Below the pieces are notes generated by a model. That model was not told the DNA's origin. It worked only from the letters and a program-made list of their open reading frames with translations, and did not search any database. A stretch of DNA of 48,930 nucleotides from the IMG/VR virus record IMGVR_UViG_3300031687_000023, positions 1-48,930 of that record. The stretch is one strand, 5' to 3'. This DNA comes from a virus. The position numbers were made by a program, and so were the translations under genes. Of this stretch, positions 1 through 48,930 are shown in pieces. How positions within the stretch are numbered: position 1 is the first letter of the stretch; each line of letters begins with the position of its first letter.

Positions 1-4
1 CAGT

Positions 5-22
5 TGTACACTTATATGTACA
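5..22. repeat. Short inverted repeat near the left window edge
   Basis: TGTACA occurs twice (5-10 and 17-22), separated by CTTATA. As TGTACA is its own reverse complement, the two copies can form a 6-bp stem with a 6-nt loop. It lies about 20 bases before the first gene and could belong to a promoter, operator or processing site. The window starts here, so the upstream context cannot be judged. Confidence 0.3.
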
Positions 23-44
23 TTAAAGTGTTCCATGGAGTGTT

Positions 45-533
45 ATGAAGAAAGTAAGGAATAAGAAATACAATGCTAATAAGACTACTAATCAGTTTTA
101 TAAAGCAGCATTGAGAGACAAAGCTGTACTGTTTGTAACTAACGGTAGAGGGGCTCATATGGTCAATCTACGTACAGGTAGACAGTACTTACCCACGACG
201 AGTACAGCTCATATCATTGAGAATCTCACCACAAAGTGGTGTATTTTATGTGCAGTGATATTAAAAGACCAGAATCATACGTCTTATGCGTCCTACTACG
301 TCCACTATTTTAATGAGGCTAGAAAACAGCATCAAATCTCCGAAGAAGCTGATAAGGTACATCAAGAATTATTGAAGTCTTGTAATAAATCGCACCTAGT
401 GAATCTGGGATGGATTGCTGTCCCTCACTTATATGAGTTCGATGAAGAACAGGCCAATACTCTATTCGATCAAGCCAATGCTTGGAAGGATCCCGCTGAA
501 TGGGAAATTAAACTTAACTTGAAGGGTGAATAA
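45..533 (+). CDS. Hypothetical phage protein, 162 aa
   Basis: I do not recognise this protein. It is soluble-looking, basic in its first 50 residues and acidic towards the end, without a signal peptide or membrane segment. The start is supported by a GGAG ribosome site (TGGAGTGTT) directly ahead of the ATG. It is followed after 2 bases by the Tad2-like gene at 536, so the two are surely co-transcribed. A role as a small early host-takeover or accessory protein is inferred only from this position. Confidence 0.75.
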   Translation: MKKVRNKKYNANKTTNQFYKAALRDKAVLFVTNGRGAHMVNLRTGRQYLPTTSTAHIIENLTTKWCILCAVILKDQNHTSYASYYVHYFNEARKQHQISEEADKVHQELLKSCNKSHLVNLGWIAVPHLYEFDEEQANTLFDQANAWKDPAEWEIKLNLKGE

Positions 534-535
534 CT

Positions 536-1048
536 ATGGAAGAAACAGTACTTGACCGTATCAATAATGAATACGAAGAGCTTTATGCTAAGGCTATTAA
601 GTTACAGAAGACGTTAGCATCCCTACCTAAGGACATCTCAGCCGATCAGGTCATGCTTATGCGTAAACAGTTCATTGCTATGAATGATTACTTAAATGTC
701 CTACAGGCACGCATGTATGACCTTGAGCATGCAATGGAAGCTGCAGAGCAACAAGCAGAGAGTGATGGAGAGTTCGTCGCTACAATGGATTTTGGTGAAG
801 CTATTGACTCAGCAAGGTATGGAATGCGTATTGCTCGTCAGGGATGGAATGGTAAGGGTATGCATGTAGTGCTTATGCCTGGGTATAAAGGTGAGGCTAG
901 TGAAGCAACATCAGAGATCCATGGTATGGACAAGTACGCCAGCATTCGTGTAATGCCTTATTGGACTATTAAGACTGCAGACGGAATTATCAATACATGG
1001 GCTCCTAGTGTTAGTGATACACTGGCTCTGGATTGGTACGTAGTTTAA
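536..1048 (+). CDS. Tad2-like (DUF2829) anti-Thoeris domain protein with N-terminal helical extension
   Basis: Residues about 84-170 match the DUF2829/Tad2 pattern: an N-terminal MDFGEAI helix, the RQGWNGKGM segment, and near the C terminus IKTADG followed by APSVSDTLALDW. Characterised Tad2 proteins are phage anti-defence sponges that bind the cyclic ADP-ribose-type signal made by Thoeris ThsB, so the effector is not activated. Residues 1-75 form a separate highly helical segment (VLDRINNEYEEL to RMYDLEHAM) resembling the small 'crAss001_48-related' phage family. Typical Tad2 proteins are only about 90 residues, so this is a two-domain fusion. It sits in the early accessory block, where anti-defence genes are expected. 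The domain match is strong; activity against Thoeris is inferred. Confidence 0.82.
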   Translation: MEETVLDRINNEYEELYAKAIKLQKTLASLPKDISADQVMLMRKQFIAMNDYLNVLQARMYDLEHAMEAAEQQAESDGEFVATMDFGEAIDSARYGMRIARQGWNGKGMHVVLMPGYKGEASEATSEIHGMDKYASIRVMPYWTIKTADGIINTWAPSVSDTLALDWYVV

Positions 1049-1065
1049 CAATTAAAGGAGTCCCC

Positions 1066-1236
1066 ATGAGTAGATCAAAGAGTAAGCCATACACTGGATC
1101 CAAAGCAGTAGATGCAACTTGTCGAAGTCATGGGGACTGCCCTGCTTGTAAGGGTGACCGGGAGCATAAACATGCAAGAAGAGTCCCAGCAGAATCAATT
1201 GCCTCTCAGATCGTACGGTATGACACCGAGAGGTGA
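1066..1236 (+). CDS. Small Cys/His-rich phage protein, 56 aa
   Basis: The ATG at 1066 follows an excellent AAAGGAG ribosome site, whereas the longer in-frame start at 1033 lies inside the preceding gene without one, so I chose 1066. The protein begins MSRSKSKPYTGSKAVD and carries CRSHGDCPACKGDREH, a compact Cys/His cluster that could bind one zinc ion. Short proteins of this layout are common in tailed phages but have no assigned function. Its 3' end overlaps the next gene by 65 bases in another frame. Confidence 0.75.
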   Translation: MSRSKSKPYTGSKAVDATCRSHGDCPACKGDREHKHARRVPAESIASQIVRYDTER

Positions 1237-1537
1237 ACCTATGCCTCAGACTATTGAGGAATGGAAGCATCTTGTAGATCTGGGTGAGAAAGCTATGTTC
1301 AGAGACAAGGAGACTATCTCCATGTTGAAGATGAAGGTTAATAACCTTGAGCAGAAGCTAAAGGCTAAGAAGCCTGCAGTAGTTGCACCAACATCTACAA
1401 AAGTATCAACTAAAAAGTGCCCACAGTGTGGTGCCACTAACCTACTGACATTTACCAGTATGAATATAAAGACATGTTCAACATGTCGTATAGACATCCC
1501 TTGGTATTTAGAAGAAGGGCAGAAGCCCTTATTTTAA
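1172..1537 (+). CDS. Hypothetical protein with C-terminal zinc ribbon, 121 aa
   Basis: The start at 1172 (MQEESQQNQ) has a GGGAG ribosome site 7 bases upstream; a longer in-frame start at 1112 has none. The middle is a predicted helix or coiled coil (about residues 45-70, KETISMLKMKVNNLEQKL). The C terminus has two CxxC knuckles, KCPQCGATN and TCSTCRI, spaced like a zinc ribbon. A nucleic-acid or protein-binding role is likely from the fold type only. The gene starts inside the previous one and ends 9 bases before the dNMP kinase gene. Confidence 0.7.
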   Translation: MQEESQQNQLPLRSYGMTPRGEPMPQTIEEWKHLVDLGEKAMFRDKETISMLKMKVNNLEQKLKAKKPAVVAPTSTKVSTKKCPQCGATNLLTFTSMNIKTCSTCRIDIPWYLEEGQKPLF

Positions 1538-1546
1538 GGAAGTACT

Positions 1547-2140
1547 ATGAAAAACATTAGGCTAATCGGTGTAGCGGGTCTTGCTAGATCCGGTAAGGAC
1601 ACCGTCACCAATATGTTAGCTAAGCATTATGATGCGTACACCGCAGCGTTCGCTGACCCAATCAAGCATATGTTAGAGGTAGGTTTAGGTATAACCTTCG
1701 ACGAACTGTACAAAGGTGATAAGTCTCTTATCCATCCTAAGTATGGTGTGTCTCTACGTCACATGATGCAGTCCTTAGCTACTGATTGGGGCAGAGAATA
1801 CATCTCTGATGATGTGTGGATACGTGCCGTAGAAAGCATTATAGAGGGCATTGGAGAGGGTACTCACATAGTTAGTGATGTACGTTTTGAAGATGAAGCT
1901 GCGTGGGTACGTGAGCATGGTATGTTAATCCATGTGACCGGTAGGGGAGGTATCCCTGGAGAGCACGCTAGCGAAAGCGGTGTGCTGATAGATAGGTTAG
2001 ATGTTGTTATAGACAACTCAGGAAGTATGGCTAAGCTACGTAGCCAAATCAATCACATAGTAGAATCACATGTACTAGGAGAATTCAGCAATGGATTTAA
2101 AAGCAAAAATATTACGTCAAAAGAAGCTAGATTACGTTAA
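1547..2140 (+). CDS. Deoxynucleoside monophosphate kinase (dNMP kinase-like)
   Basis: This enzyme would phosphorylate dNMPs to dNDPs in the cytoplasm, supplying precursors for phage DNA synthesis from degraded host DNA. The N terminus holds a P-loop (GLARSGKDTV, residues 11-20), followed by FADPIKHML, the RHMMQSLATDWGRE helix and VSDVRFEDEA around residue 105, all typical of phage dNMP kinases. HASESG near residue 143 matches the conserved segment near the family's C-terminal end. The 197-residue length is normal for the compact version. The ribosome site is AAGGAAG. The next small gene starts inside its 3' end. Confidence 0.85.
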   Translation: MKNIRLIGVAGLARSGKDTVTNMLAKHYDAYTAAFADPIKHMLEVGLGITFDELYKGDKSLIHPKYGVSLRHMMQSLATDWGREYISDDVWIRAVESIIEGIGEGTHIVSDVRFEDEAAWVREHGMLIHVTGRGGIPGEHASESGVLIDRLDVVIDNSGSMAKLRSQINHIVESHVLGEFSNGFKSKNITSKEARLR

Positions 2141-2249
2141 AGGTGAGATAGCTAACTATGAAATGGCAGTTAAGCACGGTAAGGATTGGGCTAGCCAATT
2201 CAACCTCAAGAAACTGGCAGAGCTGAACGCAAAGCTACTATCATTATAG
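2091..2249 (+). CDS. Small helical hypothetical protein, 52 aa
   Basis: This short ORF begins MDLKAKILRQKKLDYVKG and ends LAELNAKLLSL. It has an AGGAG ribosome site 8-9 bases before its ATG and overlaps the end of the dNMP kinase gene by 50 bases in another frame. It is highly charged and almost entirely helix-forming. It is the last gene before the terminator at 2270, so it closes the first transcription unit. No function can be assigned. Confidence 0.6.
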   Translation: MDLKAKILRQKKLDYVKGEIANYEMAVKHGKDWASQFNLKKLAELNAKLLSL

Positions 2250-2269
2250 GCAATTAAGCCAATCACAAG

Positions 2270-2293
2270 AGACACCTAAGGGTGTCTTTTTTT
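2270..2293 (+). terminator. Factor-independent terminator
   Basis: A perfect 7-bp stem AGACACC / GGTGTCT with the 4-nt loop TAAG is followed by a run of T residues. It lies 20 bases after the 52-aa gene and immediately before the hairpin at 2296, so it separates the left accessory unit from the MoxR/VWA unit. Confidence 0.88.
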
Positions 2294-2295
2294 AT

Positions 2296-2310
2296 ACGTG
2301 CTCCGCACGT
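2296..2310 (+). promoter_or_regulatory. Candidate N4-type vRNAP hairpin promoter, site 1
   Basis: ACGTGC-TCC-GCACGT forms a perfect 6-bp stem with a 3-nt loop. It follows a terminator directly and lies 29 bases before the ATG of the MoxR gene. It shares the GTGC-TCC-GCAC core with sites at 6149 and 11000, while the outer pairs change in a compensatory way. N4 vRNAP recognises 5-7 bp, 3-nt-loop hairpins extruded on the template strand; here the template-strand loop reads GGA. Start of transcription would be expected about 11 bases after the loop centre. Confidence 0.62.
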
Positions 2311-2339
2311 TTCTACCTAATTAATAAATAGGAACTATT

Positions 2340-3353
2340 ATGGAATTATCAACTAAAGACATCCCTGAAGCGGTTGTAAATACACTATATGCAGGACTAG
2401 TGCCTTTTATTAAAGGTAGTCCGGGCATTGGTAAGTCTGACATCGTACGTCAGGTTGCTGAGGAGCTAAACTTAAAGGTTATAGACTTTCGTCTTAGCCA
2501 AGCAGATCCAACTGATCTACAGGGATTCCCTGGAGTACGGAACGATCGTGCAACATTCTACCCAGGTGAGATCTTCCCTATTGAAGGGGATGAGGTTCCA
2601 GCTGGATATAACGGATGGTTACTGTTTCTCGATGAGATGAACAGTGCACCTATGTCAGTACAGGCTGCAGCGTATAAGTTGTGCCTAGATAAGCAGGTAG
2701 GTACTCACAATCTACATAAGAATGTAGCTATTGTAGGTGCCGGCAACCTGACCACCGATAAGGCCATTACACAGCGTTTAAGTACAGCTATGCAATCACG
2801 CCTTATTCACTTTACTATGGCTGTAGACCCTGATGCTTGGCTCAAGTGGGCTAACGTTAGTGGTATTGATCATCGGATCACAAGCTTCATTGAATATCGT
2901 AAAGAATTACTTCATAAGTTTGACCCTAGCCATGCTGGTGATACATTCCCTTGTCCTCGTACATGGGAGTTCTTGTCTAAGCAGATCAAAGGTAAAGAGA
3001 AGCTGGGCCATATTGATGTAGTGTGTGCTGCTGGAACCGTAGGTGAAGGCCCGGCACTAGAGTTCAAGGGGTTTAGTGAGATCTTTCAGAGCTTACCTAA
3101 AATCAAGGACATCATTAATAAGCCTACTACCGTTAAGATCCCTAATGAGCCAAGTGTTCACTATGCTCTAGCGGGACTAATCTCCTATGAAGTCTCTATG
3201 GAGAATATAAACAACTTAGCCACGTTCGTGGAACGTCTACCAGCTGACTTTCAGGTAGTTACTTGGAAGTCTGCAGTACGTCGTAACGCTGAGATCATTA
3301 ATGCACCATATATTGACCAGTGGATCACAAAGAACGCACAGGAGATGTTATGA
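2340..3353 (+). CDS. MoxR-type AAA+ ATPase (N4 gp24-like)
   Basis: The protein has Walker A GSPGIGKS (about residues 27-34), Walker B LLFLDEMN, a sensor-like VGAGN segment and an arginine-finger-like MQSRLIHF, in the order of MoxR/RavA AAA+ proteins. Such ATPases act as chaperone-like remodelling machines, usually with a VWA-domain partner. That partner is two genes downstream at 4259, and N4-like phages carry the same pair. It is the first gene after the hairpin at 2296 and its stop overlaps the next start (ATGA). Family assignment is firm; the phage process it serves is unknown. Confidence 0.88.
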   Translation: MELSTKDIPEAVVNTLYAGLVPFIKGSPGIGKSDIVRQVAEELNLKVIDFRLSQADPTDLQGFPGVRNDRATFYPGEIFPIEGDEVPAGYNGWLLFLDEMNSAPMSVQAAAYKLCLDKQVGTHNLHKNVAIVGAGNLTTDKAITQRLSTAMQSRLIHFTMAVDPDAWLKWANVSGIDHRITSFIEYRKELLHKFDPSHAGDTFPCPRTWEFLSKQIKGKEKLGHIDVVCAAGTVGEGPALEFKGFSEIFQSLPKIKDIINKPTTVKIPNEPSVHYALAGLISYEVSMENINNLATFVERLPADFQVVTWKSAVRRNAEIINAPYIDQWITKNAQEML

Positions 3354-4249
3354 AATATGTATCAGCACTAGATTTAACGTCTGACGTAAATGTCTTTACG
3401 GCAATCTCTGCAGCAGACGAAGATACTAAGCTTGGTAAGATACGTCATCAGTGTATTCCATTATTTGATAAGGGAACCTTAGAAAGATTTTACTTTCATA
3501 ATGGGCACAATGGGGTGTCTTCTAGGATATACGAGAACAACTCTATTGAACTAATAGTGAGCAACGGTCTGGCAGATGTTGTTACGATAGACTCGCTGAA
3601 TATTGTAGTGGGCCCTGTACGTCGATTCACTAGTTATGTGATGGACATCACAGGTCATACTGCAGATGGTAGGCAAGTGCCTGTTCCTAAGAATAACCTT
3701 GATAAGAATCAGATGGTCATTGTTGATATGTCTACGTCTACAGGAAAGATCTTTGAGGATGATAAGGACATTGTAATGTTCGATATGGTACCTCCAAATA
3801 GGGCTCAGAGGCTTATGTTCCTACCTAATAGTAATGGAATGTATAAGCTACAGAAAGATCATGTCAATAACTTCTATATGCCACCCAATAAGGCAATTCG
3901 TAAGGAGTACCGGGATAAGATTAATACTCTCATCACAAAGGTAACTTTACTTAGCTTTATTAAGGATGACCATAATAAGAAGGTTGCAGTTCCTAAGGAT
4001 CTTGAGAATCTTGCCCATACTTTATGGAAGGAACCTCTAGCTAAGCAGCATGAGGCTATATTCGCACATGTAGATGGATCATATGAAAGCCAGCTATTTA
4101 TGAAGCTTGTTCTTGATAAGAATAACAACCATCACTACTACAGTCGTGCACGTGATCTAGTACAGAACATGATTAAGTACTACACCCAGTTCCGTAATGA
4201 AGTGGAGGTGGAGCACTTTACTTGTAACAAATCATCCCGTTGGGGATAG
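3350..4249 (+). CDS. Hypothetical protein between MoxR ATPase and VWA protein, 299 aa
   Basis: The start at 3350 overlaps the stop of the ATPase gene (ATGA) and has an AGGAG site 6 bases upstream; a longer start at 3320 is buried in the ATPase gene. I do not recognise the family. The first 150 residues look beta-rich and the last 130 helical with many Lys/Asn/His residues. There is no membrane segment. Because it is inserted between a MoxR ATPase and its VWA partner with translational coupling, it is probably a third component or substrate adaptor; this is inference. Confidence 0.78.
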   Translation: MKYVSALDLTSDVNVFTAISAADEDTKLGKIRHQCIPLFDKGTLERFYFHNGHNGVSSRIYENNSIELIVSNGLADVVTIDSLNIVVGPVRRFTSYVMDITGHTADGRQVPVPKNNLDKNQMVIVDMSTSTGKIFEDDKDIVMFDMVPPNRAQRLMFLPNSNGMYKLQKDHVNNFYMPPNKAIRKEYRDKINTLITKVTLLSFIKDDHNKKVAVPKDLENLAHTLWKEPLAKQHEAIFAHVDGSYESQLFMKLVLDKNNNHHYYSRARDLVQNMIKYYTQFRNEVEVEHFTCNKSSRWG

Positions 4250-4258
4250 GAGAATATT

Positions 4259-5422
4259 ATGGAAGACAAATACCCACAAGTTGAAATTACACCAGCCCTA
4301 CAGAAGGAGCTGGATAGGACTAAGATTGGTTTAATGATGCAAGGGGGTACCTTCCTAATATCTGTTGGTCTGATGATGCAGCATATCTTTACTAATGCTA
4401 TTGATACTGCAGCTACTGATGGTAAACGTATTTACTTTAACCCATCGTTCTTTAACTCGCTTAATAAGCAGGAACGTATCGGTGTATTGGCACATGAGAT
4501 TATGCATGTTGCCTTGATGCACATGATCCGTAAGGGTGAACGTGACCACAGTGTCTATAACCAAGCTGGTGACTATGTCATCAACGACATCTTGCGTAAC
4601 AGTGGTTACATATTACCTGAGCCACATCTATATGATGCAAAGTACCACGGCTGGAGCACAGAGCAGATCTATGATGATCTGATCCAAGATGAGGATGCTC
4701 AGGGTAAGCCTAACGCTCTTGAGGGCGATGTAGACTTCTCTGATGGTGCAGACTCTGAGACACTAGGCGATATTGCTACTAGTGTGCAAGATACCGTCAT
4801 GAAGGCTAGATCTCAGGCTAAGATGGAAGGTGGTGAGGAAGCAGGTGGCATACCCGGAGAAGTTGACCGTGTTATTGATGCTCTCATTAACCCTGTTCTA
4901 GATTGGACTCAGTTGTTAGCTCGCTTTATGGATAGTAATGCTAAAGATGATTATACGTGGAAGCGTCCTAACAGACGGTACTTCCCTCATCACTACATGC
5001 CTACTATGTACTCAGAGAGTATTGACCACATTACAGTGGCAGTAGACACGTCAGGGTCAGTTAGTCCTGCTATGTTGGCTGAGATCCTTACTGAAGTTAA
5101 GAGTATCCATGACACATATAAGCCAAATAGGATGACTATTCTGGATTGTGATTATGAGATCCATAACATTCATGAAGTGGATGACAGTACTGACATACTA
5201 AAACTTAAATTCTCTGGATGTGGAGGGACTTCGTTCCTACCACCACTAGATTACTGTAAGGAGAACGACACTAATGTGTTGTTGTACTTCACTGATCTAT
5301 ATGCAGAGGCAATTGGCCCAGATGATGGGTACGAATTTGATACTCTATGGATCTGCTATTCTAAGCATGACCCACAGGAGTATGGGGAGACTATATATTA
5401 TGAGTCAGAACATGCATGGTAA
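4259..5422 (+). CDS. VWA-domain / metallopeptidase-like protein (N4 gp25-like)
   Basis: The N-terminal half contains a zincin-type HEIMH (residues 79-83) in a helix of the DUF2201 type. The C-terminal half is a von Willebrand A domain with the metal-site signature DTSGS (D263 onward) and a later FTDL strand. A Lys/Glu/Gly linker around residues 160-205 separates them. VWA proteins of this kind partner with MoxR ATPases, encoded here at 2340. The complex may act as a chaperone or protease on a host or virion component. The motif reading is solid; the target is unknown. Confidence 0.88.
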   Translation: MEDKYPQVEITPALQKELDRTKIGLMMQGGTFLISVGLMMQHIFTNAIDTAATDGKRIYFNPSFFNSLNKQERIGVLAHEIMHVALMHMIRKGERDHSVYNQAGDYVINDILRNSGYILPEPHLYDAKYHGWSTEQIYDDLIQDEDAQGKPNALEGDVDFSDGADSETLGDIATSVQDTVMKARSQAKMEGGEEAGGIPGEVDRVIDALINPVLDWTQLLARFMDSNAKDDYTWKRPNRRYFPHHYMPTMYSESIDHITVAVDTSGSVSPAMLAEILTEVKSIHDTYKPNRMTILDCDYEIHNIHEVDDSTDILKLKFSGCGGTSFLPPLDYCKENDTNVLLYFTDLYAEAIGPDDGYEFDTLWICYSKHDPQEYGETIYYESEHAW

Positions 5423-5651
5423 ACTATTTGCCGTAGTGTCCTTTGGGTATTCAACTAAGTTGATAATGCCCTTAGAGGATGCTACCCAGATGCTGGCACT
5501 ATTCAAGAACACATCATTACTAACTGGCTATGGTGATAGCCAAGCTATTGAGCCGTTTGGAATAGGTGGGTCAGACAGTACTGTCTCACTGGAGCTTATA
5601 AATGAATTAGCTATTAATAAAATAAAAGTTAAGAATACTATTGGAGGATGA
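5400..5651 (+). CDS. Hypothetical protein, 83 aa
   Basis: The ATG at 5400 overlaps the end of the VWA gene by 23 bases and has a GGGGAG site about 12 bases upstream; an internal Met four codons later is an alternative. The protein (MSQNMHGKLFAVVSFG) looks like a small mixed alpha/beta fold with no motif that I recognise. Its stop lies just before the start of the 165-aa gene, so it belongs to the MoxR/VWA transcription unit. Confidence 0.65.
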   Translation: MSQNMHGKLFAVVSFGYSTKLIMPLEDATQMLALFKNTSLLTGYGDSQAIEPFGIGGSDSTVSLELINELAINKIKVKNTIGG

Positions 5652-5652
5652 T

Positions 5653-6150
5653 ATGTCGAAGAAACTTAATGTGTCATCTCTACTATGGGAGATAAGGTCA
5701 AAGTACATACTGCCTGCTATTAAAACCAGGGAGATATTACTATTCAGGTATCTTGCCTCTATGCGTGACACCCCTAGTAAGGAAGAAGGTTTTAGGCTAC
5801 GTACCTCTAGTGGGGCTACTTATTGGTTATATGTGACCAACGATAGAAACATCATTAATCCACCAACAATATATATGTTTGAGTTACCTGACTATAACCA
5901 AGCAGAGATTACCAAGCATATAAAATGTTTGGATGATCTAACTGCTACTACAGCTAAGGTTAAGACATACTTAAGTTATCTTAATAATAAGAGTAACAGT
6001 GTGACTGATGTAGCCTATGCCTTACCTCCACATATCAATCAACTAGTTCCGATGATAACGCCTACAGAGTACCTGGATCACGATCTACGTGACCCTAAGA
6101 TGTATGCATTGTTGAATGAACTCCAGATCAAACTACTATTGCTGTCATAA
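5653..6150 (+). CDS. Hypothetical protein, 165 aa
   Basis: The ATG at 5653 (MSKKLNVSS) is chosen because a GGAGG site lies 5 bases upstream; a TTG 12 bases earlier would place the ribosome site inside the coding sequence. The protein is soluble-looking, basic, and without recognisable motifs. Its stop codon is part of the hairpin at 6149-6163, so translation termination and that hairpin physically overlap. It is the last gene of the second unit. Confidence 0.72.
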   Translation: MSKKLNVSSLLWEIRSKYILPAIKTREILLFRYLASMRDTPSKEEGFRLRTSSGATYWLYVTNDRNIINPPTIYMFELPDYNQAEITKHIKCLDDLTATTAKVKTYLSYLNNKSNSVTDVAYALPPHINQLVPMITPTEYLDHDLRDPKMYALLNELQIKLLLLS

Positions 6151-6163
6151 GTGCTCCGCACTT
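6149..6163 (+). promoter_or_regulatory. Candidate N4-type vRNAP hairpin promoter, site 2
   Basis: AAGTGC-TCC-GCACTT is a perfect 6-bp stem with loop TCC, sharing the GTGC-TCC-GCAC core with sites at 2296 and 11000 but with different, still paired, outer bases. It is followed by a T run, so on its own it could also work as a weak terminator. Against a pure terminator role, the loop and inner stem are conserved and a separate stronger terminator-like hairpin follows at 6180. Confidence 0.52.
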
Positions 6164-6179
6164 TTTCACGCCACCGGTT

Positions 6180-6221
6180 TAAGGGTATCTAGTACAAAGT
6201 TGCTGGGTATCCTTATTTTTT
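6180..6221 (+). terminator. Terminator or leader attenuator
   Basis: TAAGGGTATC (6180-6189) pairs with GGTATCCTTA (6206-6215) as a 10-bp stem including two G-U pairs, followed by six T residues. It lies between hairpin site 2 and the gene at 6235, whose AAGGAG ribosome site starts directly after the T run. It may terminate read-through from the second unit or attenuate transcripts that start at the hairpin. Confidence 0.65.
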
Positions 6222-6234
6222 AAGGAGAACCATT

Positions 6235-6696
6235 ATGGGATGCGATATACACGTATTTAAAGAATACCAAAGACCCGGTACAGACTACTGGGTAAGTTAT
6301 GATACTTGGTGCCAAGATGAAGATGGTGGTATGTCACCTGTTTGGAAAGACGACGACCCAGGTAGATGTTATGCAGCATTTGGTTTATTGGCAGATGTGC
6401 GTGAGGGGTACTCATATGGGCACCCACCTAAGGGTCTGCCAGAAAATATTAGTAATCTGGTGGAGAAGGAGAGTGATTCCTGGGGGGATGATGGGCATTC
6501 CCATACGTACCATACAAAGGTTGAATTAAACGCCATGATTATAAAGCTGTCTATCCTACCTATAGAAGAGTCTGATGACATCTCAAGACAGAAGGCATAT
6601 ATATTTAATCTTATTAGGATCTTGAATGAGGTACCTACACCTATTGTTATAGATCGTGAAACCACTACACGAATCGTAATATGGTTTGATAATTAA
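6235..6696 (+). CDS. Conserved phage protein of the MGCDIH type, 153 aa
   Basis: The protein starts MGCDIHVFKEY and contains CYAAFGLLADVREGY, PPKGLPENIS and a DGHSHTYH cluster. This arrangement (GCDIH start, aromatic-rich core, GLP segment, His-rich DxHS segment) recurs in many phage proteins of unknown function. The conserved Cys, Asp and His residues suggest a metal site, which is inference. The ribosome site AAGGAG is strong and the gene leads the third unit. The next gene follows 10 bases after its stop. Confidence 0.75.
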   Translation: MGCDIHVFKEYQRPGTDYWVSYDTWCQDEDGGMSPVWKDDDPGRCYAAFGLLADVREGYSYGHPPKGLPENISNLVEKESDSWGDDGHSHTYHTKVELNAMIIKLSILPIEESDDISRQKAYIFNLIRILNEVPTPIVIDRETTTRIVIWFDN

Positions 6697-6706
6697 AGAG
6701 AATAAT

Positions 6707-6919
6707 ATGAGAAAATTTAAAAACCCTAGTGGTTCGGTGATGCTGATGCAGCTTAAAGGGATGTACCAGGTACACTCTGACAACCTACGTAGTATCACCA
6801 TTCTTAAAACAACCGATGAATACAAGGCAGTTGCCCACTACCAGGAAATGGTATGGGAATTGGAGGCTTCAAATGATAGCAGAGATGTTAATGTGTCTAG
6901 CCCTCAATGGGTATCATGA
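6707..6919 (+). CDS. Small hypothetical protein, 70 aa
   Basis: The start at 6707 (MRKFKNPSG) has an AAAGAG site 6-7 bases upstream and is better than the in-frame ATG at 6686 inside the previous gene. The N-terminal half looks like beta strands and the C-terminal half is acidic. The last 47 bases overlap the cell-wall hydrolase gene, whose ribosome site lies inside this ORF. No family recognised. Confidence 0.6.
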   Translation: MRKFKNPSGSVMLMQLKGMYQVHSDNLRSITILKTTDEYKAVAHYQEMVWELEASNDSRDVNVSSPQWVS

Positions 6920-7289
6920 GGCTCGTGGTGAGCCTACAGCAGGTGAGTTAGCAGTAAACCACGTAGTTATGAACCGTGTTGCAGATAGTCGTTACGAAGA
7001 CGATGTGTGCGGTGTGGTAAAGGCGGGACGTTACTGGAATAATGCTCCGGTACGTAACAGATGTGCATTCAGCTGGTGGTGTGACGGTAAGTCAGATGAG
7101 CCAAAAGATATAAGCGCATGGTTGTATTCAAATAAGCTGGCCAGTGACGTCATATTAGGCGTGTACCCAGATATTACAGATGGTTCGACCCATTACCATA
7201 AGATAGGTTATCATCCGAACTGGATTAATGACCGTGGTATGGTACGAGTCGGTCTAATAGGTGACCACATCTTCTATAGATGGGAGTGA
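6873..7289 (+). CDS. SleB-type cell wall hydrolase (Hydrolase_2 family)
   Basis: The sequence ALNGYHEARGEPTAGELAVN followed by HVVMNRV, then VCGVVKAG and CAFSWWCDG, is the signature of the SleB/CwlJ-like cell-wall hydrolases; the Glu of YHEARGE (E16) is the expected catalytic acid. These enzymes cleave peptidoglycan glycan strands. The start at 6873 has a GGAGG site 5-6 bases upstream. At 138 residues it is a bare catalytic domain without signal peptide or membrane anchor. It sits among early plus-strand genes, far from the lysis cassette at 37705-38811 that has its own M15 peptidase. It may need a holin or act on the host in another way. Confidence 0.82.
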   Translation: MIAEMLMCLALNGYHEARGEPTAGELAVNHVVMNRVADSRYEDDVCGVVKAGRYWNNAPVRNRCAFSWWCDGKSDEPKDISAWLYSNKLASDVILGVYPDITDGSTHYHKIGYHPNWINDRGMVRVGLIGDHIFYRWE

Positions 7290-7305
7290 CCTAACCATCT
7301 TATTT
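7279..7305 (+). terminator. Weak terminator-like hairpin
   Basis: AGATGG (7279-7284) pairs with CCATCT (7295-7300) across an 11-nt loop and is followed by the T-rich TATTTT. It overlaps the end of the hydrolase gene and lies just before a TATAAT box. Short stem and long loop make it uncertain. Confidence 0.35.
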
Positions 7306-7316
7306 TAAGATATAAT
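7286..7316 (+). promoter_or_regulatory. Possible host sigma70 promoter
   Basis: A consensus -10 box TATAAT (7311-7316) is preceded by GTGACC (7286-7291), a 4/6 match to TTGACA but with a long 19-base spacer. It would read into the tiny membrane ORF at 7343. Directly after the -10 box comes GTGCTCC, the left arm and loop of the vRNAP-type hairpin, but without its right arm. Confidence 0.35.
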
Positions 7317-7342
7317 ATGTGCTCCAAAATTAGGGGTACATC

Positions 7343-7438
7343 ATGAACATCAATGAAGACGACTTTCCTGTGGAGTCTATTATGTATTTCACAGTAGGAG
7401 TATTACTATTAATACTAAAGAAAATAGCCGAGATGTAA
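7343..7438 (+). CDS. Tiny single-span membrane protein, 31 aa
   Basis: This ORF starts MNINEDDFPVES and continues with a hydrophobic stretch (MYFTVGVLLLIL) ending in KKIAEM. It has an AGGGG ribosome site 6-7 bases before the ATG. The acidic N terminus, one membrane span and basic tail fit a small inner-membrane phage peptide. The ORF is too short to be certain. Confidence 0.5.
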   Translation: MNINEDDFPVESIMYFTVGVLLLILKKIAEM

Positions 7439-7464
7439 GAACGGCTGAAGTGCTACAACGTACT

Positions 7465-7584
7465 ATGAAATATCTTATGCATTATTACACCTTGGAAGAA
7501 ATCCAAGATATATTGCATAGCGATACACTCGCCAACTACCATAGGATCATGTCTGATGGACACACCCAAGCTACTAACCGTTAA
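7465..7584 (+). CDS. Possible very small ORF, 39 aa
   Basis: The reading frame begins MKYLMHYYTLEEIQDIL and ends at 7584. It has no good ribosome site and overlaps the better-supported 58-aa gene at 7556. It fills an otherwise empty stretch between two small genes and its N terminus looks protein-like, so it is listed with low confidence. Confidence 0.25.
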   Translation: MKYLMHYYTLEEIQDILHSDTLANYHRIMSDGHTQATNR

Positions 7585-7732
7585 GCAGTACAATGAAATA
7601 TATTCAAAGTCACTAGAGGATCGTGAAGATGCTATAGGACGTAAAATGACTGCACGAGCTAAGATCGAGCAGTATAACTCTCATAAAGATATGCTCTTAT
7701 TAATAGAGCCCTACCCGTCATTGGCGTACTAA
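7556..7732 (+). CDS. Small helical hypothetical protein, 58 aa
   Basis: The protein starts MDTPKLLTVKQYNEIYSKS and ends EPYPSLAY. It is charged and helical, reminiscent of small phage regulatory or coiled-coil proteins, but I recognise no family. The start has AGGA about 9 bases upstream. The last 10 bases of the gene form the first unit of the direct-repeat array at 7723. Confidence 0.55.
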   Translation: MDTPKLLTVKQYNEIYSKSLEDREDAIGRKMTARAKIEQYNSHKDMLLLIEPYPSLAY

Positions 7733-7774
7733 AGGTGTGCTAAGCGTACAAACGGTGTACTAATGGCGTACTAA
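7723..7774 (+). repeat. Array of five phased ~10-bp direct repeats
   Basis: Units GGCGTACTAA (7723), GGTGTGCTAA (7734), AGCGTACAAA (7743), GGTGTACTAA (7754) and GGCGTACTAA (7765) follow each other with starts 9-11 bases apart, roughly one DNA helical turn. The consensus is GGYGTACTAA. Only the first unit overlaps a gene. The array lies about 95 bases before the DNA polymerase start, so binding sites for a phage regulator or replication initiator are plausible. Confidence 0.7.
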
Positions 7775-7817
7775 ACAGTTTACATGAGACCAGCCCTCTC
7801 CATGGGGTGTTCCTACA

Positions 7818-7850
7818 GGATTAGTCCACCTGCGGTCACAACGGACTACC
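7818..7850 (+). promoter_or_regulatory. Structured leader before the DNA polymerase gene
   Basis: TAGTCC (7822-7827) pairs with GGACTA (7843-7848), extended by GG (7818-7819) with CC (7849-7850) after a 2-base bulge. The stem-loop ends 17 bases before the polymerase ATG and just ahead of its GAGGT ribosome site, so it could modulate translation. The rest of 7775-7867 shows no gene that I trust. Confidence 0.4.
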
Positions 7851-7867
7851 TAATTTCTGAGGTAACT

Positions 7868-9364
7868 ATGAAGCACTTATACACAGACCCGGACAAGTTT
7901 CCGGAGGCTGCCCTGTTAATTAAGGGCACCGCATTCAAGTATACCGACATTAAGCAGCACTACGGAAACCCCTTAAAGGTATGTTTAAAGGCTCTTCCGC
8001 TAGAGTATAACTCCTTAGGGAAGGCTCCAGCTAAGATGATAAAGGAAGTGCTACCTGCACTTTTAGCAGATATAAATGCAGATGGTATTACTACTGTAAT
8101 CATCGCAGACTCTGCGTACTTTAAGGCTGCTACCCGTCAATCTAAGGCGGAACCACACTATGGTTACAGAATGCCTTGTACTGTTGAAGGTTTTGAGCAC
8201 ATGCATGTGTTCCTAACCGGTAACTACCAAGGGTTGTTCTATAACCCACGTATCCAAGACAAGATAGACCTAAGTTTAGCTGCTATTGCTGATCATCTAG
8301 CTGATAACTATCAACAGTTGGGTCAAGATGTTGTCAGATCGTCAACTTTTGTTCATACAATACCTGACATCACTAGCACTCTACTTATGCTACTTAAGTA
8401 TCCCTCACTTACATGTGACGTGGAGACCTATGGTCTAAGCATTGATGTGTCCCGTATTGGGACTATTGCATTTGCATGGAACCAGCATGAAGGTGTCACT
8501 ATAAATGTGAACCACATGATTAGTCGTAGTTCTGAAGAGAAGCTTCATATAGCTGACCTGATGCATAATTTCTTTGTAGAATTTAAGGGCAACCTTAAAT
8601 ATCATAATGCATCCTTCGATATTCGTTGTATTATTTATGACTTCTTCATGTATGAGGATCCTACGGACTTCGTTGCAATGATAGATGCCCTAGACATTAT
8701 GTTTAGGGATATTGATGACACAAAGTTAATCACTTATCTGGCTACGAATAATACTGCAGAGAATAAACTCTCCTTAAAGGAGAACGCATTCGAGTTTGCC
8801 GGCAACTACGCTCAGGAAGATATCCATGATATTAACTTGATCCAAAATGTAGATCTTATGAACTACAATTTAGTTGATTGCTTAAGCACGTGGTATGTAT
8901 TTAATAAGTACCACAAAACTATGGTGGATGAATTCCAGCTGGAATTTTATTCCAATATTTTTTTACCTTCACTGAAGAATATTACTCAAATGGAGTTAAC
9001 AGGCATGCCTATGGATATGCCTACGATCCAAGATGTTGAGTATGACCTGCAGGAAATCATGGACGAGCGTACATCTAGCTTGCTAGAGGAAGAGCTTGTT
9101 AAGGATTACCTATGGTTAGAGCAGAAGAAAGCGTTCATTAAAAAGAATGCGCTGCTCAAGAAGTTGTTTAAACCCCTAGACGACTTTAAGAGCAGCCTTA
9201 ACACCAATAGTCCTAAACAGCTTGGTAGCTTGCTCTACGACTTCCTTGGGTTACCTATATTGGATATTACTGATACTGGGCAACCAGCTACAGGCAAGAA
9301 GACAATTAAGAAGTTATATGACTCCTTGATTAACCAATATAATATAACTGAGGATGAGTTATGA
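7868..9364 (+). CDS. Family A DNA polymerase, N-terminal part (3'-5' exonuclease and thumb base)
   Basis: The proofreading exonuclease motifs are all present: Exo I CDVETYG (D184, E186), Exo II KYHNASFD, and Exo III YNLVDCLSTW. The first ~180 residues are a domain that I cannot assign. After the exonuclease comes the pre-thumb segment (MELTGMPMD, then NTNSPKQLGSLLYDFLGLP) and a TGKKTIKKL stretch typical of the lead-in to the pol domain. The polymerase catalytic motifs are missing here and are found at 9725. The start at 7868 has a GAGGT site 4-5 bases upstream, better than the longer 7784 start. The stop overlaps the next ATG (ATGA). Confidence 0.87.
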   Translation: MKHLYTDPDKFPEAALLIKGTAFKYTDIKQHYGNPLKVCLKALPLEYNSLGKAPAKMIKEVLPALLADINADGITTVIIADSAYFKAATRQSKAEPHYGYRMPCTVEGFEHMHVFLTGNYQGLFYNPRIQDKIDLSLAAIADHLADNYQQLGQDVVRSSTFVHTIPDITSTLLMLLKYPSLTCDVETYGLSIDVSRIGTIAFAWNQHEGVTINVNHMISRSSEEKLHIADLMHNFFVEFKGNLKYHNASFDIRCIIYDFFMYEDPTDFVAMIDALDIMFRDIDDTKLITYLATNNTAENKLSLKENAFEFAGNYAQEDIHDINLIQNVDLMNYNLVDCLSTWYVFNKYHKTMVDEFQLEFYSNIFLPSLKNITQMELTGMPMDMPTIQDVEYDLQEIMDERTSSLLEEELVKDYLWLEQKKAFIKKNALLKKLFKPLDDFKSSLNTNSPKQLGSLLYDFLGLPILDITDTGQPATGKKTIKKLYDSLINQYNITEDEL

Positions 9365-9753
9365 GCACATTTAAACTAAGAGACCTGGGTGAGAAGCTCA
9401 GGGTTGGTCTTGATAAGATCTCTCCTGGTACTGTAGGTATCAGCTGGAGTCTTGAGGACTATAATTTAAAAAGTAACTGTATTACAGGCGATTTAACCCT
9501 TCTAATGAAGGAAGAGGGTAGTACCCAGTATTTTAGTCGCATGAAAACAGTTCTACTACTTTCTGACCTTAATGTAGATATGCGTAGAATGCATTACGTA
9601 CCTGATGGTGCTGATTCAATACCGTTTGTGTCACAAATAATACTCAATACCCGTATATCTTTGGATGACTTTCCTGAGATAGCACTGTCTAATTATATTA
9701 AAGACGCACAGGAAACTTTAAATTATGAGTGGCGCATCGAAGATCAAGAATAG
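9361..9753 (+). CDS. Hypothetical protein encoded between the two polymerase parts, 130 aa
   Basis: The gene starts inside the stop of the exonuclease part (ATGA) and overlaps the pol-domain gene by 29 bases. The protein (MSTFKLRDLGEKLRVG) looks like a compact alpha/beta fold and is rather acidic. It has no homing-endonuclease, intein or intron-associated motif that I can see. It could be an inserted gene that divided the polymerase, or a linker or clamp subunit of a three-part enzyme. No homologue recognised. Confidence 0.72.
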   Translation: MSTFKLRDLGEKLRVGLDKISPGTVGISWSLEDYNLKSNCITGDLTLLMKEEGSTQYFSRMKTVLLLSDLNVDMRRMHYVPDGADSIPFVSQIILNTRISLDDFPEIALSNYIKDAQETLNYEWRIEDQE

Positions 9754-10840
9754 GGACGATGCTATTAAGGTAGCTAGAGTCCTTAAGTATTTAATAGAGA
9801 TAAATGAAGTTAGTAAATTATTAACTGCATTCATCCCTGCCTTCTTATTTAAAACCATACCTAAGATGGGTAGATGGTTCCTGCACGGTAACTTCCACCT
9901 AGGAGGTACCAAGTCAGGTCGTCTAAGCTCGTCTAAGATCAACTTACAACAGTTGCCCTCTACTGGTAGTAAGTACGCTAAAGCCATTAAAGGATGCTTC
10001 CAGGCTCCTGAAGGGTGGGTAATAGTAGGTGCTGACTTCTCTAGCCTAGAGGATAGGATATCTGCACTGACTACACGAGATCCAAACAAGCTAAAGGTTT
10101 ATACCGATGGGTATGACGGTCACTGTATGAGAGCATTCGCCTACTTCGGTAAGCAGATGCCTGACATTGTGGACACTGTTGAATCCATTAACTCAATTGA
10201 GACCATGTACGAAGCACTTAGGCAGAGATCTAAGGGCCCTACATTTGCTCTTACTTACCAGGGTACGTCACATACTTTAGTGAACAACCTAGGCTTCTCT
10301 AAGAAGGAAGCTAAAGAGATTGAGGACAACTATCATGAATTATATAAAATTTCAGATAATTGGGTACAGGATAAACTGCTTCTAGCGTCTAAGGAGGGCT
10401 ATGTGACGGGTGCTTTTGGTCTTCGACTAAGAACCCCACTATTAGCTAGAACCATCTTAAACACGAGGCATACGCCGTATGAGGCGCAAGCTGAAGGTCG
10501 TACCGCAGGTAATGCGTTAGGACAGTCTTATGGCCTGTTAAATAACAGGGCAGCTAATGAATTTATGGATAAGGTGCATGCATCTGACTACAGATACACC
10601 ATCTTACCCATAGCTCATATCCATGATGCTCAGTATTACATGGTTAAAGCTGACCCAGATTTGATCCACTGGTTAAACACGAACCTCGTGGAAAGTATGT
10701 CATGGCAGGACTTGCCGGAACTAAAACACGACACTGTTAAGCTTGGTGCAACCCTAGAAATATACTACCCTAGTATGGCTGATAAACTTACTATACCTAA
10801 TAACGCTACAAGGTCAGAAATAGTACATGCAGCTCTTTAA
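9725..10840 (+). CDS. Family A DNA polymerase, C-terminal palm/fingers part
   Basis: This 371-residue protein carries the pol domain: the KSGRLSSSKINLQQLPS segment, motif A GADFSSLEDR (D104), motif B RQRSKGPTFALTYQG (K170) and motif C HDAQYY (D301). The thumb helices (residues 10-45) directly continue where the 7868 protein stops. An AGGAAA site lies about 10 bases before its ATG. Both halves are in the same reading frame but 360 bases apart, with stops between them, so two separate polypeptides must assemble. All catalytic residues look intact, so the enzyme is probably active. Confidence 0.9.
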   Translation: MSGASKIKNRDDAIKVARVLKYLIEINEVSKLLTAFIPAFLFKTIPKMGRWFLHGNFHLGGTKSGRLSSSKINLQQLPSTGSKYAKAIKGCFQAPEGWVIVGADFSSLEDRISALTTRDPNKLKVYTDGYDGHCMRAFAYFGKQMPDIVDTVESINSIETMYEALRQRSKGPTFALTYQGTSHTLVNNLGFSKKEAKEIEDNYHELYKISDNWVQDKLLLASKEGYVTGAFGLRLRTPLLARTILNTRHTPYEAQAEGRTAGNALGQSYGLLNNRAANEFMDKVHASDYRYTILPIAHIHDAQYYMVKADPDLIHWLNTNLVESMSWQDLPELKHDTVKLGATLEIYYPSMADKLTIPNNATRSEIVHAAL

Positions 10841-10854
10841 AAATGCTAAAGTAT

Positions 10855-10878
10855 GTGTGCTCTCGTTGATGAGCATAC
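10855..10878 (+). promoter_or_regulatory. Hairpin after the polymerase gene
   Basis: GTGTGCTC (10855-10862) pairs with GAGCATAC (10871-10878) in an 8-bp stem with one G-U pair and an 8-nt loop. No T run follows, so it is not a standard terminator. It opens the 193-base non-coding gap 10841-11033. Confidence 0.45.
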
Positions 10879-10932
10879 CTACCAAGTAGAGTTAAAGAAT
10901 CAATAAGCCAGGGTTAGTGTTTTTCCCCATAG

Positions 10933-10965
10933 AGTTGTGGCCCCCGCAACTGGTGACAGAGGGGG
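10933..10965 (+). ncRNA. Possible H-type RNA pseudoknot in the non-coding gap
   Basis: In the RNA, AGUUG (10933-10937) can pair with CAACU (10947-10951), while CCCCC (10941-10945) can pair with GGGGG (10961-10965), giving two interleaved 5-bp stems. An alternative fold is an 8-bp hairpin, AGTTGTGG with CCGCAACT, with a CCC loop and one G-U pair. It lies upstream of hairpin site 3, so it would be in the 3' trailer of the polymerase transcript. Confidence 0.4.
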
Positions 10966-10999
10966 TATCCCAGTAATCAGACTATTAAACAAAATATAT

Positions 11000-11012
11000 T
11001 GTGCTCCGCACA
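11000..11012 (+). promoter_or_regulatory. Candidate N4-type vRNAP hairpin promoter, site 3
   Basis: TGTGC-TCC-GCACA forms a 5-bp stem with a TCC loop, sharing the GTGC-TCC-GCAC core with sites at 2296 and 6149. It lies in an AT-rich stretch 21 bases before the nuclease ATG at 11034 and would drive the block nuclease, primase, ATPase, SSB and RusA. Confidence 0.6.
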
Positions 11013-11033
11013 CTTCTATGAAGAGAACTATCT

Positions 11034-12008
11034 ATGTTAACAAATACAGCCAATTTGCCTATGAGCGTATCCCTATGGTTAGCCCATGATGATTATGATC
11101 ATTCAAGCGATCCATATAGCATTAGTGCTACCAGTCTATTAAAGCCAATTAAGAGCTTAGTACTGGGACGACGTGCCGCAGGTAACTCACAATCCGATGT
11201 AGCTGACCTAATTCCTAGCAGAATGGGTACTGCAATCCATACTGCAATAGAGAGCGCTTGGTTAAGCCCTGAGCTGCCTAAGCATCTACTCGAACTTGGT
11301 TACTCCCCTAGGGTAGTGAACAATATTGTGATTAACCCAACTAAAGAACAGCTGACTGATGATTCCGTACCCATCTATATGGAGCTACGTGGATTTAAGA
11401 AGGTTGGTAAGTACACTGTCTCAGGTAAGTTTGACTTCGTGTCAGGCGGTGTATTAGAAGACTTCAAGACTACAGGCACCTACGGATACATTAACCAATC
11501 CAACGCTGAGAAGTTCATTCAGCAGGGTAGTATCTATAAGTGGCTGCACCCGAACATCATCACTGAAGACTATATGTATATCCAATACATCTTCACTGAC
11601 TGGAGTGCTGCTAAGGCACGGTCTGACAAGAACTATCCAGCAAGTCGGATTGTTCCTCAGAAGTTCGTACTGAATTCCGTACAGGAGACAGAGGCATTTG
11701 TATCTGAGCGTATCAACCTGGTTGCTACCTTAGAGACTGCAGATGAATCTGAGATGCCTGATTGTACCCCTAAGGATTTATGGGAACGGGATCCTGTCTT
11801 TAAGTATTATAAAAATCCTAACAGTAGAGCTCGTTCTACTAAAAACTTCACTACATACTTTGAAGCCCATGATCGTCTTATGCAAGATGGATCTGTTGGT
11901 GTCGTTGTAGAGGTGAAGGGTGAAATCAAGTTTTGTGCTTATTGCCCTGCCGTTGACATATGTAAACAGGCTGCCGGCTATAAAGCTTCAGGTAGATTAA
12001 TAGTCTAA
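11034..12008 (+). CDS. PD-(D/E)XK exonuclease with Fe-S-type cysteines (RecB/Cas4-like)
   Basis: MGTAIHTAIE (H69) and GKFDFVSGG...LEDFKTT (about residues 130-148) form the PD-(D/E)XK active site, followed by a Gln/Tyr motif-IV-like helix (FIQQGSIYKWL). A Cys in PDCTPKDLW and the C-terminal CAYCPAVDIC give the four-cysteine pattern of Cas4/AddB-like iron-sulfur nucleases. Such enzymes degrade or process DNA ends during phage replication and recombination. It is the first gene after hairpin site 3 and is followed by the ATPase-primase gene after 11 bases. Confidence 0.85.
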   Translation: MLTNTANLPMSVSLWLAHDDYDHSSDPYSISATSLLKPIKSLVLGRRAAGNSQSDVADLIPSRMGTAIHTAIESAWLSPELPKHLLELGYSPRVVNNIVINPTKEQLTDDSVPIYMELRGFKKVGKYTVSGKFDFVSGGVLEDFKTTGTYGYINQSNAEKFIQQGSIYKWLHPNIITEDYMYIQYIFTDWSAAKARSDKNYPASRIVPQKFVLNSVQETEAFVSERINLVATLETADESEMPDCTPKDLWERDPVFKYYKNPNSRARSTKNFTTYFEAHDRLMQDGSVGVVVEVKGEIKFCAYCPAVDICKQAAGYKASGRLIV

Positions 12009-12019
12009 AAGAGGGAATT

Positions 12020-14170
12020 ATGAAAAGTTTTGAAGATATGGACTATTTTGTCCCGCAAGAGAAGTTGGTTAAGACCCTGGTTCAGAAGACCCAGAACAAT
12101 AACCCACTATTCTTCAGGATATTGACCGTCTACTATTTCTCTAAGATAGCTTCCATGATGCGTGTTAATTTAAAAACACTGCACCAGGGGACTATTCCGG
12201 TGAACACGTACGCTATAAATCTTAGTGTATCTGGATCAGGTAAGGGATTTAGTACCAACATTATTGAAGAGAATGTCATTCATTTGTTTAAGGAACGTTT
12301 CTTATCTGAAACATTTCCTACTCTTGCAAACCAGAGTATACGAAATGAGGCAATACGCAGAGCACCTCGGCATAACATCCCAGTTGATGAGATGGAAGAG
12401 AAGCTTACTAAGGAGTTTGAACTACTAGGGCCCCTACTCTTTAGTTTCGACTCAGGTACATCTCCTGCTATTAAGCAGATGCGCCACAAGCTTCTTATGT
12501 CGGGTGCTGGCAGTATTAACCTAGAGATTGATGAGATTGGCTCTAACCTAGTGCACAACACAGATGTATTGAATACATTCTTGGAATTGTACGACGTAGG
12601 TAAGATTAAGCCAAAGCTAATCAAGAACACTGCTGAGAATCTACGTAGTGAGGAGATTGATGGTAAGACCCCTACTAACATGATGCTCTACGGTACTCCC
12701 AGTAAGCTCATGAACGGTGGTAAGACTGAAGAAGAGTATATGTCTATGCTCGACACAGGCTACGCTAGACGTTGTTTGTTTGGTTACTCTACCAAGGTTC
12801 ATACTGACATCAATGTCTCTCCAGAAGACCTGTTTGACATGCTAACGGACACTTCTGCAGACACGGTACTAGATGATCTAGCTATCAGTATGCATAAGTT
12901 GGCTGATCCTATTAATTTTAATAGTGAGTTAGCTCTTCTTAAACCAGAATCTCTAATTCTTCTAGAGTATAAGCAGATGTGCGAGACACGTGCTCGTAAT
13001 ATGCGTGAGTTTGAGGAGATCCAAAAAGCAGAGATGAGCCATAGGTACTTCAAGGCGTTAAAACTAGCAGGTGCTTATGCATTTATAGATAGTAGCGCCA
13101 TTGTGACCTCCGCTCACTTATACAGTGCGTTTAAGCTTGTTGAGGACTCTGGTGAGGCATTCGGTAGAATGTTGAACAGACCTCGTACGCATGAGCGTGT
13201 GGCTATCTACTTAGCTGATGTTCGTAAAGAAGTGACCCATGTGGATCTTATGGAGGACTTACCTTTCTTTAGAGGAGGTGCAGCCCATCGTAAGGACATC
13301 ATGACCCAAGCTATTGCATGGGGATACCGTAATAACATTGTTATACGTACTTCCTATTCAGACAGCATTGAGTTCTTTAAGGGTGAGACTATGGACGAGT
13401 CGGACATGCAGAATCTGCGTATCTCGTACTCTACAGACATAGTTAATAACTTTGAGCCTGAATACGCTCCATGGGATCAGTTACATAATTTGGTTAGTGC
13501 TCCTGACTTCCATTATGCAGCTCATCACTTTGAGGACAAGTACCGGACATCTGACAAGGCAATACCTGGGTTTAACCTAGTTATTCTTGATGTAGATGAA
13601 GGTACCTCGTTGAAGCAGGCTAAGATGTTGCTTAAGGACTATAAGGCATTCTTTGCTACGACTAAGCGTCATACTGCAGAACATAATCGCTTTAGAATTA
13701 TTATGCCTTTAACTCACAATGTGAAGTTGAATACGGCATTGTACTCTAAGTTCATGACTAACCTGTTTGAATGGCTTCCATTTGAAACTGATAGATCCAC
13801 CAAGGACATCGCACGTAAGTGGGAATCGTTCCCAGGTGAGTACTCTTACCAAGAAGGTAAGATGCTGGATGCTTTAATGTTTATCCCTGATACAAATAAG
13901 CAGGCAGAACAGCATCAGAAGATCATGGATCATGCTTCGCTATCTAACCTAGAGCGTTGGCTACTACTTAACGCTGGTGTGGGTAGCAGGTCTAATACAT
14001 TAATTAAATACACGTACGTCTTAGTGGACGGTGGCTACACAGTTGAAGCTATCCGTAATTCTGTAATCTCCTTTAACCAGAAGATGAAGAACCCATTACC
14101 TCAGGAAGAACTTGAGAAGACTGTACTAACCACAGCTATGTCAGCTGTAACTAAACGAGACTCGGAGTAA
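12020..14170 (+). CDS. ATPase-primase fusion (N-terminal P-loop, C-terminal AEP-like primase)
   Basis: Residues 71-78, SGSGKGFS, form a P-loop in a domain resembling DUF3987-type phage ATPases, with LEIDEIG as a probable Walker B. Residues about 515-575 look like an archaeo-eukaryotic-type primase: the ILDVDEG strand (D524, D526), then TTKRHTAEHNRFRIIMPL. A C-terminal helical region (SNLERWLLLNAG to KTVLTTAM) resembles the helix bundle of phage primases. The role would be primer synthesis and possibly unwinding at the fork. The domain order is reversed relative to the usual primase-then-helicase arrangement. N4 has a primase of similar position. Catalysis is inferred from motifs. Confidence 0.75.
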   Translation: MKSFEDMDYFVPQEKLVKTLVQKTQNNNPLFFRILTVYYFSKIASMMRVNLKTLHQGTIPVNTYAINLSVSGSGKGFSTNIIEENVIHLFKERFLSETFPTLANQSIRNEAIRRAPRHNIPVDEMEEKLTKEFELLGPLLFSFDSGTSPAIKQMRHKLLMSGAGSINLEIDEIGSNLVHNTDVLNTFLELYDVGKIKPKLIKNTAENLRSEEIDGKTPTNMMLYGTPSKLMNGGKTEEEYMSMLDTGYARRCLFGYSTKVHTDINVSPEDLFDMLTDTSADTVLDDLAISMHKLADPINFNSELALLKPESLILLEYKQMCETRARNMREFEEIQKAEMSHRYFKALKLAGAYAFIDSSAIVTSAHLYSAFKLVEDSGEAFGRMLNRPRTHERVAIYLADVRKEVTHVDLMEDLPFFRGGAAHRKDIMTQAIAWGYRNNIVIRTSYSDSIEFFKGETMDESDMQNLRISYSTDIVNNFEPEYAPWDQLHNLVSAPDFHYAAHHFEDKYRTSDKAIPGFNLVILDVDEGTSLKQAKMLLKDYKAFFATTKRHTAEHNRFRIIMPLTHNVKLNTALYSKFMTNLFEWLPFETDRSTKDIARKWESFPGEYSYQEGKMLDALMFIPDTNKQAEQHQKIMDHASLSNLERWLLLNAGVGSRSNTLIKYTYVLVDGGYTVEAIRNSVISFNQKMKNPLPQEELEKTVLTTAMSAVTKRDSE

Positions 14171-14172
14171 CT

Positions 14173-14493
14173 ATGGCAATATGCGATGTATTAATTGCAG
14201 TAGATAGCGTCAATAAGGACGTTATCGCTGAAGCAATTGTAGCAGTAGATCACACAGTGGAAGTCTGCGAAGGCCATACGTTCTTTATCCTTAAGGACAT
14301 CGAGATGGATCTTAAGAAGGACTTATCTCTAGTAAGCATCAACGGTGCCCTAGAGGAATTAGGTGAGCAGAACTATTCATTCGTTCGTGCAGACCTTCTA
14401 TCTAAGACCATGCGTATCACTGGTAATCCTATGAAGTTTGGAGTTAAAGCTCTACTGACTTACGGCGAGCCACAGAAGCAATCCATTCACTAA
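14173..14493 (+). CDS. Hypothetical replication-block protein, 106 aa
   Basis: The gene lies 2 bases after the primase stop and 12 bases before the P-loop ATPase gene, so it is part of the replication operon. The protein starts MAICDVLIAVDSVNKDVI and alternates strands and helices without a recognisable motif. There is no membrane segment or signal. A small accessory factor for primase or ATPase is plausible from position only. Confidence 0.72.
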   Translation: MAICDVLIAVDSVNKDVIAEAIVAVDHTVEVCEGHTFFILKDIEMDLKKDLSLVSINGALEELGEQNYSFVRADLLSKTMRITGNPMKFGVKALLTYGEPQKQSIH

Positions 14494-14505
14494 CAGGGGA
14501 ACCCT

Positions 14506-15228
14506 ATGATGATGAACGATAACCTGGTACTCATATCAGGCAAGAGTGCCACAGGTAAATCAGCTAGTCTGATGAACATTGCAAACCCTGAAGGTGTTAT
14601 TTACTTAAATTGCGAGAATAATAAGAAATTACCATTTCGAGGTAAGTTCAAAGAGTTTGGTATCACCGACCCAGTACAGGTGTATCAGGCATTTGAAGAA
14701 GCCGAGAAGATGGACGACGTTCATACTATCGTTGTAGACAGTTTGACCTACATGATGGATATGTTCGAGTCCTATTACGTGCTGACATCGTCTAACACGA
14801 TGAAGGCATGGGGCGAATATGCCCAATTCTTCAAGAAGCTAATGAGTAAATATGTTGCTGAATCTACTAAGAATGTGATCTTTATTGCTCACACCTCTGA
14901 CATCATGAATGATGCCGAGATGGCAATGGAAACACTTGTTAAGGTAAAAGGTTCCCTCATGAACCAAGGCATTGAGTCCTATTTCTCTACTGTAGTAAGT
15001 ACGAAGAAGGTAAATCTCAAGCACTTGAAAAAGTATGAGAGCGACTTACTGGATATCACTCCAGATGAAGAAGAACTAGGCTTTAAGTACGTCTTCCAGA
15101 CTCGTATCACTAAAGATACAGTTAATGAGCGTATGCGAGCTCCCCTCAGTATGTGGACTACACAAGAAACATTTACTGATAACAACATTCAGTTGGTTAT
15201 TGACCGACTTCACGAATATTACGTTTAA
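14506..15228 (+). CDS. RecA-like P-loop ATPase (AAA_24/Sak4-type, N4 gp44-position)
   Basis: Residues 12-19, GKSATGKS, are the Walker A motif and TIVVDSLTYM near residue 83 is a Walker B. VIFIAHTSD is a sensor-like strand. At 240 residues this is a single RecA-fold core, as in phage Sak4-type single-strand annealing ATPases that work with an SSB. The SSB gene follows at 15245. The start has an AGGGGA site; three consecutive Met/Asn codons leave a 1-2 residue ambiguity. The ATPase fold is clear; a recombination role is inferred. Confidence 0.82.
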   Translation: MMMNDNLVLISGKSATGKSASLMNIANPEGVIYLNCENNKKLPFRGKFKEFGITDPVQVYQAFEEAEKMDDVHTIVVDSLTYMMDMFESYYVLTSSNTMKAWGEYAQFFKKLMSKYVAESTKNVIFIAHTSDIMNDAEMAMETLVKVKGSLMNQGIESYFSTVVSTKKVNLKHLKKYESDLLDITPDEEELGFKYVFQTRITKDTVNERMRAPLSMWTTQETFTDNNIQLVIDRLHEYYV

Positions 15229-15244
15229 TAAAGGTATTAAAACT

Positions 15245-16000
15245 ATGAGTTTTTTAGATAATTTAAAAACATCTGCAGCAGTAGGCAACGAAACCAACTC
15301 TCTTGGAGGCGGCGGTGTCTTAGAATCAGGTGCGTACAACATGGTAGTGGAAACTGCTTACTTTGATACGTCATCTGGTGGTGCAACGAGCTTGAACCTT
15401 GTGTTCAAGAGCAACAATGGTCAGACATTACGTCAAACCATCTACGTAACCTCAGGTACTGCTAAAGGCGGCCTGAACACCTACGTTGATAAGCGTACAG
15501 GTGAGAAAAAGTATCTTCCGGGCTTCAACACAGCAAACTCTATTTGCTTGTTGGCTACTGGTGAAGAGATCGCTGATCAGGAGATTGAGACTAAGACTCT
15601 TAAGATCTATGATTACGATGCTAAGAAGGATATGCCTCAGCAGAAGTCTGTCGTTATGACGCTTCTAGGTAAGGATGTCACTCTAGGTGTTAAGAAGGTC
15701 ATCGAGAACAAGCGTGAGCAAGACTCGTCTGGTGCTTGGAATGCTGCTACTAGCGGTGAAACTCGTACTATCAACGAGATTGATAAGGTGTTCCGTACTA
15801 CTGACCTGATGACTACTCCTGAGATTCGTGATGGTGCTACTGAAGCTTCCTTCTACGAAGGTTGGGTAGCCAAGAACACTGGTGTTAGCCGTGACAAGAC
15901 CATTGCTAAGGCTGGTGAAGTTGCTAAGGCCGGTGGTGCTGCTGCTCCATCAATGGGTACAACCACCACTGAGCCTAAGAAGAGCTTGTTCGGTTCATAA
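15245..16000 (+). CDS. Probable phage single-stranded DNA-binding protein (N4 gp45-position), 251 aa
   Basis: The ATG at 15245 (MSFLDNLKT) is preferred over an in-frame ATG at 15125 inside the ATPase gene; AAAGG lies about 10 bases upstream. The protein has a beta-rich core (YNMVVETAYF, TSLNLVFKS, QTLRQTIYVTSG), as in OB-fold SSBs, and ends in a low-complexity Ala/Gly/Thr tail with a terminal KKSLFGS. In N4 the SSB is needed for replication, recombination and late transcription by host RNA polymerase. Position between ATPase and resolvase supports the call; I have no direct family signature. Confidence 0.7.
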   Translation: MSFLDNLKTSAAVGNETNSLGGGGVLESGAYNMVVETAYFDTSSGGATSLNLVFKSNNGQTLRQTIYVTSGTAKGGLNTYVDKRTGEKKYLPGFNTANSICLLATGEEIADQEIETKTLKIYDYDAKKDMPQQKSVVMTLLGKDVTLGVKKVIENKREQDSSGAWNAATSGETRTINEIDKVFRTTDLMTTPEIRDGATEASFYEGWVAKNTGVSRDKTIAKAGEVAKAGGAAAPSMGTTTTEPKKSLFGS

Positions 16001-16002
16001 CC

Positions 16003-16389
16003 GTGCAACAGACATTCTCTTCTCCGCTGAGTGTTCTGGTTAATCGACGAGGAAGGAAGTTTATCCTGAATCTAAATAACTATAGGAACACTCACTATCA
16101 GACACTGAATAAGGCTAAGATCGTCTATAAAGGCGACATGACACCTCAACTTGTTGGGGTAACCTTCCAGTGTCCGATAGAGGTCGAGTATTGTCTTATG
16201 CCTAAAACAGCCCGTAGGACGGACTTGGGTAATGTACTGTCAGTTCATCAGAAGTATTTTGAAGATGCCCTAGTAGAGCTAGGGTGCATCCCTGATGACG
16301 ACTACAAGCACATAGTCCGTACTACATTTGTTTTTGGTGAGAAAGACAAGGATGATCCACGAGTTATCATCACAGTAAAGGAGTTGTAA
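16003..16389 (+). CDS. RusA-like Holliday junction resolvase
   Basis: The protein has the RusA layout: a basic N terminus (VNRRGRKF), MPKTARRTDLGNVLSVHQKY around residues 67-85, and ALVELGCIPDDD around 89-100, giving the acidic residues (D74, D98-D100) that bind metal. RusA enzymes cut Holliday junctions to resolve recombination intermediates before packaging. The start is GTG, 2 bases after the SSB stop, with no clear ribosome site, so translational coupling is likely. The final TAA shares its last base with the next ATG (TAATG). Confidence 0.78.
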   Translation: MQQTFSSPLSVLVNRRGRKFILNLNNYRNTHYQTLNKAKIVYKGDMTPQLVGVTFQCPIEVEYCLMPKTARRTDLGNVLSVHQKYFEDALVELGCIPDDDYKHIVRTTFVFGEKDKDDPRVIITVKEL

Positions 16390-16787
16390 TGGACATCAAG
16401 ATGAAGACCGAAGACGTCCAAGAGGCTATTCGGGAGTACTACATTAGGCGGGGGTATACCAGAGATCGTCTGGTCGATATCCATGTCAAAGGGGGCCGTA
16501 AGGTTAAGGGCAATGATGTACCGAATAACGGTACAGTTGAGCTTACTGTTATGGATATGTATATACGTCCAATTGAGGACGATATTATACCACCTCCTAC
16601 ATTCAATGCTGCGTCGGAAGATGTGAGCACACTGGTAGGGGAGTTAGAGGGTATTATGTCTAACGAGCCTGTCGCACTATCAGAAGATAAGCAGTTGGAG
16701 ATGTTATTAGACATCGCTGATGATCTGCCTATGAATGTAGCCCCAAAGGTTACAGCTGGTAGTAAGTTTAAGAGCCTTTTCTCTTGA
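16389..16787 (+). CDS. Hypothetical protein, 132 aa
   Basis: The start overlaps the RusA stop by one base and has AAAGGAG upstream. The N-terminal half (IREYYIRRGYTRDRLVDIHVKG) looks like a helix followed by strands; the rest is acidic and Pro/Glu-rich, ending in GSKFKSLFS, a tail similar in style to the SSB's KKSLFGS ending. I do not recognise the family. It lies at the end of the replication operon. Confidence 0.72.
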   Translation: MDIKMKTEDVQEAIREYYIRRGYTRDRLVDIHVKGGRKVKGNDVPNNGTVELTVMDMYIRPIEDDIIPPPTFNAASEDVSTLVGELEGIMSNEPVALSEDKQLEMLLDIADDLPMNVAPKVTAGSKFKSLFS

Positions 16788-16948
16788 GAGGTTTTTTAAA
16801 ACACATTAAGGTGGTGTTATCAGCAGGGGCAATCTTCGGATTGCTCGTTGCTGCACCTTTCCTGGCCGCTTTGGCAGGTATTTTTGTGTCCTTAGCAGCA
16901 GCCTGGTTTATAGCCAAGCTACTATTTATGGACGACACCAAAGATTAG
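16784..16948 (+). CDS. Small hydrophobic membrane protein, 54 aa (TTG start)
   Basis: An ORF beginning with TTG at 16784, overlapping the previous stop (TTGA), encodes RGFLKHIKVVLSAGAIFG followed by two hydrophobic stretches (about residues 12-30 and 31-47) and the tail DDTKD. That is the layout of a two-span or hairpin membrane protein. GTG at 16811 is an alternative start. Its last 4 bases overlap the end of the convergent vRNAP gene. Coding is supported by the uninterrupted membrane-like sequence, but the start is uncertain. Confidence 0.5.
   Translation: MRGFLKHIKVVLSAGAIFGLLVAAPFLAALAGIFVSLAAAWFIAKLLFMDDTKD
16827..16846. promoter_or_regulatory. UUCG-loop hairpin at the convergence of the two gene blocks
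   Basis: GGGCAATC (16827-16834) pairs with GATTGCTC (16839-16846), including one G-U pair, around a C(TTCG)G loop, which is unusually stable in RNA. It has no T run and lies inside the small membrane-protein ORF about 100 bases before the convergent gene end. It may slow polymerase, protect the 3' end or aid termination. Confidence 0.45.
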
Positions 16949-19900
16949 AAGACGTTTCTAGCCATTTCAACACCGCTTTGGGTAAAGGCGTCTTCTACAA
17001 TACCAAACGGACTGTTTAATATATTGAGACCCATATCAGTGGGATCATCTATATTGAATCCCATGAAGTCCTCAAGTAGTATTAGCATTATTCCCTCAAC
17101 CGGCCTACCTTTCATCATCTTAAATATTACTCGTAACATCCTCATAGGATATTTAGTAAACATAGAGATGCCAGTATCGTTCATGTATTGAATGATCTGA
17201 TGGTCAGGCAAATCGTAGTTAACGAACAGATCCCTTACAAGGTTCTCCGTCTCGTCTTTAGTCATTCCTACCACCTCAGTCTTGTACTTGAAGACTGCCT
17301 GCCTAGCAACAAAATCACTATATTGAGTAGTTTTTAACAGCAGTTTGTACATAGATGTATCATCAGTCATGTACGTATACCTACCAACAGCCTGAGCACC
17401 AGCATTAACCTTACTTAAGGTCTTGTTCTTGCCAGCAAACTTATTTATTTTCTCAGACAATGCACTTGCATATGAGTATGGATCAGACTCAGTGTCAATC
17501 TCCTCAGTAATACTTTGGAACATACCTCTACGTATTAACTCACGTACCGGACTATTGTGCAGAACAGACTCGAACGACTTGATCGTATCCTGTGCCTCTG
17601 AGATGCCCTTAGTGTCGTTCAGACTGATTGCAGCCTTAAGCTCTGCCTTGGTTGCATATAGATCACGCTTTACGCTCATATAGGCGTTTAGATCCCTTGC
17701 TGTACGTAATTGTTCCTTTATCATGAACTCAATGGGTACACCATTCAAAATACCAACAACAGTGTTAGATAAGATGTTGTGGTACAACACAGAGCCCGTC
17801 TTTATAACGATATTCTTCTTAGCCATAGACACCATTTCCTTCCAGATTACCTCAGCGATCTTAACGATTCTATGGTTCATGAAGGGCAGGTCTGCTATTG
17901 ACAGGGATCGTTGACCAAATAATATATCAATGTACTTCTCATCAATATGGAGTTCATTGGCACCAAACACTTTCTTAATAAGCATCTTGGTCTCCTCAGG
18001 GAGCATGTTATACAGCTCACGATGCTTAGCCTTACCGGAGTTTAGACCAATCTTAATAAACTCATCCGATTTCTTAAGGAAGTTGGCGTCGAAGTCCTCC
18101 TTCATTAGTACCAGAGCCTCTTCGTTCATCACTGTAGTTTTAGCCTTATCAGAGATGGATCCTACTAGAGCACTTAGTACTACATTTGACCGTAGCTCCT
18201 GCTTGAGAACACTCAGCTTAGTGTGGTCAGTCATCATGTAACGGAAGTCTACAATATTCTGATTGGTATCAAAAACTGGTACCATCACACTTGAATCAGT
18301 GATTGCATGATCAGGGTTACGCATGTTCTTACGTGCTTCCCTGTTATTGCTAGTCACAGCAGCCTTAACTGCCTTCTTAGAAGAGGCATAATTGTATGTC
18401 TCTACTGTAGAGTTAGCCAACATCTGGGATAGCAATGTTCCAGAAGCACGCATGCTCGTAGTGGAGATGATGCCCCTGTTGTAGTCCTGCATTGTGACAA
18501 AGTCACTTGAGTACAGCGCCTTGTTATCTTTAGATGGATCCGAGACAGTGTCATCCTGTAGTGCAGCTACCAGCTTGTAGCCCATCTCCCGCATCTTCTT
18601 CTTTTCAGACAAGAGGGCAACCTTCACAGAGATATTAGGGTTGGTTATACTTTTAATATGTCCCTTAATTGTATGGGTCTTATCATTGTTGAAGTTCTTA
18701 GCCAGGGCATCCTGCTTAGCACTTACAGCCAGTCCCAAGAACTCAGTAACACCATTCTTGTTAGCATTAGCCTTTGTTTCCCGTTCAAAGATGTCTGCAG
18801 TACGTGCATTAACGTTACCATCAGTACTATCTATAGCGTATAGGGAAGCCAGGGTTTCAACTAGCGCTTCTACTGCCGCTAAATCCTTAGGCATGTCTTT
18901 AGGTTGCACAACACCCTTAGAGTTAGCAATCATATAGGCATTTAGGCGCTGCATACGTACTGTCACCTCACCTTTAGCCATGAACAGACCTAAGCCTTTA
19001 CTCTGTTGGATGTAGTGATCACCTATAACGCCGTAGGCAGCTAACTTGGCCCGCACTTTAGCTATCTTATTCTTACGCACGCCTTTAGTGTTACGTAGGA
19101 TATCAGCGAACTTAGGGATCTCCTCAGCAGTCAGGTTAGGGAACAGGCTAATTAGGTCTGTTTTTAGTACAGACAGTGTTAGTGCCTCCCAGTCCTGTTT
19201 CTCCATTGGAGTTCTGAATGACTCTTCGAGATGCTTACGAGTACCTTCAATGATGTTTTTACGACTTTGGTCGATAACCATCTTAGATTTGGCAAGCATA
19301 TGCTCGACTTTGCGATCCATATCATTACTAGGGCCCGCTATTGTACGAAGGATGTACATAAGTAGACTGTTCTTACTAATCCTAAGTCGCTTACGACTCT
19401 CGTCTAGAGCTTCTCTGAATGGTAGTTTCATTATGGCGCCAGTGTCCCCAACAGGTAATTCCTGTACCGGGTTAACCGCTCCGACTACGCCAGCTGCAAC
19501 ATGCACGGACTTACCTAGTATGGTATTAGACCGTACGTTCTGTGCTGCTAAAGCCATCTTTGCTATAGGTGTAAATACCCACTTAGTTATCTTAAGTGCG
19601 GATATATCATCTACCCTGCCAATACCCTTCATGATGAAGTTCGTGTTAAACCGAGTCTTTGTATCTACCTTATTTAAAGCAGCTACTAATTGTATTAATG
19701 CCGAATCTGCGTTAGTTCCACGATGCTTAACTCGACCAATAATACGATCAATCAGCTCTAAGAATGCATTCTGGATACGTCCACCAATGGTCGTAGCAGC
19801 ATCTCGTTTGGACTTGTAAGACATACTTGCAAGTTCCGCCTTAAGACGAGGGTCTGTTAATCCATAAGTAACAAACTCGTGTATTCCTCTAGCACTTGCT

Positions 19901-22900
19901 TTATTACTATTGCCGGCAGTATAGAATGTGCCCTTCTGCTCAAATACGTATTCATACGTGCTCTTAGCATGGGCAATCTCTGCATCCTTGTCATAAACAT
20001 GGCCAGCGATGGATTCATCCTGAGACAGGAATGCTTTCCATGGCTCACCCTTGTACTTCTCATTAAGATGCTTACGAGCACGTTCCCTAAGTTTAACAAT
20101 CTCAGCAGCTGTATTACTTAGCTTGGGATCATCAAACATAAAGCGTGTAATGGCATGCACTAATTCGTGTACGTACGTTGTACGTTCGGATCCTTGGTTC
20201 AGTAGTACATTACTACCGTTGTTTACACCAAAGTTAAGCAAGATCTCATTGTCTTGGATACTTCCGGCGTTAGTGTCACCAGCTCTACGCATACGTAGAC
20301 TAAAGTCACCTAACTTAGACAGTGCAGGTGCAATTATATCTGCCAATAAGGTACGTAAATGGGTCACATGCTCAGCAGTATCTGTTGAGTTACCCTGTCT
20401 ATCTGCAACACCTAAGGTATCAAAGATATCCAGTGCGTTCTCTGAGGAGAGTGTCTCACTATCTGAGTGTACGAAGTTCGTGTGATCAATCTGTGAGGCA
20501 GCATCTGCCCCTAAAGGCTGACCTAGGAATGCTTCAACAAGTGCGTCGAGACCAGCTTCAGTAACCTCTTCGTTAATGTTACCTTCATTGATAATACCTG
20601 TATTCTCTAGACCAGCATGATCTACATGTACAATATCTTCACCGAATAGTACTGCTTTATCTCCTTGGATCTTCTTTTGAGTCTTTAAGGCGGCCTTAAG
20701 CATAGCCTTGAAATCCATCTCAAATAAGGGGCTTTCACTATCTAGCACCTGGGTAGCAACAATAGCTGCAGCAGCAGGGTTCTTATCTAAGGTATCAACA
20801 ATATTCTGAAGTAATGCAACTGCATTGTCGAAGATAGAGAAGTCCCTATTCGCCTCAAGTGTAGCTGTATTATATTCCTTAGTATTTCTTACAGTATTGA
20901 GTACTGTAGAGAACACAGCATCAAATAAGTGCATAACAGGGTACTGTCCGAATACACTACGTGCAGAGACATCGTCCATGCCCTGGATAGATCTTGCAAC
21001 TAGGCTAACACCCGGTGCGCTGTCATTTACAGTAGAGGTACGTGCGCTGGTAGACTTCTTGCCATTAAATGGGCGCCCATCAGGATACCTAGTAACAACT
21101 CTAGATCCAGCATCTGTATTACGTTCATTGTTCTTCTTAAAGGCATGGATACCCGCACCATCACCTGTGTCAAAGAACTTCATTCTAGGATACAGAGCAG
21201 TTAGTGTTGGGTCATTATTTATAATCTCACGCATTTCGTTAGACATGAAGTCTTGCTTACGCGCTTCCATGAGACCTTTCTCAAGAGAGTCTTGTAGTGT
21301 TTTGAACACATGGTATGCAGTATTGCCCGCTTCGTTAAGACTCTCACCGTACACAGCAAACTCATTACCGAGCTCAGCTAAACCATCTTCCATGGCTTGA
21401 CCGTATACTGCTCGTACAACTACTTGGAACTTAATTTGTTGCCACTTAGTTAGAACAGTATGAATACCATTATCAACAACTTTAGCTTGCTTGAAAGACT
21501 TTGGCTTATTTAGAAGCTTGTTATCAAACGCCATAATATTATTAACGTGGTCTAGAGCAATCTTACGTACTGCTGCATCAGGGCTTGTGAGACCTTCATA
21601 CAGCTTGTCTAAGGAGGCTTCTACATAACCGGAAACTAGTGTCTTAACTCCTGCAAAGTAGTTGTGCTGCAATACAGGGTCTTTAGCGTCCGCTCGTGAA
21701 GGCATACCTAGAAGTGCAATAACATCTTCAGCATGCCCTTCGATAAACGCATCAGACAGTTTAATCTTGTCAGCCCACACATTTGCTAACATCTCGTAGT
21801 TGTCAGGATTTACCTGATTGTGTTCTACGTAGCTGGTTCTGTCTGTGTAAACACCACCTGCAGCTAACTTCTTAAGTGCACCTTCGCTTCGTAAGCCAGT
21901 GTTCAAGAAACTTATGATTAATCCACTGGTTGTAGCGTCAGTCTCTATGGCAATATTGACGGTAAACTTATCTGACTTACCCTTAAGTGCTTTATAGTAT
22001 TCACCTAGTGCCACTAAACCATCTACAGAAATAGTATCTGCAAGTCCGTACTTGGCAGCTACAGTTACTGGGTTGGCACCGTCACGTACTTCCCTACCTG
22101 CATTAGCAATAGGGTTTCTACGTATTGGCTTACCTGTTCCAATTACTTTCTCGAACTCGTCGTTTACAGTGGCAAGTGTGTCCTTGTCTATAGCTACCTT
22201 AGACAACAGTGTCTGTGCAATAGCGACCTTAAACATTTGCATGTGAACTGGGTCATTCATTGAGAGCTCTTCCGAGAAACTCTCACCTGTTATAGGGTCA
22301 GTTGGGAATATTAAATGTCTGATCAACTTAGATGATTGTGGGGACACTGCAGACTCAGCCATACCATGACGACTGTTATTCCAGCTATTATAGCTGTAGT
22401 GGAACTGATCTTGTCCGCTTAGAGCCATCATGTCGAAGAACGTAAGAGTATCTGTAATCTCTCGTAAGATAGTATCGTTATCTGCTATCGCCTTCTCCAT
22501 GAAGTACGTAGCCACCTCACTAAGGTCTGACTTGAACCCGGAGATATCTTTTAGCGCCTGGATGGTAGCTTCTCTGTCAGTGCCACCAAGTAGTGCTGCT
22601 ATAGCTGGCTTAAAGCGCCACTCTACAGATTGTGCGTACTCAATATCTTTAATTACTTTAGCAGGGATCTTCACATCACTACGTAGGTAAGTAGCACCCT
22701 TACGTACCTTACGAGGCTTCAACGAAGGGAACTTCTTGTTAGATGTAATGCCAAATAGTGAATCTAGGATCGTACTGAGTGCAGCTTCTTGTGAGCCATT
22801 CTTAAGGGAGTAGTTATCCACATAGCTACGTACGCTATCTATTACAACATCTTTACCTTCTTTCTTAGTAACTGCAACTCGTACAAAATTCACTAACTCA

Positions 22901-25900
22901 GGTACCACAGGAGCGTCTGGGTTTAAAATATCTAACTCATTCCTTGGCTTGCTAGATTGGGTCAATAAACCCATCTTTCCCATAATATCAATGGTTGTAA
23001 GACCTAGCGCAGTAATCATTTGAGCTTCTAACGTCTCGTCTGCAATAGCAGTACCTTTGAGACCCAGTTGCTTAAATATCATGGCACCTATGATGTCTGC
23101 CATAGCTGCTTTAGTGGTACCCACTCTACGGAATGGTTGTAGGGCGGAAGAAGATACCTGCTCATTGGAGTCTAATCCAACTAACGCCTTAACAGCCGCG
23201 TCGTCATTGTATATGGTAGATGTGCCCATGGTTGCAAGATAATCCATACCACTCATAGCCATAATGCTTAGAATGTTTGGATCCAGGTAACCTGTGAATA
23301 CACCGTTTACTGAAATCATCTTAAGTAGGTAGTTCATTGGGTTCTCTTGGAACCTGTCAGTACCTTCTTTATGTACAGTAGACATATTGTCTTTATCTAA
23401 GTTATTAGATAATCCAGCAATAATATGGATACTGGCTGCAGTAAATTTAGAGTTAAAGTCTGCAAGCGTGGATACAGTAGACAACTCTGCCTTATTCATC
23501 TTAAGGAATGCAGCATTCTTCTTGAACGCTTTAAAAAAGTTGCGGACTGTTTTAAATAGGTTACGCGATTCTAGCGTGTCCTTGATTTCTTCTTCAGACT
23601 GGATCTCCTTAGAGCTCTTAGGCTCAAGTACAGAATCCATAGTTCTACCAGCTTCCCGTGCTTCTTCTTCACCGGTAGGCCATATAGTAGACTGTACGTA
23701 CTCTGCTTCAACACTCTCTTGGTAGATATCGTTGAGGTAATCAAGATCTATCTCGGTATCTGTGAGTATTGACTTAGAGAGGTCATAGACCTCTAGAGCA
23801 GTCTTAGGATCAGCTAAACGAGCAGCTTCTTTGGCTGCAGCCTTATCTATAATCACTTGGAGCTCTGCTTCTAGGGCAGCAATCCGTGCATCGTATGTAG
23901 ATGGATCCTTAGCAGTCTTCTGGGACTTCTTCATCCCCTCAATAACATTGTTAAGGGTGATAGCTTCTTTACCCAACGAGTTGATACTAACTGGGGCAGC
24001 TTCTGTAGGCTCTATAGCGACTTCTTCAACAATTGGAGTTGTAGTCTCCTGAACTACTGCTTCAACCACAGGGGCCTCTGTAGGAGCTTCAGTAGCTTTG
24101 GATATGTCCTCATCAGTTACCTGAGCAACCTCTTCTACAGAATCTTGGCTCGTGGAGCCATCGTCCATACTATCTATCTCTTCCTGACTTAGGGGAGCAG
24201 GTGCCGTAGGCACACTCCCACTCAAATACTCTTCTTCTGTAGTAGATTGGGTCGTAGCACTCTCGGTAGTAGTACCTGTGCCATTGACTGCTGCAGTGGT
24301 CTGGGCTAAGTAGCTAGCAATTACTTTGTTTTCTTTAGTTATCTGATTCGCTAGTGACCTAATCTGCCCGTCTTTAGCAGAGTCCCACACTTTACCTACT
24401 CCATCGACATTCATACCATATTTGGCTACGTCAGTTAGAGTGAATTCTGTAATACGTCCAGATTCGTCTTGAGATATGATATTTATTCCAGCTGGAATCT
24501 TTTGCTCAGTTTTTTTGCTAGCAATGTCTCGGTTGTGTTGCCAAACAGCATTAAACGTACCTGCCTTAACCCTCATATACTCAGCAAATTGAGTAAACTT
24601 AGCTAAGTGCTTTGTAGCTGCTTCTGTATCACCACTAAGTAGTGCGGCTTGTATAGTTCGTGCATGGGTTTTGGCACCTACAAATAGGTTACCTTCACCA
24701 CTTAAAACATCTGAGCCAACTTCCTTCATACTCTTTAGGCGTTTGAGGTAGTTAGTTGCAACTTCACGTTCTGCACCCTGAGGTTTAAACTCATTAATGA
24801 ACGCTTTAGCTTGCTCTTCAGTGACAATATCATCTGTCTTCATTGAATAGAGTACACCACCTTTTAGCTTTTCACGGCTCTCAGGTGACAGGGCAGCTAC
24901 CATACCCTTTTTAACAATCTCTTCAATATCTATAGCTAACTGTTGTTGATCAATGTTCTCACCAAGTTCTTGACGAACATTAACATCGTCTATGACCTTG
25001 GTTTGTATATCTTGTAGTTTCTTAAAATCATTAAGCAGGGCCTCAGACACTGTGCCTGGGTTCTCCTCCATATGTATTGTGGCGGCGTCCACCATGTCAG
25101 ACAAGGTTTCAACATATTCTTTAGCTTCTGCGGGCGTGCCTGAAATTTTATCAGCAGTGTCCTGTGAGTACTTAACTGCTTGATATACCGGACTGTCTGG
25201 GGAACTACGCTCATCTAAGCGGGATTCACGTACCTTAGTTAGAGCCTCACCTGCAGTCTTCTTAATAGACTGTACGATAGCAGTTTCACCACCACTCTTC
25301 TTAACAGCTTGAGCGTACTCAAGAGTACCACTCGCTGTAGCAGTTGTTCCACCCATACCAGCAGCTACAAAGGCTACATCTATAAAGCGGTCAACAACTT
25401 CTTCTTTAGTGTACTGAGCTCCCTGAGTAGCAGCTGCACCGATAATAGCAGTCTCTTGCAATACCTCTGTACCTGACTCCCAGGCAGCCTTACCCAAGAT
25501 AGTCTTACTAACACCTTTAGCAGCATCTATAAAACCTTTTTTAACTAGGCGATCTACAATCTGATCACCTGTCATACGAGATAGCAGGCTCTTAGGTATG
25601 ACCTTGCCGGCACCGAAACGGTCTAGAACACTGATAAGGATACCAACACCAATAGCCTTAAGCTCATTGATCTCCACACCCTTATCTTCCATCTCCAGTG
25701 CAGATTCACCCACACCCATGGATCCAGCTAATAAGGTTGTGCCTCCAGCTACTAACATTGCAGCAGGTACACTAAATGGGGCAGTAGCAGCAGCTGCCAA
25801 ACCACCTACAAGTGCAACACCTGATGTAGCAACGTTCTCACCCATCATTTCCCATAGGCGTCCTACCGTATTGCCCATGCCTTGTGTTTCAAATGTCTCA

Positions 25901-26400
25901 CGTAAGCTCTGACCACCATATTCAGATTCATAACCACCAAGTTCAATATCTCTAACTTGTTGATCAATTACCGACTGGCCCCAGCTCTCAACAGAGTCTT
26001 CGCCCATAAATGAACCGACCGTACGTACGCCAGCTCCAATCATCTTTTGAGCAGAATCTACAGACATAGAGACAGCAGAGTCCCTACCATTTAATATACG
26101 GTGCTTAGTAACTTCATCGTATTCTTCTAATTTTACCAATGGATCATAGGGAGTTCTTTGCTGAAGTCTCTCTTGTTTTTCTACGGTTTTGTCTGCGATC
26201 AACTCAGCCTTAGTCATAGGAGGCTCTACAACCAGGTCAGGAGACACATAGTTACCTTGCTGAACAGCTAACGCATCCTCAAAGTAGTTAGGCGCTGGGG
26301 CAGCTTGTGGCGCCTCAGGTAAACTTACAGTAGGGGCTGGTATATCCATCTTTGCATTCGGAGAGTTCAGCGGAGTGTTTAGTAGATCCTGCTCAGACAT
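16945..26400 (-). CDS. Giant N4-type virion RNA polymerase with internal zinc-protease motif, 3151 aa
   Basis: The central third has the single-subunit RNA polymerase motifs in order and with N4-like spacing. A divergent T/DxxGR region (NNSRHG, R1344) is followed by SPQSSK. Motif A is ETDATTSG (D1488). Motif B has R1569, K1573 and Y1581, the RxxxK-x7-Y spacing. Motif C is HLFDAV (D1827). N4 vRNAP (about 3500 residues) is packaged, injected with the DNA and transcribes early genes from hairpin promoters. Near residue 2078 is a zincin motif HELVH, with GIHEFVTYG (E2175) as probable third ligand. The N terminus has a hydrophobic segment (about 190-230) and an acidic/Thr/Pro-rich linker (about 720-830). 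The C-terminal 900 residues are helical and unassigned. It is last in the late operon, behind the hairpin at 26423. Confidence 0.88.
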   Translation of the reverse strand: MSEQDLLNTPLNSPNAKMDIPAPTVSLPEAPQAAPAPNYFEDALAVQQGNYVSPDLVVEPPMTKAELIADKTVEKQERLQQRTPYDPLVKLEEYDEVTKHRILNGRDSAVSMSVDSAQKMIGAGVRTVGSFMGEDSVESWGQSVIDQQVRDIELGGYESEYGGQSLRETFETQGMGNTVGRLWEMMGENVATSGVALVGGLAAAATAPFSVPAAMLVAGGTTLLAGSMGVGESALEMEDKGVEINELKAIGVGILISVLDRFGAGKVIPKSLLSRMTGDQIVDRLVKKGFIDAAKGVSKTILGKAAWESGTEVLQETAIIGAAATQGAQYTKEEVVDRFIDVAFVAAGMGGTTATASGTLEYAQAVKKSGGETAIVQSIKKTAGEALTKVRESRLDERSSPDSPVYQAVKYSQDTADKISGTPAEAKEYVETLSDMVDAATIHMEENPGTVSEALLNDFKKLQDIQTKVIDDVNVRQELGENIDQQQLAIDIEEIVKKGMVAALSPESREKLKGGVLYSMKTDDIVTEEQAKAFINEFKPQGAEREVATNYLKRLKSMKEVGSDVLSGEGNLFVGAKTHARTIQAALLSGDTEAATKHLAKFTQFAEYMRVKAGTFNAVWQHNRDIASKKTEQKIPAGINIISQDESGRITEFTLTDVAKYGMNVDGVGKVWDSAKDGQIRSLANQITKENKVIASYLAQTTAAVNGTGTTTESATTQSTTEEEYLSGSVPTAPAPLSQEEIDSMDDGSTSQDSVEEVAQVTDEDISKATEAPTEAPVVEAVVQETTTPIVEEVAIEPTEAAPVSINSLGKEAITLNNVIEGMKKSQKTAKDPSTYDARIAALEAELQVIIDKAAAKEAARLADPKTALEVYDLSKSILTDTEIDLDYLNDIYQESVEAEYVQSTIWPTGEEEAREAGRTMDSVLEPKSSKEIQSEEEIKDTLESRNLFKTVRNFFKAFKKNAAFLKMNKAELSTVSTLADFNSKFTAASIHIIAGLSNNLDKDNMSTVHKEGTDRFQENPMNYLLKMISVNGVFTGYLDPNILSIMAMSGMDYLATMGTSTIYNDDAAVKALVGLDSNEQVSSSALQPFRRVGTTKAAMADIIGAMIFKQLGLKGTAIADETLEAQMITALGLTTIDIMGKMGLLTQSSKPRNELDILNPDAPVVPELVNFVRVAVTKKEGKDVVIDSVRSYVDNYSLKNGSQEAALSTILDSLFGITSNKKFPSLKPRKVRKGATYLRSDVKIPAKVIKDIEYAQSVEWRFKPAIAALLGGTDREATIQALKDISGFKSDLSEVATYFMEKAIADNDTILREITDTLTFFDMMALSGQDQFHYSYNSWNNSRHGMAESAVSPQSSKLIRHLIFPTDPITGESFSEELSMNDPVHMQMFKVAIAQTLLSKVAIDKDTLATVNDEFEKVIGTGKPIRRNPIANAGREVRDGANPVTVAAKYGLADTISVDGLVALGEYYKALKGKSDKFTVNIAIETDATTSGLIISFLNTGLRSEGALKKLAAGGVYTDRTSYVEHNQVNPDNYEMLANVWADKIKLSDAFIEGHAEDVIALLGMPSRADAKDPVLQHNYFAGVKTLVSGYVEASLDKLYEGLTSPDAAVRKIALDHVNNIMAFDNKLLNKPKSFKQAKVVDNGIHTVLTKWQQIKFQVVVRAVYGQAMEDGLAELGNEFAVYGESLNEAGNTAYHVFKTLQDSLEKGLMEARKQDFMSNEMREIINNDPTLTALYPRMKFFDTGDGAGIHAFKKNNERNTDAGSRVVTRYPDGRPFNGKKSTSARTSTVNDSAPGVSLVARSIQGMDDVSARSVFGQYPVMHLFDAVFSTVLNTVRNTKEYNTATLEANRDFSIFDNAVALLQNIVDTLDKNPAAAAIVATQVLDSESPLFEMDFKAMLKAALKTQKKIQGDKAVLFGEDIVHVDHAGLENTGIINEGNINEEVTEAGLDALVEAFLGQPLGADAASQIDHTNFVHSDSETLSSENALDIFDTLGVADRQGNSTDTAEHVTHLRTLLADIIAPALSKLGDFSLRMRRAGDTNAGSIQDNEILLNFGVNNGSNVLLNQGSERTTYVHELVHAITRFMFDDPKLSNTAAEIVKLRERARKHLNEKYKGEPWKAFLSQDESIAGHVYDKDAEIAHAKSTYEYVFEQKGTFYTAGNSNKASARGIHEFVTYGLTDPRLKAELASMSYKSKRDAATTIGGRIQNAFLELIDRIIGRVKHRGTNADSALIQLVAALNKVDTKTRFNTNFIMKGIGRVDDISALKITKWVFTPIAKMALAAQNVRSNTILGKSVHVAAGVVGAVNPVQELPVGDTGAIMKLPFREALDESRKRLRISKNSLLMYILRTIAGPSNDMDRKVEHMLAKSKMVIDQSRKNIIEGTRKHLEESFRTPMEKQDWEALTLSVLKTDLISLFPNLTAEEIPKFADILRNTKGVRKNKIAKVRAKLAAYGVIGDHYIQQSKGLGLFMAKGEVTVRMQRLNAYMIANSKGVVQPKDMPKDLAAVEALVETLASLYAIDSTDGNVNARTADIFERETKANANKNGVTEFLGLAVSAKQDALAKNFNNDKTHTIKGHIKSITNPNISVKVALLSEKKKMREMGYKLVAALQDDTVSDPSKDNKALYSSDFVTMQDYNRGIISTTSMRASGTLLSQMLANSTVETYNYASSKKAVKAAVTSNNREARKNMRNPDHAITDSSVMVPVFDTNQNIVDFRYMMTDHTKLSVLKQELRSNVVLSALVGSISDKAKTTVMNEEALVLMKEDFDANFLKKSDEFIKIGLNSGKAKHRELYNMLPEETKMLIKKVFGANELHIDEKYIDILFGQRSLSIADLPFMNHRIVKIAEVIWKEMVSMAKKNIVIKTGSVLYHNILSNTVVGILNGVPIEFMIKEQLRTARDLNAYMSVKRDLYATKAELKAAISLNDTKGISEAQDTIKSFESVLHNSPVRELIRRGMFQSITEEIDTESDPYSYASALSEKINKFAGKNKTLSKVNAGAQAVGRYTYMTDDTSMYKLLLKTTQYSDFVARQAVFKYKTEVVGMTKDETENLVRDLFVNYDLPDHQIIQYMNDTGISMFTKYPMRMLRVIFKMMKGRPVEGIMLILLEDFMGFNIDDPTDMGLNILNSPFGIVEDAFTQSGVEMARNVF

Positions 26401-26420
26401 GGTGTATCCTGTAGATATGA

Positions 26421-26443
26421 GAAAGGGGCATATTATGCCCCTT
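26421..26443 (-). terminator. Strong hairpin between virion-protein and vRNAP genes
   Basis: AAGGGGCAT pairs with ATGCCCCTT (26423-26431 with 26435-26443), a 9-bp stem with a 3-nt loop. On the minus strand it is followed by TTTC, a short T run, so partial termination in the direction of the vRNAP gene is likely. It may lower vRNAP expression relative to abundant virion proteins. Confidence 0.55.
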
Positions 26444-26476
26444 AGTGTATTCAGTTATTGCCTAATCAGCAAGGAA

Positions 26477-28255
26477 TTACTTATTACTGGCACCCCATGC
26501 CTGCAATGCTTGTCGATAAACATCATCAACAAATTCATCAGGAATGTTATGCGTAGACTTAATTAACCGCTTAATAGTGGCTTTATGAGGCTCAGTATCA
26601 CCTGGTTCCATTTGACTAAGTACTAAATCTACTAAGCGACCATCTGCTGGCATCACCTTAGCTAGGTCTTCCTCACGCGCAACTGTTTTAGCTGTAGCAG
26701 TTTGTGCTCGCTTAAGTACCTTATCAAGTGTCTCTTGTGCGTATGCAGCAGCTTGAGGAGTCATTGCGGTTTGAACACCACCCTGAGCCGTAGACACTGC
26801 TTGGGCATCAGCTTTTGACACACTGCCGGTTGAGTTAGGTGCAATAAGAGTTTTAGCGTTTGCTACAGAGATCACAGCTGCACTAGGTAATGGTGTGGTA
26901 GTAGCTGTACTAGGTACTACTCCAGTGCCAGTACCTTTCTTAGAAGCTAGCGCCGCTGCTTGTGAGGCAGCTAAGGCGTCTGCTTCAGCTTGTTTACCAC
27001 CAGCAGTAAGCCTATCAATAATAGCCTTATTAGAAGAGGTGCTCTGAATACCTGAGGCATTACGTACTTTTGCTGTAGCGTCAGATAGCTGACCATCACG
27101 ATTGTTACGTAAGCTCTTTTTACCTTTCACATACTCTTTACGTAAGGCAGTAGCTCTACCAACTTTAGCTAACCCCTCTTTCAAGAAGTCGTTATTCGCT
27201 GCGTCTTTGCGAAGCTGGTCTGTGTCCACACCGTTGTCAAACCAAAGAACACCTTGTTCATGGTTACGTTGGATAAGGAATATTAGTTCAGCATCACTTA
27301 GATTAGCGTCCTTACCAATATCTCGAATTATACCTTTAAGAGTTCTACCTGCATCAATACCTGGTTCCCAAGTACCTGATTCATACTGCTCGTTGATATA
27401 CTGATCCACTGTAGTGTTATCCACAGTAGCTGCAACCATTGCAGGAGAGATACCAAGTATTTGGGAGGTACTGTTGTAGTTCTCCTCTAGTGATTGAAGA
27501 TCCATCTGGTAATCTTCATCAATGTTCTTATTGGCTTGCTCGTACGCAGGACGTAGGGCCTCATCAATTTCACTAAAGGTACTAATCACACTCTTGTGGG
27601 AGGCAATAGCCGCTTGCTTCTCAGTCTCGGTCATCTGACCACCAGCTCCACCTAAGATATTAGTTAGGAAGTTCTCTTTCTGCTCAGCAAATGTGGCAGG
27701 CACCTGATAGCCACCTGCACGAGCTGCCTCTGCAAACATACCCTGCTGTTCTGGAGACAGTGTCTCAGTACCTAATAGGTTACCGTTTTCAATACGTACA
27801 GAACCTTGTAATTCAGCTGGCAAAGATGCTCTAGCTTGCTCAAAGGCATTTACGTTACCTTGTAGGAAATCACCATACCCGGTACGTGTCTCAGTGTTTA
27901 CACGATCCATAGTACCTGCAAGTGCTTGCTCACGCTGGGCATCGTAAGATGAGCGAAGTAGGTCTCGGTCAATACGCTTACCATATCCATCAAGACCTAC
28001 ACCAGTAACGGAGTTCTTAATCTGACCGTATTCAGTAAGATTAGTAGTGTCTTCAATCCGACGGCGCACATCTGCAGTGTTGACATCAATATCATCCTGT
28101 AGACGAGACTCCACACCCTTATCATAATTAGAGAGTCCAGTTTGTGCTGACTCCATTGCCTTAGAAAATAGGTCGCCTGCTGCAGTGAGTGCACTAACTG
28201 AAGTAGCGCCACTCGGTGCAGTCATTTGTGTCCATTTGGGTGATTGGTAAGCCAT
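26477..28255 (-). CDS. Probable internal virion protein (N4 gp52-position), 592 aa
   Basis: The protein starts MAYQSPKWTQM and consists mainly of charged and Ala/Gln-rich helices, with a long low-complexity Ala/Thr/Ser linker around residues 440-490. There are no membrane segments. It is encoded directly upstream of the vRNAP gene, as are the small virion proteins of N4, and its composition fits a packaged internal or ejected protein. The ribosome site is AAGGA about 10 bases upstream. No catalytic motif recognised. The structural role is from position and composition. Confidence 0.7.
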   Translation of the reverse strand: MAYQSPKWTQMTAPSGATSVSALTAAGDLFSKAMESAQTGLSNYDKGVESRLQDDIDVNTADVRRRIEDTTNLTEYGQIKNSVTGVGLDGYGKRIDRDLLRSSYDAQREQALAGTMDRVNTETRTGYGDFLQGNVNAFEQARASLPAELQGSVRIENGNLLGTETLSPEQQGMFAEAARAGGYQVPATFAEQKENFLTNILGGAGGQMTETEKQAAIASHKSVISTFSEIDEALRPAYEQANKNIDEDYQMDLQSLEENYNSTSQILGISPAMVAATVDNTTVDQYINEQYESGTWEPGIDAGRTLKGIIRDIGKDANLSDAELIFLIQRNHEQGVLWFDNGVDTDQLRKDAANNDFLKEGLAKVGRATALRKEYVKGKKSLRNNRDGQLSDATAKVRNASGIQSTSSNKAIIDRLTAGGKQAEADALAASQAAALASKKGTGTGVVPSTATTTPLPSAAVISVANAKTLIAPNSTGSVSKADAQAVSTAQGGVQTAMTPQAAAYAQETLDKVLKRAQTATAKTVAREEDLAKVMPADGRLVDLVLSQMEPGDTEPHKATIKRLIKSTHNIPDEFVDDVYRQALQAWGASNK

Positions 28256-28267
28256 AATACTTATTCC

Positions 28268-28807
28268 TTATGCTACGCCACGGTTCTTAACATACTTATC
28301 CGCAGCAGCTGTTGCTTGCTCAGTATTTAAGCCATTTTCACGCTCACGACGCTGTTGACGGTCAAATAGTTGATCATTAACTAAAGAACGCTGAGACTGA
28401 TATTGCTTCTCGAACGATCCACGTCTAAAGTCTAGGTCAGAGGCAGCCAGTTTACGTGCTTCGTTACCTAGGTATAGGCCACCCACTGCAGTTAGCGCAG
28501 AAATACCTGTTGCAGCCTTACCACCTTCACCACCCCAACCCCAAGGAGTATTCTGTCCTTTGGTAGTATCAGCCATCTGTGTGATTGACTTATATGGGAG
28601 TACTTGGTTAGCACGTGCCTGCTGCTGCATTAACTCTGCAGGAGATGGCTGTAACGGTTGTGCGTAATTCGGCATCTGCCACTGTGACATACCCATGCTA
28701 CCTTGCTGAGGTGTTGCCTGATTTGCAAAAGGCGCACTGGACATAAAGTTAGCGCCACCTGACTGCAATGGGCCCATGCCCTGCCCAAAGGTATTATATT
28801 CCGCCAT
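28268..28807 (-). CDS. Probable virion protein with one hydrophobic segment, 179 aa
   Basis: The first 70 residues are Gln/Pro/Gly/Met-rich low-complexity sequence (for example TPQQGSMGMSQWQMPNY). A hydrophobic stretch GISALTAVGGLYLG near residue 100 could insert in a membrane, and the C terminus is a highly charged helix (RQQRRERENG). It has an AGGAG ribosome site and is 12 bases from the next gene. Such composition fits an ejected internal virion protein working with the 592-aa protein. No family recognised. Confidence 0.65.
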   Translation of the reverse strand: MAEYNTFGQGMGPLQSGGANFMSSAPFANQATPQQGSMGMSQWQMPNYAQPLQPSPAELMQQQARANQVLPYKSITQMADTTKGQNTPWGWGGEGGKAATGISALTAVGGLYLGNEARKLAASDLDFRRGSFEKQYQSQRSLVNDQLFDRQQRRERENGLNTEQATAAADKYVKNRGVA

Positions 28808-28873
28808 TGAAATTCTCCTAAATACATTATTAATAGTAGTTTACATTGTTATAGCTACTATGTGAATAGTTAC

Positions 28874-30907
28874 CTAACTTGCCTCCATTGGGCTAAGTTT
28901 AGGGAGTGTTAGTTTATTATCATAATAAGTTTCTAGTTGGTCATACACCAGCACACCTGGGTTCTGTGTAAGTGTCCTGGCAAAGAATGAGGTTGGTGCT
29001 TCATACGTACTAACACCTGCAAGAATACTTGTCACAATCAACTCGCTGTACTCTGTCTCCTCTAGCATGTCCTGCTTTTCTTTAAGGTCTTCCCACAACT
29101 CATTCGAGTCTTTAACGAAGTCCTGCATATCTATCTGTAGATCTTTCATCTGCTGCGATAGATAGGCGTTACCTACAGCGCCCACTACATTTATTAACTG
29201 CATTGGGTCTGAGAGACTAAAGGTAGAGAAGTCAAAACCAGACTCTCCACCAGCTGTATTGCCATAGTAGGACACTGCAAGTATCACTAGTGCCTTTAGG
29301 TATGGATCATCTATCATCTCAAGGACAATCTCTAGAACCATATTAATAGCCACAGCCGTAGCAAACGCTGCATAGAATGCTGCCGCAGTCGTTCCTCCAT
29401 CTTGTATATAAAGTGCAATAAGCACTGTAATAGCAATAATCACATACTTCTTTATAGCCCGCCAGATCTCCTGATACCACTTTAGGTAGTATTCAGTGAG
29501 TGAGTGACTGACTATTACAAAGCTCTCAACAAACACCTGTTCCTTAAGCTCAAGGGTAGGCAGCTGCGCTACTACTCCATGGATCAGAGGAATACAGAAG
29601 TTGTCATAGTCCAAATGTGTATCGTCAGTAGATACATTAATTGTAACCGTCTTAGTGGCCCCAGAGGGGTAGTCTACGACAGTATGTGCAATGACGCCTG
29701 CAATGACTAACTTGCGGTGAGTAGTAGCTCCTGGAGCGCTAGGAGCGTACACAGTGATAGACCCACTTGGTACATTGATCTCTAGCTGTTGAAACTCGAA
29801 CACCTGGCCAGCGACAATACTACTATCATAGGTAGTTCGCACACCTGACTCAACTGTACTGGTTATAGACTCGAATTCTAACTTAAAATTGTAGTCACTC
29901 TCTGAAATGTTTACAGAGTAGTTTGACTGAGACCACGTAGCGCTACCCGTACTAGGATCCACATGATTCAAGTAGATAGCATCGAAGAACTCAAATAAGT
30001 AAGCCCTACCTGCCTGTGTAGTAGAATTTATGTTGATAGCGTTTAACAAGAAGACGTCTGTTATATGGTTCTCTTCATTACCCACATCTGTAGGTATACC
30101 CTCTTTAATAGCCTCAAACACTCCTACAATAGGGAAGCTTAAGCTAGTGAGTAAGTCTTTGGCATCGTCGTACTCAGCCTTACGGGAAGCATGGTCAATG
30201 AACACACTATCCAACATAAGTGGGTAGATTGGGTAGGCTACAAAGTCATCTGAGTTAGCGTACGTATTAAATATATCGTGGAATAAATGAGCGTCTGTCA
30301 CCGCCGGGGTGTAAAGTTTTACCTTAGCTAGGCCCAGGTGGGTATAGGAATATCTTACTACTTTTATGTTGTGCCCAACAGATCTGTAACCTGTCTTAGT
30401 AGTAGTACTAATAACTGTGCTGCCACTGTCTAGAATTGTCTCTACATAAGTAAAGGTTGCATCATCTACATAAGATACGCTGGAATACACCTTGGTGAAT
30501 GAGGCACCTGACTCTGTGTAAGTGTAGGAATGAACTGAGGCATCATATGTACCTATAGGGGATTGTACTGCGTCCAATTGATCCATAGCAGAAGCTACCG
30601 TGTATGCGGTGCCTGTTATAGTTGGGGTGCCCTCTGGGAATGCCAAGCTCAGGAAGTAGTCCGCATTACGTAGAGGACTAGTCTGAGTTATAGTTGGGAG
30701 TTTGTGTACATAAGAGGTTTTAGCTCTGTTTATGTAACTAGTGGCTGAGGTATACCTATTATTAATAAGCACCCTCTTAACCGCTGCAGCAACTGTTAGG
30801 CCCCTACTATGGGCCGTCATTACTGCCTTTCGCATTGTTGGGATGGTTGCTTCCATCTCCCCAAATACCGGGGAGGTGTGAGCTCGTGCTTCTCTAGTCC
30901 AACCCAT
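28874..30907 (-). CDS. Large virion structural protein with membrane-like segments, 677 aa
   Basis: Residues 1-430 are rich in Ser/Thr/Tyr beta strands, as in tail or virion structural proteins. Residues about 470-560 contain strongly hydrophobic stretches (KYVIIAITVLIALYI, then AFATAVAINMVLEIVLEM and ALVILAVSYYG). The C-terminal 100 residues are a coiled coil (QQMKDLQIDMQDFVKD). This pattern suggests a tail-tube or ejection protein that penetrates the host membrane. The ribosome site is GGAG. It lies between the internal virion proteins and the connector-like genes, matching the N4 tail-gene area. Exact homologue not assigned. Confidence 0.65.
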   Translation of the reverse strand: MGWTREARAHTSPVFGEMEATIPTMRKAVMTAHSRGLTVAAAVKRVLINNRYTSATSYINRAKTSYVHKLPTITQTSPLRNADYFLSLAFPEGTPTITGTAYTVASAMDQLDAVQSPIGTYDASVHSYTYTESGASFTKVYSSVSYVDDATFTYVETILDSGSTVISTTTKTGYRSVGHNIKVVRYSYTHLGLAKVKLYTPAVTDAHLFHDIFNTYANSDDFVAYPIYPLMLDSVFIDHASRKAEYDDAKDLLTSLSFPIVGVFEAIKEGIPTDVGNEENHITDVFLLNAININSTTQAGRAYLFEFFDAIYLNHVDPSTGSATWSQSNYSVNISESDYNFKLEFESITSTVESGVRTTYDSSIVAGQVFEFQQLEINVPSGSITVYAPSAPGATTHRKLVIAGVIAHTVVDYPSGATKTVTINVSTDDTHLDYDNFCIPLIHGVVAQLPTLELKEQVFVESFVIVSHSLTEYYLKWYQEIWRAIKKYVIIAITVLIALYIQDGGTTAAAFYAAFATAVAINMVLEIVLEMIDDPYLKALVILAVSYYGNTAGGESGFDFSTFSLSDPMQLINVVGAVGNAYLSQQMKDLQIDMQDFVKDSNELWEDLKEKQDMLEETEYSELIVTSILAGVSTYEAPTSFFARTLTQNPGVLVYDQLETYYDNKLTLPKLSPMEAS

Positions 30908-30918
30908 CTATTACTCCG

Positions 30919-31818
30919 TTATGGCGTCGCAGTAGAATATTCTAAACCAGTGCCTCTAACAGCGTTCTTCAGCACGTTACCAATCTCTGTATTTGTAACA
31001 GGGATAACGTATGCGTTTGGATCGGTACCCTTAGCAATCTGCCAGATCTCACTAACTAACTTAGCAGCCTTCTGCTCTGCGTCTCGTGCGAATCCATCCT
31101 TCTGGGCAACATACAGGTCTTGTTGCTTAGTCACTAGAAGAGTTTGCTGCACTTCAGTCAATGCTTTCTTATCAAGCACGGACTTCTCACTACCCATCTT
31201 AAGCACTTGCTGTGCTTTAACTAGCAGGTCTTGTGTAGATTGGGAATCATTACGAGTAGTGCCAGCAGTTGTCTCAGCTACTTGAGCAGCAGACAATGCA
31301 ACAGCACTAGTTAGTTGATCACGCTGCTTAGCGGAGGTATCTAGACCATCCTGAAGCTGTACGTTAGCTCTAGAAGTACCATCAACACTTTCAGCCATCT
31401 GCACATGGATCAAATCAATTTGGTTATCAATTTGAACACGTTGCTTAAGGCTAGTGTTTAAAGCATCTTGTAACTGGATATTGGCACGCGATGTACCATC
31501 TAGCTGCTCTTGTACCTGAGTGTCTACCAATACGATACGAGAGTTAATCTCCTCACGCTGCTTTGATCCACTAATCAGGTCATCGTTTAATTTGGTCAAA
31601 GCCATCTCTGCTTGCTGCTCACCGAGTACAAACGACACGGACTGTTGCATTGCAGACTGAACTGCACCGAGGTACACAGTAGCGTACTCAGCACCTGTAA
31701 TACGGCCCTTGCTATATTGATCAGTGAGGTGGGCAGTAACTGAAGCCATAAGCTTATCGAACACACCTGCACCCGACAATGTTCCTTCAGTTATCTCTGT
31801 TATAGCAATAGTGGGCAT
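30919..31818 (-). CDS. Coiled-coil virion protein with three 39-residue repeats (N4 gp54-position)
   Basis: The protein is nearly all helix. Residues 86-124, 125-163 and 164-202 form three 39-residue repeats, each starting KQR and with a central DGTSRAN-type segment that decays in the third copy (AGTTRND). An N-terminal Ile/Thr-rich stretch and a globular C terminus flank them. In this gene neighbourhood N4 encodes tail-tube or connector proteins; this one is a good candidate for a rod-like virion component. AAGG lies upstream of the start. Function inferred. Confidence 0.68.
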   Translation of the reverse strand: MPTIAITEITEGTLSGAGVFDKLMASVTAHLTDQYSKGRITGAEYATVYLGAVQSAMQQSVSFVLGEQQAEMALTKLNDDLISGSKQREEINSRIVLVDTQVQEQLDGTSRANIQLQDALNTSLKQRVQIDNQIDLIHVQMAESVDGTSRANVQLQDGLDTSAKQRDQLTSAVALSAAQVAETTAGTTRNDSQSTQDLLVKAQQVLKMGSEKSVLDKKALTEVQQTLLVTKQQDLYVAQKDGFARDAEQKAAKLVSEIWQIAKGTDPNAYVIPVTNTEIGNVLKNAVRGTGLEYSTATP

Positions 31819-31827
31819 ATAAGTACC

Positions 31828-32130
31828 TTAAAATTTAACAGTAGAAGAGTATGTGGTGTCTACAGTCACTGCGTTTACATTCGTAACGTGAGCTACGTTT
31901 GTAGACGTCAGCATCTCATATCGCCACACACCTTTCTTATTTAATACATCTGAGAACGTAATAGAGCCCGCTGCAGATGTAGTTGGGACTACGTCAGTAG
32001 TTAGTGCAACACTAGAAAAGATACCATCAGGATCCACTGCACGTACGCTGATAGCGTCTGCAGCTACTTCACCACTCTTTAATAGAGGACGGGTAATTGT
32101 AAAAGTAACAGTGGAGCCTACGGTATACAT
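31828..32130 (-). CDS. Small beta-rich virion protein, 100 aa
   Basis: The sequence (MYTVGSTVTFTITRP, then SVRAVDPDG, ITFSDVLNKKGVWRYEML) alternates short strands in an immunoglobulin-like pattern, a frequent form of head-decoration or connector accessory proteins. The AGGAAG ribosome site and tight spacing place it in the structural operon. No specific homologue recognised. Confidence 0.65.
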   Translation of the reverse strand: MYTVGSTVTFTITRPLLKSGEVAADAISVRAVDPDGIFSSVALTTDVVPTTSAAGSITFSDVLNKKGVWRYEMLTSTNVAHVTNVNAVTVDTTYSSTVKF

Positions 32131-32142
32131 ATAATCTTCCTA

Positions 32143-32712
32143 TTATTCGTCGCTAACTAGCGCTTGTTGACGAGCCAAGTTACGGATCTCTTCTGGTGTC
32201 AGAGGAGTTAATACATCAACACTGAACTCAGGTACCAGCTTACTCTTACGAGTCTTGGCTCCACTAGGCGCAGTAGATGTATAAAATACAGAGCACTTAC
32301 GCTCTTTAATCATGTCAAATATGATGTTTGGTACGTGCCAGCCATCTGGTGCATCAAACGGTACATATTTTTTAAATGTACCCAACTTAGCCGAACCTAC
32401 AGAAAAGATCTCTCCTTCCCAGTTCTTCTTGTTTGGATTCATACAAGTAATTCGTATACGAACAAGCTTCGAGGCTTCTTTACGTATTACAGCGATTGCC
32501 TGACTCTTAGAAAGAGGGGCTTTAGCTGCCTTTACTACTACTTCTTCTTCATCGTCTTCTGGGGTTAGTGCTTTGTTAACTAAATTACGCAGCTTGGTTA
32601 CACCAGTGTTATGACGGTACTCAATACCCAATTGGGTAGCTCGTGCTCGTAGAGAGTCTAATTCACTAGGAATTTCGTTATCTTCTACATCTTGTTCAAT
32701 TTCATCGTTCAT
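32143..32712 (-). CDS. Probable virion-associated protein with N-terminal LEM/HeH-like segment, 189 aa
   Basis: An acidic start (MNDEIEQDVEDNEIPSELD) is followed by LRARATQLGIEYRHNTGVTK, which has the look of the helix-extended-helix/LEM-like segment found in many phage head-associated proteins. The rest is an alpha/beta domain with basic strands. It lies just downstream of the major capsid gene but behind the strong terminator at 32755. The ribosome site is AAAGG. Role inferred. Confidence 0.65.
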   Translation of the reverse strand: MNDEIEQDVEDNEIPSELDSLRARATQLGIEYRHNTGVTKLRNLVNKALTPEDDEEEVVVKAAKAPLSKSQAIAVIRKEASKLVRIRITCMNPNKKNWEGEIFSVGSAKLGTFKKYVPFDAPDGWHVPNIIFDMIKERKCSVFYTSTAPSGAKTRKSKLVPEFSVDVLTPLTPEEIRNLARQQALVSDE

Positions 32713-32754
32713 GTGCTTCTACCTTTTTAAAAGAGGGTGATACCTCTGGATATG

Positions 32755-32780
32755 AAAAAACCTCCCCCGAAGGAGAGGTT
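32755..32780 (-). terminator. Strong terminator after the major capsid gene
   Basis: On the minus strand AACCTCTCC pairs with GGGGAGGTT around a TTCG loop (one G-U pair), followed by six T residues. This is a text-book factor-independent terminator 17 bases after the capsid stop. It would limit read-through into the downstream virion genes and help high capsid mRNA stability. Confidence 0.92.
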
Positions 32781-32796
32781 ATATTATACCGTTACT

Positions 32797-33975
32797 TTAA
32801 ATTTCAGCAACAGTCTTAAGTACTGCCAAGCGCTCTGCACGCAAAATCATAGTACCGTAGTACCACTTGATGCTGTAGAAGCCAGTCTCGCCGTATGGGT
32901 CAGAAGAACTATGGTTCTCACTAGGACGTACGTGCTTGATCTTGAACTTAACAGACTTGCCATCAGTTTGGAAACCGATAGTAGTAAACGCGCCTTCACC
33001 AACAACCATCATTGGGAATACGTCGTAGTTAGAGCCAGTAGCATAGTAGCCAGCGTTAGCTGATTCTGCTGCACCAACACCTGCCCACTTCATCATCTCA
33101 GGAACTTCTACGATGCGGAAGCTGTCTACTGAACCAATCTCACCACGGATTACACTGCCGGCCTGTGCGTACTGTGCAACAGGGATAAAGGCTTTGTTTG
33201 AATGGTAATCGGTCATCTTCATGATCGCAGGGATCATTTCAGAACCAACGTACATAACACGTGCAGCGTTAACTACCTTAGTGTCTACCATGCGCGAACC
33301 AGAGATTACTTTGGTTTGCTTAGGCGTACGGTTGTTGTTTAGCTCAATGCTAAGCTTAACTAGATCGTCATAATCTACAGCTGTGATTGCACCAGTCTCA
33401 CCAGATAAAGTAGCAGGAGTAGTTGCTGTACCAGCAAAGCGTACAACACCAGCACCGTTCAACAAGTCAATCTGAAGTTGATCTTCAGTGATCTCGTTAG
33501 CAGCTTTAACAGACTCGGTAGTGATGTGCTGAAGTAATTCAGAATCAGAATCGAAGTCCAAAGACTCTTGAGTGTACTCATCGAAGAAACCAAACTTCTC
33601 GATAGTGCCTTCAAGTTCTAAACGCTTCATACCAACACGGTTAACACGACCACCAGCTTCAGACAAAGCAGGAATCTTGGTAGCGATAACACCAACGTCT
33701 TTAGAAGAACCATACAAGTTACCGTCAGCAATGACAGTACCAGCAGCGTTGATGCCCTGGTCGTTCACGTTACGTGCATCTAGGATAGGCATGTAATGGA
33801 AGCGCTTGATAGTCTTACCCATGTTTTTAGGCATGGCAGTAACGTCAGCTAACTGGCCGAAGTATTGTTCTTTTGCGGCTTCTACAAGAGCTTTCTTGTG
33901 GAAGTAATCGGTACGGATCTGACTACCAATGTCAGAGGCCGTGCCACCTTTTGGGTCGTTATAAGTTTGACTCAT
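32797..33975 (-). CDS. Major capsid protein, N4 gp56 family
   Basis: The 392-residue protein shows the N4-type major capsid pattern: the early RTDYFHKKALVEAAKEQYFG helix, PKNMGKTIKRFHYMPILDA, then MSQ-start followed by the MKRLELEGTIEKFGFFDEYT segment (E-loop and P-domain region), and late GYYATGSNYDVFPMMVVGEG. It would form the T-number shell with scaffold (34003) and portal (35560) upstream in the same operon, the order known in N4-like phages. Length matches that family (about 400 residues). A strong terminator follows. Confidence 0.9.
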   Translation of the reverse strand: MSQTYNDPKGGTASDIGSQIRTDYFHKKALVEAAKEQYFGQLADVTAMPKNMGKTIKRFHYMPILDARNVNDQGINAAGTVIADGNLYGSSKDVGVIATKIPALSEAGGRVNRVGMKRLELEGTIEKFGFFDEYTQESLDFDSDSELLQHITTESVKAANEITEDQLQIDLLNGAGVVRFAGTATTPATLSGETGAITAVDYDDLVKLSIELNNNRTPKQTKVISGSRMVDTKVVNAARVMYVGSEMIPAIMKMTDYHSNKAFIPVAQYAQAGSVIRGEIGSVDSFRIVEVPEMMKWAGVGAAESANAGYYATGSNYDVFPMMVVGEGAFTTIGFQTDGKSVKFKIKHVRPSENHSSSDPYGETGFYSIKWYYGTMILRAERLAVLKTVAEI

Positions 33976-34002
33976 TGTAATACATCCTTAATAAATAGTA
34001 AT

Positions 34003-35172
34003 TTAAACAAACTTACTAGCAGACATCTTCTCGAACTCTTCATCACTCATGTTGAGGACGTCAAATTGAGCCTTTGACTTACTAGGCTTACTTTTTGTAG
34101 AACCCGCAGCTTTTCGCTTGTCTTTAAGCTTTGGATCTACAGGATTGTTTGCCTTATTAACACTATTTGATTTGGATGTACTAACTGGTTGGGTTGGAGT
34201 GGCCTGTACAGGGTCACCAAAACCTCCATTAGCATTGATCGCATCGCCTACTTGTTTATAAGCCTCAATATCAGAGAGACCGTTAAGTCTTCCTAAAATT
34301 CGCTCCCGTTCTACAACTTCACTGACCTTCTTGAATATGCCAGATCCAACATGCTCGTTGATAACCTTAATGATATTAGGGTCTTTGGCGATTATGTCTT
34401 TGGACGTTTCGTCCCACTTATTACCAATGATATCAATAGTAGTGTTAAAGGTGCTCGTGTCTCGAATATCATCGAGTATCCCGTCCAGTGCTACTTCGTT
34501 ATCAGAGACATTGTAAGTGTTGGGCTTATATGCAATGTTGTCTGTGTCAATATCTAATGGATCTAGTCCACTATCCTTCACTAGCTTCTTGATTGCCTCA
34601 GGATCTTTTTTACTGAGATCAATCAGGTAGCTAAGTTTTCCTTCGTCCAGTAAGCCATGGTTATCTAACATCTTAACAACCTTCAGATTAGGCTTTAATG
34701 CCGCCATCTTCTTGTTGTAGTTAGCACCCATTTGCATCAAGGAGCGGGCATCTTCTACCGTATCAACCTTAATGTCCTTACCATTAGCCTTAAACGGGCT
34801 AAGTAACGCTTCATACTGAACTTTATAGTCTATTTCACCTTTAGAGTCAACTTCAGGCGCTTCAGGATCCCCAGAATCTTCTTCTGCAGGACTTTCAGCT
34901 CCGTCCGGATCATCATTAGGCTCGTCGTCAGAATCAGCTTCAGGGGCTGTATCAGCCCCTTCAGCTTCTTCCTCAGGTTCGTCACTTGAATCTGTATCAT
35001 CATCGTCGTCTTCCTCGTCACCATCTACTGAATCGGTTACCTCAGAGTCAGCTTCTTCAGCTGGGGTCTCAATAACTTCTTCTGTGTCTAGACGAGCCAG
35101 CTCTGCTGCAATAGCGTCATTGATCTCATCATCGGGCAGGTCAAGGATATTAACTTCTTCGGAGTCTGACAT
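34003..35172 (-). CDS. Scaffolding-like protein with hyper-acidic N terminus, 389 aa
   Basis: Residues 1-115 are almost purely Asp/Glu/Ser/Pro (for example GDEEDDDDDTDSSDEPEEE). The middle is helical (VQYEALLSPFKANGK, ARSLMQMGANYNKKM) and the C terminus is basic (KDKRKAAGSTKSKPSKSK), ending EEFEKMSASKFV. Acidic helical proteins between portal and capsid genes are scaffolds in many phages, and the basic tail is where scaffolds bind capsid. The N4 equivalent would be gp57. Identification rests on position and composition. Confidence 0.75.
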   Translation of the reverse strand: MSDSEEVNILDLPDDEINDAIAAELARLDTEEVIETPAEEADSEVTDSVDGDEEDDDDDTDSSDEPEEEAEGADTAPEADSDDEPNDDPDGAESPAEEDSGDPEAPEVDSKGEIDYKVQYEALLSPFKANGKDIKVDTVEDARSLMQMGANYNKKMAALKPNLKVVKMLDNHGLLDEGKLSYLIDLSKKDPEAIKKLVKDSGLDPLDIDTDNIAYKPNTYNVSDNEVALDGILDDIRDTSTFNTTIDIIGNKWDETSKDIIAKDPNIIKVINEHVGSGIFKKVSEVVERERILGRLNGLSDIEAYKQVGDAINANGGFGDPVQATPTQPVSTSKSNSVNKANNPVDPKLKDKRKAAGSTKSKPSKSKAQFDVLNMSDEEFEKMSASKFV

Positions 35173-35173
35173 A

Positions 35174-35506
35174 TCATAACTCCTCTGCTAATAGTTCCTG
35201 ACGAGTTTCCTCGTCTTCCTTAATACCCTGCTCAGCCATGCGTCCAATCTGCATTACCGTATTCAAGTACTGTCTGAAGTGACCAACAGCTGTGATGCTG
35301 TCATTGATGTTCTTCTGTACCCGGTCTTCCTGCATTGAAGGATCTGCCCTTAGAATAACTAAGCGACTTGCTTCATCTACAAAATAACCATCATCTATTA
35401 GTGATTTAAAATCCTTATTCTTTATAAGGCGTAATAAACCATCCATCTTAGCTACATCTTGACGCGCTGCATCAATACTAACTTCGATCTGCTCAATTTC
35501 ACTCAT
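35174..35506 (-). CDS. Small coiled-coil protein between portal and scaffold, 110 aa
   Basis: The protein (MSEIEQIEVSIDAARQ) is helical and acidic with no membrane segment. Its stop is next to the scaffold start and it follows the portal gene after about 50 bases, the position of N4 gp58. An AAAGG ribosome site precedes the ATG. Probably a head-assembly accessory; not recognised further. Confidence 0.65.
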   Translation of the reverse strand: MSEIEQIEVSIDAARQDVAKMDGLLRLIKNKDFKSLIDDGYFVDEASRLVILRADPSMQEDRVQKNINDSITAVGHFRQYLNTVMQIGRMAEQGIKEDEETRQELLAEEL

Positions 35507-35559
35507 TTCAGTCTACCTTTGTGTCCCCCAGCTTTACCTGTAGGTTATCTTGGTTTAAT

Positions 35560-37638
35560 TTAAATACGGGTTGCTGGTGCCTCGCCACCTTTTAACATAT
35601 TCTCTGCAGCCTTTAGATCAAGGGCAGAGCGTCTATCAAAATCTTTCTTCTGTAACTCTTTGTCTACATCTGCTCCAGACTCACGCTCTAGGAACGTTAG
35701 GTCTTCGCTGTCAGACTTACTCTCTAAGTTACGAGTCTTAGCCATCTTAAGCTGAACATCAACTTGATTCTCTTGGGCTTTAGCTTGCTCATTAGCAATC
35801 TGGGCCCGCTTCATCTCCATCTCCAATTGATGCATCTCTTCTGCCATTGGATCAGGTTGTGGCTGGTACTCTTTAATTCTTTTAGCTAGTGCCGGCATCT
35901 TACGTAGCGTGGCAATCTCTTCTAATAGCATTTGACCCATTGAAGGATCCATTGAGTTGCCCATAGTCTGTAGCATGAATGCTAGCTCCTGGGCTTTCTC
36001 ATTATCTGTCTCAGCGGTACTAATAGTAAGTCTAAGGTCAAAGTTGCCTGCTAGGTCATCTCTACGTACCTGAACGAACTCTTCGTTGGTAATACGTACA
36101 GTCTCTTCCTCAGACAAGAACTCAGCATTCATAGCTAAGATTTTACGACCTGCTTCACTAATACAAGTAGCTAATCGACGTAGTATACCTAACTCACGCT
36201 TACTTGTGGCATCTAATGTGCCCCGTATGCCTGTAGCTGTTGATCCAAGTGCTTGACCAGACAAACCTGAAGAGAACGCTTTAACACCTGTTAGAGACTC
36301 TGCTTCCTGGTTCTGTAGTCCAATCATCGCTTCAGCTGACTTAGGAATCTCTGGATAAGCACCCATATGGAATGCTTGTCGTGGATCTACCTGGGCGTTG
36401 AACTCGTAGTCTAGACCCCGTTCATACTTACGACGGTTCGTGACGTCTAATGCATCCTTACGGATACCTAGCTGACCGTTAGCAGAGCGACCCATGATAT
36501 CAATCATACCGCGAGTTACTGCACCTACAATCTTTTGATTATCTTCTAGTAGTGCACCATCTGGCTCACCATAGCTTGAGTTACGCTTAGGTAACATCTG
36601 AGCCATAACAAAAGGAATCTGTTGGTCAGGGAAGGGGTTAGCCTCCATACGTATAATTGTGTCACCAACATAGGTGGCTACAATGGGTTCTACGATACCT
36701 GTCTTGTTAATGTCCCAGTAGCCCCAGTACTCATATGCAACAAACTTCTGACGAGGTTTATCTTTAAATGAGAATGCAGCTTCCTCAATAGAGGAGACAT
36801 GATCTGGCTCCGCTAATAATGAGTTACCAGTAATATTAATTTTATCTAGATTAGTATATCTACCATCTTTCTTAAGTCCTGATAGGTCAGTCTCAAAGCT
36901 ATAAATTAGGAACTGTGCCTTCTCAATGTCACCCTTACAGGTTGGATCTAGTATTACATTGTCTAGTTCACATACTTCTAGTGTAGGCTGGTTCTTAACG
37001 ATCTGAGTTTCCTCAACCATCTCAGTACCAGTCTGCACTTCCTCATATGGAGGGATGCCCTGAGCAGCCATCTGAGCTGCTTGCATAGGATCCTGTACTG
37101 GAACCTGCTCCATAATAGGGCGTTCTACTTCTACAATCTTGTCTTCATATTCCCAGCCCACGCGAAGAATTACTGTGCCTTCGTCAACTGCAGCCCGGAT
37201 GTACTCATCAATGAAGCGATTCTTCTTAATCTTAGTGTTGAACTGGTTATTCAAAACTAATTGATTCTGTATAGCACCTTCTTTGTCTTCAAAGGTAATG
37301 GGTTCTACATTGAACACATCCTCTGTAGATAGGAATGGTTCACTGAGGGCAGCATAGCGCCATTCAGCCTGTTTACGAATTAGCTTAGGCGCTACGGCGC
37401 TACGCCCCGTGCGCTTGGTAATTGCAGCCTTGCCCTCAATGTTGAGGTTATCGACCCAAGTGTTTACCTTAGCCATCTGTAATTGGTGAGCAGGTAGTGC
37501 CTCTGTATAGTCTGCCTTCAAGTCAGCTACTTTGGGAGCATTCTCCCATTCAGTTAACTCTACAGTGCTTTCACTGTACAGATTCTTATCAGATGATTCA
37601 TCTGAATATACTACTTCTTCATCAAACTTTTCTGACAT
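35560..37638 (-). CDS. Portal protein (N4 gp59-like), 692 aa
   Basis: The length and layout fit podoviral portals: an acidic N terminus, an alpha/beta wing (ILRVGWEYEDKIVE, ILDPTCKGDIEK), the central AQMLPKRNSSYGEPDGALLEDNQK, a long stem helix region, and a C-terminal helical barrel with MEMKRAQIANEQAKAQE. Portals form the 12-fold ring through which DNA is packaged and ejected. I chose the second Met (MSEKFDEEV, 37638) because the AAGG site sits 9 bases before it; the first Met is only 1 base from AAGG. A promoter lies at 37690. Confidence 0.85.
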   Translation of the reverse strand: MSEKFDEEVVYSDESSDKNLYSESTVELTEWENAPKVADLKADYTEALPAHQLQMAKVNTWVDNLNIEGKAAITKRTGRSAVAPKLIRKQAEWRYAALSEPFLSTEDVFNVEPITFEDKEGAIQNQLVLNNQFNTKIKKNRFIDEYIRAAVDEGTVILRVGWEYEDKIVEVERPIMEQVPVQDPMQAAQMAAQGIPPYEEVQTGTEMVEETQIVKNQPTLEVCELDNVILDPTCKGDIEKAQFLIYSFETDLSGLKKDGRYTNLDKINITGNSLLAEPDHVSSIEEAAFSFKDKPRQKFVAYEYWGYWDINKTGIVEPIVATYVGDTIIRMEANPFPDQQIPFVMAQMLPKRNSSYGEPDGALLEDNQKIVGAVTRGMIDIMGRSANGQLGIRKDALDVTNRRKYERGLDYEFNAQVDPRQAFHMGAYPEIPKSAEAMIGLQNQEAESLTGVKAFSSGLSGQALGSTATGIRGTLDATSKRELGILRRLATCISEAGRKILAMNAEFLSEEETVRITNEEFVQVRRDDLAGNFDLRLTISTAETDNEKAQELAFMLQTMGNSMDPSMGQMLLEEIATLRKMPALAKRIKEYQPQPDPMAEEMHQLEMEMKRAQIANEQAKAQENQVDVQLKMAKTRNLESKSDSEDLTFLERESGADVDKELQKKDFDRRSALDLKAAENMLKGGEAPATRI

Positions 37639-37689
37639 GTCGTCCATACCTTAAAATAATTGCTGTATCGTACCACATACACCATACAT

Positions 37690-37718
37690 ATTATAATTGT
37701 AAGCCTATTTGAGCTTAA
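37690..37718 (-). promoter_or_regulatory. Sigma70-like late promoter before the portal gene
   Basis: On the minus strand TTAAGC and a perfect TATAAT are separated by 17 bases. The site is about 50 bases before the portal ATG and overlaps the end of the holin-like gene. In N4, late genes are read by host sigma70 RNA polymerase with help of the phage SSB, so a host-type promoter here makes sense. Confidence 0.55.
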
Positions 37719-38148
37719 TGCCGGAGAACTTACCGGACATTAACTTCGTGAGCATTCCACGCATTCCAAACTTAACAACGTATACACCAATAACTAAATA
37801 CTGATACCACTCAGGCATAGCAGCGAATGACTCAAATGCTGCTGTTATCTCTGTTTGGTAACCCATGAATGATGCTGCTATAGGAATCAGCAGCAGGGCT
37901 ATCATAATCTCATCTAAGAAGGACTTATCCATCTGCTTCATGGCTACCAGGTCTAGATTAAACTCTTGAGTCTGACCACTATCTGCTAGTTTGTTAGCTG
38001 CTCGTACACCTGCAACCTTCACGTCAGCTTCTGCCTGTAGACCAATAATAGCTGCTGCTTGTTTAGCTTTAGCTATATCGTTCTTACCACTTAAATAAGT
38101 CTTGCCTAAGTCAGCTATTGGGCCAACTATTGATGAGAAGATACCCAT
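37705..38148 (-). CDS. Putative holin, 147 aa
   Basis: A soluble helical N terminus (DIAKAKQAAAIIGLQAEADVK) is followed by FLDEIMIALLLIPIAASFMG and LVIGVYVVKFGMRG, which are two membrane-spanning segments. This resembles the phage holin family that is named for gene-transfer-agent holins (an amphipathic N-terminal part plus 2-3 spans). It is directly downstream of the M15 endolysin gene (38150). Holins time lysis by opening the inner membrane. The gene order supports the call; family membership is by pattern. Confidence 0.65.
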   Translation of the reverse strand: MGIFSSIVGPIADLGKTYLSGKNDIAKAKQAAAIIGLQAEADVKVAGVRAANKLADSGQTQEFNLDLVAMKQMDKSFLDEIMIALLLIPIAASFMGYQTEITAAFESFAAMPEWYQYLVIGVYVVKFGMRGMLTKLMSGKFSGIKLK

Positions 38149-38149
38149 A

Positions 38150-38536
38150 TTAATCCTTCAGTTCAAAGTGAGGCATATCCTGCCAACTCTTCCAGTTACC
38201 GCCCCATTTAAGCCTATAACCTAACTGGGCTGCTGCTTGTAGCATTGCTGCAGCAATCAAGGCAAGATGAAGCTTGTCCCAGCTTGCTTTGCCGTCAACG
38301 TAAGCGTACACGTCAAGTGCTTTTCCCGACTGATGGTAGGATTTGTTGTTTCTGCCGTCAGCCTTAGAGACTCCTGAGGTGAACAATGCGGCTTGATCTT
38401 CAGTGGTACGCAGCCCGCCAGTAGAAGGGATACCGAAATCAATATTAGAGATGGATATTGCAAGGTCACTGATCTCTATTAAGCGAGGATCTACACCTGC
38501 ACGGTTGTTTAATGAATTTTGGCCTAGTTTGAACAT
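38150..38536 (-). CDS. Endolysin, peptidase M15-type (L-alanoyl-D-glutamate or D-Ala carboxypeptidase-like)
   Basis: The zinc-site residues are visible: SYHQSGKALDVYAY (H68, D75) and DMPHFEL (H123), with the GLRTTEDQAALF segment before them, as in M15 phage endolysins. The enzyme would cut peptidoglycan peptide cross-links. At 128 residues it is a bare catalytic domain. There is no signal peptide, so it needs the neighbouring holin (37705). It lies in the cassette 37705-38811 with AGAGG as ribosome site. Confidence 0.87.
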   Translation of the reverse strand: MFKLGQNSLNNRAGVDPRLIEISDLAISISNIDFGIPSTGGLRTTEDQAALFTSGVSKADGRNNKSYHQSGKALDVYAYVDGKASWDKLHLALIAAAMLQAAAQLGYRLKWGGNWKSWQDMPHFELKD

Positions 38537-38538
38537 GG

Positions 38539-38811
38539 TTAACCTCTAAGGACAACAGCTACACCAGCAACGATGGTAGCTATAAGTAATCGGACAAACC
38601 ATTCATTAGCACTACTAGTTCTTGTGACCAGGGCCAACTTAACTGCATGCTCATCAATGGTTTCACTGTGTTTATTAAGACGCCTATCTTGCATCTCATT
38701 GTGGGTTATTAACCCGTCAATCTTTGTGTCTATTTCTACGAGCTTAATCATAGCATCGGCTAGCTTATCTATCTTCGCTTCTAACCGATCAAATCTAACA
38801 TCAGCTTCCAT
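38539..38811 (-). CDS. Small coiled-coil membrane protein, XhlA-like, 90 aa
   Basis: The start at 38811 (MEADVRFDRLEAKID) has a GGGGGA site 6 bases upstream; an in-frame ATG at 38850 lies inside the previous gene. It consists of a coiled coil (residues 5-65) and one C-terminal membrane span (VRLLIATIVAGVAVVL). This is the layout of XhlA-type haemolysin/holin partners that assist lysis. Stop is 2 bases before the endolysin start, so they are co-translated. Confidence 0.65.
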   Translation of the reverse strand: MEADVRFDRLEAKIDKLADAMIKLVEIDTKIDGLITHNEMQDRRLNKHSETIDEHAVKLALVTRTSSANEWFVRLLIATIVAGVAVVLRG

Positions 38812-40006
38812 GTGAATCCCCCAATACGTTTGGCCCGATTTTAACATCATTCAGCTCCTTTATCCCAACCTTATGTCGGATATATTCGCCGTACTTACTG
38901 TGTAGAACTACGCAGGTCATAGATCGGTCTGATCCATAGCCTGACTCGGCGTGCCAGTTATCCACCGGACTTAATACGTTCCAACTCTCCACAATCATAC
39001 CACCAATTTCTTTGGCGGTCTTGTGATGTATGTGACCCATCCAACAGAAGCGGTGGTCAGTGTCACCCCACTGCTTAGACATCGTCCGTGTGACGTGCTC
39101 ATAGACCCTTTGAGGGGTCATACGGTCACCGTGGTGTGTCACTATAAGGTTTGATCCAAACGTATAAGACACGTACTTAGATACATTCTCTAGCACCTCT
39201 ACACGGGGCTCGTCCTCGTATAGAGCTTTAATCATAATATTCAATGATAGGGCAGCATCTCTGTCGTGGTTACCACGAGCATTTAGGATAACTACCTTCT
39301 CATGTTTCTCTAGCATCATGTTAATCATGAGGCGTAGTAGAGAGCCTGCTGCTTCATATGCTCTACTGAAGTGACCATCTACATCTAGAATGTTACCACT
39401 CTGGGTCATGTTGGTAGCATCGTTTGCATGGAGGAAGTCCCCTAAGTTAACGAGCATACCAGTAGTAGCATCAACACCTCTAGCAATGAGGGTATGGGTA
39501 GCATCTATTAAGATGGATTTAGCCTTCTCAATATCATAATCTGCACCCCCGGTGATGGCAGCGTGAGCCAACATACCTAAGTGGTGGTCTCCAATGACAT
39601 AACAGGACATAAGGTCACTATCAGTATCAGTGGGTTTAGTAATAATTGTATGCTTACCTTTTAGATCCTCTGCAAGTCCTTCTACAAACGATTTAATGGC
39701 CTCAGCTTCTGCACCTTTCTTAAGGTCTGTCTTGACCCATTGACGGGATAGGTTACCGTTCTCATCGTAGTAACTACTTACGCCCTTGACGATATGTGTG
39801 TCAGGCGCTGTATGAACCATATCATGTGTGGGTGAATACCCTTGCCTTGCTGCTTTAGAGTTAACCCTTAATAAGCAGGAAGCTACTGTGCTTGGAGAGA
39901 TACCTAATTGCTTTGCTGCTAACCTCTGACTGTTCGTTGCTATGAGTGCGTCTAGTATCTCCATCTGCCTAGGAGATGCCCATTCCTTGAGTGCTGTGTA
40001 ATTCAT
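38801..40006 (-). CDS. Calcineurin-like metallophosphoesterase with N-terminal HTH, 401 aa
   Basis: Residues 11-50 (SPRQMEILDA, then AKQLGISPSTVAS) resemble a helix-turn-helix DNA-binding domain. The catalytic domain has the complete metallophosphoesterase set: IGDHHLG (about 138), GDFLH, GNHD (about 245), THHGD and GHIHH (about 325). The fold could be a nuclease, phosphatase or cyclic-nucleotide hydrolase. Its place between a membrane protein gene and the lysis genes, downstream of the promoter at 40060, is late and unexpected for a DNA enzyme. It may act in packaging, host DNA breakdown, or signalling molecule removal. Confidence 0.8.
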   Translation of the reverse strand: MNYTALKEWASPRQMEILDALIATNSQRLAAKQLGISPSTVASCLLRVNSKAARQGYSPTHDMVHTAPDTHIVKGVSSYYDENGNLSRQWVKTDLKKGAEAEAIKSFVEGLAEDLKGKHTIITKPTDTDSDLMSCYVIGDHHLGMLAHAAITGGADYDIEKAKSILIDATHTLIARGVDATTGMLVNLGDFLHANDATNMTQSGNILDVDGHFSRAYEAAGSLLRLMINMMLEKHEKVVILNARGNHDRDAALSLNIMIKALYEDEPRVEVLENVSKYVSYTFGSNLIVTHHGDRMTPQRVYEHVTRTMSKQWGDTDHRFCWMGHIHHKTAKEIGGMIVESWNVLSPVDNWHAESGYGSDRSMTCVVLHSKYGEYIRHKVGIKELNDVKIGPNVLGDSHGS

Positions 40007-40059
40007 AATCGTCTAATAACCCAGTTACTATTAATAGTAAATATAATTAATGTATAGTT

Positions 40060-40087
40060 ATTATACATATAGAGTACCTTATGTCCA
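40060..40087 (-). promoter_or_regulatory. Sigma70-like late promoter before the phosphoesterase gene
   Basis: On the minus strand TGGACA (5/6 match to TTGACA) and a perfect TATAAT are separated by 16 bases. The promoter lies in the AT-rich gap 40007-40097, about 55 bases before the phosphoesterase ATG, and would drive the lysis genes too. Confidence 0.65.
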
Positions 40088-40097
40088 AATTTTGGCA

Positions 40098-40661
40098 CTA
40101 GTTGGCTAGTGGATTGTCCAATGCTCTCTGCAGCTTCTTATTCAGTCTAGTCTCCATATCAGTAATCTTACGCTCTACATCCTCTCGAATAGTGTCTGAC
40201 TTCTGCACATAATCCTTCTGCAACTGATCACGTTTACTCTCAAATCTGCCTTCAGCAGTGTCTATGGTAGCCCTAACGTCAGTCTCAATACCTGATATGT
40301 CGTCTTCTACCTTATCTATGATCTTCTCTTGACGGTCAATATCGTCACGTAGAGACTGCTTTAAGTCCTTTATGGTAACGTACTGCTTCTCTGTGTTCTC
40401 TTTAATCGAGGAGATTTCATCCTTTACTAAGGCAATGCCTCTGTCTATGACAGCGAACTTGTTCTCCATGATAGCTATACGCTTATCGTAATCTGAGAGG
40501 TCTGGAGTAACGAACTCATTGATCCTAGCTTCCATACTCAGGTAGCGCTGATACGCCTCAAAACCACCATACAGTCCACCTACGATGGTACCAATAAGTG
40601 GTACTATGAGTAGCAGCTTACTACCACCTAACTTAACTCCACCGTACTCTATCTCTGCCAT
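40098..40661 (-). CDS. Membrane-anchored coiled-coil protein, 187 aa (possible i-spanin)
   Basis: One membrane span near the N terminus (KLLLIVPLIGTIVGGLYGG, about 15-33) is followed by a long charged coiled coil reaching almost to the C terminus. That is the shape of an inner-membrane spanin subunit (Rz), although it is a little longer than usual and its basic/acidic cytoplasmic start is unusual. It lies upstream of the lysis genes, with a stop codon 36 bases before the -35 box at 40082. An o-spanin partner might be the lipobox-bearing protein at 41446. Alternative: a virion protein. Confidence 0.6.
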   Translation of the reverse strand: MAEIEYGGVKLGGSKLLLIVPLIGTIVGGLYGGFEAYQRYLSMEARINEFVTPDLSDYDKRIAIMENKFAVIDRGIALVKDEISSIKENTEKQYVTIKDLKQSLRDDIDRQEKIIDKVEDDISGIETDVRATIDTAEGRFESKRDQLQKDYVQKSDTIREDVERKITDMETRLNKKLQRALDNPLAN

Positions 40662-40662
40662 A

Positions 40663-41082
40663 CTATCCGTCCAGCTGTAATCGTCTAAGTGCGTTTAGTT
40701 CAGTCTCTAGCTTCATGATCTCAAGACGCTTCTTGTGTAGTTCTAATAGGTACAACGTATTACAGTTGATCCTTTCCTCAGGTGCATTCAAAGGCATGAT
40801 AATCCTAGCGTACACTCCAAGGTCTTTAGACTTAGGAGAGGAGTTAGATGAGTCAAATATGCTAGTAGCATTGTTAATGATACCTGTCATACCGAACTCT
40901 AGGTTGATGGTTCCACCTATAGCGTTAGAGCAATCCAGGTCACCTGCTTTAAACTTATCTGACTGATAGTTGTTACCACTGCTAGGTAGTTGCAGAGAAA
41001 GTGAATTACTCGCAAGTACAGTAGTGCTGAGCATCAGTAGTCCCAGAAAAACAGCATATGCCAGAAGTATGAGCTTACCCAT
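40663..41082 (-). CDS. Secreted/periplasmic hypothetical protein, 139 aa
   Basis: A clear signal peptide (KLILLAYAVFLGLLMLS, cleavage after VLA) starts the protein. The mature part is Ser/Asn-rich with two Cys (DLDCSN and RINCNT) that may form a disulfide, then a C-terminal helix (LHKKRLEIMKLETELNALRRL). Exported by Sec and probably located in the periplasm. It is one of five adjacent genes for signal-peptide proteins (40663-43331). No family recognised. Confidence 0.62.
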   Translation of the reverse strand: MGKLILLAYAVFLGLLMLSTTVLASNSLSLQLPSSGNNYQSDKFKAGDLDCSNAIGGTINLEFGMTGIINNATSIFDSSNSSPKSKDLGVYARIIMPLNAPEERINCNTLYLLELHKKRLEIMKLETELNALRRLQLDG

Positions 41083-41456
41083 TACTTAACTCTCGAACAT
41101 ATCTTTGATGACACCGTAGTACCATATTGTAGTTGTGACACAGAGCATATGTACTCAACAGAATCTAATGACAGCTGACTTACATACACGTCAAACGATA
41201 CTGTATCTAAGTACCTCATAGAGATCACCGTATATTGTGATACGAATGGGATAGGCTCCCACTCATCTGTAAATACCCCTATCTCATAGTACGAGACATC
41301 CTTTCTCTTGTTGAATATCTCCAACGTAGTGACGGATATACCCACCATAAACGATTGTTCAAAGGTAGGGTATGTAGGTGTCATGTCATGTGAATACACA
41401 GGGGTACTGAGTGTAACCATTATGAGAGACAACAGTACTCTAATATTATTTAGCAA
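41082..41456 (-). CDS. Secreted hypothetical protein, 124 aa (TTG start)
   Basis: Starting at the TTG at 41456 gives the signal peptide LNNIRVLLSLIMVTLSTPVYS ahead of HDMTPTYPT, whereas the longer in-frame ATG at 41513 lies inside the upstream gene and gives a poor signal. An internal ATG (MVTLSTPVYS) would leave a too short signal. The mature part is beta-rich with two Cys (YICSVSQ and KICSRVK) near the end, likely a disulfide. Next to the three other exported proteins. Function unknown. Confidence 0.52.
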   Translation of the reverse strand: MLNNIRVLLSLIMVTLSTPVYSHDMTPTYPTFEQSFMVGISVTTLEIFNKRKDVSYYEIGVFTDEWEPIPFVSQYTVISMRYLDTVSFDVYVSQLSLDSVEYICSVSQLQYGTTVSSKICSRVK

Positions 41457-41943
41457 TACACTCAGCCAATACAAGTGCCGTGTAGCTACCACCAGGGAAT
41501 GACTTACTGCCACCGTACACTGCAGATGCTTCAGAAGAGAACCATGTAGATCCAGCGATAGTCAGGTCGTACTGGGTAGTAGAACCGTATAGTATCTTAC
41601 CTGTCTCATACGCAGCCATACCAGCATCAGTAGTTTTAGTAACTGTTGTAGAACCAGTCCATGTTACCGCATCATTTAATGTAGGGCTTGAGCTGAACGC
41701 AGTAGGCGTAGTTACCTTAGCTGTGTATGAATCAGCCAGAGTTACGTCATATCGCACAACAGGAACAACACCACCGTCAGCAGAAGCTGTACTTAGTTTA
41801 CCGGGTAATGGGTTACCAAATACACCGTTAGTGTCAGTTGTGATAAGACACCTAGTCTGAACATTACCCACTATTGGGGTCTCTGTTGCATACGCTGGTG
41901 AGCAAGCTGTAAGTGCTACGCTTAATACTATTAACTTCTTCAT
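41446..41943 (-). CDS. Exported beta-rich protein, possible lipoprotein, 165 aa
   Basis: The start MKKLIVLSVALTACSPAYA is a signal peptide that also contains LTAC, a good lipobox, so it could be a lipoprotein (Cys14) or be cut after AYA. The mature protein is Thr/Ser-rich with many strands, reminiscent of pilin- or coat-like beta sandwiches. One Cys pair (CLITTD and ECIAK) may bond. Overlaps the next gene (41082-41456) by 11 bases. It lies in the exported cassette; outer-membrane or o-spanin roles are only suggestions. Confidence 0.62.
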   Translation of the reverse strand: MKKLIVLSVALTACSPAYATETPIVGNVQTRCLITTDTNGVFGNPLPGKLSTASADGGVVPVVRYDVTLADSYTAKVTTPTAFSSSPTLNDAVTWTGSTTVTKTTDAGMAAYETGKILYGSTTQYDLTIAGSTWFSSEASAVYGGSKSFPGGSYTALVLAECIAK

Positions 41944-41946
41944 ACG

Positions 41947-42807
41947 TTATTCCTTTGGTTCATACTGCATACCCACCATCTTGGTGTGTAATATTTGCTG
42001 TGCCAGTCCTGCTCTAGCGCCTTTCTTGTTATCAGGCAGGTTACCTCCATCGAGAACAACTGTCTCTTTGTAGACACCACCTGCTAACTTCTTATCGTAA
42101 TATGGATTCATGTTACTGCTTCTAGTTAAAGCATACATTAATAGGTTTTGGGATATAACGTTAGCAGAGAGTGCTGAATCATCCACACTGCTTAGTATCT
42201 TCTCTAATCTATCACTGTCTTCATCCTCGTCCTGCTTTTCATCTTCTTCCAGATCTGCCTTCTCTTCCAGCACATCCGTAATATTCTTGTCGTCCATTGG
42301 GTCATAGACAGTATCATCAATCTTACCCATCATACCTAACACTGCATCAGTGTAACCAGGACATGAAGGATCTGACATAGGGGTTAAACAATCGTTATTA
42401 TACTTATAGCTATAAACTACATTAGCATCTACCACTGATCCAGTCCCTTCAACATCTATAGAACCATCACCCCATAACTCTATAGGTAGGTTATCTATGA
42501 TGAAACCCTTTGTAATAGGTATACCTCCTGGTAACCCACTCCAATCATCTGTCTCAGAGAAGATGTAACCTCCTCCTACTTTCTTATTCCTAACATGGAC
42601 TACCATGTCGTCTTCTGTATTTTTAACAGGTGTGTACTGGTAGAACACTCCGTTAATTCGTAGACCTCTAGTATTACCTGGGCCTATACCATTCATACCC
42701 CACGTATGGCCTGCTCCTGCCATGTTACCGCTAATCCCATACAGATACTCACTGTGAGCACTTGTAGCGTAGAGAGCTAGCAAGGCTACAGCAATTAGCT
42801 TCTTCAT
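41947..42807 (-). CDS. Secreted protein with glycine-rich N-terminal domain, 286 aa
   Basis: Signal peptide MKKLIAVALLALYATSAHS is followed by a Gly/aromatic-rich domain (YLYGISGNMAGAGHTWGMNG, then GLRINGVFYQYTPV). Two Cys lie in NNDCLTPMSDPSCPGY (about 155-165), and an acidic helical stretch (EEKADLEEDEKQDEDEDSD) follows. It overlaps the 175-aa gene by ATGA, so they are translationally coupled. No family recognised; an envelope or virion-surface role is inferred from export and the fibre genes upstream. Confidence 0.65.
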   Translation of the reverse strand: MKKLIAVALLALYATSAHSEYLYGISGNMAGAGHTWGMNGIGPGNTRGLRINGVFYQYTPVKNTEDDMVVHVRNKKVGGGYIFSETDDWSGLPGGIPITKGFIIDNLPIELWGDGSIDVEGTGSVVDANVVYSYKYNNDCLTPMSDPSCPGYTDAVLGMMGKIDDTVYDPMDDKNITDVLEEKADLEEDEKQDEDEDSDRLEKILSSVDDSALSANVISQNLLMYALTRSSNMNPYYDKKLAGGVYKETVVLDGGNLPDNKKGARAGLAQQILHTKMVGMQYEPKE

Positions 42808-43331
42808 AAGAGTAGCAACAATCCTAGTAGAGATCCACCTAAGCCAAGAAGGAACCTTTTGGTACCATCCTCTTCCATTGCTTCTTCTTTAGGTATTGCA
42901 CCCTCATCGTTCTCCCAAGCTATCTTAGCATCAGTACCTATAATACCGTTATAAGGGCAAGGAGTACCTGCCATTATCATAGCATCAAAGACCCTAAGGT
43001 CTTGGCATAGGACTGATACTGCAGCTACTTTCATACCCATATCGTATAAGGTCTTTGCATTTTTCAATCGTTCACAGTTAAGGTCACGAGTTGTAGTACC
43101 TGCTGAGATACCTAGGATCTGGGTTTGAACTGCACCTGCCACTCCGACTGTACATGAGTCAGAGTTACTACCACCAAGGGACGGTGATATGGCAGAAGGA
43201 GGAGGCGACTTAAGTGTAGTAGTTACTTCACCTGTAGTGTGAACTGTACTCTTAGTAGTAGAGTCAGTCACGATAGGCTCAGCATGAGCCAGTACAGGTA
43301 ATAGCAAGACTAACCATATCGCCTTACGCAT
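42804..43331 (-). CDS. Exported protein with C-terminal membrane anchor, 175 aa
   Basis: Signal peptide (RKAIWLVLLLPVLAHA) leads to a Thr/Ser/Pro-rich segment, a Cys-bearing domain (SCTVGVAGA, DLNCERLK, SVLCQDLRV, TPCPYNG), and a C-terminal hydrophobic anchor (FLLGLGGSLLGLLLLL). This makes it a periplasmic domain held in the inner membrane. The four conserved-looking Cys suggest two disulfides. First of the five exported proteins; its start overlaps the upstream DUF6447-like stop (TAATG). Confidence 0.65.
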   Translation of the reverse strand: MRKAIWLVLLLPVLAHAEPIVTDSTTKSTVHTTGEVTTTLKSPPPSAISPSLGGSNSDSCTVGVAGAVQTQILGISAGTTTRDLNCERLKNAKTLYDMGMKVAAVSVLCQDLRVFDAMIMAGTPCPYNGIIGTDAKIAWENDEGAIPKEEAMEEDGTKRFLLGLGGSLLGLLLLL

Positions 43332-43552
43332 TATGCAGCTACTTCTTCAGGTACGGCTAACAGAGCGTGTTCAAGCATACGAACAAACGCATCCTTACCT
43401 ACGGTCAGCTGATCTAAATTGAACTGAGTAGAGTTGATCTTACGATCAAGGTCTGCACAATGATTGACCATAGCCTGTTGCTCTGGTGTCATATCTTCAA
43501 ATACATATTCAACATCGTTTACTGTAATGGGAGTTGTTTTTTTCTCGCCCAT
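43331..43552 (-). CDS. DUF6447-like small phage protein, 73 aa
   Basis: The layout (PITVNDVEYVFEDMTPEQQAM, a helical CADLDRKINSTQFNLDQL, then VGKDAFVRMLEHAL) matches a family of small phage proteins with a 'beta hairpin plus two helices' form, which often lie near tail fibre genes. No enzyme motif. Function of the family is unknown. It is translationally coupled to the exported-protein cassette. Confidence 0.6.
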   Translation of the reverse strand: MGEKKTTPITVNDVEYVFEDMTPEQQAMVNHCADLDRKINSTQFNLDQLTVGKDAFVRMLEHALLAVPEEVAA

Positions 43553-43591
43553 GGGTAAATCCTCTTAATTAAGTTTAACTTCTAGTTACTA

Positions 43592-43918
43592 CTAAGCTGT
43601 AAACGGGGTATCCCAAGCTGTGGGAGGTGTTTGCGACTTTGTAATTTGTGTGGCTACCTTACCTTCTACACGGGTCACTTCTGCTGCGCCTAGAGTGGAG
43701 TGAACCCAACCTAGTACAGTAGCTTCTGTGAGGGCTGCATAGGCAGTATATCCTGCTGCTGAGGCATCAGGAGTATAAGACTCCATACCTGATACAGCTC
43801 CTGTATGGTCAACACCATCTACGGTTGTAGTATCTGATGCTGTCCAAGCTGCGTTAATTACGCCCTTGTCTGCATCTGTGTTGTGTTCTACGTTGGTGAT
43901 CTTCCAAGTTACTGGCAT
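43592..43918 (-). CDS. Small virion-associated phage protein, 108 aa (DUF7936-like)
   Basis: The sequence (MPVTWKITNVEHNTDADKG, then VINAAWTASDTTTVDGV, and VLGWVHSTLGAAEVTRVEG) follows a pattern common near tail fibre genes of marine phages (a W-rich N-terminal strand and a late LGW helix). Probably a small fibre accessory or baseplate-like protein. The role of the family is not known to me. Confidence 0.62.
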   Translation of the reverse strand: MPVTWKITNVEHNTDADKGVINAAWTASDTTTVDGVDHTGAVSGMESYTPDASAAGYTAYAALTEATVLGWVHSTLGAAEVTRVEGKVATQITKSQTPPTAWDTPFTA

Positions 43919-43944
43919 AACTGTGTTCCTTTATGGTTAAATTG

Positions 43945-44151
43945 TTACTCACCTAAGTCTGGCGGTGCTTGTTGTGGTGTATGTGTACTAGCGATAACAT
44001 TGTCTACCAACGTGTAAGTGTAGTCCCAATCCAATGGGGGTCCTACCACTGCAGTTAGAGATCTTGCTTCAATATCTGACTCATGACCTGCCGTGTCATT
44101 ACAGGTTAGCGCAAGGCTTCCGTCTGGTAAAAATAAATAATATTCTATCAT
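43945..44151 (-). CDS. Small fibre-adjacent protein, 68 aa
   Basis: The protein begins MIEYYLFLPDGSLALTC and ends TPQQAPPDLGE. It overlaps the end of the fibre gene at 44148 (ATGA). The short strand-rich form and place resemble tail-fibre assembly or fibre-tip cap proteins. No firm family. Confidence 0.6.
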   Translation of the reverse strand: MIEYYLFLPDGSLALTCNDTAGHESDIEARSLTAVVGPPLDWDYTYTLVDNVIASTHTPQQAPPDLGE

Positions 44152-45791
44152 GCTATTAAGTTACTCCCTTCTACAATTATGTACCACATACCACCGCCAT
44201 TATAAGTTCCAGCGTATTTTGATATTGTTATATTGTCAGTGTCAACACGACCTATAACCCAACCACCTGAAGTTCCACTTGTGTGGTTCTGTACAAACAC
44301 TGAATGTAGCCCGCCAGAACCATTGCCATATGTCCCTTCATGCACAGCTCCATAACTTGTCATGATACCATAGTGCTGCATAGCACATCTTATATTCATA
44401 CTGGACGCATTTGAGTGATTAACTGTAACCGAGACTGTTCCGTTACCTGCAATGTTGCCTGAGTACACTCTACGACCTACGCCATTTTGAGTGAACTGGT
44501 GGTTACCTATTATAGCTATACCGCCGCCCTCAACCTCAAGCCTTTCCGCTGGTGATGTAGTACCAATACCAACATTACCACCAAACGGACTTAACGCTAA
44601 ATCCCAGTTAGCTGTAGCAGGTCCATTGGTTACTTGTAAACCTACACCATTACCTCCATTGACTTGTGCAACTAAAAGGTTTGTGCTGTTAGTTGCGTTT
44701 GGTTGGAGTTTTAATACTGCTTCTGAAAGCATGCTAGCTTTATCTGTGGCGTTACCGCCAGCTGAATTGTACACGTGTAGTTTAGCTGCGGGTGATCCAG
44801 TACCAACACCGACACCGCCATCTGAACCCTGAACGAACAGCGCGTGAGTGGCGGTGTCCGATTCAACGCGGAAGTCTAAGGTACCACCACTGTCATTAAC
44901 AACTAGTTCGTTTATTCCATACGTTAAGTAGTTATAAATAGCTGCTGTGTTATCTATGTCCAACACTGTATCTACAACACATCCCGTCCAAGAGTTGTTC
45001 GCAACGACACGTCTTCCTCTGGTAGTAAGGAATGAGTTGTTTGCACCTGAGTCAAAATGTGTCTGGTTAAGCCGCTTTGTATCACCTACTGCAGCTCCAA
45101 CTTCACCTCCCATTACAACAAGAGGTGCTGTACCTGCACTGCCACCGGGTGTTCCACCAATGCGTACCCTATCCGTACTAGCATCAACGAATAACATGTG
45201 AGTGTTTGCATTAGACTCAACTCTAAAGTCAGCATCTACTCCACCTTCGTTGAAGACTGCATGACCCCCTGTAGAAGGGCTTGTTACGAGAGCACCTGCA
45301 GTGCTAACGCTTAGTACTTCACCTGTTCCATCTGAATCCTCTAAGGCAAGCTTATGGGTAGACTGATAGTTTTTCCAAGTCCAACTTCCTGTATTAGAAC
45401 CCACCTGTAAGTAAGCGTTCCCTGCACCGCCTTGAATTGAAAGCCCATCGTCACCCACTATAGTACCCGCAACATTTATTGCTGCACCGAACGTAGCGCC
45501 TACATTAAACGTAGTTGCACCAGTTACAGTACCACCAGCTTTAGGCAAGGCACTACCTGCTGTAGTAGTAGTAGATGTTAGTACTGAGTCACGAGCAGCT
45601 ATATCAACACCATCAACAGTCCCAGGTAATGATAAGTTACCAGAACTATCCACAGTCAACTGCTCTTGGTTAGCTATACCTAAGTCAGTACGGCCTACTG
45701 AACCCTTACGTGCAGAGTGAGCATCAACCTTACTAGCCTTGACTTCACCATCAGCACTTAATAGATCTGCTAAAAATCTTGCCTTAGACAT
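44148..45791 (-). CDS. Tail fibre-like protein, 547 aa
   Basis: The middle and C-terminal regions contain fibre repeats such as NVGIGTTSPAERLEVEGGG, VGVGTGSPAAKLHVYN and two DFRVES-type blocks with THMLFVDAS / THALFVQGS. The C-terminal 110 residues (TVSVTVNHSN... WYIIVEGSNL) are likely the receptor-binding or cap region. The N terminus (MSKARFLADLLSADGEVKAS) resembles phage-fibre attachment starts. It would mediate host adsorption. Paralogous to the fibre at 46076 in the repeats. Confidence 0.8.
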   Translation of the reverse strand: MSKARFLADLLSADGEVKASKVDAHSARKGSVGRTDLGIANQEQLTVDSSGNLSLPGTVDGVDIAARDSVLTSTTTTAGSALPKAGGTVTGATTFNVGATFGAAINVAGTIVGDDGLSIQGGAGNAYLQVGSNTGSWTWKNYQSTHKLALEDSDGTGEVLSVSTAGALVTSPSTGGHAVFNEGGVDADFRVESNANTHMLFVDASTDRVRIGGTPGGSAGTAPLVVMGGEVGAAVGDTKRLNQTHFDSGANNSFLTTRGRRVVANNSWTGCVVDTVLDIDNTAAIYNYLTYGINELVVNDSGGTLDFRVESDTATHALFVQGSDGGVGVGTGSPAAKLHVYNSAGGNATDKASMLSEAVLKLQPNATNSTNLLVAQVNGGNGVGLQVTNGPATANWDLALSPFGGNVGIGTTSPAERLEVEGGGIAIIGNHQFTQNGVGRRVYSGNIAGNGTVSVTVNHSNASSMNIRCAMQHYGIMTSYGAVHEGTYGNGSGGLHSVFVQNHTSGTSGGWVIGRVDTDNITISKYAGTYNGGGMWYIIVEGSNLIA

Positions 45792-45794
45792 TGA

Positions 45795-46061
45795 CTACTC
45801 TCCTTCTAGTGCTGCGTCAGATTCTATCTGACGTTCCGCTGCGGACTGAATATCGGCTGCTAAGACTACTGCTTCTTTATCTGCTGGTATAGAGGTAATA
45901 GCAGGGTCAGCTGTCATCCTAGCCACCTCTGCATCATAAATCTCATCCATAGCAATTCTGCATCGGTTGTGTACTGCGTTCTCTGCCCATTCTTGTGGGG
46001 AGGCTGCAACAAAAGCTAATGCTTTTTCTTGTGCTGTTGTAAGTGTGATCGTGATGTTCAT
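45795..46061 (-). CDS. Small phage protein between fibre genes, 88 aa
   Basis: The sequence (MNITITLTTAQEKALAFVA, then WAENAVHNRCRIAMDEIYDAE) is a strand followed by helices, a small protein type often found next to fibre genes in phages. No function known. AAAGGA site lies before the start; spacing to both fibre genes is tight. Confidence 0.65.
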   Translation of the reverse strand: MNITITLTTAQEKALAFVAASPQEWAENAVHNRCRIAMDEIYDAEVARMTADPAITSIPADKEAVVLAADIQSAAERQIESDAALEGE

Positions 46062-46075
46062 TAGTTGTTCCTTTG

Positions 46076-48232
46076 TTATCCGATTAAGTAGCCATCTATA
46101 TGTGAGTAAGTGCCACTGTAGAGCTGTTGTATTGTTGAGGTTATATTAGAATATGCGTAAAACTCAACATAGTCGTTTGTAGCCAATGCCATTGTCGCAG
46201 TCACTACTGTTTGACGCCAAGGGCCATCACCTTGAGCCATACTATTAGATCCTACATATATTACCCCATTCCTATATATCTTGAATTGAATATCACCTGT
46301 GGTCTGTCCACTCATGGCATTTAAGCAAAAGTGGTAGCTCCCTGTTACAGGAGCAACGAATTTATTATTCGCGTAATCAAAGTGACCTCCAACATTTAAG
46401 TTATTAGACCACCCAGTGATTTTATTATTACCAGATGTTTCAATATAATGACCACTCTTTGTTGAGTTGAAAGCAGGCTGATACGGCTTGGTTACTATGC
46501 CAGATGAGTCTATAGACATAGCGTTAATTTGATTACCACCATCGCTCTCTAGTGATTTAAACTCAAATCCACCTCGAGTTGTTGCGTTACCTCGTGACCA
46601 AAAACGTGCATTGGTTCCAGCATAGTCAGCAATGAGTCCAGATGTGCCACTTGCAGGTGCGTTAGGGATATAACTATCTATCAATAGACCGCCACTTGAG
46701 ATATGAAGGGCTTCTGTAGGAGAGCTAGTACCAATACCCACGTTGCCAGATGAGTCTATTCTCATGCGTTCTGAGCCTACAGTGTGTAACTGTAAATTAC
46801 CCGCCCCCCCTCGAATCCTCTCGCTATAATCCGTATCATCAGTGTCCTTGAAATCAATCCAACTATCCACACCAGCAGCAGACACCATTTCCATCATGCC
46901 GTAGGAACTGTTATACATGCCTAAATGGACACCCTTTGCTGCCTGCCCGTTCTCCGCAGCTCCTGCCACATGAAGAGCTGATTCTGGAGTACTAGTACCA
47001 ATACCCAAGCTCTCAGCCGAAGCATCCCAGAATAACTTAGCGTTACCTGAGTCATCGTAGAGGCTAACGTCACCAAGTCCGTTAACTGTTAAGCTATTAC
47101 CATAGAAGCCTTTTACATTCATAGCTCCTGCTGCTGTCAGGTTACTGCTTTGTGCAGAGTTATCTACTGTTAAGGCGTATGTGTTAGCACTTCTTGAAGT
47201 TTCACGCCCTGTTATGTTCAAACCCGTAGTAGCTGCTAACCATTGTAGTGACGGAGTTGTGCCTGTGTCTTCGTAGAATGATATGTCTCCGTTGTTGGCT
47301 ATTTTAAGTCTATCGTTTCCCACGGTACTGAGTGTCAATGACGCGGCACTAAGGTCTGTTTCTATTTTAGTCTTAGGGAAAGATGAAGTAGCTACGAAGT
47401 CTATGGAAGCCACACCATTACCTGTGTTCTCGCTTACCGTAATCTTTGAAGTAGTACCTGTCTCAACAACCAACCCATCAGCCGTTACAGTGCCACTAAT
47501 ATCGACACCGATGGATGTGGTGGCTAGTTTTTGTGCGCTGTCATGGTATAAATTTACTGAGCCGTTAGTATTAGCCTCTACCATCCACTCAAAAGATGGC
47601 GAACTACTAGCTAATCCAACCTTAGCCCCATTAGATTGTAAAACTAAGTCACCATCACCAATCTCAGTAATGTATGAGTTACTCCCATCATGGTAAATCT
47701 CTAAATCCCCACCAGTACCAAACTTAGCCTTGACGTTATCACCATGTAGGGTGTCGCCTGTCATAGTGCCGCCAGCTAGTGGCAGTTTAGTAGCTATACT
47801 ATTAGTAACCGTAGTAGAGAAGTTAGCATCATCACCAAGAGCAGCAGCTAACTCGTTAAGAGTATCTAGAGCTGCAGGAGATGAGTCTACTAGAGCATTT
47901 ACCGCATTAGTCACTAGTGTATCAGAGGCTGCCTTAGTGTAATGAGCAGCATCAGATTCTGTCTTACTATAGTGATCAGCTAATACAAAGGTCTTAAGTG
48001 AGATTACTGTAACTTCGTCATCCAAAGATAATGCTATTCCAAAGGTAATACTATTACCGTTAGTAGCAGTGTAGTCTGTGACATCGGTGAGGATGATACC
48101 GTTTACCCTGACTTCCACAAAGGTAGATACATAGCTAAGACCTGTCTTAACCGTCTGTCCTGCTGTAGCCAAGAAGGAGACCTTCTCTTGCGTCTTACGA
48201 CTTAGCTTGGCACTTCTACCTAAGTAGCTCAT
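46076..48232 (-). CDS. Tail fibre protein with C1q-like C terminus, 718 aa
   Basis: The N terminus (SYLGRSAKLSRKTQEKVSFL and VEVRVNGIILT...YTATNGNSITF) is the segment of phage fibre proteins seen in marine podoviruses; AAGGTMTGD-type and HDGSNSYI blocks follow. Repeats SLGIGTSTPESALHVAG and NVGIGTSSPTEALHISSGG make the shaft. The last ~135 residues (HFDYANNKFVAPVTGSYHFC ... DGYLIG) look like a C1q/TNF-type jelly-roll, a plausible receptor-binding head. It would be a main host-range determinant. Confidence 0.83.
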   Translation of the reverse strand: MSYLGRSAKLSRKTQEKVSFLATAGQTVKTGLSYVSTFVEVRVNGIILTDVTDYTATNGNSITFGIALSLDDEVTVISLKTFVLADHYSKTESDAAHYTKAASDTLVTNAVNALVDSSPAALDTLNELAAALGDDANFSTTVTNSIATKLPLAGGTMTGDTLHGDNVKAKFGTGGDLEIYHDGSNSYITEIGDGDLVLQSNGAKVGLASSSPSFEWMVEANTNGSVNLYHDSAQKLATTSIGVDISGTVTADGLVVETGTTSKITVSENTGNGVASIDFVATSSFPKTKIETDLSAASLTLSTVGNDRLKIANNGDISFYEDTGTTPSLQWLAATTGLNITGRETSRSANTYALTVDNSAQSSNLTAAGAMNVKGFYGNSLTVNGLGDVSLYDDSGNAKLFWDASAESLGIGTSTPESALHVAGAAENGQAAKGVHLGMYNSSYGMMEMVSAAGVDSWIDFKDTDDTDYSERIRGGAGNLQLHTVGSERMRIDSSGNVGIGTSSPTEALHISSGGLLIDSYIPNAPASGTSGLIADYAGTNARFWSRGNATTRGGFEFKSLESDGGNQINAMSIDSSGIVTKPYQPAFNSTKSGHYIETSGNNKITGWSNNLNVGGHFDYANNKFVAPVTGSYHFCLNAMSGQTTGDIQFKIYRNGVIYVGSNSMAQGDGPWRQTVVTATMALATNDYVEFYAYSNITSTIQQLYSGTYSHIDGYLIG

Positions 48233-48235
48233 TCC

Positions 48236-48928
48236 TTACTCTCCTGATGCAGCTACGACAGCTGCAGGTGTGGCATCAACAACAGCTTGAGCTTCTGCCC
48301 TCTCTGTAGTATCTGTAGTTATTAGCGGATTAGTAACTGTGCTTACTGTAGCAACTGCTTCTATATCATCAGAGTATATCGTAATCTCAACTGTAGCATC
48401 AACTGGTTCAATGGCTGTCTGAGTAATAACAGAAGCTACTACAATGTCCATCTCCTCAGTATCTTCATTCCAGACTTCTTCACCTGTAACTTGCATCTCG
48501 GTTAACTCTTCACGTCCATCAGCTACTACATACTTAGCTAGTCGGGTGACTGCTGTGTTGTATTCAGCTAGCTGCGAAGCGAATAGCTTGTCTGCTGCTG
48601 CGGTGAGGATCTCTGCGGGTACTTCAGCTAGTGTAGTGCCTCCAGTGATGCTCTTAGGGAAAGCAGCCTTAACAGCAGCTACGTGAGCAGCTTGAGTTCC
48701 ATCAGCAATCATGTCTAGTTGGTCGCCTGTGGAAGCGTACCCATCTGGGCCAGTGCGTAGGGCTACATAGTCAGGAGCTATTACGTCAGCACCCTCAGGG
48801 GTGTTACCTTCGTTGATCCAGTCTAATAGCTCTTGGTAGTCTCTGTTAGCTGGGTCGTTGGGTACTGACATGTTGCCGTTGATTAGGTAGCCACCATTCT
48901 CATGTAGTTTTACTGTCTCAATAGTCAT
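48236..48928 (-). CDS. Fibre-associated phage protein (XkdW/DUF4376-like), 230 aa
   Basis: The start (MTIETVKLHENGGYLINGNM, DPANRDYQELLDWINEGNTP) has the xxYxxLLxWIxxGNTPEP pattern found in phage proteins encoded next to tail fibres. The middle is helical (AAFPKSITGG, ILTAAADKLFASQLAEYN) and the C terminus is Ala/Val/Thr-rich. The ATG is at 48928, two bases from the window end, so its ribosome site cannot be seen and a longer start cannot be excluded. Confidence 0.65.
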   Translation of the reverse strand: MTIETVKLHENGGYLINGNMSVPNDPANRDYQELLDWINEGNTPEGADVIAPDYVALRTGPDGYASTGDQLDMIADGTQAAHVAAVKAAFPKSITGGTTLAEVPAEILTAAADKLFASQLAEYNTAVTRLAKYVVADGREELTEMQVTGEEVWNEDTEEMDIVVASVITQTAIEPVDATVEITIYSDDIEAVATVSTVTNPLITTDTTERAEAQAVVDATPAAVVAASGE

Positions 48929-48930
48929 GT

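Follow-up and report, generated by a model that had tools for sequence, protein, structure and literature searches.

Phage N4 is the model of an RNA polymerase that starts on an extruded hairpin, and this model is built on three promoters from one end of a single genome. Extrusion in N4 is driven by gyrase supercoiling together with the host SSB. The promoters of the N4 virion RNA polymerase (vRNAP) precede gp1, gp2, and gp15 (RNAPII). The enzyme is reported to require A or G at −11, G at −10, G at −8, and C at +1 on the template strand, and a loop-closing G:C pair with a 3' A and a 5' G in the loop is required for extrusion (PMC4496689). The middle genes are read by N4 RNAPII from an AT-rich element spanning −7 to +2 (PMC4496689). 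Hairpin promoters were predicted earlier in LUZ7/LIT1 and in the Pectobacterium CB1 group, with three per phage, located in the early region (PMC3715699, PMC6027278).

Here we analyzed a 48,930-nt stretch of a marine virus (IMG/VR IMGVR_UViG_3300031687_000023), referred to as the window, together with a 71,214-bp near-complete contig of the same virus (IMGVR 3300031688_000007, G001), which shares its coordinates. As in LUZ7/LIT1 and the CB1 group, hairpins with three-base loops stand before gene blocks of a phage that encodes a vRNAP. In those phages the predicted hairpins lie in the early region, whereas in this virus they lie in the middle region and their stems covary between relatives. An open literature search returned no account of middle-region hairpins, of covariation between relatives, or of a lineage without early-block copies.

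Hairpins and their genomic setting

Four hairpins, designated sites a to d, were found along the plus strand (Table 1). The first-pass annotation had reported those at sites b, c, and d with their common core, and both coordinates and sequences were verified. It overlooked the fourth copy, site a, which lies outside the window, and the location of all copies downstream of the RNAPII genes. The stems comprise 6 bp at a, b, and c and 5 bp at d, and the loop has three bases at all four sites. As single-stranded DNA, the template strands have folding energies of −3.7 to −6.1 kcal/mol.

Table 1. Hairpin sites, neighboring terminator-like structures, and gene units. Positions are those of the window, except for site a.
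Feature	Position	Strand	Description
Site a hairpin	G001 68421–68431	+	outside the window; C-TCC-G core; stem half GGGTGC
Terminator-like hairpin	2268–2292	+	intrinsic type, GAGACACC-TAAG-GGTGTCTTTTTTT; RNA fold; just upstream of site b
Site b hairpin	2296–2310	+	ACGTGC-TCC-GCACGT; template C-GGA-G; N4-geometry +1 at 2314
Unit after b	2340–5422	+	AAA ATPase (N4 gp24-like), ORF, metallopeptidase/VWA protein (N4 gp25-like)
Site c hairpin	6149–6163	+	AAGTGC-TCC-GCACTT; N4-geometry +1 at 6167
Terminator-like hairpin	6180–6221	+	with T run; RNA fold; downstream of site c, ahead of the gene at 6235
Unit after c	6235–10840	+	small ORFs, endolysin-like protein, family A DNA polymerase in two pieces
Site d hairpin	11000–11012	+	TGTGC-TCC-GCACA; N4-geometry +1 at 11017
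Unit after d	11034–16787	+	exonuclease, primase, Sak4-like protein, SSB, RusA-like resolvase
vRNAP gene	16945–26400	−	3151 aa; phrog_2206, E = 5e-285; N4 vRNAP structures, E = 1.5e-27

The 11-base core GTGCTCCGCAC (GTGC-TCC-GCAC) occurs three times on the plus strand of the window and never on the minus strand, with an expectation of 0.01; none of 100 shuffles reached a count of three. The whole-genome scan for TCC loops by strand, which had been proposed as a check, returned four C-TCC-G hairpins with a stem of at least 5 bp on the plus strand of G001 and none on the minus strand, compared with a Markov null mean of 0.25. Although 92.6% of positions 1–16900 of the window is coding, sites b and d lie outside genes, and site c shares bases with the stop codon of the gene before it. 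Site a starts 12 bases past the stop codon of the gene for the RNAPII large subunit in G001. The hairpins had been placed 21–86 bases before plus-strand gene blocks; the distances from hairpin end to ATG were remeasured as 29, 71, and 21 bases at b, c, and d. Site d adjoins a ribosome-binding site.

This virus has a split, T7-like RNAPII whose genes lie just upstream of site a. The first hairpin comes immediately past RNAPII; the next three stand before the gp24-like AAA ATPase, the DNA polymerase block, and the exonuclease/primase block. This arrangement does not match the leading-end position in N4, upstream of RNAPII: N4 has three promoters, all upstream of RNAPII in the leftmost 10% of the genome, whereas this virus has four hairpins, all downstream of RNAPII, and every copy is likewise downstream in the relatives G002 and G008. 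Because G002 and G008 show RNAPII and then the hairpins within one contig, the order is independent of the joining of the G001 ends. Between the left leader and the RNAPII 3' end of G001, G002, and G008, no C-TNC-G hairpin was found, even with a 3-bp stem. The first-pass annotation had taken the hairpins to mark early/middle units. The early part of this is not supported, as the early block holds no copy and all copies lie downstream of RNAPII in three lineages. Since all copies precede orthologues of N4 middle genes, the description should read middle-type units. A repeated CCATATGG..TGGCA is a candidate start element of the early block, including RNAPII.

Terminator-like hairpins accompany some of the sites. 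At site b the terminator comes first and the promoter-type hairpin follows, and the terminator is kept in G002 and G008. G002 lacks a counterpart of the structure at 6180–6221. In three lineages, a terminator-like hairpin separates the site a hairpin from its gene, and this virus has the same arrangement at site c; these sites may therefore be subject to attenuation or give rise to a short leader RNA. Sigma-70 promoters were considered as an alternative and rejected, as the arm contains fewer sigma-70-like sites than its shuffles.

The virion RNA polymerase

Judged by its gene content, the virus is a member of the Schitoviridae with a catalytically complete vRNAP. As in that family, where the gene spans ~3000–3500 codons, the giant vRNAP gene and the early/middle genes lie on opposite strands, and a split T7-like RNAPII and homologues of gp24/25, gp42/43, and SSB are present. 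The assignment of a vRNAP to this gene in the first-pass annotation is borne out by the phrog_2206 match and by all catalytic residues: in an alignment of 12 vRNAPs, R1344, D1488, K1573, Y1581, and D1827 match R424, D559, K670, Y678, and D951 of N4 mini-vRNAP. While these catalytic positions align, the N4 recognition residues K114, R119, W129, D901, and R904 fall in non-aligning regions. Because the promoter-contact residues cannot be aligned, we only infer that the vRNAP, and not the second phage polymerase, uses the hairpins. The vRNAPs of this lineage are far from N4, with ~22% identity to named relatives, and no relatives were found in bacterial or archaeal genomes. The central domain of the window protein spans residues ~950–2050. 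AlphaFold2 models of the central domain, computed for three sequences, had a pLDDT of 33 and a pTM of 0.22, too low for use.

Comparison with the N4 promoters

Applied to phage N4, the hairpin scan finds all three of its mapped vRNAP promoters: P1, GTTGC-TTC-GCAAC, at 93 (heptamer GCTTCGC); P2, AAGAAGC-TCC-GCTTCTT, at 562; and P3, AAGCTGC-TCC-GCAGCTT, at 4551. The heptamer GCTCCGC of the hairpins in this virus is identical to that of P2 and P3. The likeness to P1–P3 comprises a GCTYCGC centered in a 5–7 bp stem, a template C-GRA-G triloop, a T-rich stretch from −4 to −1, the sense orientation, and nearness to a gene, the center of N4 P2 being ~21 bases from the gp2 ATG.

The first-pass annotation had described an N4-like triloop stem exposing GGA on the template, and this fits the published N4 requirements except for the +1C (PMC4496689). 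On the template strand, all four sites read C-GGA-G, with A at −12, G at −11, G at −10, C at −9, and G at −8. The loop features required in N4 (template 5'G...3'A, C-G closure, and a purine at −11) are thus found at four of four sites, as is the −8G, which G008 has lost at site a together with its pairing partner. N4 RNA starts with G at +1, whereas G at the N4-register +1 (template +1C, 11 bases from the loop center) occurs at none of the four sites, where the sense base is T, T, C, and T at a to d. Position +2 is a purine at b, c, and d. In the relative G008, G is present at +1 of sites a (TTTGGTG) and b (TTTTG).

Conservation and stem covariation

Hairpins are kept at orthologous places in G002/G003, G006, G007, G011, G012, 3300009172_000088, and G008/G009/G010. 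The vRNAP of G002/G003 is 55% identical, and G008/G009/G010 are more distant (primase 84%, vRNAP central domain 29%). The orthologous intergenic sites retain hairpins in up to nine contigs: site b is kept in G002, G003, and G007 and, with one mismatch, in G008, and a site d orthologue was found in every relative covering that place. The four G008 hairpins are AGGGCAC-TCC-GTGCCCT (a), ACGCGC-TCC-GCACGT (b), AAGAGAGC-TCC-GCTCTCTT (c), and AATGTGC-TCC-GCACATT (d); the mismatch at b is a single C.A in the sense strand, corresponding to G.T in the template. The same stem with other loops, GTGC-N3-GCAC with TCT or TAA, also occurs in G008, and the TCT match (L024:2326), which is in antisense orientation, was left out of the set.

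The TCC loop and the C-G closing pair are invariant among the relatives, while four of the six stem pairs vary on both sides. Such two-sided variation was counted in 14 cells, compared with 4.2 ± 1.7 in shuffles, and none of 500 shuffles reached it. Pairing was found in 95% of the stem cells and in at most 65% for slid registers, and the covariation score was 0.57 vs 0.16. Two-sided changes between orthologues include GGGTGC in G001 vs GGGCAC in G008 at site a, and AAGTGC vs AGAGAGC at site c. Compensatory change in the outer stem, proposed previously from a comparison of sites, is true both between sites and between orthologous sites, and the argument from it is stronger than the first-pass annotation put it.

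Survey of the Schitoviridae

Were template GNA triloops the signal, hairpins of the C-TNC-G type would be expected to favor the sense strand of the early/middle arm and to be missing from the late arm. In N4, LIT1, D497, pYD6-A, VBP47, and G001, perfect stems of at least 6 bp numbered 45 sense vs 4 antisense in the early/middle arms and 1 sense vs 2 antisense in the late arms, with an expectation of 0 to 0.3 per arm and strand. Only two such hairpins, both of the same sequence, were found in 125 kb of unrelated contigs, and T7 has one, repeated in its terminal repeats.

The early/middle arms of 14 named schitoviruses contain 70 sense vs 10 antisense C-TNC-G hairpins, and of the 70, 29 precede the RNAPII 3' end and 41 follow it. 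Middle-region hairpins occur, for example, in Pseudoalteromonas phage pYD6-A and Vibrio phage D497, and LIT1 has hairpins at 9224 and 12021. Among all sense triloop hairpins of nine phages, the three most frequent loops were the C-G-closed TTC (18), TCC (16), and TAC (11), compared with 1, 2, and 0 for their reverse-complement equivalents. TGG, as at the N4 starts, follows 41% of the hairpins at the expected distance, compared with 12% in upstream controls and 14% in random ones. A liberal ORF test placed 19 of 51 perfect sense TNC hairpins within coding sequence, and some members of the family count are accordingly not promoters. The surveyed phages are a sample, and RHph_Y2_6, EE36, D454, Axy11, and RiverRider show little or no excess. 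When sense C.A and G.T mismatches inside stems were compared to weigh template against RNA structure, the internal ones leaned to the template type, in too few cases for a decision. These counts suggest that template-strand GNA hairpins form a broader promoter class than the three of N4.

Discussion

The match to the N4 core, the membership in the Schitoviridae, and the complete vRNAP make promoters, as the first-pass annotation identified them, the best explanation of the hairpins. We consider it likely that they are vRNAP-type promoters, probably a known promoter type in an altered setting. The vRNAP-type part of the earlier proposal, that they are the cognate promoters of this enzyme, agrees with the GCTCCGC core, the template GGA, and the sense-only, intergenic, and covarying occurrence; the early role is not supported. 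Under this promoter model, the template strand would be extruded at each site as a short, C-G-closed stem with a GGA (GNA-type) triloop, and the injected vRNAP would bind the loop and the major groove of the stem. RNA would start ~11–12 bases beyond the loop center, toward the downstream gene on the plus strand. Sites a to d would split the rightward arm past RNAPII into four units with replication genes, and these units would be expressed at least partly by the vRNAP. Against this model stand the placement of all four sites past RNAPII, the missing G at +1, the terminator-like hairpins at sites a and c, the loss of −8G at site a of G008, and the failure of the recognition residues to align.

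The hairpins could instead be promoters of RNAPII, which would recognize a hairpin in this lineage. In favor of this, RNAPII is encoded upstream of every copy, and the genes that follow the copies are orthologues of N4 middle genes, which N4 transcribes with RNAPII; the N4 RNAPII middle promoters precede the same orthologues (ATPase, DNA polymerase, exonuclease, and primase). Those promoters, however, consist of the AT-rich element from −7 to +2 and contain no hairpin, and N4 RNAPII lacks the N-terminal promoter-recognition part (PMC4496689). The heptamer is, moreover, that of the vRNAP promoters, and other schitoviruses carry such hairpins both before and after RNAPII, which renders this assignment unlikely.

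A second alternative is that the hairpins act in the sense RNA where the upstream genes end, as intrinsic terminators or in RNA processing. Terminators, too, would be expected to show a sense-strand bias, and in this virus sites a and c both begin no more than ~20 bases from a stop codon and have T runs behind them. The hairpin and its loop are conserved, but the T run is not, being replaced by TTTGGTG at site a of G008 and missing from site d in every lineage. Site d stands only 21 bases ahead of an ATG, and a true terminator precedes site b. The late arms, although they need terminators too, show no enrichment of TNC triloops, and the mismatch at site b of G008 is a C.A in sense RNA but a G.T in the template. 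The same element has also been mapped as a promoter in N4, and a role in termination or processing appears improbable. It is very unlikely that the hairpins bind another factor (SSB or a protein of replication or segregation) or that they regulate the downstream gene as RNA elements, even though single-stranded DNA-binding proteins act at the N4 hairpins (PMC4496689) and site d is next to a ribosome-binding site, since the exact N4 vRNAP core, the gene orientation, and the spacing would be coincidence, and Rfam families gave no match in the window.

Returning to vRNAP-type promoters, we tentatively propose that GNA-triloop hairpins constitute a Schitoviridae-wide class for middle genes, besides or, as here, instead of early genes. 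The early block, including RNAPII, would then be started by another element, so the division of labor between vRNAP and RNAPII would differ from that in N4. As the vRNAPs are far from N4 in sequence, polymerase–hairpin pairs of this lineage would reveal the essential contacts. If the hairpins work, the promoters of an injected polymerase could be identified in uncultured viruses from their sequence, and covariation would serve as an internal control. The placement before middle genes would mean that the early/middle scheme of N4 is not general in the family.

Candidate RNA Elements and Promoters

Site a, a probable promoter hairpin of the virion RNA polymerase (vRNAP) type downstream of the genes for the second, split T7-like phage polymerase (RNAPII), is separated from its gene in three lineages by a terminator-like hairpin, CCCCTTAATTGGGG / CTCCTTAATTGGAG, followed by a T run. 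This hairpin covaries among the three lineages and, because it intervenes before the gene, transcription from site a might yield a short leader RNA. The stretch preceding site d, another such hairpin, could form a pseudoknot; its 'gtgacagaggggg' is conserved in the relative G008, while Rfam returned no match to the stretch. The 130-aa ORF had no PHROG match, and the endolysin-like gene is grouped with the middle genes rather than in a late lysis cassette. Between the RNAPII subunit genes, G008 carries a small ORF other than the 118-aa one, and G002, from another lineage, has none.

The junction of the divergent late and early genes holds a hairpin with a 7-bp stem and a 14-base loop, and perhaps lies close to the physical genome end. 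Across the three loci compared, the stem shows compensatory change (GTAAGGC vs AGACAGC), and the loop, TYTCGCTWCGCTTC, is almost invariant. Repeats of (T)CCATATGG..TGGCA precede the first early genes in G001 (71-kb contig, same virus) and G002; no vRNAP-type hairpin is present where they stand, and they represent a candidate early promoter.

Locations of the features (L, loci cut from contigs)
Feature	Location	Context
Repeat (T)CCATATGG..TGGCA	L046 (G001 48900-66500) 15540-15565, 15879-15905; L047 (G002) 6992, 7377, 7863	
Junction hairpin	L046:15241-15268; L047:6751-6778; L052:1890-1917 (minus)	
Terminator-like hairpin	L045:2005-2035; L047:11090-11115; L051:17127-17160 (minus)	downstream of site a
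Non-coding stretch, GTTG..CCCCC..CAAC....GGGGG	window 10841-10999	just before site d
118-aa ORF	L045:559-915	between two RNAPII subunit genes (window virus)
Endolysin-like protein	window 6816-7289	amid middle genes
Family A DNA polymerase, two ORFs	window 7784-9364, 9725-10840 (span 7784-10840)	
130-aa ORF	window 9361-9753	overlaps ends of both DNA polymerase ORFs
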